Shown: positions 1-64,000 of the stretch, piece by piece
Numbering within the stretch: position 1 is the stretch's first letter
Layout: the number at the start of each line of letters is the position of its first letter
Program-made: the position numbers and the translations under genes
Assembly: GCA_038561985.1 (NCBI GenBank)
Contig: CP073276.1
Span: 3,224,001-3,288,000 of the forward strand
Origin: Petrimonas sulfuriphila
GTDB lineage: Bacteria > Bacteroidota > Bacteroidia > Bacteroidales > Dysgonomonadaceae
Direction: 5' to 3'
DNA length: 64,000 nt
Notes under the pieces: model-generated
Told to the model about the DNA's origin: nothing
Seen by the model: the letters and a program-made list of their open reading frames with translations, nothing else
The model's database searches: none

Positions 1-2
1 CC

Positions 3-1646
3 GGTATCGAGCAGAATCTGCAATATATTGAAACGCTGGATAAGCGTATCAGCAATATTCCAGAGGTGGAGATGACCGTGGGGAAATGGGGACGTGTCAA
101 TTCGGCTCTCGACCCGGCACCGACACAGATGTTCGAAAATACCATCAATTACCGTCCCGAGTTTATTGTCGATCAGGACGGCCATCGCCAACGCTTCAAA
201 GTCAACCGCGACGGTGCCTATGTCCTGATCGATCAATCCACCTACAATCCCAAGGACGGATTCAGGCTGATACCAGCCGACAGCCTGGTTGCAGACAGGG
301 GAGGAGAGTACTTCAGGCAATGGCGCCCGGAAATCAAAAACGAGGACGATATCTGGAAAGAGATCATCAATGTATCCCACATACCCGGGCTCACCTCGGC
401 TCCGAAACTGCAACCCATCGAAGCACGTACCGTGATGCTGTCTACGGGCATGCGCGCCCCCATGGGCGTAAAGGTGTCGGGGCCTAACCTGGAGGCCATC
501 GAACAAGGGGGTAAAGCACTAGAAGAGGCATTGAAAGACGTACCTTCCGTCTTGCCCTCTACCGTGTTTTACGACCGCGCTGTGGGTGCTCCCTATATTG
601 AAATCAACCTGAACAGGCAGCATATGGCCCGTTACGGCCTTACTGTAGCCGACCTGCAGGACGTAATCGGCGCGGCCGTCGGCGGAATGCCGCTGACTAC
701 CACGGTAGAAGGGCGCGAACGCTTTCCGGTAAGGCTGCGCTACCCCCGTGAACTGCGGGAAAATCCCGAGGAGCTGGCACGTATCATCGTGCCGACCGCA
801 ACCGGTGCACAGATTCCGCTGGGTGATGTGGCCGATATCACTTACACTCGGGGTGCGCAGATGATCCAAAGCGAGAATACCTTCCTGATAGGGTATGTGA
901 TCTTCGACAAGGTAGCTGACAAGGCCGAGGTAGATGTGGTACAGGAAGCCCGGAGGGTACTTCAGGAGAAAATAAGAACCGGGGAACTGGAACTTCCAAA
1001 AGGGGTTTCCTACCATTTCGCGGGAAACTACGAGCAACAGGCACGTGCAGCGAAACGTCTTTCCATACTGATTCCTGCCTGTCTGGTACTGATAATACTG
1101 ATCCTTCATTTTCAGTTTAAATCGTTCACCGCAGCTTTTATCCATTTCTCCGGCGTATTTGTAGCATTCGCGGGTGGATTCATCTTGTTGTGGCTTTACG
1201 GGCAACCCTGGTTCCTGGACATCAACCTGGGTGATGTTAACTTGCGCGATGTTTTTCAGATACATCCCATCAACCTGAGTATCGCGGTATGGGTTGGCTT
1301 TATTGCCCTGTTCGGTATTTCCACCAGTGATGGCGTGTTGATGGGATCATTCATTCACGACACGTTCCTGGAGCGGAACCCGCAGACAAAGGAAGAAATC
1401 AGGGAGGCAGTGGTGTTTGCCGGGCTGCGCCGGGTTCGCCCCGCTGCCATGACCACTTCCGTCACACTCATCGCACTGCTGCCGATTCTGACCTCTACGG
1501 GAAGGGGATCGGACATCATGGTACCCATGTCAATACCCACATTCGGAGGCATGTTGATCCAGACGATGACGATTTTCATCGTCCCCGTATTGCAATGCAT
1601 GTGGAGGGAATGGGCTATCAGAAAACAGGGACATATCAACGAATAA
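3..1646 (+). CDS. cusA: CusA/CzcA-type heavy-metal efflux RND pump (C-terminal part, 5' end outside window)
   Basis: Inner-membrane proton-driven pump of a tripartite metal exporter. The frame is open from the first full codon of the window, so this is the last 547 residues of a protein normally about 1,040 or more residues long; an internal GTG at 66 is not a real start. The visible part holds the second periplasmic porter region, then a hydrophobic block from about residue 345 of the fragment with TM8-TM12 (LVLIILILHFQFKSF, IALFGISTSDGVLMGSF, MTTSVTLIALLPIL). The long hydrophilic insertion between TM9 and TM10 with the FGISTSDGVLMGSF motif is typical of Bacteroidetes CusA proteins. It is followed after 13 bp by the outer-membrane factor and then by the CusB-type adaptor, i.e. 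one operon. Metal (Cu+/Ag+ rather than Zn/Co) is inferred from the Met/His-rich partners. Family certain; exact substrate not shown. Confidence 0.94.
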   Translation, partial: GIEQNLQYIETLDKRISNIPEVEMTVGKWGRVNSALDPAPTQMFENTINYRPEFIVDQDGHRQRFKVNRDGAYVLIDQSTYNPKDGFRLIPADSLVADRGGEYFRQWRPEIKNEDDIWKEIINVSHIPGLTSAPKLQPIEARTVMLSTGMRAPMGVKVSGPNLEAIEQGGKALEEALKDVPSVLPSTVFYDRAVGAPYIEINLNRQHMARYGLTVADLQDVIGAAVGGMPLTTTVEGRERFPVRLRYPRELRENPEELARIIVPTATGAQIPLGDVADITYTRGAQMIQSENTFLIGYVIFDKVADKAEVDVVQEARRVLQEKIRTGELELPKGVSYHFAGNYEQQARAAKRLSILIPACLVLIILILHFQFKSFTAAFIHFSGVFVAFAGGFILLWLYGQPWFLDINLGDVNLRDVFQIHPINLSIAVWVGFIALFGISTSDGVLMGSFIHDTFLERNPQTKEEIREAVVFAGLRRVRPAAMTTSVTLIALLPILTSTGRGSDIMVPMSIPTFGGMLIQTMTIFIVPVLQCMWREWAIRKQGHINE

Positions 1647-1659
1647 AATACAAAACATT

Positions 1660-3150
1660 ATGCAACACAACATAAGATTAAGACTTTTTCTTACCGCAAC
1701 CGTGGCGATTACCTGGAGCATAATATCCATCTTCGCACAGGAAACGGATTCGCTCAGCCACTACCTTGAAGTCGCCGGCAGGAATAATCCGGGGCTGAAT
1801 GCTGACTTCCTGACTTACAAAGCTTCACTTGAAAAAGTGCCGCAGGCCGGTTCTTGGCCCGATCCGGAGCTGGATATCGGTTTTTTTCTTAAGCCGATGG
1901 ACATTGTGGGTGGGCGGCAGATCGCCGATTTTACCCTCATGCAGATGTTCCCCTGGTTTGGAACCAAAAAGACGGCACAGACCGAAGCCACCCATATGGC
2001 GAGGATGGCGTATGAACAATTCAGGGAGACACGCGACAACCTTTACTTGGAGGTATATACCCAGTGGTACGTTCTTTCTACACTGGTGGAACAGCTCAAT
2101 AACAACCGTGAGAATCTGCAACTGTTGAAACAACTCGAAGAGCTTGCCCTTCGCAAAGTATCCTCTCCGTTCAGTGGTTCTACTTCAGGTTATTCTGTAC
2201 CTGCTCCTTCTCCGGCGACAAAAAGCAGCAGCTCATCACCAACTGGCGGTGGCATGGCGGGGATGGGTTCGATGGGGGGATCCACAACTTCTTCCGGTAC
2301 CTCCTCTTCCTCTATGTCCAGTATGAGCGGTTCAGGAGGTAGTATGTCTTCAGGTATGGGTAGCATTGCCCCAGGCATGTCGGATGTGCTCCGTGTACAA
2401 CTGGAAGTAGTTGAAATCGAAAATAATATTGAAAGCATTCTTTCGGAGATTGCAGCTGAAAAAGCCAGATTCAACGCGTTATTAAGCCGTCCCACAGGTC
2501 TTGAAGTAACCCTGCCCGATTCCATAGCAAAAGTTTCCTTTCTTTTTGATGAGGCCGTTTCTCAGGGAGAGATTGAAAACCAAAACCCTATGCTAGGTAT
2601 GTTGATGGAAGAGGAACAGGTTTTCCGGGCAAAAGGTGAGATGGAAAAAAAAATGAGTTATCCCATGTTTGGCATCGGGCTGCAGTACATGCTGATCGGC
2701 AAAAACGCTGCAACACCGATGGATCAGGGAATGGACAACGGCATGAGCGGTATGGACATGGTCATGCCCATGATTTCCATCACCCTTCCCATTTACCGGA
2801 ACAAATACAAGGCACAACAACGGGAAAGCCGGTTTATGCAGCAGGCAGCCCGGGAAAAGTACCGAAACACGCTGAACACACTTCAATCCGACTTGTTACG
2901 GCTGAAACACCAGCTCGATGATGCGGAGCGAAAGATCGCGCTTTACCGGAAACAGGAACAACTGGCGCTGACAGCCTATCAACTGGTGGTACAGGAGTTT
3001 GTCTCAGCAAAAAGTGATCTTACCAACGTGATCCAGGTTCAACGGCAACTGTTAGATTACCGGTTGCGACAAGCTGAAGCCATTGCCGAATACAACACAA
3101 AGGTGGCTTCCATCCGGAAATTGCGTTCTTTTCAAACATCCAACAATTAA
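1660..3150 (+). CDS. TolC/CusC-family outer-membrane efflux protein with Ser/Gly/Met-rich insert
   Basis: Outer-membrane channel of the metal efflux system. 496 aa, signal peptide about residues 1-26 ending FAQ, then two outer-membrane-efflux repeats of amphipathic helices (e.g. QQLDDAERKIALYRKQEQLALTAYQ-type heptads near residues 420-450). Between the helices of the first repeat lies an unusual low-complexity insert, roughly residues 168-240, made of Ser, Gly and Met (GGGMAGMGSMGG, MSSMSGSGG). A second methionine cluster GMDNGMSGMDMVMPM lies near residues 357-371. Methionine clusters are a known way of binding Cu+/Ag+ in periplasmic copper proteins, so direct metal contact is plausible but inferred. 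Sits 13 bp after the pump gene and 15 bp before the adaptor gene. Confidence 0.9.
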   Translation: MQHNIRLRLFLTATVAITWSIISIFAQETDSLSHYLEVAGRNNPGLNADFLTYKASLEKVPQAGSWPDPELDIGFFLKPMDIVGGRQIADFTLMQMFPWFGTKKTAQTEATHMARMAYEQFRETRDNLYLEVYTQWYVLSTLVEQLNNNRENLQLLKQLEELALRKVSSPFSGSTSGYSVPAPSPATKSSSSSPTGGGMAGMGSMGGSTTSSGTSSSSMSSMSGSGGSMSSGMGSIAPGMSDVLRVQLEVVEIENNIESILSEIAAEKARFNALLSRPTGLEVTLPDSIAKVSFLFDEAVSQGEIENQNPMLGMLMEEEQVFRAKGEMEKKMSYPMFGIGLQYMLIGKNAATPMDQGMDNGMSGMDMVMPMISITLPIYRNKYKAQQRESRFMQQAAREKYRNTLNTLQSDLLRLKHQLDDAERKIALYRKQEQLALTAYQLVVQEFVSAKSDLTNVIQVQRQLLDYRLRQAEAIAEYNTKVASIRKLRSFQTSNN

Positions 3151-3165
3151 CTCAAGACAATCATT

Positions 3166-4821
3166 ATGAATAAGCATAAAATACAAGAAATTCTCCATCG
3201 CCCTTACCTCAGGTACGGGCTGATCCTGCTGGCCGGATTATTTCTCGGCTGGCTAATTTTCTCCGGTAGCCCTTCCGGCGGAGATGTAACATCTCCGGTC
3301 GGCCATCATGACCATGATCACGGAGAGGATTCCTCAGTTTGGACTTGCTCCATGCATCCACAGATAAGGATGGAAGAACCCGGTGATTGCCCCATTTGCG
3401 GAATGGACCTGATTCCTTTGCAAACCAACGGATCGGGCGATATCTCCGTCGATCCGGATGCTATTCAGCTCTCCGTTGAAGCGGCTGCACTAGCCAATGT
3501 GCAAACCACGATCGTAAGCAAACAAAATCCGGTGAAGGAAGTGCAGCTTTACGGTACCATCCAAGTGGATGAGCGGCTTTCTCAATCGCAAACATCGCAC
3601 GTGAGCGGACGCATCGAAAGGCTGTATGTCTCTTTCACCGGCGAAAGTGTACGCCGCGGACAACCCATCGCCACCATCTACTCCCCTGAGTTGTTAAATG
3701 CCCAGCAGGAACTGATTGAGGCGGTAAAAATGAAAGACCTTCAGCCTGCACTATTACAGGCAGTACGGGAAAAAATGCGGCTATGGAAGCTGACGGATGA
3801 ACAGATTGCGCGCATTGAACAATCGGGCGAGGTCTCTCCGCTGATCAATGTGACTGCCACCACAAGTGGAGTCGTGATGGCAAAGAAAGTGAACCAGGGT
3901 GACTATGTAAATACCGGTACTGTGCTCTTTGATGTAGCCAACTTATCACAGGTCTGGGCCCTGTTCGATGCGTACGAATCGGACCTCCCTTTCCTGAAAG
4001 TGGGCGACCGGCTGGAATATACACTCCAGTCGTTGCCAGGCAAAACATTCTCGGGAAAAATCTCCTTTATCAATCCTATCCTCGATCCGTCCACGCGGAC
4101 AGCAAAGGTGCGGGTAGAGACAGCCAACCCCCGCATGGAACTGAAACCGGAGATGTATGCCAATGCCTTCATCCGTGCACCGCTGAAACAATATAACAAT
4201 GAAATTGTTGTACCCAAGTCGGCTATTCTTTGGACCGGGAAACGATCCATCGTCTATGTGAAGCAGCCGGATACGGAAACGCCGGCGTTCCTGCTCCGGG
4301 AAATAGAAGTTGGGCCATCGCTGGGAGATGCCTACGTGGTTCTGTCCGGCCTCAACGAGGGGGATGAAATCGTGACTAACGGCACCTTTACCATCGATGC
4401 CAGTGCTCAACTGGCTGGAAAACGAAGCATGATGAACGATGAAGTGGGCCGGGCCGTTATGGGGCATGAAGGACATACAATGAATGGATCCACTCCTGCA
4501 ACCACGGCACCAGCTACGGGTTATGAGGGTCATAACATGCAGGCCGCCGCTTCGGGCAGTGAACATGCGATGCTGGCGGTGCAGGGATTGTGTGAAATGT
4601 GTAAAGATCGTATAGAAAAAGCTGCGAAATCAGTTATTGGAGTTAATACTGCCAGTTGGAATTTAAATACAAAACAACTACATCTTGATTTTGATCCGGC
4701 CAAAACATCGGTCGATGCTGTTAGCAAAGCCATTGCCAAAGCCGGGCACGATACCGATAAATACAAAGCAGACAAGGCTACATATGATGCGTTACCTTCT
4801 TGCTGCAAGTACAGAGATTAA
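3166..4821 (+). CDS. cusB: CusB-type periplasmic adaptor with heavy-metal-binding and C-terminal HMA domains
   Basis: Membrane-fusion protein linking the RND pump to the outer-membrane factor. 551 aa: an N-terminal membrane anchor (about 17-34, YGLILLAGLFLGWLIF), a His/Asp patch GHHDHDHGED, then a heavy-metal-binding domain at about 58-84 with WTCSMHPQI and CPICGMDLIPL, which is the usual signature of CusB/CusF-linked adaptors. The barrel-sandwich/lipoyl and beta-barrel parts follow (residues about 120-410; LNAQQELIEAVK hairpin, IVVPKSAILWTGKRSIVYV). A His/Met-rich linker then leads to an extra HMA-like domain at about 466-551 with CEMC and a terminal CCKYR. That HMA domain is nearly the same as the whole mature part of the next gene. 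Fusion of HMBD, adaptor and HMA in one chain fits Cu+/Ag+ handling. Confidence 0.93.
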   Translation: MNKHKIQEILHRPYLRYGLILLAGLFLGWLIFSGSPSGGDVTSPVGHHDHDHGEDSSVWTCSMHPQIRMEEPGDCPICGMDLIPLQTNGSGDISVDPDAIQLSVEAAALANVQTTIVSKQNPVKEVQLYGTIQVDERLSQSQTSHVSGRIERLYVSFTGESVRRGQPIATIYSPELLNAQQELIEAVKMKDLQPALLQAVREKMRLWKLTDEQIARIEQSGEVSPLINVTATTSGVVMAKKVNQGDYVNTGTVLFDVANLSQVWALFDAYESDLPFLKVGDRLEYTLQSLPGKTFSGKISFINPILDPSTRTAKVRVETANPRMELKPEMYANAFIRAPLKQYNNEIVVPKSAILWTGKRSIVYVKQPDTETPAFLLREIEVGPSLGDAYVVLSGLNEGDEIVTNGTFTIDASAQLAGKRSMMNDEVGRAVMGHEGHTMNGSTPATTAPATGYEGHNMQAAASGSEHAMLAVQGLCEMCKDRIEKAAKSVIGVNTASWNLNTKQLHLDFDPAKTSVDAVSKAIAKAGHDTDKYKADKATYDALPSCCKYRD

Positions 4822-4856
4822 TAATCAGATTTACAAACCAAAAAGTGAAAACAAAA

Positions 4857-5249
4857 ATGAAAACAAAAATTTTAGTGACATTTGCACTGAGCGGATTATT
4901 GTTCATTTCCTGCAATTCAGGAACCTCCAAAGAAAATAAAACGCAGAGAGAGCACATAGAGATGACACCCGGAACGGTCAACGAAGAGCATGCCATGCTT
5001 GGCGTAAAGGGAAGTTGTGAAATGTGCAAGGATCGTATCGAGAAGGCAGCAAAGAGTGTGGAAAACGTCACTTTTGCAAGCTGGGATATGGAAAAGCAAG
5101 AACTCCATCTGAATTTTGATCCCGACAAAACCAGTATTGAGACTATCAGTAAGGCTATTGCCGCAGCTGGACACGATACAGACAAGGACAAAGCACCTGA
5201 CGAGGTCTATAACGCTTTGCCCGCTTGTTGCAAATACAGGGAACCGTGA
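4857..5249 (+). CDS. Small HMA-domain lipoprotein, paralog of the CusB C-terminal domain
   Basis: Predicted periplasmic metal-binding lipoprotein of 130 aa. The start chosen is the ATG giving MKTKILVTFALSGLLFISC, a clean lipoprotein signal with a lipidated Cys at residue 19; an earlier in-frame start inside the preceding gene would bury the signal. The mature part has an HMA-like fold with CEMCKDRIEKAAKS and ends ALPACCKYREP. It aligns without gaps over about 85 residues with the end of the upstream adaptor (shared CEMCKDRIEKAAKSV, AGHDTDK, CCKYR), so the two arose by duplication. It is 35 bp downstream of the adaptor and followed by a strong terminator, so it closes the operon. Likely a Cu+ chaperone or scavenger; inferred. 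Confidence 0.85.
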   Translation: MKTKILVTFALSGLLFISCNSGTSKENKTQREHIEMTPGTVNEEHAMLGVKGSCEMCKDRIEKAAKSVENVTFASWDMEKQELHLNFDPDKTSIETISKAIAAAGHDTDKDKAPDEVYNALPACCKYREP

Positions 5250-5270
5250 GAAACGGGATTAATCGTTGTA

Positions 5271-5312
5271 AAAACACCCGGTTTTGCAAAACGCTGCAAA
5301 ATCGGGTGTTTT
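5271..5312 (+). terminator. Rho-independent terminator of the metal-efflux operon
   Basis: An 18-bp stem (AAAACACCCGGTTTTGCA with one G·U pair against its complement) with a 6-nt loop; the 3' arm ends in T4 followed by GG. It starts 21 bp after the HMA lipoprotein stop codon. Confidence 0.85.
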
Positions 5313-5340
5313 GGTTTCCGGTTAACTGTTTTATTTTTCT

Positions 5341-5348
5341 TACATTTG
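5341..5348 (+). promoter_or_regulatory. Putative −7 box for the GH16 gene
   Basis: TACATTTG matches the Bacteroidetes −7 consensus TAnnTTTG and lies 24 bp before the GH16 start, just after the terminator. No convincing −33 TTTG at the right spacing. Confidence 0.45.
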
Positions 5349-5371
5349 TAGACAATTAAAATCACGAAATA

Positions 5372-6178
5372 ATGAAAAACTCTTTTTTGCTGGTTCTCAT
5401 GCCGGCCCTATTGTTGAATCTTTCCGCTTGTTCGGAACAAAAAAAAAGCGATCCGAAAAATGATAAATGGACACTGGTCTGGGAAGACGATTTCAAAGGG
5501 AAACAACTGGATACTACCCAATGGTCTAAAATTCCCCGGGGAAAAAGCGATTGGAACAATTACATGAGCGATTACGACGGACTGTATGTTATGAAAGACG
5601 GTAACCTGGTGCTGAGGGGTATCCAGAACCACGTTTTACCCAACGATACGGCTCCTTTTCTGACGGGCGGGGTTTATACCAAAGACAAACGGACATTCGG
5701 ACTGGGTCGTTTGGAGATAAAGGCAAAATTAAATCCTGCTAAAGGTGCCTGGCCTGCATTCTGGATGCTCCCGAAAGAAGGGAAATGGCCCGATGGAGGT
5801 GAAATAGACATTATGGAAAGGTTAAGCCACGACAAGCTTATTTATCAAACCGTACATTCCAGGTATACACAAACCGACAGTTTACGGGTTAATCCGCCAG
5901 CCAGTTCCATTGTGGGTATGAATCCCGATACCTACAACGTATACGCCCTTGAAAAATACCCGGACAGCCTGGTTTTCTATGTGAACGGCACCCGGACAAA
6001 AAATTATCCGCGGATTACAACTTCTCAGGAAGGGCAATTTCCATTTGCTGACCAGGAGTTCTACCTGTTGCTCGACATGCAGCTGGGCGGCAGTTGGGTA
6101 GGGGCTGTCAATCCGGCGGAGCTACCCGTAGAGATGTATATCGACTGGGTACGCTATTACGAGCCTAAGAAAAATTAA
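5372..6178 (+). CDS. Glycoside hydrolase family 16 lipoprotein (beta-glucanase-like)
   Basis: Predicted surface or periplasmic endo-beta-glucanase acting on beta-1,3/1,4-glucan-type polysaccharides. 268 aa. Lipoprotein signal MKNSFLLVLMPALLLNLSAC with Cys20, then a single GH16 jelly-roll domain to the end. The catalytic ExDxxE motif is present as GGEIDIMERL, with Glu144, Asp146 and Glu149; upstream KGAWPAFWMLP and downstream LGGSWVG are family hallmarks. Monocistronic: terminator before it, convergent ThuA-like gene 4 bp after it. No SusCD pair is nearby, so this is not part of an obvious polysaccharide utilisation locus. Exact glucan not determinable. Confidence 0.92.
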   Translation: MKNSFLLVLMPALLLNLSACSEQKKSDPKNDKWTLVWEDDFKGKQLDTTQWSKIPRGKSDWNNYMSDYDGLYVMKDGNLVLRGIQNHVLPNDTAPFLTGGVYTKDKRTFGLGRLEIKAKLNPAKGAWPAFWMLPKEGKWPDGGEIDIMERLSHDKLIYQTVHSRYTQTDSLRVNPPASSIVGMNPDTYNVYALEKYPDSLVFYVNGTRTKNYPRITTSQEGQFPFADQEFYLLLDMQLGGSWVGAVNPAELPVEMYIDWVRYYEPKKN

Positions 6179-6182
6179 GCCG

Positions 6183-7004
6183 TTACTTATACACGGGACT
6201 GACCCATTGTTCTTTCGGCCGGTATTTGCTTTCGGCCGCCCATCGGATTCCCCTCTTTTGAATCTCCAGGGCCTGCAGAACGTTAAAGTCACTCATTACG
6301 TGCCCCAGGGAGGAGTAAAAAACTCGTCCGGTCCCGTAGTACTTTTTCCACGCAACAGGAACAACACATCCATCAATCCATGAGGAATGCTCTCCAGTAA
6401 AAGTCGTTGTGGCAAGCACTTTCACGTTGGGATCGACGTGTACGAAATACTGTTCGGAGTGCATGTCAAAATCGTTCAATCCCCGGGTAACTCCATCCTT
6501 ATGATCGGTAATCTTCACCCGGTAATCGATAATTCCGCCGGGATGAGCCACCCATTGTCCGCCAACCATAAACTGATATTCCGTATTTTCCCGGAAAGAA
6601 TCCCCGATTCCTCCGTGCCATCCGGCAAAACCGCATCCTGCCTTAACCGCTTCCAGCAGCCCTTTTTCCTGCTCCTGCGTTATTTTGGCCATCGTGACAA
6701 CCTGAACGATAAGATCAAGGGACTCCATCAGTTCCTTGTCGGCATACGTATCCAGTTTATCGGAAACAATTACCTCCGCACCTTCAGCTCGGAGCCACGG
6801 CACGAAGATGTCGACGGACTGCCGGGGTTCATGGCCATCCCAGCCCCCATAAACATACAAAACTTTCTTGCCTTTTAAAACCGTGCTCTCCCTCTCCGCA
6901 TTGAGGATCATTCCCTGTGCAAGTACATTCTCAGGCAGTAAAACAGATCCGGCTCCCAGCGCAACGGATGCCTGGATAAATTTGCGACGCGATAACTTTT
7001 TCAT
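6183..7004 (-). CDS. ThuA-like domain protein with Tat signal
   Basis: 273 aa with an N-terminal twin-arginine motif (SRRKFIQAS, Arg6-Arg7) and signal sequence to about residue 29, so probably exported folded. The rest is a ThuA-like class-I-glutaminase-amidotransferase fold: VLYVYGGWDGHEPRQSVDIF near the N-terminus, FAGWHGGIGDSFRENTEYQFMVGGQW in the middle and VFYSSLGHVMSDF near the C-terminus. ThuA was named from trehalose utilisation, but the Bacteroidetes secreted members act on unknown sugars or sugar acids. It starts 4 bp after queF stops and is probably co-transcribed with it, although no functional link to queuosine is known. Confidence 0.85.
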   Translation of the reverse strand: MKKLSRRKFIQASVALGAGSVLLPENVLAQGMILNAERESTVLKGKKVLYVYGGWDGHEPRQSVDIFVPWLRAEGAEVIVSDKLDTYADKELMESLDLIVQVVTMAKITQEQEKGLLEAVKAGCGFAGWHGGIGDSFRENTEYQFMVGGQWVAHPGGIIDYRVKITDHKDGVTRGLNDFDMHSEQYFVHVDPNVKVLATTTFTGEHSSWIDGCVVPVAWKKYYGTGRVFYSSLGHVMSDFNVLQALEIQKRGIRWAAESKYRPKEQWVSPVYK

Positions 7005-7008
7005 ATTT

Positions 7009-7476
7009 TCAGGTATTTAGGGGAAACGAATGGTTAAACAGTCTTTCCTCAGCCAATCTCTCGTATCGGGTACCGGAACGGCCGTAGTTGACATACGGAT
7101 AAATGCTGATGCCGCCGCGGGGAGTAAAAACTCCGGTAACTTCAATATACTTCGGATCCATCAACCCGATGAGGTCTTTCATAATGATGTTGACACAATC
7201 CTCGTGAAAAGCACCGTGATTGCGAAAACTGAACAGATAGATCTTTAACGATTTGCTCTCTACCATTTTTACGTCGGGAATATAATCGATCCGTATGGTG
7301 GCGAAGTCGGGTTGTCCTGTTATGGGACATAAACTCGTGAACTCGGGACAATCAAAGGTAACCCAGTAATCGTTACTTTGGTGCTTGTTTTCAAAAGCTT
7401 CCAATACCTCGGGAGCGTAATCTTGCTTGTATGCTGTTTTTTTGCCGAGAAGGCTTAAGTTTTCGGTTTGAGACAT
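7009..7476 (-). CDS. queF: NADPH-dependent 7-cyano-7-deazaguanine reductase (preQ0 reductase)
   Basis: Cytoplasmic enzyme reducing preQ0 to preQ1 in queuosine biosynthesis. 155 aa from the ATG giving [11 protein letters not shown], the usual length of the short (YkvM-type) QueF; a start 10 codons upstream would overlap the promoter. Catalytic Cys50 lies in [11 protein letters not shown], Asp57 in GQPD, and the QueF motif VESKSLKIY is at 72-80, followed by [13 protein letters not shown]. queC lies 0.8 kb upstream in the same direction, so two steps of the pathway are clustered; queD and queE are not in the window. Confidence 0.95.
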
Positions 7477-7503
7477 AATTTCAATTGTAAGTCGATTATT
7501 CTT

Positions 7504-7511
7504 CAAATATA
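7504..7511 (-). promoter_or_regulatory. Putative −7 box for queF
   Basis: On the minus strand this reads TATATTTG, a match to TAnnTTTG, 27 bp before the chosen queF start. It supports the shorter start for QueF. Confidence 0.5.
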
Positions 7512-7611
7512 ATACGAAAAAAAATACAAATAAAATATTCTCCTGTTTTTCTGTAGAAGAGAAAATCCGATCCGCCGTTCTCCTATTATTTAAGCGTTTC
7601 TGATAATACGG

Positions 7612-8292
7612 TCACTTCATGAGTCCCGCAATAATGTTAATGGTAAGAGCCACAACAAAAGTGTTGAACAAAAAAGACAGGACTCCATGCACCAGTGCAA
7701 TACGGCGTATTCTCTTCGAAACAATAGAAACATCGGAAACCTGAAAGGTAGAGCCCATCACAAAAGAGAAATACGCAAAGTCCATATAATCGGGGTTTTT
7801 CTCTGAAGGAAAGTCCAGACCTCCCGTAAATCGTTCGCCTTTAATTCCCGTTCCATTGTAATATTCATGAGCGTAATGAAAGACATAAATCGTATGCATC
7901 ATCGCCCAACTCAAAAGGATACCTGCCACATTAAGAGGAACGAAAAAAGGGTTTTCCATGAATGTTTGATCCTTGGACATCATCAACAACAGAACGATAA
8001 AAATATTGGTAAAAGAAGAGATGATCACCATGAAGAACACAAATATTGTACTCCCGTCATCTTCCACCGCTTTTTTCTTAATCTGATCTACCTGACGCAA
8101 AAAGATAACCATCCAACTGAGGATTAGAAAAACACACGAAAAAATAATCCAGGCAATCATTAAGCGAAAAAGAACGGGGACCTCTCTTTCTATCAGAAAA
8201 AAGGCACCACCGGTAATGAACAAACTGATCAAAAACCGAGTAATATGAGTAATTTCCAAGAAAAAGCTTACGAATTTACAGGCTGGTTTCAT
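7612..8292 (-). CDS. DUF1345 integral membrane protein
   Basis: 226 aa with about five hydrophobic segments (near residues 16-33, 42-64, 83-105, 115-138 and 196-222). The family motif PDYMDFAYFSFVMGSTFQVSD is clear at about 165-187, and a charged loop QVDQIKKKAVEDDG separates TM2 and TM3. Function of DUF1345 is unknown. It sits 27 bp after queC on the same strand and may be read from the same transcript; queF follows after a 135-bp gap with its own −7 box. No role in queuosine synthesis should be inferred from position alone. Confidence 0.85.
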   Translation of the reverse strand: MKPACKFVSFFLEITHITRFLISLFITGGAFFLIEREVPVLFRLMIAWIIFSCVFLILSWMVIFLRQVDQIKKKAVEDDGSTIFVFFMVIISSFTNIFIVLLLMMSKDQTFMENPFFVPLNVAGILLSWAMMHTIYVFHYAHEYYNGTGIKGERFTGGLDFPSEKNPDYMDFAYFSFVMGSTFQVSDVSIVSKRIRRIALVHGVLSFLFNTFVVALTINIIAGLMK

Positions 8293-8319
8293 GGCGCATT
8301 TTTGTGTACACGGTAAGTT

Positions 8320-8985
8320 TTACTTTCTATCCGCAAGATATTCCTGTAATCCCCGGTTGCGTAACTTACATGCGGGGCAGTGTCCGCACCCCCCGGCTTT
8401 AATTCCGTTGTAGCAAGTAAGTGTTTCATTTTTTACGATATCAAAGACCCCTAGATCGTCGGCAAGTGCCCATACTTTTGCTTTATCCCGGTGCATCAGT
8501 GGGGTGTGGATGACAAAATGCTTATCCATAGCAAGGTTTATCGTTGCGTTTAACGAATGGATAAACGTGTCCCTGCAATCGGGGTATCCGCTGTAATCAG
8601 CCTCGGAAACGCCTGTTACCAGATGCTTGATGTTTTTTGCATAAGCGACAGCTGCCGCAAATGTGATAAATAACATGTTTCGTCCCGGCACAAACGTATT
8701 GGGATATGAACCGGCAGGTTGTTCTTCATCCATAACAATGGACGCGTCTGTTAACGAATTGGGCGATAGGTGGGAGATAACGGAAGCATCGAGCAGCTGA
8801 AACGACACACCGGCTATTTCGGCAATGTTCCGGGCAACCTCTACTTCCAGCGAATGCCGTTGTCCGTAGGAAAAGCACAACGCTTCAACGTTTCTAAAAG
8901 TTTGTTTTGCCCAAAACAGGCAGGTGGTAGAATCTTGTCCTCCTGAAAAAAGGACAAGTGCATCTTCATTTTTGTAATCTGTCAT
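8320..8985 (-). CDS. queC: 7-cyano-7-deazaguanine synthase
   Basis: Converts 7-carboxy-7-deazaguanine to preQ0 with ATP and ammonia. 221 aa, normal length. The PP-loop ATPase motif SGGQDS is at residues 14-19. FVPGRNMLF in the middle is family-typical. The zinc site is complete: Cys191 and the CGHCPAC cluster with Cys200, Cys203 and Cys206. It lies 24 bp after the unknown lipoprotein gene and 27 bp before the DUF1345 gene, all leftward, with queF further downstream. Confidence 0.96.
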
Positions 8986-9009
8986 TTTTAGTAGGGTTTC
9001 TTTTCATTC

Positions 9010-9603
9010 TTACATCAAAACCGGCGCCTCTCCCTTTTCAAATTTAACGGCCGGAGAATTGGAAATGTCTTTTTTGAAGGATTGTATGGCGTCATCATTC
9101 ATTTCCGTCAACTGAACAACCACCCTGTTCTCAAAAACGTCGGCACCGGCACCGGCAAAACGGGTTAGAAAGGGATGGTCGGCCGGGACGGACGAATTGC
9201 TGAGGAACTGGTCGATACGATCCATCACCTGCATCATTTCACGGTAAGAATAGGTACAGGGTTCAGTCAGAAAATCATCAGTTCCAAGAATCGAGGCTAA
9301 TACCGGACGGTACTGTTCCGGATTCCCCACCACACAGATCACAAATTTTCCATCGTTGTCGATAAAAGAGCCACCGTAGTATGGAGGGTAGTCGGTTGCT
9401 GCCGGTTCCTCCATTTCCCAGTTGGGGCTGAAGGACGACATTAATTTGTCGTGAAGGTTTTTCGAAAGTTGCTCCGTTTTTTCAACAGTTGTCTTAGGAG
9501 GCTGTTGAATACCGCCGGCAGCTTCTTTTGCTTGTCGGTTACAGGCCGCTCCCGTTAACAGGACTACGGCAAGAATAACGATTGTGGAAATGTTTTGTTT
9601 CAT
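9010..9603 (-). CDS. Lipoprotein of unknown function
   Basis: 197 aa from the ATG giving MKQNISTIVILAVVLLTGAAC; Cys21 is the predicted lipid-attachment site. An alternative start 12 codons upstream would place charged residues before the signal. The mature part starts with a charged linker and a helical stretch (VEKTEQLSKNLHDKLMSSF), then a mixed domain with YYGGSFIDNDGKFVICVVG, and ends VKFEKGEAPVLM. I do not recognise a family. It lies directly upstream of queC (24 bp) and 54 bp downstream of the ABC exporter genes. Confidence 0.75.
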   Translation of the reverse strand: MKQNISTIVILAVVLLTGAACNRQAKEAAGGIQQPPKTTVEKTEQLSKNLHDKLMSSFSPNWEMEEPAATDYPPYYGGSFIDNDGKFVICVVGNPEQYRPVLASILGTDDFLTEPCTYSYREMMQVMDRIDQFLSNSSVPADHPFLTRFAGAGADVFENRVVVQLTEMNDDAIQSFKKDISNSPAVKFEKGEAPVLM

Positions 9604-9657
9604 ATTTTTAATAACACTTTTCTTGCACTTTTGTTTCAATAGCCTATTCTCAATTAT

Positions 9658-10776
9658 TCAGCCACGTTTTTTATAACTCAATACCGCCCACGTATTGAAG
9701 AACACCGCAAACCCGGTTAGCCACATCAACGGCTTAAAAAGATCGGGCAATGCACTGCCCTTCAGATATACGAGCCGCATGATCTCGATGAAGTAGGTGA
9801 GGGGATTGGCATAAGCGACAGCCTGTGCCCACCCGGGCATGGCGGAAACAGGGGTGAACATCCCGCTGAGCAGGATAATGATCAGAATAAAAAACATAAC
9901 CAGAAACATCGACTGCTGTAACGTGTCGGAATAGTTGGAAATGATGATTCCCAATCCGGTAATCCCCAGCAGGAAAACAACGGCGGAGATATACAGCGTG
10001 GCAAAACTTCCCGACGGAAGCAATCCGTAAATCACCCACGTGACCAAGAACGACAGGGTCAGGATAACAAGCCCGATAATCCAGTACGGAATAAGCTTTG
10101 CCAGAATAAAATTAAATTTACTCACCGGCGTGGCGTTGATCTGCTGGATGGTGCCGGTCTCTTTTTCAATCACGATGTTCAGTGAAGGCAAAATACCGCA
10201 TATCAGCGTCATCATGAGCACAATAAACGCCGGCAGCATAAAGGTTTTGTAATCGAGGCGTTTGTTGTAACGGTAATCGGTTACGGCATCAATGTGCGAT
10301 GCATCCGACAGTTCGGATGCCGGAAAGAGTTCAGTACGAAGTTCCTGCGAATAATCATTGATAATCTGCGTCAGGTAATTGTTCCCCAACAACCCCTGTG
10401 TACTGTTTACAGCGTTTGCTGAAATCATTACCTTAGCACGTCGCTCCTTCACCATATCGGTGTCGAATGAAGCGGGAATTTCCAAGACAATATCCGCCTT
10501 TTCTTTCTCTATATCGCTAATGGCATCGTTGTAACGGGTGGATACACCCGTAAGAATAAAATAAGCTGATGCATCTATTTTGTTTATCAACCGTTGGGAG
10601 TAGACACTTCTGGCATTGTCCACCACGTTGATTTGTATGTTCTTCACTTCAAAATTAATCGCCCACGGAAAGATCAACAGTACCAAAACCGGATACAGCA
10701 CGATCATCTTGGGTATGATCGCATTCCTGCTGATCTGCTTGAACTCTTTCTCAATGAGGTATTTAAGTTGACTCAT
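9658..10776 (-). CDS. ABC-2 type transporter permease (YbhR-like)
   Basis: Membrane subunit of an ABC exporter. 372 aa with the ABC2_membrane_3 layout: one N-terminal TM (about 24-42), a large periplasmic domain of about 130 residues, then five TMs from about residue 180 (LPAFIVLMMTLICGILP, YWIIGLVILTLSFLVTWVIY, and AVVFLLGITGLGIIIS). The cytoplasmic coupling helix with EKETGTIQQINATPVSK is typical. Last gene of a leftward operon, 14 bp after a paralogous permease; the two would form the heterodimeric channel used with the two ATPases upstream. Confidence 0.92.
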   Translation of the reverse strand: MSQLKYLIEKEFKQISRNAIIPKMIVLYPVLVLLIFPWAINFEVKNIQINVVDNARSVYSQRLINKIDASAYFILTGVSTRYNDAISDIEKEKADIVLEIPASFDTDMVKERRAKVMISANAVNSTQGLLGNNYLTQIINDYSQELRTELFPASELSDASHIDAVTDYRYNKRLDYKTFMLPAFIVLMMTLICGILPSLNIVIEKETGTIQQINATPVSKFNFILAKLIPYWIIGLVILTLSFLVTWVIYGLLPSGSFATLYISAVVFLLGITGLGIIISNYSDTLQQSMFLVMFFILIIILLSGMFTPVSAMPGWAQAVAYANPLTYFIEIMRLVYLKGSALPDLFKPLMWLTGFAVFFNTWAVLSYKKRG

Positions 10777-10790
10777 GTTGTTTTAATTGT

Positions 10791-11894
10791 TTAAAGTCGG
10801 TTTTTGATTTTCGCAATGCTTGCCCCGATAAGAAAAACAACCATCCCGGCAAGGATACCTACTTCTTTTGCCACATGGGTAAATCCCAGTCCTTCGATCA
10901 TCACCTTTTTCACCGCAGCAATGTACCAACGTGCAGGTACAACCGATGATGCCCATTGCAACGGTTCAGGCATATTGTCAATGGGGAAAATCATTCCTGA
11001 CAGGATCAAAGTAGGCATCATCAGTCCTATTCCCGAGATAAGCACAGCGGTTACCTGTGTTTGTACGAGGGTAGAAATAAGCAAACCCAGAGAGAGCGCC
11101 AGGAAAATGAAAAGAACCGATACGGCAATCAGCAGGGCCAAATTTCCCTGGATAGGAACATCCAACACAAAATAAGACAACAACAGGATGGTAATCAGGT
11201 TGATGAACGAGAGTGCCAAGTAAGGGACCGTTTTTGAAATCAGTACCGTTCCTGGTTTTAGCGGCGATGCCAGAAGTACTTCCATCGTACCGCGCTCCTT
11301 TTCCCGGACGATGGAGATCGAAGTCATGATGGCACAGATTATCATCAGCACCAATCCCATGATTCCGGGCACAAAAGTGTATGCCGATTTCATTTCGGGA
11401 TTGTAAAGCAGTTTATTCTCCACTTCAATCCGATAAGGGATGCTGTTGAGTCGCAGCATTTCCTGCTGGTACTCGCCAACGATAGCGGTTACGTATCCGG
11501 CTACAATGGTTCCCGTATTTGGATTGGATGCGTCGGCAATGATCTGCAGTTGAGCTTTCTTTGAATGGACAAGGTTCTCGTTGAAATTTTGTTCGTACAC
11601 GATGGCCACATCCGTTTCCCCTCGTTGCAGCAACTTGTTTATCTCATCGGGCGAGTACACATATCCCTGCATATGGAAATAGGGATTCGCCATAAGGCGT
11701 TCGGTAATATCGCGTGTGGCGGCATCTTGTGCCGGATCGAAGACCACGGTACGGATATGTTGTACTTCCATATTGATAGCGAATCCGAACAACAAAATCT
11801 GCACAACCGGCATTCCCAGAAGGATCAGCATGGTGCGTCCGTCACGGAGTATGTGGTAGAATTCCTTATGTACGAAAGAGAAAAATTGCTTCAT
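10791..11894 (-). CDS. ABC-2 type transporter permease (YbhS-like)
   Basis: 367 aa, same architecture as the next permease: N-terminal TM (about 20-38, MLILLGMPVVQILLFGFAI), periplasmic domain, and five C-terminal TMs starting near residue 172 (FVPGIMGLVLMIICAIM). The coupling segment EKERGTMEVLLASPLKP is characteristic of the ABC2_membrane_3 family. 12 bp after the ATP-binding gene and 14 bp before the second permease gene. Partner of that protein in a YbhFSR-like drug or lipid exporter; substrate not shown. Confidence 0.93.
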   Translation of the reverse strand: MKQFFSFVHKEFYHILRDGRTMLILLGMPVVQILLFGFAINMEVQHIRTVVFDPAQDAATRDITERLMANPYFHMQGYVYSPDEINKLLQRGETDVAIVYEQNFNENLVHSKKAQLQIIADASNPNTGTIVAGYVTAIVGEYQQEMLRLNSIPYRIEVENKLLYNPEMKSAYTFVPGIMGLVLMIICAIMTSISIVREKERGTMEVLLASPLKPGTVLISKTVPYLALSFINLITILLLSYFVLDVPIQGNLALLIAVSVLFIFLALSLGLLISTLVQTQVTAVLISGIGLMMPTLILSGMIFPIDNMPEPLQWASSVVPARWYIAAVKKVMIEGLGFTHVAKEVGILAGMVVFLIGASIAKIKNRL

Positions 11895-11906
11895 ATCAAT
11901 TGTCTA

Positions 11907-12656
11907 TTATCCATTATCCATTCTTGTCGCTTTTCTGGCCAACTTCCGGAATACCTCATCCATGCTTTCCGCCTGATGAATTTCCTTGAGGTTGCCGGGG
12001 CTGTCCAACGTTTCAATTCTTCCGTCGACCATTATCGATACTCGGTGACAATATTCGGCTTCATCCATGTAGTGCGTGGTTACAAAAACCGTGATCCCAC
12101 GGTCGGAAGCTTCGTAAATCATTTCCCAGAACTGGCGCCGCATGGCCGGATCGACTCCGCCGGTAGGTTCATCAAGAAAAACAATTTGAGGCGTGTGAAA
12201 AACAGCTACCGAAAAAGCGAGTTTCTGCTTCCAACCCAACGGCAGGGATTTAACCAAAGTGTTTCGTTCACTTTCGAACCTCAACCGGTGAAGCAATTCA
12301 TCCGTTTTTTCTTTTATCTCTTTGTCTGTCAACCCGTAAATCCCACCAAAAAGGCGTATATTTTCCCATACTTTCAGGTCTTCGTACAACGAAAAACGCT
12401 GACTCATATATCCGATGCTGCGTTTTATCTTCTCGTTTTCTTTCAGGATATCGTATCCGGCCACCGTCCCTTTTCCTGATGTAGGCTTGCTGATCCCGCA
12501 CAGCATCTGCATGGCAGTGGTCTTCCCGGCGCCGTTAGCACCCAGAAAACCAAATACTTCCCCTTTGCGGACATCGAAGGAGATACGGTCAACAGCGGTG
12601 AAGTTGCCAAACTTTTTCGTCAATCCCGAGACATTTATTACAATATCACTTTCCAT
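11907..12656 (-). CDS. ABC transporter ATP-binding protein with degenerate signature motif
   Basis: 249 aa single nucleotide-binding domain. Walker A GANGAGKTTAMQML at about 39-52, Q-loop YMSQRFSLYE, Walker B IVFLDEPTGGVDPA, and H-loop FVTTHYMDEAE. The ABC signature reads LPLGWKQKLAF instead of LSGGQ, as in the second half of E. coli YbhF-type proteins. The start is 3 bp after the stop of the other ATPase gene. In E. coli the two domains are one fused YbhF chain; here they are two genes. Confidence 0.93.
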   Translation of the reverse strand: MESDIVINVSGLTKKFGNFTAVDRISFDVRKGEVFGFLGANGAGKTTAMQMLCGISKPTSGKGTVAGYDILKENEKIKRSIGYMSQRFSLYEDLKVWENIRLFGGIYGLTDKEIKEKTDELLHRLRFESERNTLVKSLPLGWKQKLAFSVAVFHTPQIVFLDEPTGGVDPAMRRQFWEMIYEASDRGITVFVTTHYMDEAEYCHRVSIMVDGRIETLDSPGNLKEIHQAESMDEVFRKLARKATRMDNG

Positions 12657-12659
12657 TCT

Positions 12660-13562
12660 TCACGTTTCACTTGTCAACGCCATGAAACAATCCTCCACAG
12701 TCGGCGTCGTAACATTGATCTGCACTTTTGAATACCCTTTTTCTTTTAGATAGTATTGAAGCCCGGCGACCGGTAAATCCGGCTGAACGGTAACATGGTG
12801 TTCATTTCCGAACGCAAAGCAGGTTTTCACCTTTGGATGCGCCCGTAAATCGTGCAACGATGCCGATAAATTTTCAGTTTGTACCGTCCACAAGGTTTCT
12901 GTATAACGGTTTATGATGTTTTGCGGCGTATCGGTAGCGATAAAGCTTCCTTCGCGCATTAACGCAATGCGGTCGCATAGGCTTGCCTCGTCCATATATG
13001 CCGTGGAAACCAAAACGGTTATCCCTTCGGATTTCAACCGCTCCAGCATATCCCAGAATTCTTTCCGGGAAACAGGGTCCACACCGGTTGTGGGTTCGTC
13101 AAGAATCAGTACTCCGGGTTTGTGTATCAACGCGCAACTGAGAGCAAGTTTCTGTTTCATCCCGCCCGACAATGCTCCCGCCCGGCGTTTCTTAAAAGGT
13201 TCAATCTGTTGGTAAATATCCTTGATAAGCGGGTAGTTCTCCTCCAGGGTGGTATTGAAAACGGTGGCAAAAAACTTGAGGTTTTCTTCCACGCTCAAAT
13301 CCGGATAAAGCGAAAACCTCCCCGGCATATATCCGATTATGCAACGAATTTTCCGGAAATCTTTGACTAAGTCCCATCCATTTATTCCGGCAGATCCGCT
13401 ATCAGGCAACAACAATGAGGCTAGAATGCGAAAAAGGGTGGTTTTCCCCGAACCGTCGGGCCCGATCACACCAAAGATTTCTCCGTCGTTTACCGAAAAG
13501 GAAAGGTCGTTTAACGCGGTTACCTTCCCGTACGTTTTATGCAAATTTGTTGCCGTAATCAT
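12660..13562 (-). CDS. ABC transporter ATP-binding protein with C-terminal extension
   Basis: 300 aa. Walker A GPDGSGKTTLFRIL at about 33-46, signature LSGGMKQKLALS, Walker B VLILDEPTTGVDPVSR, and an H-loop region with VSTAYMDEAS in which the usual His is Ala-Tyr (STAYMDEA), another YbhF-like trait. About 80 residues after the ATPase fold form the usual drug-exporter C-terminal domain. The ATG overlaps the stop of the HlyD gene by 4 bp, so translation is probably coupled. Corresponds to the N-terminal half of YbhF. Confidence 0.93.
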   Translation of the reverse strand: MITATNLHKTYGKVTALNDLSFSVNDGEIFGVIGPDGSGKTTLFRILASLLLPDSGSAGINGWDLVKDFRKIRCIIGYMPGRFSLYPDLSVEENLKFFATVFNTTLEENYPLIKDIYQQIEPFKKRRAGALSGGMKQKLALSCALIHKPGVLILDEPTTGVDPVSRKEFWDMLERLKSEGITVLVSTAYMDEASLCDRIALMREGSFIATDTPQNIINRYTETLWTVQTENLSASLHDLRAHPKVKTCFAFGNEHHVTVQPDLPVAGLQYYLKEKGYSKVQINVTTPTVEDCFMALTSET

Positions 13563-14476
13563 GGCCTTCCCTCCAGGTTCCGGAATTTAACTTCTCCGTA
13601 CATGCCAATTTTAAGAAAACCGTCGTTCTTTACAGCAATTTTTATCGCATACACCAGGTTTGCCCGTTCATTTTTGGTTTGAATCGTTTTGGGCGTGAAT
13701 TCCGATTTTCCGGATATCCACGACACGGTACCGGGGTATGATTTCATGTCACCCTCTCCGGCATCCACACGTACGGTCACGGAATCGTTAAGTTTTATGC
13801 CAGATAGCTGATCGCTGGTGATGTAGGCACGTAGGTACATATTGTCGATGTCGGCGATTTTGAAAAGCGGTGATCCCGTACCGGCAAGTTCACCCCGTTC
13901 GGCGTATTTGTTGAGCACTACACCCGAAGTAGGGCTTTTTATGGTGCATTTTTTCAACAAATCATCCAATTGTGCTACCTGAATCTGCAAGGCGGAGCTT
14001 TGTGCGTATATATTCTCGCTGCTCTTTTGTAAGGTGGAGGTTTGGGCCGACAATTGTTTTTGTAAAACTTCAATTTGAGCGTTTATGTCGTCCAGTTGCT
14101 TTTTATTTGCCGCGTTTGCCTCAACCAGGTTCTGCGTACGGGTGCGCTCCCGTTGCAACGTTTGAATTTGCTTCTCAATGGCAGCTGTTTGCGCACCGAT
14201 ATTTGGACGTTGCACCCGGACACCCTGTATGTTTGACTCCAAGCTCATTTTTTGTAGAAAAAGTTGCACGGTGTCTATCTGCCCCACAACTTCTCCGGCT
14301 TGTAGTGTTTGTCCTTCTGCAATGTCCAGCGACAGAATTTCACCGCTTCCCTGCGCCGACACAATAATTTCTGTGGCCTCGAACGATCCGGTGGCGTCGT
14401 AGTCGCTGTCATTGCCTGAACAGGAAGCAAGAAGAAAAAGTATAACCGGAAAAATAAAAAGTTTTGTTGGCTTCAT
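13559..14476 (-). CDS. HlyD-family periplasmic adaptor lipoprotein (YbhG-like)
   Basis: Adaptor between the ABC exporter and TolC. 305 aa from the ATG giving MKPTKLFIFPVILFLLASC (lipid Cys19); an upstream in-frame start nine codons earlier lacks a better context. ATEIIVSAQGSGEILSLDIAEGQTLQAGEVVGQI is the first lipoyl half, residues about 90-165 form a coiled-coil hairpin rich in Gln/Glu (AAIEKQIQTLQRERTRTQNL, QIEVLQKQLSAQTSTLQ), and TIKSPTSGVVLNKYAERGEL is the second lipoyl half followed by the beta-barrel. Position between tolC and the ATPases supports the assignment. Confidence 0.92.
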   Translation of the reverse strand: MKPTKLFIFPVILFLLASCSGNDSDYDATGSFEATEIIVSAQGSGEILSLDIAEGQTLQAGEVVGQIDTVQLFLQKMSLESNIQGVRVQRPNIGAQTAAIEKQIQTLQRERTRTQNLVEANAANKKQLDDINAQIEVLQKQLSAQTSTLQKSSENIYAQSSALQIQVAQLDDLLKKCTIKSPTSGVVLNKYAERGELAGTGSPLFKIADIDNMYLRAYITSDQLSGIKLNDSVTVRVDAGEGDMKSYPGTVSWISGKSEFTPKTIQTKNERANLVYAIKIAVKNDGFLKIGMYGEVKFRNLEGRP

Positions 14477-14499
14477 ATTGTTGCTGTTTATATTGATTT

Positions 14500-15783
14500 T
14501 CAATTTAAATTCGTTGTGAATTTTAACTTGTAAACCGACATCAGGTATTGAATTTCGTGCAGCGATTTTGCCTGCCTGGCAGCTTCCAGAGCGTTGATCT
14601 CCTGCAGTAAATCAGAAACCGTCAGCGTTCCGTTCTCCACTTTTGCTTCCGCAGCGTCTTTTATTTGCTTTCTCAGCCGGATAATCTCGTCATCATCCTG
14701 CATGGTATGGCGGTATTTTTTTATTTCGTTTTGCTGTTGCGGAAGCTGCACGTTCAGGTTATAGAGAAAGGTCTCACGCTCTGAATCGAGCGTCAGTTTT
14801 TGCTGTTCAATGCTTTTTTTCTCTTGTTTGTAGGTATACAGGCTGCCGAGATTCCACGAGAAACTCACTCCTCCAATCACATACGGTTTAAATTTATTTT
14901 CAAACATGTTCAATGCCGGCTTTCCGTATCCGCCCTGGGCAAACGCACTGATAACAGGCCTGTTCCTGGCGTTCAGGGCTGTTTTTTGTGAATTAAGCAG
15001 GTTTTCCTGAGCCGTAAATAACCGCAGTTCGGGACGGTCAATAACCACATGATCAGGTACTTCAGCTACCGGTGGTTTTACAAAAACGGTTTTCGGATCT
15101 ATACGGCGTCCGGTCAAAACGGAAAGGATCTTGATATAACTGTCCAACGCCGATTCCATTTGAATGCGTTGCTGGTTTGTTTTTAGTTGCTCCACTTTTA
15201 CGGCGCTTAAATCGGCATCGTTGGCCACACCGTTTAACACGTAGCTTTGCACTTTCTCTAAGTTTCGCTGCAACTCTTTTTCCAGGATACCCTGTTGCGT
15301 CAATTGTTCGTTAAGCAGTAAAATACCAAAAAAAACCTGATTGACCCGTTCCTGAAGCGAATAGATTTCGGTTTCAAGTTTTTGTTTCTCCACTTCGGCA
15401 TTGGCGACGATCATCTCTTTTTGCGCTGAAACCTTTCCACCATCCCAGATAAGCTGATTCAATTGGCCATAGACCTGATACTGGTCTTTATCGGGAACCG
15501 GAACCTCAAGAGGAGGGAAATTAGAAGGCAGCTCCAGATCAATCTTTGTAACATCGCTTTGCCAGGTTGCTTTTGCATTCAGGGAAAGTTGCGGGTAATA
15601 GGCTCTGTTAGCGTTTTCCAAATTAAAACTCCTGATATTTTCAATGACATTAAACCGTGCAATGGCTGGATAATTTTCGCGAGCCATCCCCTGACAATCT
15701 TCGATAGTGAGGGATTGTGCATTAACTGTGAACACGGGTATAAAAAACAGCGGTATAAATAATGTAAATCTTCTGTATTTCAT
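14500..15783 (-). CDS. TolC-family outer-membrane efflux protein
   Basis: 427 aa from the ATG overlapping the tetR stop codon by 4 bp (ATGA), which argues for this start over one 11 codons upstream. Signal peptide to about residue 23 (FTVNAQ). Two repeats of long amphipathic helices follow, e.g. VEKQKLETEIYSLQERVNQ near 120 and EIIRLRKQIKDAAEAKVENGTL near 370, with WQSDVTKIDLELP forming beta-barrel strands. Serves as the exit duct for the ABC/HlyD exporter encoded downstream. Not closely similar to the metal-efflux OMF at 1.7 kb. Confidence 0.9.
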   Translation of the reverse strand: MKYRRFTLFIPLFFIPVFTVNAQSLTIEDCQGMARENYPAIARFNVIENIRSFNLENANRAYYPQLSLNAKATWQSDVTKIDLELPSNFPPLEVPVPDKDQYQVYGQLNQLIWDGGKVSAQKEMIVANAEVEKQKLETEIYSLQERVNQVFFGILLLNEQLTQQGILEKELQRNLEKVQSYVLNGVANDADLSAVKVEQLKTNQQRIQMESALDSYIKILSVLTGRRIDPKTVFVKPPVAEVPDHVVIDRPELRLFTAQENLLNSQKTALNARNRPVISAFAQGGYGKPALNMFENKFKPYVIGGVSFSWNLGSLYTYKQEKKSIEQQKLTLDSERETFLYNLNVQLPQQQNEIKKYRHTMQDDDEIIRLRKQIKDAAEAKVENGTLTVSDLLQEINALEAARQAKSLHEIQYLMSVYKLKFTTNLN

Positions 15784-16379
15784 TGCTGAGATTGTTTTAA
15801 GATGGCAAAAATCCATTCAGGGATCAATTTTTCCCTGTTTTCGATAAATTGTAAAAAATCTTCTTCTTTCACCATTCCTGAAGTGATAAACAGGGGTTTG
15901 GCGATAAAGGGAAAGATGGTCAGGCTGACGATATTCATGATAAAGTCAGGTGTGGAAATGGCAAAACCGTTGTGTTGAAGCTGCTCGTCTATGGTTGGCT
16001 GGGATATTGTCCGCGCCTGCTGTAAAATGGGGTTAAATATATTTTCATTATTTCTTAGTTCGTTGAGCACGAAAATGGGCAGCTCTTCATTTTCTATTAA
16101 CAATTTCGTGTAATTCTTGACAAGAAGCCTGATTTTCTCATCCAGAGAAATATCTCTATCCGATAAAACGGGCATCATCAAGCCGAAAAGAGCTTCAAAT
16201 TTTTCCTTCAAAACCTGTTTGAACAGATTTTCCTTGCTGCCGAAGTAGTAATTGACCAATGCCAGGTTTATTCCGGCTTCCTCCGCGATGTCCCGCGTCT
16301 TGGTCGCCGCATACCCTTTTTGGGTGAATATTTTTCTCGCAGCTGCTGCTATTTTCTGTTCCGTAGTCAAGTCTTCCAT
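15780..16379 (-). CDS. TetR-family transcriptional regulator (CecR/YbiH-like context)
   Basis: 199 aa. N-terminal HTH at about 8-55: IAAAARKIFTQKGYAATKTRDIAEEAGI followed by the recognition helix NLALVNYYFGSKENLF. The C-terminal ligand domain is divergent. First gene of the seven-gene exporter operon and probably its ligand-responsive repressor, as CecR is for ybhGFSR in E. coli. A palindrome overlapping its promoter (16423-16451) is the likely operator. Its stop codon overlaps the tolC start. Confidence 0.92.
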   Translation of the reverse strand: MEDLTTEQKIAAAARKIFTQKGYAATKTRDIAEEAGINLALVNYYFGSKENLFKQVLKEKFEALFGLMMPVLSDRDISLDEKIRLLVKNYTKLLIENEELPIFVLNELRNNENIFNPILQQARTISQPTIDEQLQHNGFAISTPDFIMNIVSLTIFPFIAKPLFITSGMVKEEDFLQFIENREKLIPEWIFAILKQSQQ

Positions 16380-16399
16380 TTTCAGGTTTATTTTTTATG

Positions 16400-16431
16400 C
16401 AAAAGTATACAATCCCCATTTATTAAACAAG
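16400..16431 (-). promoter_or_regulatory. Promoter of the tetR-exporter operon
   Basis: On the minus strand: CTTG at −33, exactly 20 nt, then TACTTTTG, a match to the Bacteroidetes −7 box TAnnTTTG. The −7 box lies about 20 bp before the tetR ATG. The −33 falls inside the left arm of the operator palindrome. Confidence 0.55.
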
Positions 16432-16451
16432 TGTTTTAAACATTTGTTTAA
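16423..16451. promoter_or_regulatory. Putative TetR operator palindrome
   Basis: TTAAACAAGTG, a 7-nt AT-only spacer, then CATTTGTTTAA: an 11-bp inverted repeat with one mismatch. It overlaps the tetR promoter −33 element and lies upstream of the divergent DUF4382 gene, so binding could affect both directions. Autoregulation is inferred from position. Confidence 0.6.
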
Positions 16452-16495
16452 AACACATTTTGGTTTTTTTCTCGTATCTTTTTTCCGTTATTCGT

Positions 16496-16503
16496 TATCT
16501 TTG
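16496..16503 (+). promoter_or_regulatory. Putative −7 box for the first DUF4382 gene
   Basis: TATCTTTG, consensus TAnnTTTG, 17 bp before the ATG. No clear −33 element at standard spacing. Confidence 0.4.
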
Positions 16504-16520
16504 CGGTAAATTGACTAAAA

Positions 16521-17312
16521 ATGAAGGCTATTCTAACCCTATTTTCCCTTTTTCTTTTTGCAATCTCTTTTACGGGATGCTCCAAGAACGATCCGAGCAT
16601 AAACGCCACCCGGCTGAGAATAAAACTTACGGATGCTCCCGTATTACTGATATCGGAATTTAACATAGACATTCAGAAAATTGAAATCTCTACTACCGAC
16701 AACACCACCAGCGATGAAAAATGGACGACCCTTGATTTCCAGGGAGGGGTTTACAACGTTCTTCCGCTTTCGAACGGAAAATCAAAACAGATTATCGATC
16801 AGTTTTTCCCGGCAGGAGTATTGCGAAAAATAAAAATAACGTTTGGAAACAATTCAAAAATTAAAACAGACACAGGGGAAAAAGACCTTATTTTGGATTC
16901 CGAGATTAAAGACGGTATTGTTGTGGAGGTCAATGAGAACCTCTATGCCAATTACATCACCAGCATAATGATTGATATCAATGCAGCCCTTTCGTTCTAC
17001 GAATCCAACGGGAATTATTTTCTTAAACCGGTATTGCGTATTTTCCCAGAAGCGTTTGGCGGGTCGTTAAAAGGGTATGCCCTGCCCGTGGAAGCCATGC
17101 CTATCGTCAAAATCGTAAAAGACAAGGATACGCTATTCACCATACCCGAAAAATCCGATGGGATGTTTCTTTTTAAAGGCTTGAAAGCAGGTGAATGGGA
17201 AATTGCCGTTTTATCAGCTTCGAGCCTGGGTTACCGGGATACACTTTTTGTGGATTCCGTATTTGTCGGCAAAACACGGGAGTTGAAATCGAAGATTGTC
17301 CTAAAAAAATAA
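16521..17312 (+). CDS. DUF4382 lipoprotein (paralog 1)
   Basis: 263 aa, lipoprotein signal ending SFTGC (Cys20). Residues about 28-170 form the DUF4382 domain: RLRIKLTDAPVLLISEFNIDI, WTTLDFQGGVYNVLPLSNG, FFPAGVLRKIKITFG, and YFLKPVLRIF. The C-terminal 90 residues (GSLKGYALPVEAMPIVKIVK, FLFKGLKAGEWEIAVLS) look like a carboxypeptidase-regulatory-like beta-sandwich. Function unknown; predicted cell-surface or periplasmic anchor protein. The next gene is a paralog with the same two-domain layout. Confidence 0.88.
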   Translation: MKAILTLFSLFLFAISFTGCSKNDPSINATRLRIKLTDAPVLLISEFNIDIQKIEISTTDNTTSDEKWTTLDFQGGVYNVLPLSNGKSKQIIDQFFPAGVLRKIKITFGNNSKIKTDTGEKDLILDSEIKDGIVVEVNENLYANYITSIMIDINAALSFYESNGNYFLKPVLRIFPEAFGGSLKGYALPVEAMPIVKIVKDKDTLFTIPEKSDGMFLFKGLKAGEWEIAVLSASSLGYRDTLFVDSVFVGKTRELKSKIVLKK

Positions 17313-17487
17313 ACGTTTTGTCATACAAATTTCTTTTTTTTAATCTTCCGGGTTAAAAAGCAAGTTGTTTTTTTGTATTTCTTAAGCACAACTGTACAAC
17401 AAAGGCAAGAGATGGGGTGTTTTATTGGTACACTCGAAAAATGGGTCATATTAAGAAAGAAAAAGTTTAACTAAAACATCAAATTTT

Positions 17488-18348
17488 ATGAGAAAAGAAT
17501 TTTTTAAACACATCCTATCAGCATTGCCCATTCTGGCATTGTTGTTTTTTGCTACAAGCTGTGCAAATGAAAACGAAGGGTTGTCCGGCGGAAAAGCTCA
17601 AATTCAGTTTAAACTGACCGATGCCCCATCATTAGATTACGCCAAAGTGGTTATTGACATACAGGGCGTTAAAGTTGGAGTAGCGGATGAATATTACGAG
17701 GATGACAACGATCCTTTTTATGATGACACCGATGAATTAGACGAAGTTGAATGGGTTACCCTGAACATTAGCAACCCCGGATTGTATAATTTGCTGGATT
17801 ACAGAAACGGAGAAATGATCGCCTTGGCCGGTGGAGAAATTCCCGCTGGAAAAATAAGCCAGGTCAGGTTACTGCTGGGCCCCGACAGCTATGTGGAAAC
17901 TAAGGATGGAACAGAGTATCCCCTTAAGACACCATCTGCACAAACAAGCGGGTTGAAGTTCAATCTTCACGAAACTTTACTTGCCGACATGATGTACAGT
18001 TTCGTCATTGATTTTGATGCTGCGCGTTCGGTAGTCGCTACGGGAAATAACAAGTACATTTTAAAACCGGTTATTCGTACGTACGCAGAAGCTTGGGGCG
18101 CCACATTGAGAGGTTTTGTCCTCCCGCCGGAAGCCAACGCTTTTGTTCAAATTACCAAAGCAACGGACACATTGATTTCGCTGCCCGAAGAGGACGGTAA
18201 ATTCTTGTTCCCGGGTATTGACGAAGGTACGTGGAAAGTGGAGTTTATTGCCGACACGGCAACGGAATATACTAATTTTGTAATGGAGAGTGTTCCGGTT
18301 GTTAAAGGCGAGATAAAAGATGTAGGCACCGTTACATTGGTAAAGTAA
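17488..18348 (+). CDS. DUF4382 lipoprotein (paralog 2)
   Basis: 286 aa; signal ending FFATSC (Cys25). Same order as the upstream paralog: IQFKLTDAPSLDYAKVVIDIQGVKVG, WVTLNISNPGLYNLLDYRNGE, IPAGKISQVRLLLGP, and YILKPVIRTYAEAWGATLRGFVLPPEA. It has an acidic insert (YYEDDNDPFYDDTDELDEVE, near 72-92) that the first copy lacks and that could bind Ca2+. Separated from paralog 1 by 175 bp without an obvious terminator; followed by a terminator at 18381. Confidence 0.88.
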   Translation: MRKEFFKHILSALPILALLFFATSCANENEGLSGGKAQIQFKLTDAPSLDYAKVVIDIQGVKVGVADEYYEDDNDPFYDDTDELDEVEWVTLNISNPGLYNLLDYRNGEMIALAGGEIPAGKISQVRLLLGPDSYVETKDGTEYPLKTPSAQTSGLKFNLHETLLADMMYSFVIDFDAARSVVATGNNKYILKPVIRTYAEAWGATLRGFVLPPEANAFVQITKATDTLISLPEEDGKFLFPGIDEGTWKVEFIADTATEYTNFVMESVPVVKGEIKDVGTVTLVK

Positions 18349-18380
18349 TACAACAAGTATTAGCATACTATCGAGTAAAA

Positions 18381-18418
18381 AAAAGCAAGGCCCCTTTTCC
18401 CGGGGGCTTTGTTGTTTT
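18381..18418 (+). terminator. Rho-independent terminator after DUF4382 paralog 2
   Basis: GCAAGGCCCC paired with GGGGCTTTGTT across a short loop, followed by GTTTTTAT; preceded by an A-run, so it may work both ways. Confidence 0.75.
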
Positions 18419-18434
18419 TATTGGTCTTTACACG

Positions 18435-18442
18435 TAACTTTG
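18435..18442 (+). promoter_or_regulatory. Putative −7 box for the DUF3472 gene
   Basis: TAACTTTG, consensus TAnnTTTG, with GTTG exactly 20 nt upstream as a possible −33, overlapping the tail of the preceding terminator. 17 bp before the ATG. Confidence 0.45.
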
Positions 18443-18459
18443 CAGATAAATTCAAACAG

Positions 18460-19722
18460 ATGAATAAGATTTGCTCAACAGTTCTCTTTTGCTGTTCCGC
18501 CTTATTTTTGTTTTCGCAAGAAGTAACGTATGAAATTGAATTAAATGGAAATGCTTACGTGACTTCTTTTCAACAGGGTGCATCCATCACCCGGTCCGGA
18601 CTTGAAGAATGGGTCAACGAAAAATCCGTCATCAAGACATTCGTTTATTTCCACAAAACGGAAAAAATAGTGATTTCAATAAAAGGAGATTCGGATAAAG
18701 AGTCAGTGATTGAAGCGACTTTCCAAGGGAAGAGGTCAAAAATTTCTGTTCCTGCCGGAAGATTTAAAATTCCTCTAGGGATCTTTCAAATTCTCAACAC
18801 GGGTTATCAACCCATAGAATTACGGGGTATAAGCAGGTCAGGGAAAGAGTTCGCCCAGATAGAATCGTTTGTTGTTCAATCGGAGGAACAACCAACTTAT
18901 GTGCACGATTTCTCCGACTATTGGGGTAGGCGAGGGCCTTCTGTTCATCTTCGTTATACAATGCCCGAAGATACGGTTGAATGGTTTTATAACGAAGTCA
19001 CTGTTCCGGCAGGAAACGATATCCCGGGCAGTTATTACATGGCGAACGGTTTTGGTGAAGGGTATTTTGGAATTCAATGCAATTCCGAAACCGAACGAAG
19101 GGTGCTGTTCTCCGTTTGGAGCCCGTTCAACACACAGGATCCAAAACGTATTCCCGACAGTTTAAAGATCAAACTCTTACGAAAAGGAGAAGGAGTCTAT
19201 ATCGGTGAATTTGGAAACGAAGGTTCGGGCGGACAAAGTTTTTTGCGGTACAACTGGAAAGCCGGCAAGGCCTATAAATTCCTGACCCGGATAAAGCCAG
19301 ACGGACTGGGGAACACCGTGTATACCTCTTATTTCTTTGCTTCCGATGAAAATCGATGGAGGCTGATAGCCAGCTTCCTTAGGCCCAAAACCCATGTTTT
19401 TTATACCCGTGCACATTCTTTCCTCGAAAATTTTATTCCTGGACAAGGATACCTGACCCGAAAGGTATTGTTTGGGAATCAATGGTTTGTGACCAGTAAC
19501 CGGAAATGGATAGAAGCCGGCGAATCGGTTTTCACATACGATGAAACTGCCCGAAAACAAGTCCGGTTGGATTACCGGGGCGGGTACAACAAGCAAAAGA
19601 ACCTGTTTTATCTTCAAAACGGAGGATTCTTCAACAAATCAACTCTTTACGAATCAAGATTCACAAGGAAAAAGGAAAACAAAATTCCGAAAATAAACTT
19701 CTCCGAACTCGAAAAACTGTAA
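18460..19722 (+). CDS. DUF3472 domain secreted protein (with DUF5077-like N-terminal domain)
   Basis: 420 aa from the ATG giving MNKICSTVLFCCSALFLFSQ, a signal peptide; an upstream in-frame start would precede the −7 box. After about 120 residues of beta-rich N-terminal domain (FHKTEKIVISIKGDSD, GRFKIPLGIFQI), residues 170-330 match the DUF3472 pattern: SVHLRYTMPEDTVEWFYNEVTVP, GSYYMANGFGEGYFGIQCNSETERRVLFSVWSPF, GGQSFLRYNWKAGKAYKFLTRI. The C-terminus holds a second beta-rich segment (FGNQWFVTSNRKW). Enzymatic role unknown; often found in secreted carbohydrate-related proteins. Confidence 0.85.
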   Translation: MNKICSTVLFCCSALFLFSQEVTYEIELNGNAYVTSFQQGASITRSGLEEWVNEKSVIKTFVYFHKTEKIVISIKGDSDKESVIEATFQGKRSKISVPAGRFKIPLGIFQILNTGYQPIELRGISRSGKEFAQIESFVVQSEEQPTYVHDFSDYWGRRGPSVHLRYTMPEDTVEWFYNEVTVPAGNDIPGSYYMANGFGEGYFGIQCNSETERRVLFSVWSPFNTQDPKRIPDSLKIKLLRKGEGVYIGEFGNEGSGGQSFLRYNWKAGKAYKFLTRIKPDGLGNTVYTSYFFASDENRWRLIASFLRPKTHVFYTRAHSFLENFIPGQGYLTRKVLFGNQWFVTSNRKWIEAGESVFTYDETARKQVRLDYRGGYNKQKNLFYLQNGGFFNKSTLYESRFTRKKENKIPKINFSELEKL

Positions 19723-19824
19723 CTTTAGTCATTGGTTCTCTTGAGTTTCTGTCTGGAGAAAAGATGTTTTTAACAATTTAATTTATTTTCACATCTGTAG
19801 GAGTTATAATCATTTACTTATTTC

Positions 19825-19832
19825 TATCTTTG
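19825..19832 (+). promoter_or_regulatory. Putative −7 box for the SPOR lipoprotein gene
   Basis: TATCTTTG, consensus TAnnTTTG, 31 bp before the ATG. Confidence 0.45.
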
Positions 19833-19863
19833 CTTTTAGTTTTGATATTCGAACAATAAAACA

Positions 19864-20385
19864 ATGACACAAATGAAAAGATCAATCTATTTGATGATGG
19901 CGCTTTCTGCCATGTTGGTTTTAGCAATTTCCTGTAAACCAAAACAAAGTGCATATAAACAAGTATATGAAGCTGCCAAAGAAAGGGAAATGCAGCAAAC
20001 GGCGTCACAGCCAACTGTTGTAAAAGATGCCGGCACACTGCCTCCGGTTGAAGTGTCAGTGAGAAAAGAGAAGGTTGAACCCGTTCTTGCTTCAGATGCC
20101 GCCAATTTAAAGAACTTCAGCGTAGTAATCGCTTCTTTAAGTGTAAAGCTTAATGCTGAATCGTTGAAGACACGAATGCAAAACGAAGGGTATCCGGTGA
20201 TTCTGGCCGAAAACGAGCAAGGCATGTACAGGGTTATCGTTGCAAGCTATGATGACAAAGCATCGGCTGCTGCAAAACGCGATGAGATTTACCAAAAATA
20301 TGCTGCCCTTGGCAATACCGATTACTTGCGAAGAACTTACGGCGTTCCTTTCAACGATCTTTGGATTTTAGAAAGACAGTATTAA
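19864..20385 (+). CDS. SPOR-domain lipoprotein
   Basis: 173 aa (170 if the second ATG, three codons on, is used). Signal with LVLAISC as lipobox, a linker of about 60 residues, then a C-terminal SPOR domain from about residue 80: FSVVIASLSVKLNAESLKTRMQNEGYPVILAENEQGMYRVIVASYDDKASAAAKRDEI. SPOR domains bind denuded septal peptidoglycan, so a cell-division or wall-remodelling role is likely. Monocistronic; promoter before and terminator after. Confidence 0.9.
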   Translation: MTQMKRSIYLMMALSAMLVLAISCKPKQSAYKQVYEAAKEREMQQTASQPTVVKDAGTLPPVEVSVRKEKVEPVLASDAANLKNFSVVIASLSVKLNAESLKTRMQNEGYPVILAENEQGMYRVIVASYDDKASAAAKRDEIYQKYAALGNTDYLRRTYGVPFNDLWILERQY

Positions 20386-20435
20386 ATGTTAAAACACCGG
20401 ATCCGGATGTCTGGTGACCAATAGGAAATGAACGT

Positions 20436-20480
20436 ATAATAAAGCTGCCCGCTATTGAAACGGGTAGCTTTTATTATTTT
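20436..20480 (+). terminator. Rho-independent terminator after the SPOR gene
   Basis: ATAATAAAGCTGCCCG paired with CGGGTAGCTTTTATTAT (G·T and one bulged T) around a 9-nt loop, then TTTT. Confidence 0.8.
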
Positions 20481-20496
20481 ACACGGACAATAAAAA

Positions 20497-21255
20497 ATGA
20501 AAGTACGGTTTTTAGGTACGGGGACATCTACAGGAGTTCCCGAAATAGGTTGCAATTGTGAAGTATGTACATCAGTCGATGCTAAAGACAAACGGTTAAG
20601 ATGTTCTGTTCAAGTGGAGACTGCTGATTCACGCCTTATCATCGATTGCACACCCGACTTCAGGCAACAGGTGATGGATTTGCCTTTCAGGAAAATTGAC
20701 GGGTTGCTCATCACCCACGAACATTATGATCACGTGGGCGGGATGGACGACTTAAGGCCTTTTTGCAGGTTTGGACCCGTCGATGTTTTTGCCGAAACTA
20801 AAGTGAAAAGCGCGTTGATGCAACGAATACCCTATTGTTTTGGAGAACAAAGGTACACCGGCGTTCCGGATATCAGGATACGAACAACCGACGGCCTTCA
20901 TCCTTTCTTTATAAATAACACAAAAGTTATTCCTATCCGGGTCATGCATTTTAAACTCCCCATCTTAGGTTTCCGGATAAATAATGTCGCTTACCTTACC
21001 GACGTAAAATATTTGCCCGACGAAGAGCTAAGCAAACTCGCCGCCCTAGATATACTGATAGTAAGCGCATTGAGAAAGGAGAAACACCCTTCACACCAAA
21101 CACTGGAAGAAGCTCTTTCGTTGGCAAAAAAAATTGGAGCGGAACAAACCTATTTTACACATATGAGTCATCAGATCGGTTTGCATAAAGCGATAAGCAA
21201 GGATTTGCCCTCATCCTTTACCCTTGCTTATGACGGATTAGAGTTATCACTGTAA
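20497..21255 (+). CDS. MBL-fold metal-dependent hydrolase (PhnP-like)
   Basis: 252 aa cytoplasmic protein. Opens with the PhnP-type GTGTSTGVPEIGCNCEVCTS, then the metallo-beta-lactamase motif ITHEHYDHVGGMDDLRPF with ligands His74, His76, Asp78 and His79. Further metal ligands lie in VMHFKLPILGF, AYLTDVKYLP and YFTHMSHQIG. Relatives are cyclic phosphodiesterases (PhnP hydrolyses ribosyl 1,2-cyclic phosphate), but no phosphonate genes are here, so the substrate is open. Closely follows the SPOR terminator. Confidence 0.9.
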   Translation: MKVRFLGTGTSTGVPEIGCNCEVCTSVDAKDKRLRCSVQVETADSRLIIDCTPDFRQQVMDLPFRKIDGLLITHEHYDHVGGMDDLRPFCRFGPVDVFAETKVKSALMQRIPYCFGEQRYTGVPDIRIRTTDGLHPFFINNTKVIPIRVMHFKLPILGFRINNVAYLTDVKYLPDEELSKLAALDILIVSALRKEKHPSHQTLEEALSLAKKIGAEQTYFTHMSHQIGLHKAISKDLPSSFTLAYDGLELSL

Positions 21256-21360
21256 AAAACGGGGAGCTTTTGTATTTTTTTAACTACGTAAAGTGCAGCG
21301 TTTTTATACATTTTTCATCTATATAATAAACAAATCGATGAGTTGACGTTTAAAAATTTG

Positions 21361-21368
21361 TATATTTG
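21361..21368 (+). promoter_or_regulatory. Putative −7 box upstream of the Tyr/Trp-rich protein gene
   Basis: TATATTTG, consensus TAnnTTTG. It would give a leader of roughly 105 nt containing two very short ORFs (21404-21436 and 21433-21483). Confidence 0.5.
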
Positions 21369-21403
21369 TGGATGATAAATAACGGAACAGTGAGTTAAAC
21401 CAA

Positions 21404-21483
21404 ATGAATGAATTATTGTCAAACTCTGCGGAATGAATTATTTAAAACAACCAAAAACAAAAAATAAAGGGAAAAAGCTATGA
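21404..21483 (+). promoter_or_regulatory. Leader with two tiny overlapping ORFs chained to the next start codon
   Basis: Two short frames follow the −7 box. The first (MNELLSNSAE, 21404-21436) ends in a TGA that overlaps the ATG of the second. The second (MNYLKQPKTKNKGKKL, 21433-21483) ends in a TGA that overlaps the ATG of the main gene at 21480. Both junctions are ATGA. The chain could couple translation stepwise, or be coincidence in a short AT-rich leader. Confidence 0.35.
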
Positions 21484-22799
21484 AAACTAAAAACTTAATT
21501 ATTTCGGGGTTGCTGGTCCTGGCGCCCGTTATAGGTTTTGCCCAGGAGTGGGATGATATTTATGCCGATCCCGCTCAAAACACTACAACCCTAAAGGTTC
21601 AGAAGAAACAAGAACCACAAAAAAAGAAAATTGTTGTTGTTGAGGGAAAAGCATCCAATATGGAAGTCCGAGCAAACGGCCGCAATATTGACGAGTATAA
21701 CCGTCGTGAACAAAAAGAATTGGCTGCCAATGACACAGTAATTCTTGAAGATACAGCCTATCAGCAATACGAATATACAGACAGGATTATCAAGTATCAC
21801 GACCCGGAATCGAGTATCAAGATAACCGGTGCCGATGAGGTTACTGTTTATGTAGGTGACGACATTTACGCCGATTATTACGATAACCGTGGATGGGGCT
21901 CTAACCTCTATTTCGGTACAGGGTGGGGTTGGAACAGCTACTATCCGTGGTACGATCCCTGGTATGATCCCTGGTACTACGGATACGGATGGGGTTATCC
22001 TTATTCCAACCGTTGGTACAGCCCGTGGTATTACAGCCGTTGGCACAACCCATGGTATTACGGTGGGTGGTACTCATCCTGGTATTCTCCCTGGTACTAC
22101 GGTGGTTACTATGATCCTTGGTATTACGGTTACGGCGGATGGTACGGAGGCGGTTATTATAGCGGTTTCTACGACGGATACTATTCCGGATTAAGTAACA
22201 ATCGCTCCGGCAGAAGTACGGGAAGTTACAGAAGAAGCTCGGCAAACATTGCTAACAGATCATCTGTAGCAAGTGTAGGCAGAAGTTCAAGCGCAACATC
22301 AGGCCGCTCGGCAATTGGTAGCTCCACAAGAACTGCCTCAGGCAGAAGTTCCTCGGCTTACAGCAGAAGTTCATCTGCATCACCAAGAACAAGGATTATC
22401 GATAACAGCGGAAGAGTCTATGACTCCCGGTCCGGCCAAATTATAAACAGAGGCTCATCTTCTTCCCGCTCCTCCAGCACCGGCACATTAGGTGCCAATT
22501 CCAGGATATATAACAGCAGGGGTAGTTCCAGCACCTCGCCGGCGAGAAGCGGTGGCAACACTTACGAAAGAAGCTCGTCGAGCAGAAGCAATACCTACTC
22601 AACACCTTCGAGAAGTTCGTCGGGCAGCGGTTCGTATTCCGCGCCAAGCAGAAGTTCAAGCTCAAGTCGTTCGTCTTCGTACGACTCTTCAAGCCGCAGC
22701 TCATCGTTTGGTTCCTCCTCATCGGGTTCCAGTAGAAGTTCCTCTTCCGGCTCATATAGCAGCGGAAGCAGCGGTCGTAGCAGTGGAGGACGTCGTTAA
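21480..22799 (+). CDS. Repetitive Tyr/Trp/Gly- and Ser/Arg-rich exported protein of unknown function
   Basis: 439 aa. Signal peptide to about residue 21 (VIGFAQ). Residues 22-140 are an ordinary charged domain (EYTDRIIKYHDPESSIKITGADEVTVYVGDD). Residues about 145-235 are built from WYDPWY, SPWYY and GGWY-type repeats, almost only W, Y, G, P and S. Residues 240-439 are a Ser/Arg low-complexity tail (RSSSAYSRSSSASPRT, SSGRSSGGRR). No stop or frameshift interrupts the repeats. Similar YxW-rich plus SRS-tailed proteins occur in Bacteroidetes without assigned function. The composition suggests a disordered, possibly wall- or surface-associated protein; this is inference. Confidence 0.8.
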   Translation: MKTKNLIISGLLVLAPVIGFAQEWDDIYADPAQNTTTLKVQKKQEPQKKKIVVVEGKASNMEVRANGRNIDEYNRREQKELAANDTVILEDTAYQQYEYTDRIIKYHDPESSIKITGADEVTVYVGDDIYADYYDNRGWGSNLYFGTGWGWNSYYPWYDPWYDPWYYGYGWGYPYSNRWYSPWYYSRWHNPWYYGGWYSSWYSPWYYGGYYDPWYYGYGGWYGGGYYSGFYDGYYSGLSNNRSGRSTGSYRRSSANIANRSSVASVGRSSSATSGRSAIGSSTRTASGRSSSAYSRSSSASPRTRIIDNSGRVYDSRSGQIINRGSSSSRSSSTGTLGANSRIYNSRGSSSTSPARSGGNTYERSSSSRSNTYSTPSRSSSGSGSYSAPSRSSSSSRSSSYDSSSRSSSFGSSSSGSSRSSSSGSYSSGSSGRSSGGRR

Positions 22800-22815
22800 A
22801 CTATAAACAATAAAC

Positions 22816-22870
22816 AATGACTGCTTCACAAAAATCTCAGAAGGGGTTTAAATGAGGCAGTCATTTTTTA
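22816..22870 (+). terminator. Terminator after the Tyr/Trp-rich protein gene
   Basis: AATGACTGCTTCA pairs with TGAGGCAGTCATT (13 bp, one G·U) across a 24-nt loop and is followed by TTTTTA. Confidence 0.7.
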
Positions 22871-22972
22871 TCCAACATTTTGTAAAACCGTACGAGCATA
22901 TGCCTGGATTACTTGTATTTTGCCTGGCAGGAAAGAGCATAATTTAGTGAAAACAAAATAAAAACTATAAAA

Positions 22973-24550
22973 ATGAAAAAATTTGCATATTTTCTTTTCT
23001 CTTTAGTGTTTATTGCCAACTACTCCTACTCGCAAGGAGAAGTGGAAGCTTTGAAGTATTCCCGAAATGAGCTTTACGGAACAGCACGTTCTATGGCAAT
23101 GGGCAATGCTTTTGGCGCACTGGGAGGAGACATCACGGGTGTTTCCATCAATCCTGCCGGAATTGCTGTTTACAGGAGCTCAGAAGTAGTGGGTACGTTA
23201 GGAATACAACAAAACACAGCCAAGGTGGGTGATATCGACAAAAAAGTGAGTGATTTCAACCTGCATAACCTGGGATTTGTCGGGTACTTTCCCTTGAGAA
23301 ACGAGGTAATGCCCATGATTAATTTCGGTTTTTCGTACAACAAACAAAAAACGTTCAATACCGATATCAACGCTAAAGGGGATGGTAAGAGTAGGATGAT
23401 TGATTATATTGTTGATAGAACTAATGGTGCAAATAACAATAGTGGAATTAATCCCAACTCGCTTCTTGTAGGTGATAACATACCCGACCCATTTATCGAT
23501 CAACCTTGGTTATCTGTTTTAGGATATAATTCAAAGTTAATGTCTCCTAACGGAAATTTTTATAATCCGTTGAACACTAGGAACGAAACACCATTTCAAG
23601 AAATTATACTTTCAGAAAGAGGTTATATCGATAATTACGATTTTACCATCGGAACCACTATAAATAATGTGGTGAATGTTGGATTAGCACTGAATATATC
23701 TGACATCAACCACTCTCTTTCTACCGATTTTCTGGAAGACTTTAACAGCGGAGGTTATACACTGAACAACGAAATAATAACAAACGGTGCCGGAGTTGGT
23801 GCCAAGCTGGGGGTAATTTACCGTCCGGTTAATACATTCAGGATTGGTTTGGCATACCATACACCTACCTGGTACTCTATGTCAGAAATTTATAAGGCAA
23901 GTATTGATGATGATTTAGGTGCCTATGTAGTTGATCCCAATTATGAAAAAGGTAGAACTTATTCTGCCAAATTCACCAATTACTACGATTTAAAAACTCC
24001 CGATAAATGGGTGCTAAGCGGTGCCGCAGTTTTAGGAAACAGTTTTATCTTGAGTGCCGATTACGAAGTGATGAACTATCGGAACATGAAACTGAGCGTG
24101 CCTTCCGGTAGTTATTCCAGCAAAGATTGGTACGATATTGATAACGATTACATCAAAAAAGATTTTAAAGTTGCATCTACTGTAAGGGTGGGTACAGAAT
24201 ACCGTTTTACTCCGCAATTTTCAGGAAGATTGGGTTACGCATGGATGCAGAACCCGTATGATGCTGATTTTTCTAAAGCAGGAGATGCCGCTGTATCTGG
24301 TTCAAACACCATCTACAGAATGGAAGGTGATACCCATTACCTCACCGGAGGATTGGGTTATCGGTTCAACAGAAATTTCTATGCCGATCTGGCGGTGGTT
24401 TATCAAACCCAGGAAGACCAGCTGTATCCGTTTCCGAACCTGTTTACCTATAACGGTGATACACGGGAAGAACTAGTTATTGATGCATCTCCCTTTACCC
24501 TGAAAAACAGATCCGTAAGAGGATTGCTGACACTCGGGTACAGGTTTTAG
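22973..24550 (+). CDS. OmpP1/FadL/TodX-family outer-membrane protein
   Basis: 525 aa beta-barrel transporter for hydrophobic compounds by family. Signal peptide 1-20 (ANYSYSQ), then the FadL-type N-terminus GTARSMAMGNAFGALGGDITGVSINPAGIAVYRSSE. Regular alternating strands run to the end (VNVGLALNISDINHSL, FILSADYEVMNYRNMKLSV, YADLAVVYQTQEDQLYPFP), and the last strand is RGLLTLGYRF with a C-terminal Phe, as expected for BAM-dependent barrels. Often annotated as hemin receptor in Bacteroidetes, which the sequence does not prove. Monocistronic, between two terminators. Confidence 0.9.
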   Translation: MKKFAYFLFSLVFIANYSYSQGEVEALKYSRNELYGTARSMAMGNAFGALGGDITGVSINPAGIAVYRSSEVVGTLGIQQNTAKVGDIDKKVSDFNLHNLGFVGYFPLRNEVMPMINFGFSYNKQKTFNTDINAKGDGKSRMIDYIVDRTNGANNNSGINPNSLLVGDNIPDPFIDQPWLSVLGYNSKLMSPNGNFYNPLNTRNETPFQEIILSERGYIDNYDFTIGTTINNVVNVGLALNISDINHSLSTDFLEDFNSGGYTLNNEIITNGAGVGAKLGVIYRPVNTFRIGLAYHTPTWYSMSEIYKASIDDDLGAYVVDPNYEKGRTYSAKFTNYYDLKTPDKWVLSGAAVLGNSFILSADYEVMNYRNMKLSVPSGSYSSKDWYDIDNDYIKKDFKVASTVRVGTEYRFTPQFSGRLGYAWMQNPYDADFSKAGDAAVSGSNTIYRMEGDTHYLTGGLGYRFNRNFYADLAVVYQTQEDQLYPFPNLFTYNGDTREELVIDASPFTLKNRSVRGLLTLGYRF

Positions 24551-24574
24551 ATAATTCATGTTAATTTTTTAGTG

Positions 24575-24607
24575 CCGGGCTGTCCTTATAGATTGCCCGG
24601 TTTTTTT
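24575..24607. terminator. Terminator between the convergent porin and DUF4230 genes
   Basis: CCGGGC, 14-nt loop, GCCCGG followed by T7. Strongest on the plus strand; placed directly before the stop codon of the converging DUF4230 gene. Confidence 0.8.
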
Positions 24608-24611
24608 GTGG

Positions 24612-25394
24612 TTATTTGCGAAGGGTGTCCACTTCCGACAAGGTAATGTTGTCACCTATGGTTATTTCTGATTTTTGTGGGGTAACTGGGATCACGTGAT
24701 AATCCTCAATCTTCTCAACACCTTCCAGTTGCCATTTATTCGCGTTTAGCATTTCGGTCAACAGGGTCTTCATCTGCATCGATGCAATTTTCATCAATCC
24801 GCTGTTTAATGCTGCCTGTTTTACCTGTTCTTTTGCCAGCCCTTGAATGAGTTGCAAATCTTTCCGGCTAATAAAGTTAAACAGGTCATCCTCGAAATAA
24901 TAATAATCGAAATCCGGGTCAAGGGAAAGAATCTCTGGAGCCGGGAAGGTGAGTAGTTTTATTATTTTATTTTCATTATCCACTTCCCATTTGCATTTTT
25001 CAATATCATAACCAATCAGCACTTTAGCTTTTACAATGACCAGGGCTTTTTTGGTCGAAGGAATAAACTTTAGCAGTTTTTTTGTGTTCTCATAGTTATA
25101 GATTTCATTCAACTGGCCTTCAGCTACCACAATTTTAAACACCCTGCGGATACTTTCAACAACGGTATGGGAAGTAACGTTCGTTGAACTGCCAATACTG
25201 CTTGATGGGTAAATCAATTTGAAAATCAAAAAAGCAATAACCGCACCGATGATCGACCCAAAAATCAATAATCCCAACGTATTGTTTTCGGGCACCGCAT
25301 AATGCGGTCTGAAAAAGGTAGCGTATATAAATCCGGTGAGAAGCAGCACAAGAAACATAGCTGTCAATCCAATAACAAGTTTAAATTTTCTCAT
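24612..25394 (-). CDS. DUF4230 membrane-anchored protein
   Basis: 260 aa. Two hydrophobic segments at about 8-28 and 41-62 (LLIFGSIIGAVIAFLIFKLIY), then a DUF4230 domain: IRRVFKIVVAEGQLNEIYNYENTKK, KKALVIVKAKVLIGYDIEKCKWEV, IKLLTFPAPEILSLDPDFDYYYFEDDLFN. A helical stretch AKEQVKQAALNSGLMKIASMQMKTLLTEML closes the domain. Family function unknown; membrane topology suggests the domain is on the periplasmic side. Single gene, convergent with the porin. Confidence 0.87.
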   Translation of the reverse strand: MRKFKLVIGLTAMFLVLLLTGFIYATFFRPHYAVPENNTLGLLIFGSIIGAVIAFLIFKLIYPSSSIGSSTNVTSHTVVESIRRVFKIVVAEGQLNEIYNYENTKKLLKFIPSTKKALVIVKAKVLIGYDIEKCKWEVDNENKIIKLLTFPAPEILSLDPDFDYYYFEDDLFNFISRKDLQLIQGLAKEQVKQAALNSGLMKIASMQMKTLLTEMLNANKWQLEGVEKIEDYHVIPVTPQKSEITIGDNITLSEVDTLRK

Positions 25395-25524
25395 TGAGGC
25401 TTTGTAGATTAATGCAGAGGCAAAGTTAAGAAAATCTTTTCCTTGGAAACAAAAGAGTTAGCAAATATTCTTCTTCAGTCGGCGTTTTAGTCAGAAAATG
25501 AGATTTAATTCGGTTATTTTTGTG

Positions 25525-25532
25525 TAAATTTG
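25525..25532 (+). promoter_or_regulatory. Putative −7 box for the Dabb gene
   Basis: TAAATTTG, consensus TAnnTTTG; about 100 bp upstream of the ATG, leaving a long leader in which no structure is obvious. Confidence 0.35.
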
Positions 25533-25633
25533 CAAACTAAAACAGTAAATGTACAAATACTCCTTCCTTTCCGGTTCTACAATCCATTCGTTGATTTCCT
25601 CCAAGTCAGCAAATCACTTATTTTTTTATCCGT

Positions 25634-26047
25634 ATGAAGCATTCTGACAGAAGAAACTTTTTAAAACAAACGGCAGCTTTGGGCGCTATTGCTGCAGCAC
25701 CAGTACTGACAAGTTGCCGTTCAAAAGGAAAAGGAAACGATATAAGCGGTAAGTTTATGCATCACGTTTTTTTCTGGCTTAAGCAGCCTGACGATGAAAA
25801 AGTAAAACGTGACTTTCGCGAAGCGTTAATTAAACTGGCATCTGTGGAAACCGTTCGGTTCAGGCATATAGGTACTCCGGCAGCCACAAACCGTGAAATT
25901 ATTGATACCACATATACGTTTTCACTGCTTGTTGTTTTCGATGACGAAAATGGACACGATGTGTATCAGACACATCCCATCCACGACGAATTCCGCGAAA
26001 AATACGCCAATTGGTGGACACGTGTACTGATTTATGATACAAAGTAG
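25634..26047 (+). CDS. Dabb (stress-responsive alpha/beta-barrel) protein with Tat-like signal
   Basis: 137 aa. N-terminus MKHSDRRNFLKQTAALGAIAAAPVLTSC combines a twin-Arg motif (DRRNFLK) with a lipobox Cys, so a Tat-exported lipoprotein is likely. Residues 40-137 form the Dabb fold: MHHVFFWLKQPDDEKVKRDFREALIKL, RHIGTPAATNREIIDTTYTFSLLVVFDDENGHDVYQTHPIHDEF. Dabb proteins are small dimers of unclear role. It stands alone, 116 bp before carB. Confidence 0.85.
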   Translation: MKHSDRRNFLKQTAALGAIAAAPVLTSCRSKGKGNDISGKFMHHVFFWLKQPDDEKVKRDFREALIKLASVETVRFRHIGTPAATNREIIDTTYTFSLLVVFDDENGHDVYQTHPIHDEFREKYANWWTRVLIYDTK

Positions 26048-26163
26048 AAGGTGACAGGCATCAGCCCTTTGGACGTTCTTCCGACTGAAATCTGTTAGAG
26101 AAGAGAGCTGAAGCCTGAAGTCAGCAACTAAAAACATACAGAACGTTTTGAACAAAAATAAAA

Positions 26164-29100
26164 ATGGACAAATCAATCAAAAAAATTATCTTATTGGGGT
26201 CAGGAGCATTAAAGATCGGACAGGCAGGTGAGTTCGATTATTCAGGATCACAAGCATTAAAGGCCTTGAGGGAGGAAGGAATAAGCACGGTACTTATCAA
26301 TCCTAACATTGCAACCATACAAACTTCCGAGGGGGTGGCGGACACGGTTTATTTCCTTCCGATCACCCCGTTTTTTGTAGAGAAAGTGATTCAGAAAGAA
26401 AAACCCGATGGCATTTTGCTGGCTTTTGGCGGACAAACGGCACTAAATTGCGGGACGGAACTGTATCAAAGCGGTGTACTGGATAAATATGATGTAAAAG
26501 TGCTGGGCACCTCAGTTGAAGCGATAATGATTACCGAAGACCGGGATTTGTTTGTAAAGAAACTCAACCAGATTGATGCCAAAACACCGGTTTCGCAAGC
26601 GGTGGAAAGCATGGAAGATGCACTGAAAGCGGCTCATACAATTGGTTTTCCCGTAATGGTACGCTCAGCTTACGCACTGGGTGGCCTGGGCTCGGGAATT
26701 TGCACCAACGAAGAAGAGTTTGTTACGCTTTGCGAAAGCGCCCTTTCGTTCTCGAAACAGATTCTGGTGGAAGAGAGCCTGAAAGGATGGAAAGAAATTG
26801 AGTTTGAAGTTATCCGCGACAAAAATGATCACTGTTTTACAGTCGTTCCCATGGAAAATTTTGACCCGTTGGGAATACATACGGGAGAAAGTATTGTTGT
26901 GGCACCCATCATTACTCTTTCCAGGGAACAGATAGCCTTGTTGGAAGACATAGCCCGCCGTGTTGTACGCCATATCGGGATAGTGGGTGAATGCAACATC
27001 CAATATGCGTTTAACGTGGAAACCAATGATTATCGCATTATCGAAATCAATGCCCGCCTGAGCCGCTCATCGGCACTGGCCTCCAAGGCTTCGGGTTATC
27101 CGCTGGCGTTTGTGGCAACCAAGTTGGCATTGGGTTATTCACTTGATCAGATCGGCGAAATGGGTACGCTCAATTCGGCTTATGTGGCCCCAAAAGTGGA
27201 TTACATGATTGTAAAAATCCCCCGCTGGGACTTGTCTAAATTCGCCGGAGTGAGTCGTGAGATTGGCTCATCCATGAAATCAGTGGGTGAAATCATGTCT
27301 ATCGGGCAATCGTTTGAAGAGATCATCCAGAAAGGGTTGCGCATGATCGGGCAAGGTATGCACGGCTTTGTAGGCAACCGCGACCTTACATTCGATAACG
27401 TGGAAGAAGCACTGTCCAATCCTACGGATTTGCGCATCTTTGCCATTGCCGATGCTTTTGAAAAAGGATTCACGGTAGACCGGATTGAATCGCTGACAAA
27501 GATTGACAAATGGTTTCTCGAAAAGCTGGAGAATATTTACAACTACACACATGTGCTTACCCAATACAAGAAAATAGAGGACCTGCCAAAAGAGGTCCTT
27601 GCGGAAGCGAAAAGACTGGGATTCTCCGATTTTCAGATAGCCCGTTACGTGGAAAACCCACAGGGAACAATGGAACCCGAATTGATCCGTGTGCGCGAAT
27701 GGCGGAAAAAGCAACACGTCTTGCCTGTTGTCCGGCGTATCAACACAGTGGCATCGGAAGACCCGGAGAAAACCAATTATCTCTATTTCACGTACGGATC
27801 GGACAAAGCCTACCAACCTGTGAAATCGGGTAAGGAAGTAATCATCGTCCTGGGTTCGGGAGCGTATCGCATCGGGTCGTCGGTTGAGTTCGACTGGTGT
27901 TCGGTAAATGCCGTAGAGACTGCACGTAAATTGGGTTACGAGTCAGTAATGATCAATTATAACCCTGAAACGGTATCCACCGATTACGATATGTGCGACA
28001 GGTTATACTTCGACGAACTTACTTTTGAACGTACGCTCGACGTTATTGACATTGAGGTTCCCAAAGGAGTAATCGTATCCATGGGTGGGCAGATTCCAAA
28101 TAACCTGGCCATGAAGCTGCATCGCCAAAACGCGCCCATTTTAGGGACATCTCCCGAATCGATTGACCGTGCGGAAAACCGGCACAAGTTCTCTGCCATG
28201 CTCGATAGGTTGGGTATCGACCAGCCGCGATGGAAAGAGCTTTCGAGCTACGAAGAAGTGGATAAGTTTGTTGAAGAAGTAGGATTCCCGGTATTGATCC
28301 GTCCGTCGTATGTGCTTTCGGGAGCAGCCATGAACGTTTGTTATGACAAAGAACAGATGCACCGTTTTCTCGAAATGGCCGCCAACGTGTCCAAAGAATA
28401 TCCGGTAGTAGTTTCTGTTTTCATGCAAAATGCCAAGGAGGTGGAAATGGATGCTGTGGCAAAAGAAGGCGAAATTGTGGAATATGCCATTTCTGAGCAC
28501 GTGGAGTTTGCAGGTGTGCATTCAGGTGACGCTACACTGGTTTTCCCGGCACAAAAAATATACTTCGAAACCATGCGCCGCATCAAGAAGATATCTCGGC
28601 AGATTGCCAAAGAGTTGAATATAAGTGGGCCGTTTAATATTCAGTTTCTAGCTAAAAACAATGAAATAAAGGTCATCGAGTGTAATTTGCGCGCCTCGCG
28701 TTCATTCCCGTTTGTCTCCAAAGTCATCAAGCATAACTTTATCGACACAGCAACCCGTGTAATGCTGGGAGCCTCTTACAACAAACCGGACGGCACTGTT
28801 TTCGATCTCGACCACATCGGTGTGAAATCGTCACAATTCTCCTATTCCCGCTTACAGAAGTTTGATCCGATTTTGGGAGTAGACATGGCCTCGACGGGAG
28901 AAGTGGGCTGTATAGGCGACGACTTTAATGAGGCTATTCTTAAATCGATGCTTTCGGTAGGATACCGGATTCCCAGAAAAGGGATCCTGATTTCGTCGGG
29001 AGAAGTGAAATCGAAAGTGGATTTGTTGGAAGCCTGCAAACTGCTCCATGCCAAAGGGTACGACTTGTATGCGAGCCACGGGACACAACAATTTCTGACC

Positions 29101-29376
29101 GATAACGGCGTTGCAGCTACCGATGTGAATTGGCCGGATGAAGGAGGCGAACACAACATTCAGGAGATGATTACCCACAATAAGTTCGATCTGATTATCA
29201 ATATTCCCAAGGATGTTACCCGACGCGAGCTTACCAACGGTTACATTATCCGGCGCACTGCGGTGGATTTTAACGTTCCGCTTATCACCAATGCACGACT
29301 GGCATCGGCTTTTATTACGGCTTTCTGCATGTTGGATGTAGAGCAGTTGAAAATCAAAAGCTGGCAGGAGTACTGA
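26164..29376 (+). CDS. carB: Carbamoyl-phosphate synthase large subunit
   Basis: 1,070 aa, full length. Makes carbamoyl phosphate from bicarbonate, ATP and ammonia for arginine and pyrimidine synthesis. Two homologous halves: the first begins KKIILLGSGALKIGQAGEFDYSGSQA with ATP-grasp NARLSRSSALASKASGYPLA. The second begins EVIIVLGSGAYRIGSSVEFDWCSVNA with ECNLRASRSFPFVSKV. The last 140 residues are the MGS-like allosteric domain (GILISSGEVKSKVDLLEACKLLHAKGYDLYASHGT). The glutaminase subunit carA is not adjacent, which is not unusual in Bacteroidales where more than one carB may exist. Convergent with the methyltransferase gene, only 10 bp apart. Confidence 0.97.
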   Translation: MDKSIKKIILLGSGALKIGQAGEFDYSGSQALKALREEGISTVLINPNIATIQTSEGVADTVYFLPITPFFVEKVIQKEKPDGILLAFGGQTALNCGTELYQSGVLDKYDVKVLGTSVEAIMITEDRDLFVKKLNQIDAKTPVSQAVESMEDALKAAHTIGFPVMVRSAYALGGLGSGICTNEEEFVTLCESALSFSKQILVEESLKGWKEIEFEVIRDKNDHCFTVVPMENFDPLGIHTGESIVVAPIITLSREQIALLEDIARRVVRHIGIVGECNIQYAFNVETNDYRIIEINARLSRSSALASKASGYPLAFVATKLALGYSLDQIGEMGTLNSAYVAPKVDYMIVKIPRWDLSKFAGVSREIGSSMKSVGEIMSIGQSFEEIIQKGLRMIGQGMHGFVGNRDLTFDNVEEALSNPTDLRIFAIADAFEKGFTVDRIESLTKIDKWFLEKLENIYNYTHVLTQYKKIEDLPKEVLAEAKRLGFSDFQIARYVENPQGTMEPELIRVREWRKKQHVLPVVRRINTVASEDPEKTNYLYFTYGSDKAYQPVKSGKEVIIVLGSGAYRIGSSVEFDWCSVNAVETARKLGYESVMINYNPETVSTDYDMCDRLYFDELTFERTLDVIDIEVPKGVIVSMGGQIPNNLAMKLHRQNAPILGTSPESIDRAENRHKFSAMLDRLGIDQPRWKELSSYEEVDKFVEEVGFPVLIRPSYVLSGAAMNVCYDKEQMHRFLEMAANVSKEYPVVVSVFMQNAKEVEMDAVAKEGEIVEYAISEHVEFAGVHSGDATLVFPAQKIYFETMRRIKKISRQIAKELNISGPFNIQFLAKNNEIKVIECNLRASRSFPFVSKVIKHNFIDTATRVMLGASYNKPDGTVFDLDHIGVKSSQFSYSRLQKFDPILGVDMASTGEVGCIGDDFNEAILKSMLSVGYRIPRKGILISSGEVKSKVDLLEACKLLHAKGYDLYASHGTQQFLTDNGVAATDVNWPDEGGEHNIQEMITHNKFDLIINIPKDVTRRELTNGYIIRRTAVDFNVPLITNARLASAFITAFCMLDVEQLKIKSWQEY

Positions 29377-29386
29377 ATCTGCCGGT

Positions 29387-30139
29387 TCAGACCCTTCTTC
29401 TGAATTCGGAGCACACAATGGCTGCAGCCACAGCCACATTTAGTGATTCCGATGTTTGAGAATTTGTTGGATAATTAGGAATAAACAGTTTATGGGTAAT
29501 GAGTTTTTGAATATCGGGGGAAATTCCTTTTCCCTCGTTCCCCATAACAATAAATCCGTTTTTCGGTAATTCTGCTTTGTAAATGTTTTCACCTTCCAGT
29601 AATGTACCGAAAACAGGCAATGAGTTATTTCTAGTTAACAAGTCTTTCAGGTCTACATAATGAACATTGACCCGTGCAATAGCCCCCATGGTAGCTTGTA
29701 CTGTTTTGGGGTTGAAAATGTCGGCGGTATCGGGTGAACAGAAAACGTGTTGAATGCCAAACCAGTCGCTCAACCGGACAATGGTACCCATATTACCCGG
29801 GTCCTGAATTCCGTCGAGGACAAGGTGCAACTTACCAACAAACTCAATTTCTTCAAGAGCGTTTTTGGGCTGATAAAAAATACCGATAAGTTGCGGCGGG
29901 GTTTTCAGGTGAGATGCCTTTTTCAGTTCCTCGGGGGTAGCTTCTACCATCTCTTCTGCCGATAAACGCGGGATCTCCTGCAAAATATCCGGTAATCCGG
30001 CTAAAAACTGGCACCGGCAATTACCAAGCAAATCGAGAACCAATTTTTTCCCTTCGGCAACAAACGTACCGTGTTCGCTGCGGTACTTTTTTTCACTTAA
30101 AGACCGAATCTGTTTTATTCTGTTTTTACTCAGCGGCAT
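29387..30139 (-). CDS. TrmH/SpoU-family RNA 2'-O-methyltransferase
   Basis: 250 aa from the ATG giving MPLSKNRIKQIRSL; a longer frame upstream runs through the promoter and is AT-rich noise. N-terminal substrate-binding domain (KKYRSEHGTFVAEGKKLVLDLL), then the SPOUT knot with motif 1 LVLDGIQDPGNMGTIVRLSDW, motif 2 GFIVMGNEGKGIS and motif 3 SQTSESLNVAVAAAIVCSEF. Methylates rRNA or tRNA using SAM; target base not decidable between RlmB-like and TsnR-like groups. Confidence 0.92.
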   Translation of the reverse strand: MPLSKNRIKQIRSLSEKKYRSEHGTFVAEGKKLVLDLLGNCRCQFLAGLPDILQEIPRLSAEEMVEATPEELKKASHLKTPPQLIGIFYQPKNALEEIEFVGKLHLVLDGIQDPGNMGTIVRLSDWFGIQHVFCSPDTADIFNPKTVQATMGAIARVNVHYVDLKDLLTRNNSLPVFGTLLEGENIYKAELPKNGFIVMGNEGKGISPDIQKLITHKLFIPNYPTNSQTSESLNVAVAAAIVCSEFRRRV

Positions 30140-30159
30140 TTCTGTTGTATTAAACGTTG

Positions 30160-30167
30160 CAAAGGTA
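30160..30167 (-). promoter_or_regulatory. Putative −7 box for the RNA methyltransferase
   Basis: Minus strand TACCTTTG, consensus TAnnTTTG, 20 bp before the chosen ATG; supports the shorter start. Confidence 0.5.
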
Positions 30168-30240
30168 GTTAATAAATTAAAAGAGTCAAATATCCACAAA
30201 ATGATGTCAATTTTCACACCCCTTTATTTTTAAAAAACCG

Positions 30241-30248
30241 TATCTTTG
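30241..30248 (+). promoter_or_regulatory. Putative −7 box for the transketolase-rpiB operon
   Basis: TATCTTTG, consensus TAnnTTTG, 78 bp before the transketolase ATG. Confidence 0.5.
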
Positions 30249-30326
30249 TATGATAAGAAACTGTTCCACGAATTACATCAATAAGGATCCGTTAGAAACT
30301 GATAAAAATAAATATTTCCTAATCTT

Positions 30327-32351
30327 ATGAATGACAATGCATTAATGAACAAAGCGGCCGATAATATCCGCATCCTGTCGGCATCAATGGTAGAAAAAGC
30401 AAAATCAGGACACCCGGGAGGCCCTATGGGTGGTGCTGATTTTATTAACGTTCTCTACAGCGAATTTCTGGAATACGATCCCGAAAACCCTCATTGGGAA
30501 GGCCGTGACCGGTTTTTCCTCGATGCGGGACATATGTCGCCTATGTTCTATTCGGTTTTGTGTTTAAGCGGTAAGTTCTCGATAGACGAGACCAAAGCAT
30601 TCCGCCAGTGGGGGAGTCCCACACCCGGCCATCCGGAACGGGATATCGAACGGGGAATCGAAAACACTTCGGGGCCTCTGGGGCAAGGACACGCTTACGG
30701 TGCCGGAGCCGCTGTTGCCGCTAAATTTCTAAAAGCACGCCTGGGAGATACCATTGATCATACCATTTATGCATACATTACGGACGGTGGTATTCAGGAA
30801 GAGATTTCACAAGGGGTAGGGCGGCTTGCCGGCCACTTGGGATTGGATAATTTCATCATGTTTTATGATTCCAATAACATTCAGCTTTCTACCACTACAG
30901 ACGCCGTTACAAGTGAAGATGTAGCCAAGAAATACGAAGCGTGGAACTGGAAAGTGATCACGATAGACGGAAACAATGTGGATGAAATCCGCAAAGCGTT
31001 AACGGAAGCCAAGGCGGAAAAAGAACGCCCGACACTGATTATCGGTAATACCATCATGGGGCGTGGTGCTTTGGCAGCAGATTGCACATCGTTTGAATGC
31101 CAGGTATCAACACACGGACAACCCCTAAGTGCAGCAGGAGCTGATTTTGCTCAAACCGTTAAAAACCTGGGAGGTGATCCGGAAAATCCTTTTGTTATTT
31201 TCCCCGAAGTTACAGCACTTTACGAGAAGAGAAAAAAAGAACTCAACGATATCGTAGCTGCTAAAAAAGCAAGGTACAATGTATGGGCAAAAGCCAATCC
31301 CGAACTTGCAGCGAAAAAACACCGCTGGTTTGCCCGGGAACTGCCCGAAATCGATTGGGCCTCTATCGGGCAAAAACCGGATAACGCTACTCGTGCAGCA
31401 TCGGCGACCGTCCTGGGCGTTTTGGCTCAAAAAGTAGAAAACATGATTGTTGCTTCAGCCGACTTGTCAAATTCCGACAAAACAGACGGTTTTTTAAAGT
31501 ATACGAAAGCATTTGAAAAGAATGATTTCTCCGGAGCATTTTTGCAAGCCGGTGTAGCCGAGTTCACCCTGTCGGCCATGTGTATTGGAATGAGTTTGCA
31601 CGGAGGCGTTATTCCTGCGTGCGGTACGTTCTTCGCCTTCTCCGATTACATGAAGCCGGCAATTCGTGTAGCCGCCTTGATGGGAACGCCCGTTATTTTC
31701 ATCTGGACTCACGATGCTTTCCGAGTAGGAGAAGACGGGCCAACACACCAACCCGTTGAACAGGAAGCACAAATCCGGTTGTTGGAAAAGCTACAAAATC
31801 ACCACGGACAAAATTCGATGCTTGTTCTCCGTCCTGCAGATGTGCATGAAACGACAGTCGCCTGGAAAATGGCGTTGGAAAATGCACAGACGCCTACAGG
31901 GTTGATCTTATCGAGACAGAACATCAAGGATCTACCCGCTGCAGGATCCCGGTACAAAGAAGCATTACAGGCTGAAAAAGGAGCTTACGTGGTACAGGAT
32001 GAGAATGACTATGATGTGATTCTCCTGGCTTCGGGCTCGGAAGTCTCCACACTTGCAGAGGGAGCAGAACTACTGAAAGCCGATGGTATAAAAACGCGAA
32101 TCGTCTCTGTTCCATCAGAAGGATTGTTCCGCAGTCAAACCAAAGAATACCAGGAATCGATTCTGCCTGAAGGCAAAAAGAAATTCGGTTTAACCGCTGG
32201 ACTCCCTGTAACGCTAGAAGGCCTGGTCGGTGCAGACGGAAAAGTATGGGGAATGAATTCTTTTGGATTTTCGGCACCCTACAAGATCCTGGATGAAAAA
32301 CTCGGCTACACGGGTAAAAACGTGTATGAGCAAGTGAAAAAATTACTATAA
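30327..32351 (+). CDS. tkt: Transketolase
   Basis: 674 aa, normal length. Transfers two-carbon ketol units in the non-oxidative pentose phosphate pathway using thiamine diphosphate and Mg2+. N-terminal ThDP domain with KSGHPGGPMGGADF, GPLGQGHAYGAGAAVAAKFL and the cofactor motif ITDGGIQEEISQG...NNIQLS. Central domain with DLSNSDKT, FLQAGVAEFTLSAMCIGMSLHGG and THDAFRVGEDGPTHQPVEQ. C-terminal domain ends GFSAPYKILDEKLGYTGKNV. Followed after 27 bp by rpiB, another enzyme of the same pathway, so the pair is an operon. Confidence 0.97.
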   Translation: MNDNALMNKAADNIRILSASMVEKAKSGHPGGPMGGADFINVLYSEFLEYDPENPHWEGRDRFFLDAGHMSPMFYSVLCLSGKFSIDETKAFRQWGSPTPGHPERDIERGIENTSGPLGQGHAYGAGAAVAAKFLKARLGDTIDHTIYAYITDGGIQEEISQGVGRLAGHLGLDNFIMFYDSNNIQLSTTTDAVTSEDVAKKYEAWNWKVITIDGNNVDEIRKALTEAKAEKERPTLIIGNTIMGRGALAADCTSFECQVSTHGQPLSAAGADFAQTVKNLGGDPENPFVIFPEVTALYEKRKKELNDIVAAKKARYNVWAKANPELAAKKHRWFARELPEIDWASIGQKPDNATRAASATVLGVLAQKVENMIVASADLSNSDKTDGFLKYTKAFEKNDFSGAFLQAGVAEFTLSAMCIGMSLHGGVIPACGTFFAFSDYMKPAIRVAALMGTPVIFIWTHDAFRVGEDGPTHQPVEQEAQIRLLEKLQNHHGQNSMLVLRPADVHETTVAWKMALENAQTPTGLILSRQNIKDLPAAGSRYKEALQAEKGAYVVQDENDYDVILLASGSEVSTLAEGAELLKADGIKTRIVSVPSEGLFRSQTKEYQESILPEGKKKFGLTAGLPVTLEGLVGADGKVWGMNSFGFSAPYKILDEKLGYTGKNVYEQVKKLL

Positions 32352-32378
32352 CAAGTTTTGAGTTTAAATAAAAGAATC

Positions 32379-32834
32379 ATGTCTTTATTCGATAAAACAG
32401 AGAAACCCATTGGATTGGCTTCAGACCATGCTGGTTTTGCGGCCAAACAAATTGTTATCAAACTGTTGACGGAAAAGGGAATTCCTTTCAAAGATTTTGG
32501 TGCCTATTCCGAAGAAAGTTCAGATTATGCCGATTTTGCCCATCCCCTGGCAACAGCCGTTGAGAACGGAGAATGTTATCCTGGAATTGCTGCTTGTGGA
32601 TCGGGGAACGGTATAAATATGACGATGAACAAGCACCGGGATATTCGCTCCGCCCTCTGCTGGAACAAAGAAGTAGCTTATCTGGCGCGTGCTCACAACA
32701 ATGCTAATGTGCTGGCCTTGCCAGGCAGGCTGCTAAACGAGGAAGAAATTTACGAAATCCTGGTAACCTTTCTCAATACGCCTTTCGAAGGTGGTAGACA
32801 CGAGAGAAGAATCAACAAGATTCCCTGCGAATAA
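32379..32834 (+). CDS. rpiB: Ribose-5-phosphate isomerase B
   Basis: 151 aa from the ATG giving MSLFDKTEKPIGLASDHAGF. Interconverts ribose 5-phosphate and ribulose 5-phosphate. The LacAB/RpiB motifs are present: SDHAGFAAKQ, DYADFAHPLATAVENGE, the catalytic-Cys loop GIAACGSGNGINMTMNKHRDIRSALCW, and AHNNANVLALPGRLL. Sits 27 bp after transketolase, giving a two-gene non-oxidative pentose phosphate unit; the lysozyme gene follows 25 bp later and may be co-transcribed. Confidence 0.95.
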   Translation: MSLFDKTEKPIGLASDHAGFAAKQIVIKLLTEKGIPFKDFGAYSEESSDYADFAHPLATAVENGECYPGIAACGSGNGINMTMNKHRDIRSALCWNKEVAYLARAHNNANVLALPGRLLNEEEIYEILVTFLNTPFEGGRHERRINKIPCE

Positions 32835-32859
32835 GAGAGTTTGTTGTATTTGAACGCCA

Positions 32860-33663
32860 ATGGCAAAAAGAAGACGGGCTGCATACAGCCGCGGGAAACG
32901 ATTAAAATTAAGCAAAAATGGACGACAGGTTGTTTGGCTTATTGTCGTTTTTCTGGCTGCTCTTTTTGCCGTTGGCGTTTATCGGTTCATCCGCTTTTCA
33001 ACGAATGAAATATTTCATTCTTTTGACCATCCACAGTTCTCTCAAAAGTACCTGGTTCGCGGGGTAGACGTCTCTCATCATAATTCTTATATCAACTGGC
33101 ACCAACTCCGGGAAGAAAACATTACGTTTGTCTATCTGAAATCAACCGAAGGATCGAAGCACAAAGACAGGGATTACAAGAAAAATTATAAAGTAGCCAA
33201 AGATGCGGGCCTGAGAATTGGCTCCTACCATTTTTACACTTTCGGACGGGACGGTAAAAAACAGGCACAGCATTTCATACGAAATTCGACCCTGCAATCC
33301 GGCGACATGATTCCAGCCATAGATGTTGAACATTCTGCTATCAACCGTGCCTGCAACGATAAAGAGTCGCACGGGAGAATGATAAAAGAGCTCAGAAACC
33401 TCGAGTCCGCACTGTTTAAACAATACGGCAAACGTCCGGTAATATATACCAACAAGGAATGCTATAAAATGTATATAAAGGATAATTTTCCAGACAACCC
33501 GTTATGGATATGCGACTTACATAAAGAACCCGGCGGTGACTATAAGAACTGGGTAATGTGGCAATTTTCGCATACAGGAAAAATTTCCGGTGTTGTTAAC
33601 GATATCGACCTGAATTATTACCGCAATTCATTTGATGACTTTAAAAAATTGTTATTACCTTAG
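32860..33663 (+). CDS. Glycoside hydrolase family 25 muramidase (lysozyme)
   Basis: 267 aa. Basic N-terminus (MAKRRRAAYSRGKRLKL), one TM at about 26-42 (VVWLIVVFLAALFAVGVY), then a periplasmic GH25 barrel from about residue 66: RGVDVSHHNSYINWHQL with the catalytic Asp, FVYLKSTEGSKHKDRDY, IGSYHFYTFG, and the DxE motif in MIPAIDVEHSA. C-terminal YKNWVMWQFSHTGKISGVVNDIDLNYY is typical. Cleaves peptidoglycan glycan strands; a membrane-tethered housekeeping muramidase rather than a phage lysin. Confidence 0.93.
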   Translation: MAKRRRAAYSRGKRLKLSKNGRQVVWLIVVFLAALFAVGVYRFIRFSTNEIFHSFDHPQFSQKYLVRGVDVSHHNSYINWHQLREENITFVYLKSTEGSKHKDRDYKKNYKVAKDAGLRIGSYHFYTFGRDGKKQAQHFIRNSTLQSGDMIPAIDVEHSAINRACNDKESHGRMIKELRNLESALFKQYGKRPVIYTNKECYKMYIKDNFPDNPLWICDLHKEPGGDYKNWVMWQFSHTGKISGVVNDIDLNYYRNSFDDFKKLLLP

Positions 33664-33667
33664 CGCA

Positions 33668-34684
33668 ATGATATTCAGAAAAATAAAACACCTGTTGATT
33701 TTTCTCTTTTCGCTTTCCGTTGTTTCGGGATGCGAAGACAGTATGCGTTTTGATAACGATCCACGCAGTAATTTCGACGCACTTTGGAAGATTCTCGATG
33801 AGAATTATTGTTTCTTTGAATACAAGGAAATTGACTGGGATGCCGTGTACAAAAAGTACGGTTCAAGGGTAAAGAACGATATGGGAAACTACGCCCTTTT
33901 CAACCTAATGGGTGAAATGCTCTCCGAGCTGAAAGACGGACATGTAAACTTGATTGCCTCGCACGACATGTCCCGTTATTGGAGTTGGACGGAGGATTTC
34001 CCGTTAAACTTTGACCCGAATATTCAGAAAAAATACCTTGAGCGAGATTTCGCCATTGCCGGTGGAATGTATTATAAAATTTTGGACGATAATATCGGCT
34101 ACGTTTACTACGGTAGCTTTTCGAACGATATCGGTGACGCAAATATGTCGCAGGTATTAAGCCAGATGGCTGTTTGTAAAGGAATCATCTTTGATGTCCG
34201 CAACAATGGAGGAGGCAGTTTAACCAACGTAGAGCGAATTGCTTCACGATTTTTCAACGAAAAAACACTGGTAGGATATATTTCCCACAAGATTGGTAAA
34301 GGGCATTCCGACTTTTCTGATTTTTATCCCAAATACGTGAACAGCTACGACAAGATAAGGTATCAAAAGCCGGTAATTGTTCTGACCAACAGAAGTTGTT
34401 ACAGCGCCACGAACGACTTCGTAAACGTTATGAAACATGCCCCAAACGCTACAATTATTGGGGATAAAACTGGCGGCGGGAGCGGATTACCTTTCTCGTC
34501 GGAACTACCAAATGGCTGGTCTATCCGGTTTTCCGCATCACCCATGTACAATGTTAACAAGGAACATATCGAATTCGGTATCGAACCCGATGTATATGTT
34601 TCCATGACTGAAAGTGACAAATCAAAAGGAAAAGACTCCATTATCGAAAAAGCGAGGGAACTGATTCATTCTTCAGGTCGATGA
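33668..34684 (+). CDS. S41-family peptidase lipoprotein
   Basis: 338 aa from the ATG giving MIFRKIKHLLIFLFSLSVVSGC (lipid Cys22), 4 bp after the muramidase stop. The S41/tail-specific protease core is at about 140-320: GYVYYGSF, GIIFDVRNNGGGSLTNVERIASRFF, VLTNRSCYSATNDFVNVMKHAPNATIIGDKTGGGSGLP. The nucleophile is most likely the Ser of CYSATN. No PDZ domain is evident. Periplasmic or surface peptidase; probably in the same operon as the muramidase, ending convergently 6 bp before the acyl-CoA synthetase stop codon. Confidence 0.9.
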   Translation: MIFRKIKHLLIFLFSLSVVSGCEDSMRFDNDPRSNFDALWKILDENYCFFEYKEIDWDAVYKKYGSRVKNDMGNYALFNLMGEMLSELKDGHVNLIASHDMSRYWSWTEDFPLNFDPNIQKKYLERDFAIAGGMYYKILDDNIGYVYYGSFSNDIGDANMSQVLSQMAVCKGIIFDVRNNGGGSLTNVERIASRFFNEKTLVGYISHKIGKGHSDFSDFYPKYVNSYDKIRYQKPVIVLTNRSCYSATNDFVNVMKHAPNATIIGDKTGGGSGLPFSSELPNGWSIRFSASPMYNVNKEHIEFGIEPDVYVSMTESDKSKGKDSIIEKARELIHSSGR

Positions 34685-34690
34685 CGACCC

Positions 34691-36340
34691 TTAAATTATC
34701 TCAATGCCTTGCGCTTCGCACATTTCCAATGCCATTTGGCGCAGACGGAATTTTTGTATTTTACCGCTTCCTGTCATTGGGAATTGACTGATAAAGAACA
34801 CGTATCTTGGAATTTTGTACCGGGCAATATGATCCTTGCAAAAATCGCGGACATCTTCACGCGTCAGTTCTTTTCCCTCTTTTAGAATAATAAAAGCACC
34901 CACGTCCTCCCCATATCTGGGTGAAGCCACTGCTACTACCTGCACATCCCTGACTTCAGGCATTTTATAAAGAAAATCCTCTACTTCTTTGGGAGAAATG
35001 TTTTCTCCGCCCCTAATAATCATGTCTTTGATCCTTCCCGTGATACGATAATTGCCGTCTTCGTCTTTCATACCCAGGTCGCCCGAGTGCAGGTATCCAT
35101 TAGCATCAATTACCTGAGCAGTTGCTTCCGGGTTTTTGTAATAACCCTTCATCACATTATAACCGCGACAGCACATTTCTCCTTCTACTCCTACGGGACA
35201 TTCTCTTCCTGTAACCGGATCAAGCACCTTAACATCGGTAAACTCATAGGCACGCCCTACGGTTGAACAACGTACTCCGAATGGATCATCAACATGGGTT
35301 TGTGTCATTCCCGGCGAGGTTTCAGTAAGTCCGTACACGCTGGTAATGTCCATGAACATTTTTTCGTTTACCTGCTTCATCAGTTCTACCGGACAAAGCG
35401 AACCAGCCATTATTCCCGTCCGCAACGAACTCATATCGAACAAAGGGAACATGGGATGATTCAACTCGGCAATAAACATAGTAGGAACGCCGTGCAAGAC
35501 GGTACAGCGCTCCTTGTGAATAGAAGCCAGAACCAATAGCGGATCAAATCTCTCCACCATTACCTGGGTGCTCCCATGAGTGAGGCAACACATCGTAGCC
35601 AACACTACGCCAAAACAATGGAACAAAGGAACGCAGATACAGCACTTATCATCGGGTGTGAATTTCATGTGGACACCCGTTAAATAACCGTTGTTGGTGA
35701 TGTTGTGGTGGCTGAGCATCACGCCTTTTGGAAATCCGGTTGTTCCCGATGTATACTGCATATTCACTATATCGTGGCAACCGGTCTGCTCTCGGAGCGC
35801 ACGGAACTCATCTTTGGGACGGCTGGCACCTACTAAAAGAAGCTCAGCTGTGTTGTACATCCCGCGGAATTTTTCCTGTCCAATATATACCACATTCCTC
35901 ATCCCGGGAAAACGGTCGTTTTTGAGTTTTCCGCGTTGTGTGGTTCTCAATTCCGGCAAAAGTTCATAAATCATATCAATATAATCACTACCGGGGATTC
36001 CTTCAGTTAGGCATAGCGTGTGCATATCCGCATTTTTCAGCACAAAAGCCAGTTCTTCGGTTTTGTAGTTAGTGTTAACAGTCACTGCCACAGCACCTAT
36101 TTTTGCCGTGGCATAAAGCACTGTTAACCAATCGGGAACATTTTGTGCCCAAATCCCTACGTTAGTTCCTCGGGTTACTCCGATCGATAACAGCCCATTG
36201 GCCATGTTGTTTACCCGTTCATCGAACGACTTCCATGTGAAGCGAAGGTTTCGATCGGAATATACAATATATTCTTTATCAGGGGTTTCATTGGCCCAGT
36301 ACTCGAGCCAATCACCTAGTGTCTTCTCAAAAAGTTGCAT
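34691..36340 (-). CDS. AMP-binding acyl-CoA synthetase
   Basis: 549 aa, full-length ANL-superfamily enzyme that activates a carboxylic acid to acyl-AMP and then acyl-CoA. P-loop [21 protein letters not shown] at about 186-206, A5-type motif [16 protein letters not shown]7 [14 protein letters not shown], hinge [23 protein letters not shown], and the catalytic Lys in [15 protein letters not shown]. Closest in layout to short/medium-chain fatty acyl-CoA ligases; the substrate is not determinable. Encoded 11 bp downstream of a cupin-type regulator, which probably controls it. Confidence 0.93.
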
Positions 36341-36351
36341 AAAACGGTGAA

Positions 36352-36918
36352 TTAATTAGGGGTGTATACTACCGCAAGCACCTGAGCAGGCTCATCGCTT
36401 GCCGAGATTACCAGATGCTCTACTACTGAGTCGTAGTAAATGCTTTCACCGGTATTCAAAACAAACTTATCCGATCCGTATAAAACAGTTATCGATCCTT
36501 TCAAAACGTAGAGAAACTCTTCTCCCTCGTGTGAAGAAGGGGTCATTTTGGATGAGCCGGAAGGCTTTATGTCAATAAGGAACGGCTCCATATGCCTCCC
36601 CGATTTGCTTGCCGCTAAAGAAAAAAAATCGATGTGTGAATTATCATTGGTTAAATGGCTGGTAAAAGTAACCGGAGACGATTGCCTAGAGTTTTTATTG
36701 ACAACGGGCCCCATGTTTTCATTGTCATCAAGAAAGGTTCCTAATCTAACTCCCAGTGCCCTGGAAATTTTGATAAGCGATGACAGTGAAGGTATTTTTT
36801 CACTGTTAAAAATAAGTTCAATCTGCTCTACAGCCAAGCCTGCATTAGCCGCCAGCTCTTCCGCCGGAATATTTTTGCTGGCACACACCATTTTTATTTT
36901 CTCTGTAACAGGGTTCAT
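36352..36918 (-). CDS. XRE-family regulator with cupin sensor domain
   Basis: 188 aa. N-terminal helix-turn-helix at about 5-60 ([40 protein letters not shown]), then a cupin_2 domain at about 110-185 ([45 protein letters not shown]). Regulators of this form sense small acids or amines in the cupin barrel. It is the first gene of a two-gene unit with the acyl-CoA synthetase; in Bacteroidetes this pairing is common. Confidence 0.93.
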
Positions 36919-37108
36919 AAATTTCGTAAATATTTTTTTATTTCAGGGCACAAAACTACAAAAGTATTACGTTATCGGCAAATATAATTTTAATATGATA
37001 CGAAAAAACAATTATTTTGTCAATTATGAAATATATTTTACCTTGTCGGTAACAAATGGTTGAATCGCTAAAAAAAAGTTCTTCTGTTATTCGTTTTACT
37101 TTTTTTTG
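36919..37108. other. Intergenic region between the cupin regulator and yidC
   Basis: Very AT-rich, divergent promoter region. On the minus strand TACTTTTG (36959-36966) is a −7 match about 40 bp before the regulator start. No RNA gene or ORF is supported here. Confidence 0.4.
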
Positions 37109-37116
37109 TACCTTTG
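37109..37116 (+). promoter_or_regulatory. Putative −7 box for yidC
   Basis: TACCTTTG, consensus TAnnTTTG, 180 bp upstream of the yidC ATG; it would give a long leader that contains the hairpin at 37259-37284. Confidence 0.45.
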
Positions 37117-37258
37117 TAGCTTCGAGAAAAACGAGCTTAGTAAAGTTTACCATTTAGAGTCGTCTATGCTCATAATCCGGGCAAGTTTGGCTTCTGGTTG
37201 ATTTGATCAACGAAAATGTTGGTTTCGATTAAAAGAAATAGTTATTTTTGATAATTGC

Positions 37259-37284
37259 GAGAGTGATTCAATTCGCTCTCTTTT
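37259..37284 (+). promoter_or_regulatory. Terminator-like hairpin directly before the yidC start
   Basis: GAGAGTGA pairs with TCGCTCTC (8 bp, one G·U) across a 6-nt loop and is followed by TTTT, ending 12 bp before the yidC ATG. It could be an attenuator in the yidC leader or the end of an untranslated RNA. Confidence 0.4.
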
Positions 37285-37295
37285 ATTGTGTAAGG

Positions 37296-39260
37296 ATGGA
37301 TAAAAATACAATTATTGGTTTTTTACTGATTGGTGCAATAGTTATTGCTTTCACATTTTTAAACCGGCCCAGCCAGGAACAGATAGCGGAGCAGCAAAGA
37401 TTGCGCGATTCAATACAACAGGTTGAAAGCCAAAAGGCTGTGTCGGAAGCAGAACGATTAGCAACCGATGGTCCCCGGCAAACTTCTGAAATCAAACAAC
37501 AAAACAGAGCTGCCGATTTTTTCGCAACCGGAACACCTGCTGCCAATGATTCAATTGGTGCTCCAGCCGATTCAACAACAGAAACAAAGGCCGCTGAAGA
37601 AGAATTTGTCACCTTGGAAAATGAAAAGCTTAAATTGGTATTAAGCACATTGGGTGGAAGCATTCATGCAGTACAACTCAAAGGCGAGAAGAAATTTAAC
37701 GGCGATAGCCTTTATCTTTTTGAAGGCGACGAAGCTCGGTTTAACCTGGAACTCTTTAACCGCAACAGCGTTCGTTTATCCACGGAAGATCAATTGTTTA
37801 CTCCAATACTAACCGCAGACGGAAAGTCAGTGATAATGCGTTTAGAAAGTTCTCCGGAACAGCACATTGACTTAATCTACACCCTTCCTGCCAATGAATT
37901 CATGCTGGGCTTTGATATCCGGATAGCCGGAATGAAGAACGGTTTGCATCCGGAGAGTTTAACAAATTTCCGCATCAACTGGGAACAAAAAATACGTCAG
38001 CAAGAGCAGGGACGTCAGTTTGAAAACCGTTTCGCTCGATTGAACTACAGGTACCTAGGGCAAGATGTCCTGAAATTAAGTGACAGCAAAAACGAGCGGA
38101 AAGAACTTACCGAGCCGGTAAAATGGGTTGCGTTCAAAGATCAGTTCTTCAGCACGATCATTATTGCCGAAAAACCTTTCAGCAACACCATTCTTACATC
38201 ACAACCGCTCAGTACAACCGAATACATCAAGGATTATAAGGCTGAAACCTGGGTCCCGGTAACTGCCGACCCGCAGAAAGACGAACTCACCGCATCTTTT
38301 AATTACTATTTCGGGCCAAACCATTTTTATACACTGAAAAACTACGATAAAGCGATCAAGGAGAACAATCAGAAACTTTATCTGGAAGAACTGGTAGATT
38401 TAGGATACAAATGGTTAAGTTGGATCAACAAATATTTCACCATTCCCGTATTTAATTACTTCCTGAAATTCGATTGGGGAATGGGAATCATTATTCTTAT
38501 AATGACACTTTTAATCAAGTTGATCATTCTTCCGTTGACATATAAGTCGTTTAAATCATCTGCGAAAATGCGTGTGCTACGCCCGCAAATCAAAGAAATT
38601 GAAGCCAAATATCCCGGACAGGATAAGGAAATGATGCTCAAACGTCAACAGGCCACTATGGAACTTTATAACAAAGCTGGGGCAAGCCCTATGAGCGGAT
38701 GTTTCCCGATGTTGCTTCAAATGCCTATTTTGCTTGCTTTTTTCTTCTTTTTCCCTTCGGCAATCGAGTTGCGCCAGCAAAGTTTTCTGTGGGCACACGA
38801 CCTTTCCACATTCGACTCCATTATAAGGTGGGAGGCTAATATTCCGTTTATTTCGAAGTTCCTCGGGAACCACATCAGCTTGTTTTGTTTATTGATGACG
38901 GTAGTGAACGTGTTTTACACCAAATACAACATGGCGGCCACCGATACCGGGCAGACCCAAATGCCGGGAATGAAATCGATGCCCATTCTTATGTCCGTTA
39001 TGATGTTCTTTTTCCTGAACTCTTATCCCGCAGGTTTGAATTACTATTATTTCTTATCCACATTGTTCACCATTGGGTTTACGTTCCTGTTCAAACAGTT
39101 TCTGAACGAAGATAAACTGCTTGCCCAGCTGGAAGCCAACAAGAAAAAGCCCAAAAAACAATCGGGTTTTATGGCTCGACTGGCTGAAGCTCAAAAAATG
39201 CAGGAAAAACAAGCTCGCGAAAGGGCAAAAGAAGCAGCAAAGAAAAATTACCGCAAGTAA
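37296..39260 (+). CDS. yidC: Membrane protein insertase YidC
   Basis: 654 aa from the ATG giving MDKNTIIGFLLIGAIVIAF; a longer frame upstream runs through the leader hairpin and lacks a ribosome site. N-terminal TM at about 5-22, a large periplasmic beta-domain to about residue 350, and the conserved 5-TM insertase core at about 385-600: FDWGMGIIILIMTLLIKLIILPLTYKS, coiled hairpin LRPQIKEIEAKYPGQDKEMMLKRQQATMELYNKAGASPMSGCFPMLLQMPI, then three further TMs. Lys/Arg-rich C-terminal tail (KKKPKKQ, ARERAKEAAKKNYRK) contacts ribosomes. Works with or without SecYEG to insert inner-membrane proteins. Confidence 0.96.
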   Translation: MDKNTIIGFLLIGAIVIAFTFLNRPSQEQIAEQQRLRDSIQQVESQKAVSEAERLATDGPRQTSEIKQQNRAADFFATGTPAANDSIGAPADSTTETKAAEEEFVTLENEKLKLVLSTLGGSIHAVQLKGEKKFNGDSLYLFEGDEARFNLELFNRNSVRLSTEDQLFTPILTADGKSVIMRLESSPEQHIDLIYTLPANEFMLGFDIRIAGMKNGLHPESLTNFRINWEQKIRQQEQGRQFENRFARLNYRYLGQDVLKLSDSKNERKELTEPVKWVAFKDQFFSTIIIAEKPFSNTILTSQPLSTTEYIKDYKAETWVPVTADPQKDELTASFNYYFGPNHFYTLKNYDKAIKENNQKLYLEELVDLGYKWLSWINKYFTIPVFNYFLKFDWGMGIIILIMTLLIKLIILPLTYKSFKSSAKMRVLRPQIKEIEAKYPGQDKEMMLKRQQATMELYNKAGASPMSGCFPMLLQMPILLAFFFFFPSAIELRQQSFLWAHDLSTFDSIIRWEANIPFISKFLGNHISLFCLLMTVVNVFYTKYNMAATDTGQTQMPGMKSMPILMSVMMFFFLNSYPAGLNYYYFLSTLFTIGFTFLFKQFLNEDKLLAQLEANKKKPKKQSGFMARLAEAQKMQEKQARERAKEAAKKNYRK

Positions 39261-39296
39261 ACGTAGAATTTTCAATAATTTCAACGATAGAAAATG

Positions 39297-39327
39297 GCCC
39301 GGGAGAATTTTTCTCTCGGGCTGTTTT
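39297..39327 (+). terminator. Rho-independent terminator after yidC
   Basis: GCCCGGGAGAA pairs with TTCTCTCGGGC (11 bp, one G·U) around a 3-nt loop, followed by TGTTTTCC. Confidence 0.8.
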
Positions 39328-39733
39328 CCTTTTAAACCGAACCTTCTTCATCCGGTATCGGCATACCGGCATGCCTTTGGGCAATTTGTTTAAAATAGGT
39401 TTACAAGGTGCCCTTGTTGGCACTCTCTGGTTCAGCCGCATCCTTTTCAAGTGTTACAAGATATTTTAGCACTATTGAATCTTCAATTTTTATCTCCAGC
39501 TTAATCTTCGTCGAATCTGCCAATAACCTTACGAACTCAATCAGTTTCTCTTGGGTAAGACTTTTTACAATTTTCTTCCTGATTTTCTTCTTTTTTAGGT
39601 TGCAGAGTAAGTTTTCCCTAAAATCCCAAGTACTTGTTGAACTTATTTTTTGAATAGTTGTTTTAAGATTGAGGTTGAAAATTAAAAATAATACTACTGA
39701 TTCAATCAAAAGTAAACTACAAATATTATCGGT
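39328..39733. other. About 400-bp gap downstream of yidC; possible minus-strand remnant
   Basis: No confident gene. On the minus strand an open frame (39401 up to about 39709) encodes a Lys-rich, charged sequence (KKKKIRKKIVKSLTQEKLIEF, LEIKIEDSIVLKYLVTLEKD) after a hydrophobic stretch. It has protein-like composition but no ATG outside the opposing gene, only a TTG that overlaps a TACTTTTG −7-like box at 39707-39714. Either a small gene with an unusual start or a decayed one. Confidence 0.25.
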
Positions 39734-40057
39734 ATGAGTAAAGAGAAAACTATTATTGAGTACGATGAAGATGAATCCGTAAAATTTATACGGAAAAGTC
39801 TGCCTGAAGAAATGCAAAACGAATTTTCGGATGACGAAATCAACTACATCGTTGATTTGGTATATGAGTTTTACGAAGAGAAGGGCTTTCTGGATGAAGA
39901 TGATGACAAAGACATTGAGATTGACGAAGATGAGCTATTGGACTATGTTATTAAAAACGCCCGTAAAGACAAGATCAGGGATTTTACCGATGAACAGGTC
40001 GAAGCTATCGTTGCCGGTGAATTAGCGTATTGCGACACTTTGAATCTTTTTGAATAA
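39734..40057 (+). CDS. Small acidic protein of unknown function
   Basis: 107 aa cytoplasmic protein without signal or TM. Very acidic in the middle (EEKGFLDEDDDKDIEIDEDELLDYV) with helical segments on both sides (FSDDEINYIVDLVYEFY and FTDEQVEAIVAGELAY). The repeated pattern of xxDExxxxIV suggests two related helical hairpins. I do not recognise a named family; similar short acidic proteins are common in Bacteroidales. 45 bp upstream of the OmpA-like gene. Confidence 0.75.
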   Translation: MSKEKTIIEYDEDESVKFIRKSLPEEMQNEFSDDEINYIVDLVYEFYEEKGFLDEDDDKDIEIDEDELLDYVIKNARKDKIRDFTDEQVEAIVAGELAYCDTLNLFE

Positions 40058-40102
40058 TTCTTTTAACAAATCAATTAACTATATTTTCCAAAAACATTAA
40101 CT

Positions 40103-40783
40103 ATGAAACAGATTTTTAAATTTTTTGGCATCATTATTCTAGGTGGTGCTTTGGTATTATCCGGTTGTGGAACAAGCAACACGGTTAAAGGTACAGGTAT
40201 TGGTGCAGGTGCAGGCGCAGCAGTAGGAGCCGGTGTAGGTGCAATTGCAGGCGGAGGCAAAGGCGCAGCTTGGGGTGCAGGAATCGGCGCTGTTCTCGGT
40301 GGAGCTGCTGGTGCCATTATTGGAAACAAGATGGATAAGCAGGCAGCTGAGCTGGAACAAATTGAAGGAGCACAGGTTGAAAAGATCAACGAAGGCGAGG
40401 CTATAAAGGTTACTTTCGAATCAGGAATCCTTTTTGCAACCAACTCAAGCACCTTAAACACAGCATCACGTGCTTCCCTGGACAAATTTGCCACATCTCT
40501 GTTGAATAACCCCGATACAGATGTTAAAATCTATGGGCATACCGACAGTACGGGTAGTGACGCTATCAACAATCCGCTCTCTGATCGTCGTGCAGAATCA
40601 GTTTACAATTACCTCGTATCCAAAGGTGTAGCAGGAACTCGCATGACTTCTCAAGGTTACGGATCCTCCCAACCGGTTGCCGACAACAGTACAGTCGCCG
40701 GAAGAGCTCAGAACCGCCGTGTAGAAGTTTTCATTCTTCCAAATGCCAAGATGGTAAAAGAAGCTCAGGAACAAGTAAAATAA
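40103..40783 (+). CDS. OmpA-family lipoprotein with glycine-zipper domain
   Basis: 226 aa. Signal with lipobox VLSGC (Cys20), then a glycine-zipper segment at about 29-75 made of GxGAGAG/GGAAGA repeats, then an OmpA C-terminal domain at about 105-215: VTFESGILFATNSSTLNTASRASLDKFA, VKIYGHTDSTGSDAINNPLSDRRAESVYNYLVSKGV, GYGSSQPVADN and AGRAQNRRVEVFI. The Asp/Arg pair (TDS, NRRVEV) for diaminopimelate binding is intact. Tethers outer membrane to peptidoglycan, YiaD-like. Confidence 0.93.
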   Translation: MKQIFKFFGIIILGGALVLSGCGTSNTVKGTGIGAGAGAAVGAGVGAIAGGGKGAAWGAGIGAVLGGAAGAIIGNKMDKQAAELEQIEGAQVEKINEGEAIKVTFESGILFATNSSTLNTASRASLDKFATSLLNNPDTDVKIYGHTDSTGSDAINNPLSDRRAESVYNYLVSKGVAGTRMTSQGYGSSQPVADNSTVAGRAQNRRVEVFILPNAKMVKEAQEQVK

Positions 40784-40803
40784 TTAATAAAGGTAGGCTA
40801 TAT

Positions 40804-40838
40804 AAAATCGCATTATCGGTTTCGGTAGTGCGATTTTT
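40804..40838 (+). terminator. Terminator after the OmpA-like gene
   Basis: AAAATCGCA pairs with TGCGATTTTT around a partly paired 16-nt loop; lies between the OmpA-like and GAF genes. Confidence 0.65.
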
Positions 40839-40852
40839 AGTTGAACAAAAGC

Positions 40853-41329
40853 ATGGCAGAAGAGATAATTATTCCGGAAGGAATTTCAAAAGCAGAAAAA
40901 TATGAAACTTTAATCCTGCAATTAAAGCCATTGGTAGAGTCTGAAACAGATGTGATAGCCAACATGGCAAACATTTCTGCAGCCTTAAAAGAAATTTTCA
41001 GATTCTTTTGGGTAGGTTTTTATATCGTCAGAGACGAACAGTTGGTACTGGGACCTTTTCAGGGTCCGGTTGCCTGTACGCGTATCCGGTACGGAAAGGG
41101 AGTGTGTGGCACGGCATGGAAAGAGCAAAAACCAATTCTTGTTCCCAATGTAGATGAATTTCCCGGACACATTGCCTGTAGTTCTTTGTCCAGATCAGAA
41201 ATTGTCGTTCCCGTTTTTCATTACGGAAAAATTACTGCGGTCTTGGATGTGGACAGTGAATTTCTCAACCATTTTGATGAGACAGATGAGAAATTCCTGT
41301 CGGAAATAGCGGGATGGATCAAATTCTGA
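40853..41329 (+). CDS. GAF-domain free-methionine-(R)-sulfoxide reductase
   Basis: 158 aa from the ATG giving MAEEIIIPEG; a TTG four codons upstream lies in the terminator tail and is less likely. Reduces free Met-R-sulfoxide with thioredoxin. GAF fold with FFWVGFYIVRDEQLVLGPFQGPVACTRI. The three conserved cysteines are Cys75, Cys85 and Cys109, with the same spacing (10 and 24) as the E. coli enzyme, and the last sits in HIACSSLSRSEIVVP. Stands just upstream of tRNA-Gly. Confidence 0.93.
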   Translation: MAEEIIIPEGISKAEKYETLILQLKPLVESETDVIANMANISAALKEIFRFFWVGFYIVRDEQLVLGPFQGPVACTRIRYGKGVCGTAWKEQKPILVPNVDEFPGHIACSSLSRSEIVVPVFHYGKITAVLDVDSEFLNHFDETDEKFLSEIAGWIKF

Positions 41330-41361
41330 GAAATAAATTTCTAAAGTTCAAAAAAACAAAT

Positions 41362-41369
41362 TATCTTTG
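41362..41369 (+). promoter_or_regulatory. Putative −7 box for tRNA-Gly
   Basis: TATCTTTG, consensus TAnnTTTG, 49 bp before the tRNA. Confidence 0.5.
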
Positions 41370-41418
41370 CAACATGAATTCAGTCCATCCGCTGAATCCT
41401 TACAAAATAAACCCCTTT

Positions 41419-41491
41419 GCGGAAATAGCTCAGTTGGTAGAGCATAACCTTGCCAAGGTTAGGGTCGCGAGTTCGAGTCTCGTTTTCCGCT
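41419..41491 (+). tRNA. tRNA-Gly (GCC)
   Basis: Complete cloverleaf: acceptor GCGGAAA with TTTCCGC and discriminator T, D-arm AGCTCAGTTGGTAGAGC, anticodon arm TAACC-TTGCCAA-GGTTA (anticodon GCC), T-arm GCGAG-TTCGAGT-CTCGT. CCA is not encoded. Confidence 0.97.
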
Positions 41492-41502
41492 CAAATGTTA
41501 GT

Positions 41503-41539
41503 ATATACGCTCCAAAAACCATCGTTTTGGAGCGTATAT
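41503..41539. terminator. Perfect 15-bp hairpin after tRNA-Gly
   Basis: ATATACGCTCCAAAA and its exact complement separated by 7 nt. The A and T runs sit inside the stem rather than after it, so a bidirectional terminator or processing hairpin is likely. Confidence 0.65.
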
Positions 41540-41605
41540 TGCTTAACAACCGGGCTTTCTAAACTCAATTAAAACCTATACCGATAGTACTAAATTTAAA
41601 GCAAC

Positions 41606-42676
41606 ATGAAAAAGGTTTCCGTTTTTTTAATGTTATGCAGCGTTTTGTCCCTTCAAGCACAACTACGCAACAACGATGTTTACGAGGTAACGGAGATGGA
41701 TAATTCGCGCGTGAGAAGCGAAATTCACATTCCTGACATTGACGGTTATAAAACATTGAAATGCGATTTTCACATTCACACCGTTTTTTCAGATGGAAAG
41801 GTCTGGCCCGATATCCGGGTAGCAGAAGCCTGGCAGGAAGGATTGGATGCCATTGCCATAACCGATCACATTGAGTATCGGCCGAACAAAGAAACCCTCA
41901 AGGGAGACCTGAACGAATCGTATAAAATTGCCAAAAGAGCCGGAGATGCCACCGGATTTATGGTTATTCACGGAACAGAAATCACCCGAAGCAAACCCCT
42001 GGGTCATCTCAACGCACTTTTCATCAGTGATGCCATGCCCTTGGATATTGAAGATCCCCTGGAGGCTATTGAGAAAGCTATACAACAAGGTGCGTTCATT
42101 ATGTGGAATCACCCCGGCTGGCCCGATGACAAATCAACCCTTTACCCCGTTCACGAAGAACTGATAAAAGCCGGAAAAATTCACGGTGTAGAAGTATTTA
42201 ATTACATGGAATATTATCCGGTAACTTTTGACTGGAGCAAAAATAATAATCTGGCTTTTATGGCCAATACAGATATTCATGGTTTGATAAATACCGACTA
42301 CGGTGCGGGGAACAAAATCCGTCCCATGACACTCGTTCTGGCCAAAGAGCGAAGTGTGGAAAGCATCAAGGAAGCTCTGTTTGCAAAACGAAGTATCGCT
42401 TATTTTCACGGTGAGCTGGCAGGTAAACCGGAACACCTGAAAGGCTTGCTGAAAGCCTCCGTGAAAATACGTATCATCAATGAAAAACGAGCAGAAGTAA
42501 CTAATATCTCCGACATTACTTACCGGGCAGTTTCCGGCAATAATTTATACATTCTCCCAGCAAATAAAACCGTCTTACTAACTATTCCTGGACCTGAAAC
42601 CGTTTTTACCGTAGAGAATTGTCATACCGGGAACGGAGAAAAATTAACCGTCACCGTTTCGGATTTCGATATTTAG
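41606..42676 (+). CDS. Exported PHP-domain phosphoesterase (Sb-PDE-like)
   Basis: 356 aa. Signal peptide to about residue 19 (SLQAQ). PHP metal motifs: KCDFHIHTVFSDGKVWPDIR (first His pair), IAITDHIEYRP, VIHGTEITRSKPLGHLNALFI, AFIMWNHPGWPD and FMANTDIHG. This set of His/Asp residues predicts a trinuclear metal site. NCBI groups such proteins as Sb-PDE-type phosphodiesterases; the actual ester is unknown. The last 80 residues form a beta-rich tail. Followed by an exported oxidoreductase after 24 bp, so the pair may degrade one compound. Confidence 0.88.
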   Translation: MKKVSVFLMLCSVLSLQAQLRNNDVYEVTEMDNSRVRSEIHIPDIDGYKTLKCDFHIHTVFSDGKVWPDIRVAEAWQEGLDAIAITDHIEYRPNKETLKGDLNESYKIAKRAGDATGFMVIHGTEITRSKPLGHLNALFISDAMPLDIEDPLEAIEKAIQQGAFIMWNHPGWPDDKSTLYPVHEELIKAGKIHGVEVFNYMEYYPVTFDWSKNNNLAFMANTDIHGLINTDYGAGNKIRPMTLVLAKERSVESIKEALFAKRSIAYFHGELAGKPEHLKGLLKASVKIRIINEKRAEVTNISDITYRAVSGNNLYILPANKTVLLTIPGPETVFTVENCHTGNGEKLTVTVSDFDI

Positions 42677-42700
42677 TAAAATTTTAAATATGTATGCCAT

Positions 42701-43972
42701 ATGAACAGACGAAATTTTATAAGAAATGTATCTGCACTCTCTACGCTGACCATTTTAAAGCCCGAAATTGTTTTTGCATCCAATACCAATTCTGCCGTGA
42801 GGATCGGGCTGATTGGGTGTGGGTCTCGCGCAACGGGAATATTGGGCAGCATGGCCGACAATGCCAACATTCATATCACTGCCCTTGCCGATATCTTTGA
42901 AGATAAAGTCATCAAAGGAATAGAGTTTGCTAATGGACTGAACAAAAAAAGAAACTATGCGGCAGTAGCTAAGAACAAAACATATGTTGGATCAGATGCT
43001 TATCTCAGGTTATTGGAAGATAAAGAGGTAGATGCTGTCATCATTGCTTCTCCCGGTTACTCACATCCTCAAATACTGGAAGATACCGTAGCTGCCGGAA
43101 AACATGTTTATTGCGAAAAACCGTTAGCGGTTGATGCGGACGGATGCAACCAGATTATCCGGACAGCCAATACCATTAACGGAAAGATTTCGGCTTTCGA
43201 CGGTTTTCAGATCCGTTACGCAACACCCTACGTTGAAATGGCAAAAAGAATAAAAAGAGGCGATATAGGTGAACTTGTTACAGTACAACTTTACTATTTC
43301 TCATCAGGTGCTGCCATAATACCTTACGAAGGAATGTCATACGATGAGATGCGTATCCGGAACCACTATCATTTCCACGAAATTTCGGGAGGATGTTACC
43401 TCGACCAGGCCATTCATATGATCGATGTTTGCAACTGGATTCTCGGTACCACTCCGCTATACGCAATTGGAGACGGCAGCAAAAAGGGCGGACCAGATTT
43501 TGGAAATGCCTGGACCAACTACCAGGTAATATACAAATATCCCAACGATGTAAACGTATCTGTTCATTCTTCCAAGTTCGGAAAAGTTTTTGGTGATGTA
43601 TGCGCCCGATTCATCGGGACCAAAGGGTTGGCAGAAGCACATTACAGCGGAGGAGTCTTTATCAACGGCGACAACAAATGGGATTCGGGAATTGTGCGTT
43701 CTGCATCGGAACTGACTCCGGAATCCATAGCAAAAGGTGCCAGTTCATCTTCACTGGACGATGCCGACCCCAACAAAGGCAAAGCTTTCATCGAAAGCAT
43801 TACCAGTGGGAATTATTTAAACCAACTGGAATCGGGCTGCCACTCAACGTTGAGTGCGATCCTGGGAAGAGAGGCTGCTTCGAAACAAGAAAAGATAATG
43901 TGGGACGAATTGATTTACACTCCTCAGAAAATTGACCCAAAATTGGATTTAAAACAGTTTCCGAGAAAATAA
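42701..43972 (+). CDS. Gfo/Idh/MocA-family oxidoreductase with Tat-like signal
   Basis: 423 aa. N-terminus MNRRNFIRNVSALSTLTILKPEIVFA has a twin-Arg motif, so export of the folded, NAD(P)-loaded enzyme is likely. Rossmann fold starts RIGLIGCGSRATGILGSMAD, followed by VDAVIIASPGYSHPQILEDTVAAGKHVYCEKPLAVDADGCN, with the family EKP motif. C-terminal substrate domain contains HYHFHEISGGCYLDQAIHMIDVCNW. Sugar or cyclitol dehydrogenase or NAD-dependent hydrolase; substrate open. Probably co-transcribed with the PHP gene. Confidence 0.9.
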   Translation: MNRRNFIRNVSALSTLTILKPEIVFASNTNSAVRIGLIGCGSRATGILGSMADNANIHITALADIFEDKVIKGIEFANGLNKKRNYAAVAKNKTYVGSDAYLRLLEDKEVDAVIIASPGYSHPQILEDTVAAGKHVYCEKPLAVDADGCNQIIRTANTINGKISAFDGFQIRYATPYVEMAKRIKRGDIGELVTVQLYYFSSGAAIIPYEGMSYDEMRIRNHYHFHEISGGCYLDQAIHMIDVCNWILGTTPLYAIGDGSKKGGPDFGNAWTNYQVIYKYPNDVNVSVHSSKFGKVFGDVCARFIGTKGLAEAHYSGGVFINGDNKWDSGIVRSASELTPESIAKGASSSSLDDADPNKGKAFIESITSGNYLNQLESGCHSTLSAILGREAASKQEKIMWDELIYTPQKIDPKLDLKQFPRK

Positions 43973-43985
43973 AACCTGAAAAATA

Positions 43986-44017
43986 TTTTGTAAAGGTTTA
44001 AAAAAGATTTAACTTTG
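43986..44017 (+). promoter_or_regulatory. Promoter of the tRNA-Leu pair
   Basis: TTTTG at −33, exactly 19 nt, then TAACTTTG at −7: the best fit to the Bacteroidetes consensus in this window. 56 bp before the first tRNA. Confidence 0.75.
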
Positions 44018-44073
44018 CAGCCACAAAAAATGAACACGGCAGTGGCCGTATATTTCTATAAGTAGTGGAGCAC

Positions 44074-44157
44074 GCCCGGATGGCGGAATTGGTAGACGCG
44101 CTAGTTTCAGGGACTAGTGTTGGAAACGATGTGCAGGTTCGAGTCCTGTTCCGGGCA
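44074..44157 (+). tRNA. tRNA-Leu (CAG)
   Basis: Class II tRNA with a long variable arm. Acceptor GCCCGGA with TCCGGGC and discriminator A; anticodon arm CTAGT-TTCAGGG-ACTAG, anticodon CAG; T-arm GCAGG-TTCGAGT-CCTGT. CCA not encoded. Confidence 0.96.
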
Positions 44158-44173
44158 CTTCGCAAACATGTTT

Positions 44174-44257
44174 GCGCAGGTGGTGAAATTGGTATACACG
44201 CTACTTTGAGGGGGTAGTGCCGGTTACGGCGTGTGAGTTCGAGTCTCATTCTGCGCA
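44174..44257 (+). tRNA. tRNA-Leu (GAG)
   Basis: Class II tRNA: acceptor GCGCAGG with TCTGCGC and discriminator A; anticodon arm CTACT-TTGAGGG-GGTAG, anticodon GAG; T-arm GTGAG-TTCGAGT-CTCAT. It lies 16 bp after tRNA-Leu(CAG) and its 3' end adjoins the accessory island. Confidence 0.96.
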
Positions 44258-45079
44258 CATCCTGACACATGTCAGAAAAAAAAGTATTGGACTCATTCTT
44301 TTTTTGTGTTAATTTGTTGATACTCTGATATATAAAATGAACCGCAGAGTTTATTCTTTGAGTTCGATGTCGTGTACCGTCAAATTCTAAATATTCAGGA
44401 AAGATCGAACTTATTATCATTCTTTTCTCTTCAATATCCCCGTTTTCATAGCGTTTATCTATATTAGCGACATACTTTAATGAAGAAGTCATTAAATCTC
44501 TTATTTCTGCATTTATGTCAGCTAAATCATTTAATTTCTTTTCTAGTTCATCTATTTTTGATTTGGTTATTCTTTTAAGTTCTCTAAAATCATCATACTC
44601 CATTTCGCCATCGGCATTCATAATAAGGGCATTTTGATAGCGCTTATTTAATGTATCGAGTTGGGCAATGATTTGGGCACGTTCACTATTCTGTGATTTC
44701 GTCTGTTTATTGAAATCATTTAAAAATGACTCAATACAAACATCAACAATACCAGGTTTAGGAGATAAATACCGTAATTGTTTCACAAAAGCTTCATTGA
44801 CGTCTTCAGCTTTAAATCTTGTTCCACAGGATGACGTACAATGATAATAATAATAGTAGACACCCATTTTTCCTTTAGAGGCACTGCCAGTCAACATCCT
44901 TGTGCATTTAGGACATTTAATAAATCCTCTTAAAGGCAAATTATCCACTGACACGATTTTTGGTTTTATTTCGCGCTTCCTACCATCAAGGACAGCTTGA
45001 ACTTCAAAGAACATTTTTTCACTGATAAGGGGTACGTGCTGACCATCCACAAAATAGCCAACTTCGTCCTGGACTTGCA
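44258..45079 (-). pseudogene. Large serine recombinase, C-terminal fragment at the island edge
   Basis: Only the second half of a site-specific recombinase remains: end of the recombinase domain (DEVGYFVDGQHVPLISEKMFFEVQAVLDGRKR), zinc beta-ribbon (GFIKCPKCTRMLTGSASKG ... HCTSSCGTRFKAEDVNEAFV), a coiled coil (FRELKRITKSKIDELEKKLNDL) and the C-terminal FPEYLEFDGTRHRTQRINSAVHFIY. The catalytic-serine domain, about 250 residues, is missing because an IS3-type element abuts at 45080. At the other end the frame has no stop of its own: it runs on through the complement of both tRNA-Leu genes, which suggests that the gene end coincides with the integration junction at the tRNA. It is therefore a dead integrase of the island. 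Confidence 0.8.
44262..44275. repeat. Small palindrome just after tRNA-Leu (GAG)
   Basis: CTGACACATGTCAG, two 6-bp arms with CA between them, 4 bp past the tRNA 3' end and overlapping the last recombinase codons. Candidate att core or recombinase terminator stem; unproven. Confidence 0.35.
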
Positions 45080-45099
45080 AACTTAATTGAGACAAAAAG

Positions 45100-45993
45100 T
45101 TAAGCGACATTTTTAATTGATTCTTTTTTAATATTATACTGATTCCAAAATTCATCAATGGTTAAGTTTCCCAATGCTGAGAATCTTCTTTTATGATTAT
45201 ACCAGGATTCAATATATTCAAATACATACAAGCGCATTTGCTCTCTTGTTTTGAGTTTGGTACCATAGACCAATTCAGATTTGAAAGTTTTGAAAAAGCT
45301 TTCAGCCACGGCATTATCCCAACAATTTCCCTTTCCACTCATACTTTGTTCCAGCTTCAAGGATTTCAACAGATTGACAGTCTGTTTGCAAGCATATTGT
45401 ATGCCCCGGTCAGAATGAAATATCATTCCTTCTCCAAAAGGTCTGTTCCTATTGGCCATCCTGATGGCCGGAACTACGGTATGGGATGCATTCATATGAT
45501 CGCTTATGGACCATCCGATCAGTTTGCGGTCAAAAAGATCCAGCACACAGGTCAGATAAAGAAATCCATCCTTACACGGAATATACGTCAGGTCAGAGAC
45601 ACACGCTTTCACAGGCTCATTCTGATTAAATTCGCGATTCAACAGATTTGGAGCAACCTTATAGTTGTGAGAGGCATCCGTCGTCACTTTGAATCGTCTC
45701 GAGAGTTTGCTGCGCAAGCCCATTTTCCTCATGTGGCATGCTACAGTGGTTCTCGAGACAGGAGTTCCGGATACCTGCAAATCCTTTGCCAGCCGGGGGC
45801 TTCCATTGCGTCCCCTGGCTGCAAAATATGCATCCCTGATCTTTTCGTCCAGCTCCATATATTTGCGCTTACGTTGGCCCTCCGGATCTTTAAGCCAGCG
45901 GTAATAACTGCTCCTGGGGACTTTCAGTACTCTGCACATCACCTCGACCGTCCATTGTTTCGAGTTATATTCCTTTATAAAGAGATAGATCAA
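45100..45993 (-). CDS. IS3-family transposase OrfB (first copy)
   Basis: 297 aa DDE integrase-type catalytic subunit. HTH_21 segment (VLKVPRSSYYRWLKDPEGQRKRKYMELDEKIRDAYFAARGRNGSPRLAKDL), then the rve core with CVSDLTYIP (first Asp), IFHSDRGIQYACKQTVNLL (second Asp) and SGKGNCWDNAVAESFFKTFKSEL (Glu). The frame opens with TTG overlapping the orfA stop, and it also reads back in the −1 frame into orfA from the A7 run at 46023-46029, so an OrfAB fusion by frameshift is likely. Its stop lies in the left inverted repeat. Confidence 0.93.
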   Translation of the reverse strand: MIYLFIKEYNSKQWTVEVMCRVLKVPRSSYYRWLKDPEGQRKRKYMELDEKIRDAYFAARGRNGSPRLAKDLQVSGTPVSRTTVACHMRKMGLRSKLSRRFKVTTDASHNYKVAPNLLNREFNQNEPVKACVSDLTYIPCKDGFLYLTCVLDLFDRKLIGWSISDHMNASHTVVPAIRMANRNRPFGEGMIFHSDRGIQYACKQTVNLLKSLKLEQSMSGKGNCWDNAVAESFFKTFKSELVYGTKLKTREQMRLYVFEYIESWYNHKRRFSALGNLTIDEFWNQYNIKKESIKNVA

Positions 45994-46289
45994 CGATCTC
46001 TCTTGGAGATGATGCTCAAAGCTTTTTTTAATATGTCCCGCTCCGTTTCAGCCTCGCCAAGGCGTTTTTCCAGTTCAGCAATCCTTTTGGTATCTTCACT
46101 TAATGACTGGACACCGTGTCCGGGGAAACTGGCTTCTCCTTTCTGCTGGTATTCTTTCCGCCAACGATATAAAAGAAAGGGGGCAATACCCAATTCCTGT
46201 GCAAGCTCGGAAATATTCTTGCGTTCTAAACTGAGTTTGACCGCATTCTCTTTGAATGCCTTGTCAAAATGGGTTCTTTGTTTTCTCAT
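45990..46289 (-). CDS. IS3-family transposase OrfA (first copy)
   Basis: 99 aa from the ATG giving MRKQRTHFDKAFKENAV. HTH_Tnp_1 DNA-binding domain (AVKLSLERKNISELAQELGIAPFLLYRWRKEY) followed by a leucine-zipper-like coil (RIAELEKRLGEAETERDILKKAL). The terminal part contains the slippery run used to fuse with OrfB. Confidence 0.92.
   Translation of the reverse strand: MRKQRTHFDKAFKENAVKLSLERKNISELAQELGIAPFLLYRWRKEYQQKGEASFPGHGVQSLSEDTKRIAELEKRLGEAETERDILKKALSIISKRDR
46022..46029 (-). other. Programmed −1 frameshift site of the first IS3 element
   Basis: Minus-strand A7 followed by GC. Slipping back one base changes LKKALSI to KKSFEHHLQERSLIYLFIKEY, which joins directly to the OrfB frame with no stop. 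Confidence 0.6.
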
Positions 46290-46343
46290 ATTACACAAAA
46301 ATAAGCGTTTATGCTTAACTCTGTGTCCCGGCTAAGTTAGTAA

Positions 46344-46661
46344 TTCCAAATTGGAAATAATTATATATTAGGAACAGTTAATCAAGATGTGGAAATTGAT
46401 ATTCAAGGTATCACACAACAATATAATTCTTATTATGAAGGTTTGAAAAAAGTTTGCCAATACTGTTATTCATACAAGTCTTGCGGCTTATGTATGTTTC
46501 AAATTAAAAATTTTGACAAATTAAAAACTAAAAAATTTGTTTGCGATAATTTTTATGATAAAAAGAAATTTCAAAAGAAATTGTATCATATATTTTCTTT
46601 TTTAGAAAAGAATCCAAATGACTTTTTTGAAATATTGGAAAATTTTATAATTGAGGAATGA
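46344..46661 (+). pseudogene. Radical-SAM peptide maturase (GG-Bacteroidales type), C-terminal SPASM fragment
   Basis: About 105 codons, open from just after the IS3 end. It begins FQIGNNYILGTVNQDVEI, which is the usual SPASM lead-in, followed by the cysteine cluster CQYCYSYKSCGLC and a further Cys in FVCDNFYD, then a helical tail. The N-terminal radical-SAM barrel with CxxxCxxC is missing, as are start codon and ribosome site; two stops (46338-46343) separate it from the IS. The next gene, a pseudo-rSAM partner, overlaps by 4 bp (ATGA), the expected arrangement. I identify the family from the SPASM cysteine pattern plus the following cluster genes; it is a remnant and cannot work. Confidence 0.72.
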
Positions 46662-47830
46662 AAGAAAAAGCAGCTGATTATTGGTTCACGATAGAACCTT
46701 ATGTGGTTATTGGACTAACAAATCAATACACATTATTATACAATACTCTTGATGGAGTCACTATTGAATCAGATAAAATTGAAGTGATTACCTTGCTTCG
46801 TGAGTCGATTTATAAAGACAATCATGGCGTAATTTTATTAACAGAGGAGAGGTATCTCAATAATAACATAAAGGCTTTTATCAAAGAGCTTCGAGAGAAA
46901 TACATGGGAGATATTATTGACGTCGCTTTATCAAAAGGGAAACCGATTCAATTATTGCCTTTTTTTAATTTTTCTGACGCAGATAAGACAGATAAGTTGG
47001 CAATATACAAAATGCATAGTTTTTCTTCTGATAGAAATATTTTAAAAAATCTTCTTGAAATAAATGTCCATTTAAATTTCGAAACTAACGCTACAAGATT
47101 GATTTCATTCTTGGAATCTATACCGGAAGGTCCAACATTTAATATCATTGGAAATATTGGAGAGGTCACAAATTACAATGAAATTCTGTCTTATTTAGAT
47201 CATCATCTTTCGCCAAAAAACATCATATGCTCTTACAAGCACTTAGTCGCCTTACAGCCGGATTTTAATAATAATTTTTCATACATAGTATCTGTCGATT
47301 TCCCTTTATACGAGCAGCAATTGAACCGGTCAAGAATGATATTACTCAGCCAGGATTTGCCGGTTGAGTATGTTTTTGAAGTATCTTCACTTGAAGATTG
47401 TCAAGAGGTAGAACTACTTGTTGAAGCGCTACAGATTGAAAAATATCGGTTAAACCCAGTATATACCGGGGAGAATATAGGTTTTTTTGAAGAAAATGTT
47501 TTTCTCTCGAAAGAGGACATTTTATCCACACCTATGACTATAAAAGATTTCTTCTCTCGTCAGGCACTAAATTTATATGATTTTGGAAAAATCAACATAT
47601 TACCTACCGGTGACGTTTATGCAAATTTAAAACACCCTATGCTGGGAAATATTTATAAAGAAAATATTTATGAAATAATACAAAAAGAAATTGATAATGG
47701 GAAATCCTGGTTCAATGTCCGCAATCATGCACCATGCAATAATTGTGTTTATCAGTGGTTTTGCCCATCACCATCCGACTATGAGATAATTATTGGTCGT
47801 ACTAATCTTTGTCATATAAAAAATAACTGA
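46658..47830 (+). CDS. Pseudo-rSAM protein of a GG-Bacteroidales peptide system
   Basis: 390 aa. Related to radical-SAM/SPASM proteins but without a CxxxCxxC cluster at the N-terminus, which matches the pseudo-rSAM partner family (TIGR04150, from memory). The barrel-like part includes FNIIGNIGEVTNYNEILSYLDHH. The C-terminal SPASM-like part reads INILPTGDVYANLKHPMLGNIYKENIYEII, then CNNCVYQWFCPSPSDYE and a last Cys near the end. Starts inside the stop codon of the truncated maturase and ends 1 bp before the next gene, so all are one operon. Probably partner or recognition subunit of the maturase. Base composition is clearly more AT-rich than the chromosome to the left. Confidence 0.82.
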   Translation: MKEKAADYWFTIEPYVVIGLTNQYTLLYNTLDGVTIESDKIEVITLLRESIYKDNHGVILLTEERYLNNNIKAFIKELREKYMGDIIDVALSKGKPIQLLPFFNFSDADKTDKLAIYKMHSFSSDRNILKNLLEINVHLNFETNATRLISFLESIPEGPTFNIIGNIGEVTNYNEILSYLDHHLSPKNIICSYKHLVALQPDFNNNFSYIVSVDFPLYEQQLNRSRMILLSQDLPVEYVFEVSSLEDCQEVELLVEALQIEKYRLNPVYTGENIGFFEENVFLSKEDILSTPMTIKDFFSRQALNLYDFGKINILPTGDVYANLKHPMLGNIYKENIYEIIQKEIDNGKSWFNVRNHAPCNNCVYQWFCPSPSDYEIIIGRTNLCHIKNN

Positions 47831-47831
47831 A

Positions 47832-48989
47832 ATGAAACAAATAAATACAATTTTAGCACTTGTTCTGTTGATGGTATTGGTAGGGTGTGGAGGAAACAAA
47901 CAATCAAACGACGATGTAATCATCGTTGACGTTTCGAAAAGCTATCCTAAAAAAGAACTGATTCTTCAGGATTTTATGGATGTGGAATATATTGCGCTCG
48001 AAACCACTGACGAATTTCTTACACAAGGTTTGGTACTGGATGTAGGAAAAGAATACTTATTGGTAAAAAATAGGAATAGTGATGGTGATATCTTAATTTT
48101 TGACAGAAAAACCGGCAAAGGAGTAAGGAAGATAAACCGGCAAGGGCAAGGGGGGGAAGAATATGCAAGGATTAATGATATGATTCTTGATGAAAGCAAT
48201 GGCGAAATATTCGTAGAGTCGCCGGGAAATAGAATCTTAGTGTACGATCTTTACGGAAGTTTCAAACGGGTGTTGAATCTTGATCGGGAAGTTTCATCTG
48301 TTTTTGACTATGACAAACATAATTTGATTTGCTATGACATGTCGGATTATCATAGTAAGGGAGAGGATAGAACCAGATCATACCATGTTATCATATCAAA
48401 ACAGGATGGAAGTATCACCCGGGAAATCTTTATTCCTTTTAAAACGATCAACACCCCGATTGCGGTTGATGGGGATCAATTTGTAGCAAGTTATTCTTAC
48501 CAGATACGACTAAGCCACGGCGAATGGACACTTATAGAGACATCATCCGATACATTGTATAACTATGCACCGGATGGTACATTAAGCCCCTTTATAGCAA
48601 GAACCCCCTCCACACATACCATGGATCCTGAAGTTTTTCTTTATATGGGTATTTGTACCGACCGTTATTATTTTATGCAAACCGTTAAAAATGTATTTAA
48701 CTTTGAGAAGGGTAACGGATTCTATACTGATGAACTGGTGTACGACAAGGAAGAAAAAGCCCTATTCCAAGTTGCCGTATACAATGGTGACTATGCAGAA
48801 AAAAGACCTGTAGCGATGACAGCGGCACCAGTTAATCGTGAAATCGAATACGTCACTATTTTGGATGCATTTCGACTTGTTGAAATTTACGAGAAAGGCC
48901 AACTGAAAGATGGCCAATTGAAAGAAATCGCCTCGAGGTTGGATGAAGATGACAATCCGGTGATTATGCTGATAAAGCAAAAGAAATAG
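47832..48989 (+). CDS. 6-bladed beta-propeller lipoprotein
   Basis: 385 aa, lipobox LVGC (Cys19). Opening DVSKSYPKKELILQDFMDVEYIALETTDEFLTQG is typical of Bacteroidetes 6-bladed beta-propeller proteins, followed by blade repeats such as YLLVKNRNSDGDILIFDRKTGKGVRKINRQGQGGEEYARINDMILDESNGEIFV. No catalytic motif is visible. Such lipoproteins recur beside GG-Bacteroidales and NVEALA peptide genes, so a role in binding or displaying the peptide product at the cell surface is possible but not shown. Lies 1 bp after the pseudo-rSAM gene. Confidence 0.85.
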   Translation: MKQINTILALVLLMVLVGCGGNKQSNDDVIIVDVSKSYPKKELILQDFMDVEYIALETTDEFLTQGLVLDVGKEYLLVKNRNSDGDILIFDRKTGKGVRKINRQGQGGEEYARINDMILDESNGEIFVESPGNRILVYDLYGSFKRVLNLDREVSSVFDYDKHNLICYDMSDYHSKGEDRTRSYHVIISKQDGSITREIFIPFKTINTPIAVDGDQFVASYSYQIRLSHGEWTLIETSSDTLYNYAPDGTLSPFIARTPSTHTMDPEVFLYMGICTDRYYFMQTVKNVFNFEKGNGFYTDELVYDKEEKALFQVAVYNGDYAEKRPVAMTAAPVNREIEYVTILDAFRLVEIYEKGQLKDGQLKEIASRLDEDDNPVIMLIKQKK

Positions 48990-48998
48990 TGGTTTAAA

Positions 48999-49703
48999 AT
49001 GGAGAAAAGCAACCAACTATTCAATCAAGAGCAACAAATTATCCACCGCCTGCTGTTAAACGCACCTTTTATACCATCCGTAGGATTGTTGACCGGACAA
49101 GTGGGTATTGCGCTTGCTTTTTACACATATTACAGGCACACCGAGTGTGCTGTCTATGGAGACTTTGCTGGTGAACTGTTGGACAATGCGCTTGAATCCC
49201 TCGACAAAAGCATTGATATCGCTTTCAGTAACGGACTGACCGGTATTGGATGGGGAATTGAATACCTTATTCTGAAAGGTTTCGTAGACGGATGTGGTGT
49301 GGAAATCTGTGAAAATATTGACCAAAAGATCATGGAAAGCGATCCGAGGCGAATATCCGACCTTTCCCTCGAACAGGGGCTGGAAGGGCTCATACATTAT
49401 GTGCTTATACATATATCAGCGAGTATCAAACAAAACGTCAGGCTTCCTTTTGACAGCCTGTACTTGAAAGATCTGTACACTGTTGTTAAACAAGCTTGTC
49501 AAGAGGATATCCCGGATTCATTCAGATCATTAGCGGAGATTTATATGGACTTTATAGAAAAACAGGAGCCGATCGACTATCCACTCCATTTATTCTCTTT
49601 TATAGATATAGTTCATCTTGATACGGATAAGTTAACAGATTATCCTTTAGGGATCAAAGATGGGTTGGCAGGGTTATTATTGAAGGAGATCACAAATGAG
49701 TAA
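48999..49703 (+). CDS. Short LanC-like protein
   Basis: 234 aa against about 400 for a full LanC. Three LanC-type glycine motifs are seen: SVGLLTGQVGIALAFY (about 27-42), SNGLTGIGWGIEYLI (about 79-93) and LGIKDGLAGLLL near the C-terminus. The zinc ligands of true lanthionine cyclases (Cys, then Cys-His) are absent. It may be a structural or peptide-guiding homolog instead of a cyclase, or the front half of a decayed one, although the frame is clean and its end overlaps the next gene by 8 bp. LanC-like proteins are known companions of this peptide system. Confidence 0.78.
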   Translation: MEKSNQLFNQEQQIIHRLLLNAPFIPSVGLLTGQVGIALAFYTYYRHTECAVYGDFAGELLDNALESLDKSIDIAFSNGLTGIGWGIEYLILKGFVDGCGVEICENIDQKIMESDPRRISDLSLEQGLEGLIHYVLIHISASIKQNVRLPFDSLYLKDLYTVVKQACQEDIPDSFRSLAEIYMDFIEKQEPIDYPLHLFSFIDIVHLDTDKLTDYPLGIKDGLAGLLLKEITNE

Positions 49704-50916
49704 GAACGTTTATATTCTCGATGATTCTTTAAGTTCCCGTGAAAACGGGATCGGCACTTTCCTTAAAGAGTTTGTTTCAATCATGAGGGAGTTGGATTTT
49801 CGTATCCATCTCCTGTCATTCAATGCAAAGACAGAAGGGTTTACGATCAGGGAAGAGTATGGAGTGAAAAGGTATTTATTCCCCATAATGAATAATGATC
49901 GGGAGTATCAGAAGTATGTTGGCATAATCAATAAGTTTATGTTGCTCTATATTCCGGATTCGACTGATAACCTGTTTTTCCTGAATCATACACCCTGTGA
50001 AAAACTCTTGGAATCTATAAAATCCTCCCACCCTTTATCCAAGCGGGTCTTTATTATTCATGACCTGATATGGACAGAACTCCTGAACGGCAGTCTGGAA
50101 CGGTTGAAGCACGTACTGAGCAAAAAGGAAAAGGATGAGACGGAAAAGAATATCTACAGTTATTTCCGAGAAGAGCAAAGGATGTATACCCTTGTGGACA
50201 GGGTGGTTTGTCTGTCGGAAAGCACATTCAAGATCCTGACCGATATCTATAAAGTTCCGTCCTGTAAAATATCTATTATCCCAAACGGGATACGAACAAA
50301 CAAATTAAAAGTACGGGATACGGATAAACTACGAAATCTTTTGTTTCTTCCAGAAAGAGAGAAAATTATGTTGTATGTGGGAAGAGCGACCGAACAGAAA
50401 GGATTGTTCGCGCTTATCCGGTCGTTTGAAAAAGTGTTGAAGAGAGAACCTAACCTGCGGTTGATTGTTGTCGGAACTTTTAAAGAAGAAGCTTTGGAGT
50501 ATATCTCCAAAAATCATTCATCTATCGCTTCGAGGATAACCTTTATCGGCTTTATTCCGAGAAAGGAGTTGTTCAAATGGTATGCGGTTACGGACATAGC
50601 CGTTATACCTTCCCTATACGAACAATGCAGTTATGTCGGAATGGAAATGATGATGCATGGGTTGCCAATAATTGCTTCAGATGGTATAGGGCTGAGAGAT
50701 ATGTTCCGGCAGGGAGAGAACGCGTTGGTTGCCAAAATCGGAAATCCAAAGAACGATTACAGGGAGTATATAGCAAACTTGACGAATTGTATTAACAGGT
50801 TGTTGGATTCCGGTGAATTGAAGGAAAGGATCAGAAGCGGTGTAACCGATACCTATAAAAAACAATATCACTCCCGCCACATGAGGGAGCGGTACAAAAG
50901 ATTGATAGAGGTGTAA
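49696..50916 (+). CDS. GT4-type glycosyltransferase of a GG-Bacteroidales peptide system
   Basis: 406 aa GT-B enzyme. N-terminal domain starts MSKNVYILDDSLSSRENGIGTFLKEFV. The C-terminal domain has the family-4 pattern: IMLYVGRATEQKGLFALIRSFEKVL, RLIVVGTFKEEALEYI, ITFIGFIPRKELFKWYAVTDIAVIPSLYEQCSYVGMEMMMHGLPIIASDGIGLRDMF, including the E-x7-E motif. Fits the TIGR04157-type glycosyltransferase linked to radical-SAM peptide clusters (from memory), so it may glycosylate the modified peptide. Overlaps the LanC-like gene by 8 bp; last gene of the operon, with an IS481-type element 34 bp downstream. Confidence 0.85.
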   Translation: MSKNVYILDDSLSSRENGIGTFLKEFVSIMRELDFRIHLLSFNAKTEGFTIREEYGVKRYLFPIMNNDREYQKYVGIINKFMLLYIPDSTDNLFFLNHTPCEKLLESIKSSHPLSKRVFIIHDLIWTELLNGSLERLKHVLSKKEKDETEKNIYSYFREEQRMYTLVDRVVCLSESTFKILTDIYKVPSCKISIIPNGIRTNKLKVRDTDKLRNLLFLPEREKIMLYVGRATEQKGLFALIRSFEKVLKREPNLRLIVVGTFKEEALEYISKNHSSIASRITFIGFIPRKELFKWYAVTDIAVIPSLYEQCSYVGMEMMMHGLPIIASDGIGLRDMFRQGENALVAKIGNPKNDYREYIANLTNCINRLLDSGELKERIRSGVTDTYKKQYHSRHMRERYKRLIEV

Positions 50917-50950
50917 GCTACCCGTTTTTAGGTGAATTAGTTTTGATTTA

Positions 50951-52256
50951 ATCTGACAGTTAAGGGCAAAAACTTAAATTTGTAATTGCACAAACAAAGA
51001 AAGTTCAACCCTTAAAACTGTCAGAAATGAATTCAGAAACGAAGTTAATCAAAAACAAGTTAGGACTGCTTAAATTAGCAGAAGAATTGGGCAATGTCTC
51101 TCAGGCATGCAAGTATTTAGGATACAGCCGGGATACTTTCTACCGATACAGGGAACTAGTGGAAACCGGTGGTGAATTAGCTCTCAAGGAGATTAGCAGA
51201 CGCAAGCCCATCATCAAGAATCGTATTGAACAGGAGATTGAGGATCGGGTAGTAGCATTTGCAACAGATAATCCTGCTTTTGGTCAGGTCCGCGTTTCCA
51301 ACGAGCTGAAAAAGGAAGGTGTTTTTGTATCCCCATCAGGAGTTCGAAGTATTTGGTTGAGAAATGACCTGGAGACATTTCGCAAGCGATTGAAAGCGTT
51401 GGAATCAAAGGTTGCCCAGGAAGGAATCGTACTCACTGAATCTCAGGTTGTGGCTTTGGAGAAGGCCAAAGAGGAAAAAGTAGCCAAAGGTGAAATCGAG
51501 ACCTATCATCCCGGTTATCTTGGATCCCAGGATACATATTATGTTGGCAACATCAAAGGCGTGGGACGTATTTATCAACAGACATTTATTGACACGTACA
51601 CAAAGGTGGCCATTGTTAAGCTTTATGACCGGAAGGTGGCTCTTGTCGCTGCTGATATGCTGAATGACCGGGTTCTCCCTCTTTATGACCAGTACGGGAT
51701 CCCATTGATGCGTGTGCTCACTGATAGAGGAACCGAATATTGTGGTGCTAGAGAACACCACGAGTATCAACTCTACCTGGCTATTGAGGATATCGATCAC
51801 ACGAAGACCAAGGCCAGGAGTCCACAAACAAACGGTATCTGTGAACGTTTTCACCGAACAATGCAGGAAGAGTTTTATGCGACTGCATTCCGGAAGAAAA
51901 TTTACAAAACGGTCGAGGAATTGCAAAACGATGTGGATATCTGGTTGAAGTACTATAACAACGAGAGACCACATTCAGGCAAATATTGCTACGGTAAAAC
52001 CCCGATGCAAACCTGGAATGACAGTCTGCATCTGACAAAAGAGAAATTATTGGATACTCTGAATCAAAATTTTGTATCTTTGACTCCGTCGGATGAAGAG
52101 GAAACAGGCGCTGCTGGAGAGCAACTTGTCAGAAATAATCCGACTGGCTGGAATGGCCGAGGGGGTGAAAATACCCCCTCTTACCACTTTCCCATTCCGG
52201 TCAGCTATGTCTCAAAAAACTCAAATCCATAAATTAAAAAATGCCCACTGTCAGAT
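50951..52256 (+). mobile_element. IS481-type insertion sequence
   Basis: About 1.3 kb with terminal inverted repeats ATCTGACAGT..GGGCA on the left (50951-50968) and TGCCC..ACTGTCAGAT on the right (52242-52256). One transposase gene. No flanking direct repeat could be recognised. The next IS begins 21 bp later. Confidence 0.75.
51027..52232 (+). CDS. IS481-family transposase
   Basis: 401 aa. N-terminal helix-turn-helix (LAEELGNVSQACKYLGYSRDTFYRYRELVETGG), a second HTH/linker region, then an rve DDE domain with IYQQTFIDTYTKVAIVKLYDRK (first Asp), LTDRGTEYCGAREHHEYQLYL (second Asp) and KARSPQTNGICERFHRTMQEEFY (Glu). Intact frame, so the element may be active. Tail of about 60 residues is Gly/Asn-rich and less conserved. 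Confidence 0.93.
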   Translation: MNSETKLIKNKLGLLKLAEELGNVSQACKYLGYSRDTFYRYRELVETGGELALKEISRRKPIIKNRIEQEIEDRVVAFATDNPAFGQVRVSNELKKEGVFVSPSGVRSIWLRNDLETFRKRLKALESKVAQEGIVLTESQVVALEKAKEEKVAKGEIETYHPGYLGSQDTYYVGNIKGVGRIYQQTFIDTYTKVAIVKLYDRKVALVAADMLNDRVLPLYDQYGIPLMRVLTDRGTEYCGAREHHEYQLYLAIEDIDHTKTKARSPQTNGICERFHRTMQEEFYATAFRKKIYKTVEELQNDVDIWLKYYNNERPHSGKYCYGKTPMQTWNDSLHLTKEKLLDTLNQNFVSLTPSDEEETGAAGEQLVRNNPTGWNGRGGENTPSYHFPIPVSYVSKNSNP

Positions 52257-52372
52257 CAAGTCTGAACTATTACATTTTAGGACAGTCTTAGATTAGACTG
52301 CTAAATTAGTTATTTTCGTGTACAATGTTATGATGTCTGACAGATTTTTGATAAGCCACCCCCAATACGAGG

Positions 52373-52431
52373 CGGTACAGCGGGCAAGACTGCCCGTAAG
52401 GGCACTCGTCTTGGCCTTGACCGCTGTACCG
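52373..52431. repeat. Nested three-part stem-loop inside the second IS3 element
   Basis: Outer stem CGGTACAGCGG with CCGCTGTACCG (11 bp), middle CAAGAC with GTCTTG, inner TGCCC with GGGCA around a 4-nt loop. G+C-rich, unlike its surroundings, and 33 bp past the orfB stop codon. Confidence 0.6.
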
Positions 52432-52463
52432 GCTCGTGTTAACTTTGCTTGTCAAAGCATCTG

Positions 52464-53252
52464 TCATACTGCTTCCTTTCGTTTTATCAGTTCTTCCCTA
52501 TATTCAAAGGGCGTCATGTTGTCCAACGCTTCATGGGGCCGTTCTTCGTTGTAGTATTTCCGCCAGGCTTCAGTCAGTTCCCTGACTTCGGATATGTTGC
52601 GGAAAATATATCTATCAAGAACAGCCCGCCTGTAACTTCCGTTGAAGCGTTCAATGTAACTGTTCTGAGTGGGTTTACCGGGCTGAATATAGATGATGTT
52701 TATCTCATTGCCTTCGCACCAATCCTTGAATGCCTGGGCGATAAACTCAGGGCCGTTGTCGCAGCGTATGTTTTTGGGTTTGCCATTCAGCCATATGATC
52801 TTTTCCAGAACTTTAATGACCCGTTTTGCCGGCATGGACATCGATATCTCCTGCGCCACGGCAATCTTGCAGGCATCATCCATGATGTTAAGAACGCGGA
52901 ACTGCCTTCCGCACTCAATCCTGTCACTGACAAAATCAATGGACCAGGTAACATTGGGCTCTTTGGGCATAACCAGAGGGTTTTTAACCCTTGCGGGTAA
53001 GCGTTTCTTCAATCGGCTTCGTTTCTCATAGCGCATTGCCTTGTACACCCTGTAAACCTTCTTGTGGTTCCATCTCTTACCCTCACGTCTCAGTCTTGAA
53101 TAAATCTTCCAGAAGCCATCACCGAACTCGGCGGCGGCACGGATTGCTTCTTCCACTTCCGTATCATCTTTCTTCTCTGTATAGTAGAAGTAGGAGCGAT
53201 GGATCTCCATCAGCTTGCACGCCCGAGAGATGCTTATACCATGTTCTTCCAC
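52464..53252 (-). CDS. IS3-family transposase OrfB (second element)
   Basis: 262 aa DDE catalytic subunit. Starts MEEHGISISRACKLMEIHRSYFYY (HTH_21 region), then rve core: NVTWSIDFVSDRIECGRQFRVLNIMDDACK (first Asp), IRCDNGPEFIAQAFKDWC (second Asp), QPGKPTQNSYIERFNGSYRRAVLD (Glu), and ends with the usual LTEAWRKYYNEERPHEALDNMTPFEYRE. Probably made as an OrfAB fusion by frameshift from orfA. Confidence 0.94.
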   Translation of the reverse strand: MEEHGISISRACKLMEIHRSYFYYTEKKDDTEVEEAIRAAAEFGDGFWKIYSRLRREGKRWNHKKVYRVYKAMRYEKRSRLKKRLPARVKNPLVMPKEPNVTWSIDFVSDRIECGRQFRVLNIMDDACKIAVAQEISMSMPAKRVIKVLEKIIWLNGKPKNIRCDNGPEFIAQAFKDWCEGNEINIIYIQPGKPTQNSYIERFNGSYRRAVLDRYIFRNISEVRELTEAWRKYYNEERPHEALDNMTPFEYREELIKRKEAV

Positions 53253-53287
53253 TATCTCTCCTGCCAGTTCCTTCTTTACCTCGGGCT

Positions 53288-53554
53288 CTAGAGCTTTTTT
53301 TCGATGACCTCCTTCAGGATCTTGTTGTCGAGAGCAAGGTCAGCATACATCTGCTTCAACTTCCGGTTCTCATCTTCAAGCTCTTTGAGGCGTTTGACCT
53401 GACTCACCTCCATCCCACTGTACTTGGACTTCCAATTATAAAGGGTAGCCCTGGATATGTTGTAGTCACGCGCTACAACTGCGGCATCCACTCCACTTTC
53501 AAGCTGATGGACTGCCTTTACCTTCTCTGACTCGCTGTGTACTTTCTTTTTCAT
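53288..53554 (-). CDS. IS3-family transposase OrfA (second element)
   Basis: 88 aa from the ATG giving MKKKVHSESEKVKAVHQLE. Transposase-8 HTH (DAAVVARDYNISRATLYNWKSKY) followed by a coiled coil (RLKELEDENRKLKQMYADLALDNKILKEVIEKKL). The last codons GAA AAA AAG form the slippery site. Confidence 0.93.
   Translation of the reverse strand: MKKKVHSESEKVKAVHQLESGVDAAVVARDYNISRATLYNWKSKYSGMEVSQVKRLKELEDENRKLKQMYADLALDNKILKEVIEKKL
53293..53300 (-). other. Programmed −1 frameshift site of the second IS3 element
   Basis: Minus-strand A-AAA-AAG at the end of orfA. A −1 slip reads KKALEPEVKKELAGEIVEEHG and continues into OrfB without a stop, the standard IS3 OrfAB mechanism. Confidence 0.75.
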
Positions 53555-53609
53555 TGTTGTTCCTATGCAAAACAAAGTTAATACTTTTGTCTAACTTGGA
53601 ACTGTCCTA

Positions 53610-53910
53610 CAAATAGGGAAGGTTACAGAGGAATTAGGATAATCTATAACATATTGGATTAAAAGTAACGAGAAAGTTGCTGACAATTATCTGGAATTTA
53701 CTCTAAAAAGAGTATTTTTACCTCAACCAGCAAATATGTAACCTTAAACTTTACAGGAATGTATAACATGATAATAGTTTATTTATTACAAAAATATCAT
53801 CTCTGTACAAAAAGAGTTAAATAGTGTCTGCTTATTAATTTCCAATCAGACATAAAATTTCATTTGTGGCCTGAGTGGATAAATGTTTATATTTTCTTAT
53901 TTTCATCAGG
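53610..53910. other. 300-bp gap between the second IS3 element and the envelope module
   Basis: AT-rich, no confident gene. Short stop-bounded frames on the plus strand have protein-like composition (WIKSNEKVADNYLEFTLKRVF, 53654-53742), which could be the tail of a gene lost when the IS elements arrived. No tRNA, terminator or promoter match stands out. Confidence 0.3.
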
Positions 53911-54090
53911 TTAGACAATAAAGTGACAAAATGAGTCAGAGAAATATCCCCCATGTGCCGGATCAGGTTGTATTCGTTTCAGGATATAGATGGCAACATT
54001 GATTGTTATGCCTGACAGCAGGATAAACGAGGTAAAGCCGTCCTGTTCCACTTTTTTCTTAAAAAAGACATTGACGACGTCCGCCGGCAT
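53911..54090 (-). CDS. Possible small membrane protein (uncertain)
   Basis: 59 aa from the internal ATG giving MPADVVNVFFKKK; a TTG 11 codons upstream overlaps the signal-peptidase stop codon. One hydrophobic segment (FTSFILLSGITINVAIYIL) after a basic patch, then IQPDPAHGGYFSDSFC. No family recognised. It may be a real last gene of the module or chance. Confidence 0.3.
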   Translation of the reverse strand: MPADVVNVFFKKKVEQDGFTSFILLSGITINVAIYILKRIQPDPAHGGYFSDSFCHFIV

Positions 54091-54115
54091 TGTGGATGTT
54101 AGTCTATTTGGCAGT

Positions 54116-55003
54116 TTATTCAATTTTTCTTATGATCCTATCCCTTCTGGACCTACCTGAATAAGGATTCACCGATTTCCATACCATCAATGCTTTCCCG
54201 ACGATAAGGTCGTCGGGAAGCAGTCCCCAGTAACGGGAATCCTGCGAATTTTCTACCTTATCGCCTCCCATAAAATAATAATTATGGGTGAAAGTATATG
54301 TTTGTAAAGGCTTTTCATTATCCCGCAACTTATCATTTTTAAAAGTAACGGAATAGCCTTTTTCCCACTCGATGATCTTTTTATAGAGCAACGCGTTTGC
54401 CTTGTCCAGTATAATACGGTCTCCTTTCTTAGGGATATATATCGGTCCGAAATCTTTGATATTCCAATTCAATACAGTGTCCCAGGGTAAAGTATTATAC
54501 ACGCCTTCCGGAAATGCATCTTCCGGCTTGCCGCTCAAAGCTAATTGCTCCGGGTAGTTTCCCAGCCGCTTTGACGTATCAGAGTTCACAGTGTAGATGC
54601 CGTTCACAATACGTAGGGTATCCCCCGAAACGCCTATACAGCGTTTGATAAAGTATTTTGACATGTTCATCTCTATCTTATCCCATGTATTGGGATGGGG
54701 AATATGAAAAACGACCACATCGTTATTTTTAATATGGGTGTAACCCGGCATGCGTTTAATTTTTACCTGCTTTCCTTCCACCGCAGCGAACAGATTGAAC
54801 AACCTGGCGCCGTAGGCTAACTTGTTAACCAGCACATAGTCGCCCGGTACAATGGCAGGTTCCATGGAATCCGTCGGTATCTTGTATGAACCGAATACAA
54901 ATACACGTAATAATATAAAACCGAATACTACAATGGAAGTATAATAAAACAGATTGAGGACGGTATTTCCGATCTTGCGGATTATTTTATTTTTATTGTT
55001 CAT
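54116..55003 (-). CDS. Signal peptidase I (S26A)
   Basis: 295 aa. One N-terminal TM at about 21-38 (YTSIVVFGFILLRVFVF). Catalytic Ser46 in IPTDSMEPAIVPGDYV; catalytic Lys120 in YFIKRCIGVSGDTLRI; C-terminal conserved box HNYYFMGGDKVENSQDSRYWG. A complete, probably active leader peptidase. Its place in an accessory module, overlapping by 11 bp the gene for an O-antigen-ligase-like protein and downstream of a small secreted peptide, suggests a dedicated peptidase in addition to the housekeeping LepB elsewhere; inference. Confidence 0.93.
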   Translation of the reverse strand: MNNKNKIIRKIGNTVLNLFYYTSIVVFGFILLRVFVFGSYKIPTDSMEPAIVPGDYVLVNKLAYGARLFNLFAAVEGKQVKIKRMPGYTHIKNNDVVVFHIPHPNTWDKIEMNMSKYFIKRCIGVSGDTLRIVNGIYTVNSDTSKRLGNYPEQLALSGKPEDAFPEGVYNTLPWDTVLNWNIKDFGPIYIPKKGDRIILDKANALLYKKIIEWEKGYSVTFKNDKLRDNEKPLQTYTFTHNYYFMGGDKVENSQDSRYWGLLPDDLIVGKALMVWKSVNPYSGRSRRDRIIRKIE

Positions 55004-56642
55004 TCATTACCTCCTTTTCTTTCAATATCTTTTTTACTTCATCGCGCATTTCCCTGATAGCCAGGGAATGGACTTTCGGTTCTTTTTCAAGAACTGCCAA
55101 AGCTGCCTGCCGCATTTTTCCGGGTTGATAGTTGAGCGAATCAGCATACAGTTTTGTGAGTAAGTAGTAAGGATAAATTCGTTCCGGCAGCAGCCATATA
55201 GAGTTTATATAGCATTCTTCAGCTTTACTATATTCTCCCATTTCCTGATAATTACGTCCTTTTACATTGTAAAACATTGGATCACAGCTTTTCTCAAGCC
55301 CCCGGTTGAAAATGCTGTCAGCATCTTCCCGTTGTCCTATGGCGTTCAGTATTATTCCATATTCAAAGACGAATTTCGGTTCGTAATTCAGTATCGGATA
55401 CAACTGTTCATAATCGTTTGCCACATTTTCATATGCTTTCATGGCGTAAAAAGGCCGAAGTTTTTTCCACTCTTTTTTTTCCTGATAGAATATCTTTTGC
55501 CGGTATGCAGTGATAACAGAAACAGAGCACAAAGCTCCTAACAGTAGAATGAAAACGACTATTTTTTTCCAACCATGCTGGTAAATTCGACTATTTTTAC
55601 TGTCTGTTCCGACTGTACAAGCGGTTCCCAATAATACCCAAACAACCGGAAATTGCCACAACTGATAGGGATAAGAGGCAAAAGCAAATACCGATAGGGT
55701 TACAAAACTGCCGACCGCTCCGATCTGTTTATTCTGAATACCTGATTTGATGATCAGGAATGAAAGTAAAAGAAATAGGATAAAGCCGAACAACCCCTGT
55801 TCGAGAAATATCTGCAAATATTCATTGAAGGCATATTCCGGACTTCCCGCCATTAATTTTTCGGTTTCGGAACCATTGCCGTTTTTAAAATATTCCATTT
55901 GCGCTTTTGCATAAGCGGCAGGGAATCCGCCCAGCCCGGATCCTTTTACCGGAGATTCCCGTATGGCCAATGCGGTGATTTTCCACATAAATAAGCGTCC
56001 GTCCGCAGAGTCTTTTTTGAGGTGGTAGATACCATAAACAGCTACAACTAAAAACAAGCTTAGAAGAGCTGCTCCAATGATACACTGTTTTCTATGGCGT
56101 TTCCAAAACAGGCGTAACTTTACAATAATGCGTTTGTCTGACAGCAATACGACCGCACATCCCACTATTGCTGCAATCCATGCCGTACGGCTCAATGTAG
56201 CAGGAAACACCATCAGGCAAACCGCTCCGGCGAAAAGGAAAAGATAACCAGTCAGTTTGTTTTTATATCTGTAAAATAGCCAATAGTGCAGAGCCAAAGG
56301 AAATATCAATGCTATAAATCCACCGTACGGACCGGGGTTGAAAAACGATCCGGTGGTTTTGAACAGGGCGTGTTTTGTCGGGAAATAATTATATAACTGC
56401 CCTAATCCCCATACGGCTTCAACCAGTCCCCAAACCAACAGCCCGATTAATATAAACGCTTTAAATTTAGGAAAAAACCGGTACGTGATTTTTAAGATAA
56501 ACCAAAGGAGTACTATTTGAATAAAAAACAGGAGAAACTCTGGTGAAAGATTCTTCCCGTATTGAAAAGTCGTAAAAACTATTATTGAGAATAATAGTAT
56601 TATTCCATCACTTATTACAGGTTTATTTATTTTCACCCTCAT
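54993..56642 (-). CDS. O-antigen-ligase-family membrane protein with C-terminal TPR region
   Basis: 549 aa; the ATG overlapping the upstream stop (TAATG) is preferred over one three codons earlier. About ten TM segments over residues 10-400, with a Wzy_C/O-antigen-ligase-like core: ATLSRTAWIAAIVGCAVVLL (conserved S-R-T region), MWKITALAIRESPVKGSGLGGFPAAYAKAQ, and EYAFNEYLQIFLEQGLFGFILFLLLSFL. The last 150 residues are TPR-like helices (YFNVKGRNYQEMGEYSKAEECYINSIWLLPERIYPYYLLTKLYA type). Catalyses transfer or polymerisation of undecaprenyl-linked glycans by family; no other glycan genes are adjacent. Confidence 0.87.
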   Translation of the reverse strand: MRVKINKPVISDGIILLFSIIVFTTFQYGKNLSPEFLLFFIQIVLLWFILKITYRFFPKFKAFILIGLLVWGLVEAVWGLGQLYNYFPTKHALFKTTGSFFNPGPYGGFIALIFPLALHYWLFYRYKNKLTGYLFLFAGAVCLMVFPATLSRTAWIAAIVGCAVVLLSDKRIIVKLRLFWKRHRKQCIIGAALLSLFLVVAVYGIYHLKKDSADGRLFMWKITALAIRESPVKGSGLGGFPAAYAKAQMEYFKNGNGSETEKLMAGSPEYAFNEYLQIFLEQGLFGFILFLLLSFLIIKSGIQNKQIGAVGSFVTLSVFAFASYPYQLWQFPVVWVLLGTACTVGTDSKNSRIYQHGWKKIVVFILLLGALCSVSVITAYRQKIFYQEKKEWKKLRPFYAMKAYENVANDYEQLYPILNYEPKFVFEYGIILNAIGQREDADSIFNRGLEKSCDPMFYNVKGRNYQEMGEYSKAEECYINSIWLLPERIYPYYLLTKLYADSLNYQPGKMRQAALAVLEKEPKVHSLAIREMRDEVKKILKEKEVMNEQ

Positions 56643-58612
56643 TACCACCATACCTGTTCATTGTTTTCATAGGTGAAAATTCTTTCTTCATTTCCCCTGG
56701 TTCTATTGTGTAACCATAACAATGCCCCTCGTGGAACATTATTAAATTCTAAGACCTTATTTGCCTTTCCTGTTTGTATACCTAAAGATTTTATATCGTT
56801 TCTTGAAAAATAAAATAATTCATATAGGTCTCCGGGTCTGATATTATTATCATCGTTCCTGAAGATATATTCAATTCGTTTTATTTTCTGAGGATAATTT
56901 AATTCGAGGCCGACCCACGCCCCCGAACTCTCTCTTGCGTCAAAGAAAGTAAGAGGGTCATTATCGAATACTGCATATTTATTTCCGCTCTTGATATTTT
57001 TATAAGAACCGTCAGTCCCTATTATACGGCCCTTCATTTTTTGATTTTTATCTGAAAAGAAATTTATTTCAGCCACATTACAACGTGCTCCCGGAGCGGA
57101 TAAATAGCGAATATATTTATATTCTTTTGTTGTTTCTATCAAAATTGTATCATAAGGTTCGGTATTTGTCTCCGGTATTGTATATAAAGTTGTTGCGTCA
57201 TGAAATTGTATATTATTTGATGCCTGGAATTTTCCGCCCGCCATCCTTTTTATATAGGAAGCTTTTAAAGGATATTTTCGTTTTATCGAAATATGATTTA
57301 TATTCTCAGATGGTATCAGTTTTCTAATTTTTTTATCTTTCTGAATTAATACGGGAAAATCCATCTGTTTGTTCGTATTATCTTTATAAGAGGTAAGAGA
57401 ATAAACGATACCCGGTTCTAAATTTTTAAAAATAATTTTCCTGTCATTTACGATTGCCCAATCGATAGGAATCCAATCTTTATTATTAAAAACACTGATA
57501 TATAAGATATCACCGTTTTTTATTTTTATATCGTCAATCTTAAAAGTTAAATATACTCCATCTATGTATTTATCGGAAATATTCGATAAAAAAATATTAC
57601 TTAATGATACAGGAATTTCCAAGTCAGGGTATAAATAGCGTAAAGATTCTTTTTGAACTTCAAAATTCATTCGATACACCTTTCCAATAACCCGGTTAGG
57701 AGGTCCAATTATATTGGTGTCAGGTCTTTTTTCATACAAAGAATAATCCACATGTTTTCCTTTTGTGTCAGACACATAATTCCAATAATGCGCACGGTAA
57801 TAACTATCGGGATTTTGTACGATCATATCAATTCCTCCGGGAATTGCAAGAGCACGCATGACATACGTCATGAATTTACTATATTCCGCACAACTTCCCG
57901 TTCTTTTATCAAGCAGGAATAAAGCACTTCGGTGGGGTAGCCCCGGATCCGGTACAAATATCCATTTTTGCTTTATGATTGAATCATATAATATTTGGCA
58001 AGCTGATACCGGGTCTTTTTTAGTTAACAGAGAATCAAGGACGGGATGGAATTTTTTGTAATAAGGTTCGCGCCATCTTTCCGTTGGTTCATTCCCCACA
58101 CGATAAGGTAGTATTTCATTACAAAATTCTGAAAAATTCAGGTTATTTCTCCATGCAGAATTTTCCCATGCCATAAACGCATGATTAATATTTTCTATAA
58201 GATAATCGGCTTTTATATTTTCTGCATCATTGAACATAACGTTATTGGAAAAAATTTTTCTTCCGTACACTTCATTTAAAGAATCAGCAAGTTCTTTAAT
58301 TGAAATATCATAAGAAGTAACTATGTTATAAAAATCCGCATAGTATTTATCCAGAGCATCATAGTCATAATAATAATGAAAAGGCATATTCCTGATCAGG
58401 AACTTTGCAGCTTCCAGTTTTAGGCTATCACTCTCAAAATGTTCCAATACTTTTTCCAGTTCTATTTTGTTCTCTCCGGCAAATTTTAATGATTGATTTA
58501 GTGCAGTGTCTTTTTTGCCCGGACTACAGTTTATACATATCAAATGAAAAAATAACAAACCGAATATCAGAAGTATATATATTCTCCTGTTTTTTAAAAT
58601 AATTGATTCCAT
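56642..58612 (-). CDS. Transglutaminase-like lipoprotein with discoidin-like C-terminal domain
   Basis: 656 aa, signal ending HLICINC (Cys29 likely lipidated). Transglutaminase-like core with a complete Cys-His-Asp triad: Cys241 in KRTGSCAEYSKFMTYVMRALAIP, His275 in YYRAHYWNYV and Asp289 in GKHVDYSLYEKRP. A beta-sandwich region follows, then an F5/8-type-C (discoidin)-like domain at about 500-645 (YIRYLSAPGARCNVAEINFFSD, YAVFDNDPLTFFDARESSGAWVGLELNYPQKIKRIEYIFRNDDNNI). Could be a protease, amidase or cross-linker acting at the cell surface. Same direction as, and overlapping by 1 bp, the O-antigen-ligase-like gene. AT-rich composition. Confidence 0.87.
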   Translation of the reverse strand: MESIILKNRRIYILLIFGLLFFHLICINCSPGKKDTALNQSLKFAGENKIELEKVLEHFESDSLKLEAAKFLIRNMPFHYYYDYDALDKYYADFYNIVTSYDISIKELADSLNEVYGRKIFSNNVMFNDAENIKADYLIENINHAFMAWENSAWRNNLNFSEFCNEILPYRVGNEPTERWREPYYKKFHPVLDSLLTKKDPVSACQILYDSIIKQKWIFVPDPGLPHRSALFLLDKRTGSCAEYSKFMTYVMRALAIPGGIDMIVQNPDSYYRAHYWNYVSDTKGKHVDYSLYEKRPDTNIIGPPNRVIGKVYRMNFEVQKESLRYLYPDLEIPVSLSNIFLSNISDKYIDGVYLTFKIDDIKIKNGDILYISVFNNKDWIPIDWAIVNDRKIIFKNLEPGIVYSLTSYKDNTNKQMDFPVLIQKDKKIRKLIPSENINHISIKRKYPLKASYIKRMAGGKFQASNNIQFHDATTLYTIPETNTEPYDTILIETTKEYKYIRYLSAPGARCNVAEINFFSDKNQKMKGRIIGTDGSYKNIKSGNKYAVFDNDPLTFFDARESSGAWVGLELNYPQKIKRIEYIFRNDDNNIRPGDLYELFYFSRNDIKSLGIQTGKANKVLEFNNVPRGALLWLHNRTRGNEERIFTYENNEQVWW

Positions 58613-58754
58613 CTATGAATTTTTGAAATGAATTCTGTTCTTAAGTGACCATATCATTTGTTCCTATAATATTATCCTCCTCATTTTCTACTTTATCCGA
58701 TAACAGCATAGTTATATTTCAAAAATTATAACAGATCATTGCGGAAACTTTTTA

Positions 58755-58994
58755 TTAATCCAAAAATGGATCACAGTCTCGAAAATCATGGGTGAACACA
58801 CAAATATGACTCAGTTGTATACACTTGCCAACGTTTGTGCTGGGGGAACCGATTTCACACGCTTCAGCAGATTGAGTTAAACTTAACAGGTTGATACTAT
58901 CAATGCTTTTTTTACTTAAACCAAGGGATAAGTTAAATCCTATGATTGTCACAAGAACAATAGCCGCAAAAAAAATCAAAATTCTTTTTTTCAT
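58755..58994 (-). CDS. NVEALA-like small secreted cysteine peptide
   Basis: 79 aa. N-terminus MKKRILIFFAAIVLVTIIGFNLSLGL is a signal or anchor segment; then SIDSINLLSLTQSAEAC, which resembles the DLxLxNVEALA leader motif of Bacteroidetes NVEALA proteins in a degenerate form. The C-terminal 34 residues carry four cysteines (46, 58, 65, 74) and end HDFRDCDPFLD. The motif probably marks a processing site just before the first Cys, leaving a peptide of about 35 residues with two possible disulfides. First gene of a leftward group leading to a transglutaminase-like protein and a signal peptidase. An IS4 element sits about 30-40 bp upstream. Confidence 0.7.
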   Translation of the reverse strand: MKKRILIFFAAIVLVTIIGFNLSLGLSKKSIDSINLLSLTQSAEACEIGSPSTNVGKCIQLSHICVFTHDFRDCDPFLD

Positions 58995-59025
58995 AACAAT
59001 ATAATTAACAATAGTCCGTTAAAAA

Positions 59026-60335
59026 TTTACTATATGAGTCATGCAGCAATGGCTGCAAACTCCACGAGTTCTTTAACAAGTTTATCATTTAATCTTCTGT
59101 TCGGCTTTATGCCGGACACGCAAATAAATCGTTCAAGCAGATACGCATTGTGAATCATAGTTTTACAGGAAGCCATTGAAAAAGGGATGCCCTTTTCTTT
59201 TGCCAACACCTTTGCCAGGTTTACCGATGTAAGAGAAGCATTAAAGTTGAAAGATAATTTTGAAACATCTCTTGCCTGGGATTGCATAAGTCCTGTAAAA
59301 GACTTGGCATCACGGAAACAAAATTCAATTTGAAAACGGGTACGGTAGTATTCTATTACATCTTTACCGCTCATGTGGGGGTTAGTTGAGAAAAACAGCT
59401 TAGGCTTTTTTGAGTCCTTAGAATACCAGATAACAAGTCGTACCATCTGCTTTAGTGATTTTGAGTAGGCTGTCAGCGTATATAGCCCTCCATTATCGAC
59501 AGCTATTTTCTCAGCTCTTGATTTATCAAGATTTGCCATGTCAATCTTGCCGTCGTATAGCTTAGGTCTGCCTCTTTTACCTGTTGGGCCCTCCAGTGTA
59601 GGATAAAACAAAACGGCATCATCCCTGAAACGGCTGATAAGATGGAAGTCCATTTCTTTTAAACCGGAAGCGAAACTGATTTTGGAGAAATAGGAATCAG
59701 CTACCACATAAGGGCTTATCTTGTGAAGTTTTTCTTCCATTGATTTTAGTACAAGAAGGTACCAATCAATCAGGTTGATATCGTTGCTCTCCAGCGTTTT
59801 ACCATCCGGTGTCTGAACAGCCTGAAGACTGATGCAGTCTTTATTGTCTATGTCAATGAGGCCTACTCCGAGAATTTCCAATCCTTTTTTTGCCCCTCCG
59901 GCTGTGCCCGACCAGAAGTAACCAATCCAGGGAGTACACTTTCCTGACTTGGATATATAACTGGGGTCAATGGCTATGGCCTTACGATCGCCGTTTAATA
60001 TCCGTTCAGACAAGGAAAGGTTAAACGAAAGCCAATCAAAATCCTTCGAGAAGTTTTGACGGAATCGTTGTTCACACGATTTGCCATACCTTCCCATCTG
60101 GAGGAAATTAATCCTGCCAGGGATGATTGTGTATAAGATTAATGTCTCCATAAGGAACGATTTGAAACTTTTGTTTAACTTCGTAGCTAGTTTATTTAAA
60201 ACGTCACTACAGATATCCCTATATTGGTTAAGTATGCTGGTTTTGTCCATCTTTACAGTGTTTGCAATTACTATAAAGATACTGAATATCAGCTGCTTAA
60301 CCTTATTTTTTATGTTAAATCATGTTGTATAAATC
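59026..60335 (-). mobile_element. IS4-family insertion sequence
   Basis: One transposase gene flanked by weak terminal inverted similarity (TTTACTATATGA on the left; TTTATACAACATGA read inward on the right). Ends are approximate. The left end is about 30 bp before the NVEALA-like start codon. Confidence 0.6.
59039..60250 (-). CDS. IS4-family transposase
   Basis: 403 aa DDE transposase. First Asp in KAIAIDPSYISKSGK, second in YVVADSYFSKISFASGLKEMDFHLISRFRDDAVL, and the IS4 YREK signature is exact in EYYRTRFQIEFCFRDAKSFTG (Y-2-R-3-E-6-K). Frame intact, so the element may be mobile. N-terminal part is helical (LNQYRDICSDVLNKLATKLNKSFKSFL). Confidence 0.94.
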   Translation of the reverse strand: MDKTSILNQYRDICSDVLNKLATKLNKSFKSFLMETLILYTIIPGRINFLQMGRYGKSCEQRFRQNFSKDFDWLSFNLSLSERILNGDRKAIAIDPSYISKSGKCTPWIGYFWSGTAGGAKKGLEILGVGLIDIDNKDCISLQAVQTPDGKTLESNDINLIDWYLLVLKSMEEKLHKISPYVVADSYFSKISFASGLKEMDFHLISRFRDDAVLFYPTLEGPTGKRGRPKLYDGKIDMANLDKSRAEKIAVDNGGLYTLTAYSKSLKQMVRLVIWYSKDSKKPKLFFSTNPHMSGKDVIEYYRTRFQIEFCFRDAKSFTGLMQSQARDVSKLSFNFNASLTSVNLAKVLAKEKGIPFSMASCKTMIHNAYLLERFICVSGIKPNRRLNDKLVKELVEFAAIAA

Positions 60336-60419
60336 ATTGATTATTAATTAGTTAGTTAAATATTTACCGAACTATTGAATTAAATTGATAAATAATTTTT
60401 ACTTTTTATATTTAAGTGG

Positions 60420-62774
60420 TTATTCGGATGAAACTTTTACATTCCTCATTACACGGAAATCTTTTTTACCGGTACCGAGAAGTCCGTTACCTCCGGCTCC
60501 TTCCACATACATTTTGAATTTGTTGTTGATGTCCGAGCAGTAGAATGAAACAGTAGCCTCGCCGTTCTCATCGGTTACTACATTGGGTTCCCAAAGAAGT
60601 GTATTTCGGCTGTCGGGAATCGAGGAAAGTATATCAAACTCGTCGGGTTGGTAAAATTCCCGTTTTCCGTAGTAACCTTTTTCACGGAAGATATTATTCA
60701 TTTCCAATAGTTCCTCGTCAGTGTAGTAGGGGCCTCGGTATTCTATTACTTTGATATCTTTTACATGCCAATAGCCATCCTCTCTTGGTTCGTATTTAAT
60801 GATCTCGTATGTTTTTCCATGAACCGGAGCAGATCTTTTTCCATCGTAATGAGAACAGGGACAGCCCATTGGATGATGTGTATATCCTGGCAGATAATCA
60901 TTCAAAAAGGGGTAGCTACCTTGATGGTCACACACCCATGCCGGGTTGAGGTTGACCTGTGCCAGGCTGTCGAGCCGTCCCATGAACTTGTCACGGTAAA
61001 CACGCCCCCTCGTTCCGATGACAGTGAATTCATCCAGCATGATGATGCTGTCGCTGCTCATCACCGGCATCCTGTCTTCCTGTTTCCCGTTCGGTTGTGG
61101 CCTATTAGCTGCAAGGGGGTAGTTTCGAGCTTTTATCTTTCTCAAGCTGTCGACCAGATGGAAAAATCCTTCGGTTTCCACTTTGGGTGTAAACTCCTTG
61201 CCAAGCATCGGTTTCAGGTAGATATAGCCACCCCTCAAATCTCTCAATATTTCAGGTTCCACGTTGAAATACCCTGCAGAATCCGTCCAAACAAACTGTG
61301 CGTCGCCTTCGGCCCCGAAAACCTGCACGAGTTGTTCGCCACCGCTGACATCCCTGCTTTTGCGTTCGCTTTTGAACGTCTGCCGTCCGGGTACGCCGTC
61401 AGGAAGGAAAATTTCACCGCATGGTGTAAAGGTTTCTGCATCCCACACGTAACGCCTCCATCCCTGGGTGAGCATCAGCAAGTCCAACGCCTCAATACGG
61501 TCTTCATTTTCCTCATCAAAATAGTAGGCGGGATTGAAAATCCTTCCTTTCAGCTGTGTAGAAAGGTGATAGTGGGTTAGTATGTTTACCGGATCGGCAG
61601 GGTTGGAGTATGCCTCGTCGAACACGCTTAGACCGAGGTGCGCCTGCACCGGTTTACCCTCTTTGTCGGTTACCTTTATAACCACCTCCGTTTTTTCACG
61701 GGTGTAATAAATATCTTTAGGGGTTGCCAGGCTGATATTCAGCTTCCTCTCCGGGAACAGGTACACCAGCCGTTCGCATACCGGTTTCATGTCACGGGTG
61801 AAGAGGGTGAACTGCGCGATACCCTGGCCGGGAAAATCGCCGAGCGGCATCTTTACCGGGATGCTGTCCCTCAACATCCCCCGGGCGATGCTGCATACAA
61901 TGCCCCTTTGTTGTCCGAGCAGGTAGAATGGCTGTGGTGACAGTCCGGGACTTTGGAAAACGGTAAACTGTAAATATTCTCCGGTTTGCTCGGAGAGCCG
62001 CAGGGAAATACCTTCGTCATGAATATGGGGTAATGGATAGCTTTTCCCATTGGTGAGTTCCATGCGGTAATCCTTGTCGCTTCGAGGTGTGAATTCTACA
62101 GTCCCCATTCCTGCATGGATGGTTGAGACTGGCTGTAGGGGGTGATCATCTTCATAGAGCATGCCCGATACTTCGACCGGCTTTCCCTTTCCATCAGTCG
62201 CCTTGAATGCCAACCGTGCCGGAAAACCTCTGACGAGGTTCCCACCTTCGGGCAGGATGACGAAAGATGAGGTCTCCCCCTTAGGTTCTATGCCGGCCAT
62301 AGCGACAGTATCTAAGGAATAAGTATGTCCACTGATATTGTCCACGACCCGTATCTTCCGCAGCGATGTGAACCGGGTGCTGTCTGCACGGAATGATTGC
62401 GGGGTGAATGCTTCCATGAAGTAATCACCAGGAGGCAGTTCCCTGTCAATGTATACCTGACCCTCGGCCACGCCTTTTTCTATGGGATATTTTTCCTGCC
62501 ATACCAGTGTGTCGTTCTCGCCTCTTAATTCGAGGTAGAGTGTCCGGCTGAGGTTGGAAAATTGCAGTGTCTGTGCGTCTAACTGGTATGCCTTGAACCA
62601 GAGGTCCTCCCCGGTTTCATAAGTGTCTTTGGATGTTTGCAAATAGATCATCTCGGGTGCGTGGTGGCTCAATTGTTGCGTAACCCTCCCTGCAAGCATG
62701 TCAAGGTCAGACTGGGCCTGGGACGAAAGCACATGTCCAATGACAAAGATACAGATGAGAATTTCCTTTTTCAT
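60420..62774 (-). CDS. Alpha-2-macroglobulin-like (MG-domain) exported protein
   Basis: 784 aa, signal peptide 1-20 (VLSSQAQ). Macroglobulin-type beta domains: MIYLQTSKDTYETGEDLWFKAYQLD near 42 and TPKDIYYTREKTEVVIKVTDKEGKPVQAHLGLSVFD near 360. A late part resembles a plug-type segment (SIIMLDEFTVIGTRG), and a cysteine-containing loop (HPMGCPCSHYDG) may bind metal. Ends with LLWEPNVVTDENGEATVSFYCSDINNKFKMYVEG, like the end of the same proteins elsewhere in Bacteroidetes. No thioester motif, so not a protease trap. It lies 17 bp after the CxxC lipoprotein gene; the IS4 element separates it from the NVEALA-like gene. Confidence 0.82.
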   Translation of the reverse strand: MKKEILICIFVIGHVLSSQAQSDLDMLAGRVTQQLSHHAPEMIYLQTSKDTYETGEDLWFKAYQLDAQTLQFSNLSRTLYLELRGENDTLVWQEKYPIEKGVAEGQVYIDRELPPGDYFMEAFTPQSFRADSTRFTSLRKIRVVDNISGHTYSLDTVAMAGIEPKGETSSFVILPEGGNLVRGFPARLAFKATDGKGKPVEVSGMLYEDDHPLQPVSTIHAGMGTVEFTPRSDKDYRMELTNGKSYPLPHIHDEGISLRLSEQTGEYLQFTVFQSPGLSPQPFYLLGQQRGIVCSIARGMLRDSIPVKMPLGDFPGQGIAQFTLFTRDMKPVCERLVYLFPERKLNISLATPKDIYYTREKTEVVIKVTDKEGKPVQAHLGLSVFDEAYSNPADPVNILTHYHLSTQLKGRIFNPAYYFDEENEDRIEALDLLMLTQGWRRYVWDAETFTPCGEIFLPDGVPGRQTFKSERKSRDVSGGEQLVQVFGAEGDAQFVWTDSAGYFNVEPEILRDLRGGYIYLKPMLGKEFTPKVETEGFFHLVDSLRKIKARNYPLAANRPQPNGKQEDRMPVMSSDSIIMLDEFTVIGTRGRVYRDKFMGRLDSLAQVNLNPAWVCDHQGSYPFLNDYLPGYTHHPMGCPCSHYDGKRSAPVHGKTYEIIKYEPREDGYWHVKDIKVIEYRGPYYTDEELLEMNNIFREKGYYGKREFYQPDEFDILSSIPDSRNTLLWEPNVVTDENGEATVSFYCSDINNKFKMYVEGAGGNGLLGTGKKDFRVMRNVKVSSE

Positions 62775-62791
62775 AATACCAAATGGAACTA

Positions 62792-63238
62792 TTAAAGTTG
62801 TCTTTCGAGATCATATAAAGCTGTTGTTTCAGGTGATTGAAAAGAATGTTTGACTACTTTACCATCCTTGAGGGATACCACGCATGGGTAAATATTATTT
62901 TGTGTGGGGATGTTGAAGAGAAGCTCTTTATCTATTAATACGTTTTGACGATCAAGTAGATTTACTTCTACTTTTTGTTGAAGAATTTTCAATGAAGGTG
63001 TTTTTAAAAGTACAAAAAGAATTTCATTGTTATCAACATGGCTTTTCAGAAAGTATTCTCCTTCCTGAATGCAACCATGGCATCCTAATCCGGGTAAGAT
63101 AACGACCCATTTGTAATGGTTATCAATCGGAACCTGATTAATTGCGTTTGTCAAAAACTCCATTTCTTTCTTTGTATCATTGTCACCACAGGATGAAAAT
63201 AAAAGAAACAGAAAAAGAACTTTTAATATGATTTTCAT
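62792..63238 (-). CDS. Thioredoxin-like lipoprotein with CxxC motif
   Basis: 148 aa from the ATG giving MKIILKVLFLFLLFSSC (lipid Cys17); an upstream in-frame start would overlap the DUF4221 gene. KWVVILPGLGCHGCIQEGEYFL carries a CHGC motif at the place expected for a thioredoxin-like active site; a later Tyr-Pro-Cys (NIYPCVVSLKDG) matches the cis-Pro region. Short for a TlpA, but consistent with a small redox lipoprotein. Could act on the cysteines of secreted peptides; inferred. Confidence 0.72.
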   Translation of the reverse strand: MKIILKVLFLFLLFSSCGDNDTKKEMEFLTNAINQVPIDNHYKWVVILPGLGCHGCIQEGEYFLKSHVDNNEILFVLLKTPSLKILQQKVEVNLLDRQNVLIDKELLFNIPTQNNIYPCVVSLKDGKVVKHSFQSPETTALYDLERQL

Positions 63239-63251
63239 TGTATGTGTATAT

Positions 63252-63998
63252 TTAATTAATCGAATCCATAGAGAAAATCTTAAAAGTAAGATAATCCTCA
63301 TTCAAATCATCACCAATAAATTCAATATTCAATCCTTCACGGGTGATAAACGAGTTATTCCAATTCCATTCTTTGCCTGTGCCGATATTTGTTTCGCCTA
63401 AATAGTTGAAGTTTTCATCCATTATTATGATCATGATGGGTTTTTCCTCCTTGGGAGTACTGAAAGTAGCACCCGGTACGCCTTTTAACAGAAAGCGATA
63501 GTATATATCCCTGAATTTGTCATAAAGAACAGCTGCATACATATCCTGTTGTAAATAATGTGCAACTACCAACTCATCCGGTGTATTTTTGGCTTCCCTG
63601 TCAATAGACCTGATGGTATTGGCATTGTTGCTTCCGCCATATACTTTTTTATATTCGTTGGAATCGTAATCAGATATGTACAGATCGTGTGAAGCCGGGA
63701 AACTGTATATTAAAGATCCATTGGGAGACAATGCCGGATATACCTGTGTAGGTAAACCTCCTTCCCAATTGGAGTTTTTACCGTATATCTCTTCGGGGTA
63801 GGTATGAGAATAATTAACCTGATTATTCTGAATGTCTATATAGGCAGAAAAGCGGAACTTTGACAAATTTTGCTCGGGGATTGAGAAAAATGATTGTCCG
63901 GTAATGATAAGGTGACGGTCTATTTCATAAATAGGATTTACCGTACTTAATAAATATTGTGGCAGATATAATGGCCACTCAGGATCATTGCTCCGTAA
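63252..63998 (-). CDS. DUF4221-type beta-propeller protein (C-terminal part, 5' end outside window)
   Basis: At least 248 residues, open to the right edge; an internal TTG start would give a truncated protein and is not real. Visible blades include LYLPQYLLSTVNPIYEIDRHLIITGQSFFSI, YPALSPNGSLIYSFPASHDLYISDYDS, and the end LNIEFIGDDLNEDYLTFKIF. Matches the DUF4221 family of 6-bladed propeller lipoproteins in Bacteroidetes. 13 bp before the CxxC lipoprotein gene; with the macroglobulin-like gene it forms a leftward trio. Confidence 0.78.
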   Translation of the reverse strand, partial: LRSNDPEWPLYLPQYLLSTVNPIYEIDRHLIITGQSFFSIPEQNLSKFRFSAYIDIQNNQVNYSHTYPEEIYGKNSNWEGGLPTQVYPALSPNGSLIYSFPASHDLYISDYDSNEYKKVYGGSNNANTIRSIDREAKNTPDELVVAHYLQQDMYAAVLYDKFRDIYYRFLLKGVPGATFSTPKEEKPIMIIIMDENFNYLGETNIGTGKEWNWNNSFITREGLNIEFIGDDLNEDYLTFKIFSMDSIN

Positions 63999-64000
63999 TG

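Follow-up and report, generated by a model that had tools for sequence, protein, structure and literature searches.

In the 64,000-nt window (the whole stretch of DNA that was analyzed), one strand carries the genes for a four-cysteine peptide precursor (PEP1), a transglutaminase-fold lipoprotein (TG), a WaaL-fold polytopic protein (OAL), and a type I signal peptidase (S26). Judged from sequence comparisons, this segment may represent the enzymatic end of a system for secreted peptides in Bacteroidales, with polymorphic disulfide peptides and cognate propeller lipoproteins, a reading that we favor while placing it slightly short of an even chance. The role of such a system is probably competition. 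It was found that numerous Bacteroidales share the gene set, as do plasmids from human gut species.

Organization of the locus

The first-pass annotation had described a four-gene arrangement of a four-Cys peptide, TG, OAL, and S26, which was confirmed from the sequence, with the enzyme genes overlapping (Table 1). Its gene list was correct as far as it went and proved too narrow, as propeller genes, CxxC lipoproteins, and often RND exporters belong to the set as well. An insertion sequence (IS) element ends 14 nt from the PEP1 start codon and separates the MG2 gene from PEP1. The second precursor (PEP2), the DUF4221 propeller, the CxxC lipoprotein, and the MG2 protein are members of the PEP1-TG-OAL-S26 unit, which the IS element divides. 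The CxxC lipoprotein had no thioredoxin family match in the family profile comparison. A scan for sigma-70 promoters was uninformative, yielding 29 sites against 21.6 +/- 4.6 in shuffled sequences.

Table 1. Features of the segment and its surroundings, in window positions.
Feature	Position	Strand	Remarks
70-aa ORF, doubtful gene without family	53911..54123	-	edge of the studied segment
S26, candidate dedicated signal peptidase I	54116..55003	-	TIGR02227 match
OAL, WaaL-fold polytopic protein with C-terminal TPR domain	54993..56651	-	both key Arg present, key His replaced by Phe275
TG, probable lipoprotein, transglutaminase/PNGase-like fold and C-terminal carbohydrate-binding-module-like domain	56642..58612	-	2yb7 E 4.7e-28
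PEP1, divergent NVEALA-class precursor, 79 aa	58755..58994	-	leader profile E 1.9e-5
IS4/IS701-like element	59009..60377		transposase 59039-60250; 21-nt inverted ends; AATTAA on each side
MG2-domain secreted protein	60420..62774	-	48% identical copy in L045 cluster; present on plasmid L139
Small CxxC lipoprotein (GCHGC motif), candidate thiol oxidoreductase	62792..63301	-	
DUF4221 propeller-type lipoprotein, 406 aa	63252..64000	-	continues to 64472 beyond the window
PEP2, second precursor	64497-64763		51% identical to PEP1; outside the window, after the DUF4221 gene

Peptide precursors and their propeller partners

PEP1 consists of a leader of about 45 aa (MKKR...SAEA) followed by roughly 34 aa of core sequence containing four cysteines. 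It had no match to the Pfam NVEALA model (PF14055) at E <= 1, and so falls below the curated cut-off of Pfam. A profile of 56 related leaders, from which PEP1 and PEP2 were excluded, detected PEP1 (E 1.9e-5) and PEP2 (1.1e-4), with the next best ORF of the locus at 0.11. By this leader homology PEP1 is a predicted divergent NVEALA precursor, and the earlier description of an NVEALA-like four-Cys peptide was upheld. As in the NVEALA family, a basic leader start is followed by a hydrophobic block, a small-x-small closure, and a Cys-rich C-terminus, with a propeller gene in the locus; the closing motif differs, being SAEA in PEP1 and TAQAA in PEP2 as opposed to NVEALA in most relatives. The closest relative of both peptides in our data was that of locus L045, which shares the DUF4221, MG2, and CxxC genes.

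Core statistics were taken from 98 leader-profile hits minus 13 without a recognizable closing motif (the L045 peptide among these), with identical cores merged to give 78 unique cores in 57 clusters. Every cluster had at least two cysteines, and the number was even in 49 and odd in 8 (P 1e-8). Cysteine made up 8.8% of core residues compared to 0.4% of leader residues. Four cysteines, as in the PEP1 core, were found in 28 of the 57 clusters, and the mean core size was 46 aa. Most cores were hypervariable in the two genomes compared (mean identity 0.16-0.22 against 0.14-0.15 when shuffled), and NVEALA matches reached 22 in a single genome.

A propeller gene directly followed 72 of 88 precursors, 68 of them with a PROP-profile protein (median gap 86 nt) and 4 with DUF4221. 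PEP2 is likewise followed by its DUF4221 gene; directly downstream of PEP1 lies TG, and no propeller gene is found there. For the peptide slot beside S26, eight hand-chosen loci gave 28 pairs, of which 12 aligned across the peptide start and 11 were informative, the near-identical L037/L076 pair not being counted. DNA homology broke at codons 44-50 in 8 of these 11 pairs, and NVEALA ends at codons 44-46; the other three broke earlier (codons 15, 15, and 27). As L037 is almost identical to L076, the eight pairs reduce to five distinct comparisons, one of them (L032/L073) based on a match just 131 nt long. The slot partner was also noted to belong to different families inside one species (L033 compared to L038). 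The active parts of the peptides thus appear to be exchanged cassette-like together with their partner protein.

The pairing of one partner per peptide would also suit signaling, in which the core would be secreted as a pheromone or as a signal for self-recognition, with the propeller lipoprotein serving as receptor and a ToxR-like membrane-spanning regulator reading the result. A Trans_reg_C regulator (5.1e-6) with hydrophobic segments was indeed encoded divergently beside 6 of the 88 precursors and within 10 kb of 19, and the core of a regulator-adjacent 73-aa NVEALA precursor retains a CxGxGSxDC-like pattern between genomes. We nevertheless consider signaling unlikely, given the hypervariability of most cores, the up to 22 matches per genome, and the finding that no ToxR-like regulator was seen in the locus of the window itself (L034).

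Association of S26 with NVEALA precursors

S26 matched TIGR02227 with 111 bits (cut-off 47) and is distinct from a 525-aa housekeeping-type LepB in the same genome. Residues S46 and K120, presumably the Ser/Lys catalytic dyad, were present in 13/13 S26 sequences. Among 295 Bacteroidales genomes, NVEALA was found in 17 and the S26 subfamily (E <= 1e-45) in 11, with 9 genomes from 7 families containing both (expected 0.63; Fisher exact test; 3e-11). NVEALA and OAL occurred together in 12 of these genomes (expected 1.56; 1e-10). The S26 threshold is unspecific outside Bacteroidales, where 95 of 247 genomes of the phylum pass, presumably with ordinary peptidases. Within the order one hit lay in a grey zone (G265, 7e-49), and when it is left out 9 of 10 S26 genomes have NVEALA. 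No S26 relatives were found in the viral contigs searched, and in a scan of a collection of named genomes the sole relative was Proteiniphilum acetatigenes DSM 18083.

Given the link between the S26 subfamily and NVEALA precursors, dedicated maturation of the peptide by this peptidase, as first suggested for the window, is the best reading. The co-occurrence and the module boundary at that codon together suggest that S26 cuts at the closing site of the leader. However, the S26 subfamily is missing from 8 of the 17 NVEALA genomes in Bacteroidales, which lowers our confidence both in S26 as the cutter and in the favored explanation as a whole. Some NVEALA genomes without S26 or a close OAL are fragmentary or have weak hits; G220 and G377 reach 99% completeness and their hits exceed the Pfam cut-off, from which it follows that NVEALA precursors can manage without this S26. 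The closing site also lies 21-29 aa past the hydrophobic block, a greater distance than is usual for signal peptidases, which leaves room for cleavage by a different protease. On balance, we regard S26 as the reasonably likely cutter of the leader.

Distribution of the enzyme genes across genomes and plasmids

Phocaeicola plasmids were found to carry peptide-propeller-S26-OAL-TG sets, and on one of them the TOXR gene, six peptides, propellers, S26, TG, OAL, and an RND pump follow one another in a row. Plasmid pPvulCL10_1 of Phocaeicola vulgatus CL10T00C06, a strain with a described RB-TnSeq library (PMC13114119), bears peptides, propellers, a redoxin gene, S26, OAL, and TG. RND genes lay in or beside many such loci, but within 10 kb of only 21 of the 88 precursors. 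Together with a small Cys peptide, the three enzymes form a recurring set. We also observed the enzymes without a peptide, which the first-pass annotation had named as grounds against its proposal if regular, and this was borne out in part. Plasmid L139 carries S26, TG, a split OAL, DUF4221, CxxC, and MG2 with no detectable peptide within 25 kb. Among loci of at least 9 kb that hold OAL, 8 of the 20 with S26 were negative for the NVEALA profile; with a less strict motif scan 7 remained, and in one more of these a related ORF was recognized by eye.

Such cases raise the question of whether TG and OAL, with S26 optional, form an independent envelope module beside which peptide-propeller cassettes merely gather. 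Of 18 distant-clade loci at least 9 kb long (L046-L058, L061, L062, L119-L121), 14 had TG and OAL together, and none of the 18 contained S26 or an NVEALA-profile peptide; L139 has the enzymes, S26 included, and no detectable peptide. Against it, the S26-linked OAL clade tracks NVEALA per genome. Within the family Dysgonomonadaceae, with close and distant OAL groups set by hand according to whether identity was at least 37%, NVEALA was found in 10 of 11 genomes with the close clade and in 0 of 9 with distant OAL only, and 10 of 20 NVEALA genomes lacked the close clade. G032 was the sole close-OAL genome without NVEALA, and the distant group includes G025, whose S26 cluster (L045) encodes a peptide like that of the window. 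With the contiguity of S26, OAL, TG, peptides, and pump on one plasmid strand also speaking against it, we hold two unrelated neighbors to be improbable.

Features of OAL and TG

OAL has the WaaL fold, and it was aligned with the function-critical residues of E. coli WaaL (R215, R288, H338) and PglL (H349) that are given in the accessible part of PMC3643930. OAL R155 (37/38 rows) and R219 (38/38) are the equivalents of the two arginines, whereas hhalign to WaaL placed F275 at the histidine, in a column of 34 F, 3 Y, and 1 H. The likeness to the PglL/WaaL/PilO ligases (Wzy_C) extends to a gene often beside a likely substrate, as the same source describes for PglL genes in 21/31 cases. Differences are the lost histidine, the TPR tail, and the lack of a pilin or sequon-bearing substrate. 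The Bacteroidota O-glycosylation sequon D(S/T)(A/I/L/V/M/T) was found in 0 of 78 cores where shuffling expects 6.8, though depletion extends to D[ST] and [ST]D[AILVMT], and avoidance of the sequon itself is therefore only weakly shown. General O-glycosylation of the cores was rejected as a likely role of OAL.

TG has a transglutaminase-like fold with a Cys/His pair. The candidate third acidic residue is D289 in the window; the alignment slips here, with D/E in 16/28 rows at the best of six columns. The two halves of the C-terminal domain match 2yb7 in swapped order. It had been proposed that S26 matures the peptide while TG and OAL couple it to a glycan or protein of the surface or polymerize it, and the gene overlap and recurrence of both with S26, their folds, the carbohydrate-binding-type domain, and the reported position of PglL genes (PMC3643930, in part) are consistent with this; with the ligase histidine replaced by Phe in 34/38 rows, no sequon in the cores (other D[ST] combinations being depleted too), and TG-OAL loci that lack S26, propeller, and peptide, such conjugation is not supported and is considered improbable.

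Proposed mechanism

Under the favored reading of a secreted-peptide system, an N-terminal hydrophobic segment would bring the precursor into the inner membrane, where S26 would remove the constant leader of about 44 aa at the small-x-small closing site (NVEALA; SAEA in PEP1). The core cysteines, whose even parity was observed, would then be paired with help from the CxxC lipoprotein encoded nearby, and the core may exit via an RND-MFP-TolC pump. Each core would act with its own propeller lipoprotein, both exchanged as one cassette, most likely with the peptide serving in competition and the propeller protecting against it. OAL and TG would have auxiliary roles at the membrane, holding, folding, or processing the peptide there. 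A more elaborate and rather doubtful version is that the constant leader is a plug-in socket for core and propeller cassettes, with the signal peptidase cutting at the socket edge; the WaaL-fold protein, its ligase histidine lost, would have moved from glycan to peptide handling and with TG would load disulfide peptides into the RND pump, in an undescribed system of gut and environmental Bacteroidales that is also plasmid-borne.

Relationship to known systems and significance

Bacteroidetocins, the class IIa-like bacteriocins of Bacteroidales, resemble these peptides in core size (42 aa) and four cysteines, as far as described in the available text of PMC6671954; they have nearby thiol-oxidoreductase-like genes, to which the CxxC lipoprotein may correspond. 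In the same text they are defined by double-glycine leaders of 15-16 aa together with an ABC transporter/peptidase, in contrast to the NVEALA-type leader of about 44 aa, S26, propellers, and often RND pumps found here. The PEP1 leader has no terminal GG, and no peptidase-containing ABC exporter was found among the 21 window proteins scanned.

The GG-Bacteroidales radical-SAM peptide systems (TIGR04150/04157) also include a DUF5128 propeller; in these, pseudo-rSAM, LanC-like, and glycosyltransferase genes replace S26, OAL, and TG. We take TIGR04149 to be their precursor family. The window also holds an operon of this type with a DUF5128 propeller (46389-50916).

Leader-core secreted peptides are already known, and what appears to be new is the combination of S26, a WaaL-fold/TPR protein, a transglutaminase-fold protein, and a propeller, often with an RND pump. 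No published account of the S26, WaaL-fold/TPR, transglutaminase-fold, and propeller set was found in the searchable literature, and the initial remark that no system with this gene set had been described stands as far as these searches reach. The system would supply context for NVEALA, DUF5128, and DUF4221, families that are annotated yet unexplained, and their role becomes testable in named gut strains. With as many NVEALA matches per genome as were counted here, common gut and environmental bacteria may hold a large hidden repertoire of disulfide peptides.

Organization of the window locus

The genome is a single contig of 3.83 Mb (family Dysgonomonadaceae, which includes Proteiniphilum), of which the window spans positions 3224001-3288000. 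The gene set reported in the first-pass annotation was recovered with all members leftward: a four-Cys NVEALA-class precursor (PEP1), a transglutaminase-fold lipoprotein (TG), a WaaL-fold/TPR protein (OAL) and a signal peptidase I candidate (S26). The overlaps claimed among the last three were measured at 1 (or 10) nt and 11 nt, and no terminator-like site was found on the coding strand of the 142-nt PEP1-TG gap. The same strand carries, upstream of PEP1, an IS4/IS701-like element and genes for an MG2 protein, a CxxC lipoprotein, a propeller-type lipoprotein (DUF4221) and a second precursor (PEP2). Other copies of the IS exist in the genome, at 79% and, for a partial copy, 83%.

Coordinates of the features described
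Feature	Sequence	Coordinates	Strand	Remarks
GG-type radical-SAM peptide operon	window	46389-50916	+	3 kb from S26/OAL/TG module
Transposase ORFs	window	51027-53575		after S26
S26	window	54116-55003	-	
OAL	window	54993-56651	-	
TG	window	56642-58612	-	
PEP1	window	58755-58994	-	79 aa
IS4/IS701-like element	window	59009-60377	-	21-nt inverted ends, each flanked by AATTAA; between MG2 and PEP1
PEP2	just beyond window end	64497-64763	-	51% identical to PEP1
ToxR-like regulator	L063	10130-11589		
ToxR-like regulator	L038	17856-19315		
830-aa protein	L039	1272-3764		
830-aa protein	L045	438-2930		adjoins S26

An uninterrupted order was found in locus L045 (genome G025): OAL, a window-like peptide, DUF4221, CxxC, MG2, a second CxxC protein and S26. 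Plasmid OY725998.1 (L139) has the same gene order and adds TG at the end; its OAL is split into two ORFs, and no peptide was detected. Because both loci keep these families together, we conclude that the IS split one unit, of which PEP1-TG-OAL-S26 is the downstream half. Of the original sequence ahead of the PEP1 start codon only 14 nt remain, the IS having replaced the rest, so these four genes may now be transcribed from the IS or be silent. The place after S26 holds transposase genes in the window, an IS481 transposase (280 bits, cut-off 224) and IS3-like ORFs (by eye), and a peptide cassette in several relatives.

Leaders and cores of the precursors

A leader profile built from 56 NVEALA-precursor leaders of related loci, none from the window, recovered PEP1 at 1.9e-5 despite its lack of a Pfam match, and the original description as "NVEALA-like" is thus borne out; PEP2 scored 1.1e-4 and the next-best ORF of the locus 0.11. 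From 98 leader-profile ORFs in the collected loci, 85 had a recognizable closing motif, yielding 78 distinct cores in 57 clusters. Every cluster has at least two cysteines, the number being even in 49 and odd in 8 (P 1e-8), and cysteine accounts for 8.8% of residues in cores and 0.4% in leaders. Mean identity within one genome was 0.48-0.58 for leaders, 0.16-0.22 for cores and 0.14-0.15 for shuffled cores (G000, 9 precursors; G052, 17). On shuffling of the 78 cores, D[ST] pairs (13 observed, 28.4 expected), the O-glycosylation sequon (0 and 6.8) and CC pairs (10 and 25.8) were all found to be scarce or absent; the first two perhaps reflect avoidance of the general periplasmic glycosylation system.

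In 71 leaders the closing motif lies 21-29 aa past the hydrophobic block, more than an ordinary signal peptide would span; the motif therefore appears to close a pro-region. The third residue after the motif is E in 69/78 cores and the first is Q in 30/78. This Q, after the putative cut, agrees with the Q-rule that Bacteroidetes substrates of signal peptidase I follow (PMC5837995; PMC10653852).

Exchange of cassettes after S26

We compared the slot directly after S26 in eight hand-picked loci. DNA homology (78-94%) extends into the leader and stops at codons 44-50 in 8/11 informative pairs, about five distinct comparisons since two loci are near copies, and NVEALA ends at codon 44-46 in these peptides. 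The remaining three pairs stop earlier, at codons 15, 15 and 27. Two genomes of one species (L033 and L038) share flanks at 98-99% identity but differ in the core and in the partner that follows it: one has a cluster F0 propeller, the other a DUF4221 propeller. Slot homology in this pair stops already at codon 15. The leader thus stays constant while core and partner change together. No other observation points as strongly to the closing motif as a functional boundary, or to core and propeller as a matched pair.

Co-occurrence across genomes and plasmids

The host genome has four S26 genes, three adjoining an OAL and one (525 aa) elsewhere; the subfamily is separate from housekeeping-type LepB. 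Among 295 Bacteroidales genomes, NVEALA occurs in 17, OAL in 27 and the S26 subfamily in 11, with NVEALA and S26 sharing 9 genomes (expected 0.63), NVEALA and OAL 12 (1.56) and OAL and S26 9 (1.0), across 7-8 families; P values treat genomes as independent. Several counts speak against a strict link: 8/17 NVEALA genomes lack the S26 subfamily and 5/17 lack OAL, and 2/11 S26 and 15/27 OAL genomes lack NVEALA. Among 101 Dysgonomonadaceae genomes, NVEALA was present in 10/11 with the close OAL clade (at least 37% identity) and 0/9 with distant OAL only; a close OAL is missing from 10/20 NVEALA genomes, of which several are fragmentary.

Of 45 OAL loci of at least 9 kb, close relatives included, 12 have both S26 and an NVEALA-profile peptide, 8 only S26, 3 only the peptide and 22 neither (Fisher 9e-4), or 13/7/6/19 under a looser peptide rule (Fisher 0.007). 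The three enzymes without a detectable Cys peptide, whose regular occurrence was named at first pass as refuting the module, are encountered in one plasmid, L139, and S26 without a profile peptide in the eight loci just counted; two S26 loci lacking a profile match have small ORFs that look related by eye, of NVEALT (L114) and IEALG (L118) type.

In a tblastn search of 72,556 plasmids, S26 (E<=1e-30) was found in four records, all Phocaeicola and all with OAL and TG matches. Annotations made by others name NVEALA, propeller, S26, OAL, TG and propeller genes on both P. vulgatus CL10T00C06 pPvulCL10_1 and P. dorei CL06T03C03 pBdorCL06T03-4, whose modules are largely the same; between the first propeller and S26 lie a redoxin-domain gene in the former and a shorter hypothetical gene plus two transposase genes in the latter. 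The continuous run of genes on P. massiliensis OY726023.1 starts with a divergent ToxR-like gene and goes on with a peptide, a CxxC protein, five pairs of peptide and propeller, one more propeller, S26, TG, OAL, MFP, RND, TolC and RND, with an extra 155-aa S26 piece further up. The module carriers L135, L137, L138 and L139 are plasmids of human gut strains, and P. massiliensis TSDC17.2-1.1 has the module on two plasmids of different sub-type.

In the open-licence literature searched, the word NVEALA is absent, Pfam names and numbers matched only other subjects (Plasmodium, enzyme profiles) by their listed entries, and nothing among the matches listed concerned the gene set in combination. The main text of a Bacteroidales RiPP survey (PMC10352776) does not mention propeller, signal peptidase, O-antigen or transglutaminase.

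Partners and proposed working

The gene directly after the precursor encodes a PROP-profile propeller in 68/88 cases and DUF4221 in 4/88; the gene directly before is S26 in 9/88. In the host, 16/18 DUF5128 matches lie at 2.988-2.993 and 3.548-3.585 Mb, inside or within ~25 kb of its two other NVEALA arrays. The GG-type operon includes a TIGR04150 pseudo-rSAM (389 bits, cut-off 250) and a DUF5128 propeller, so propeller lipoproteins accompany two different peptide-type systems. Below cut-off are its LanC-like protein (20.7 bits, cut-off 23.2) and TIGR04157-like glycosyltransferase (354 bits, cut-off 400), and no precursor peptide was identified within it. The L045 copy of the 830-aa protein is TonB-receptor-like (outer membrane; Pfam OMP_b-brl_3 7e-93).

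The analysis establishes the gene set and how widely it is spread, the even cysteine numbers, the pairing of peptide with propeller and the boundary at the closing motif; the working steps are proposed. S26 probably cuts the precursor at the closing motif. The CxxC proteins would, on balance, pair the core cysteines; Bacteroides reportedly have no general machinery for disulfides, bacteroidetocin loci supplying an oxidoreductase of their own (PMC6671954). In many loci, genes for RND, MFP and TolC proteins (ACR_tran, HlyD, OEP) are interspersed among the peptide-propeller pairs or lie next to S26-OAL, but only 21/88 precursors have them within 10 kb; export through an RND pump has about an even chance of being correct.

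Most cores do not stay recognizable across genomes, but that of the 73-aa NVEALA precursor encoded divergently from the ToxR-like regulator does (L038 and L063 both have CLGLGSLDCP; L083, L084, L102 and L137 are similar), and this precursor is a candidate for the system's signal. The chief alternative to a role in competition is signalling. We tentatively favor the latter, at slightly less than even confidence: the peptide may serve competition, with the propeller as its protector.
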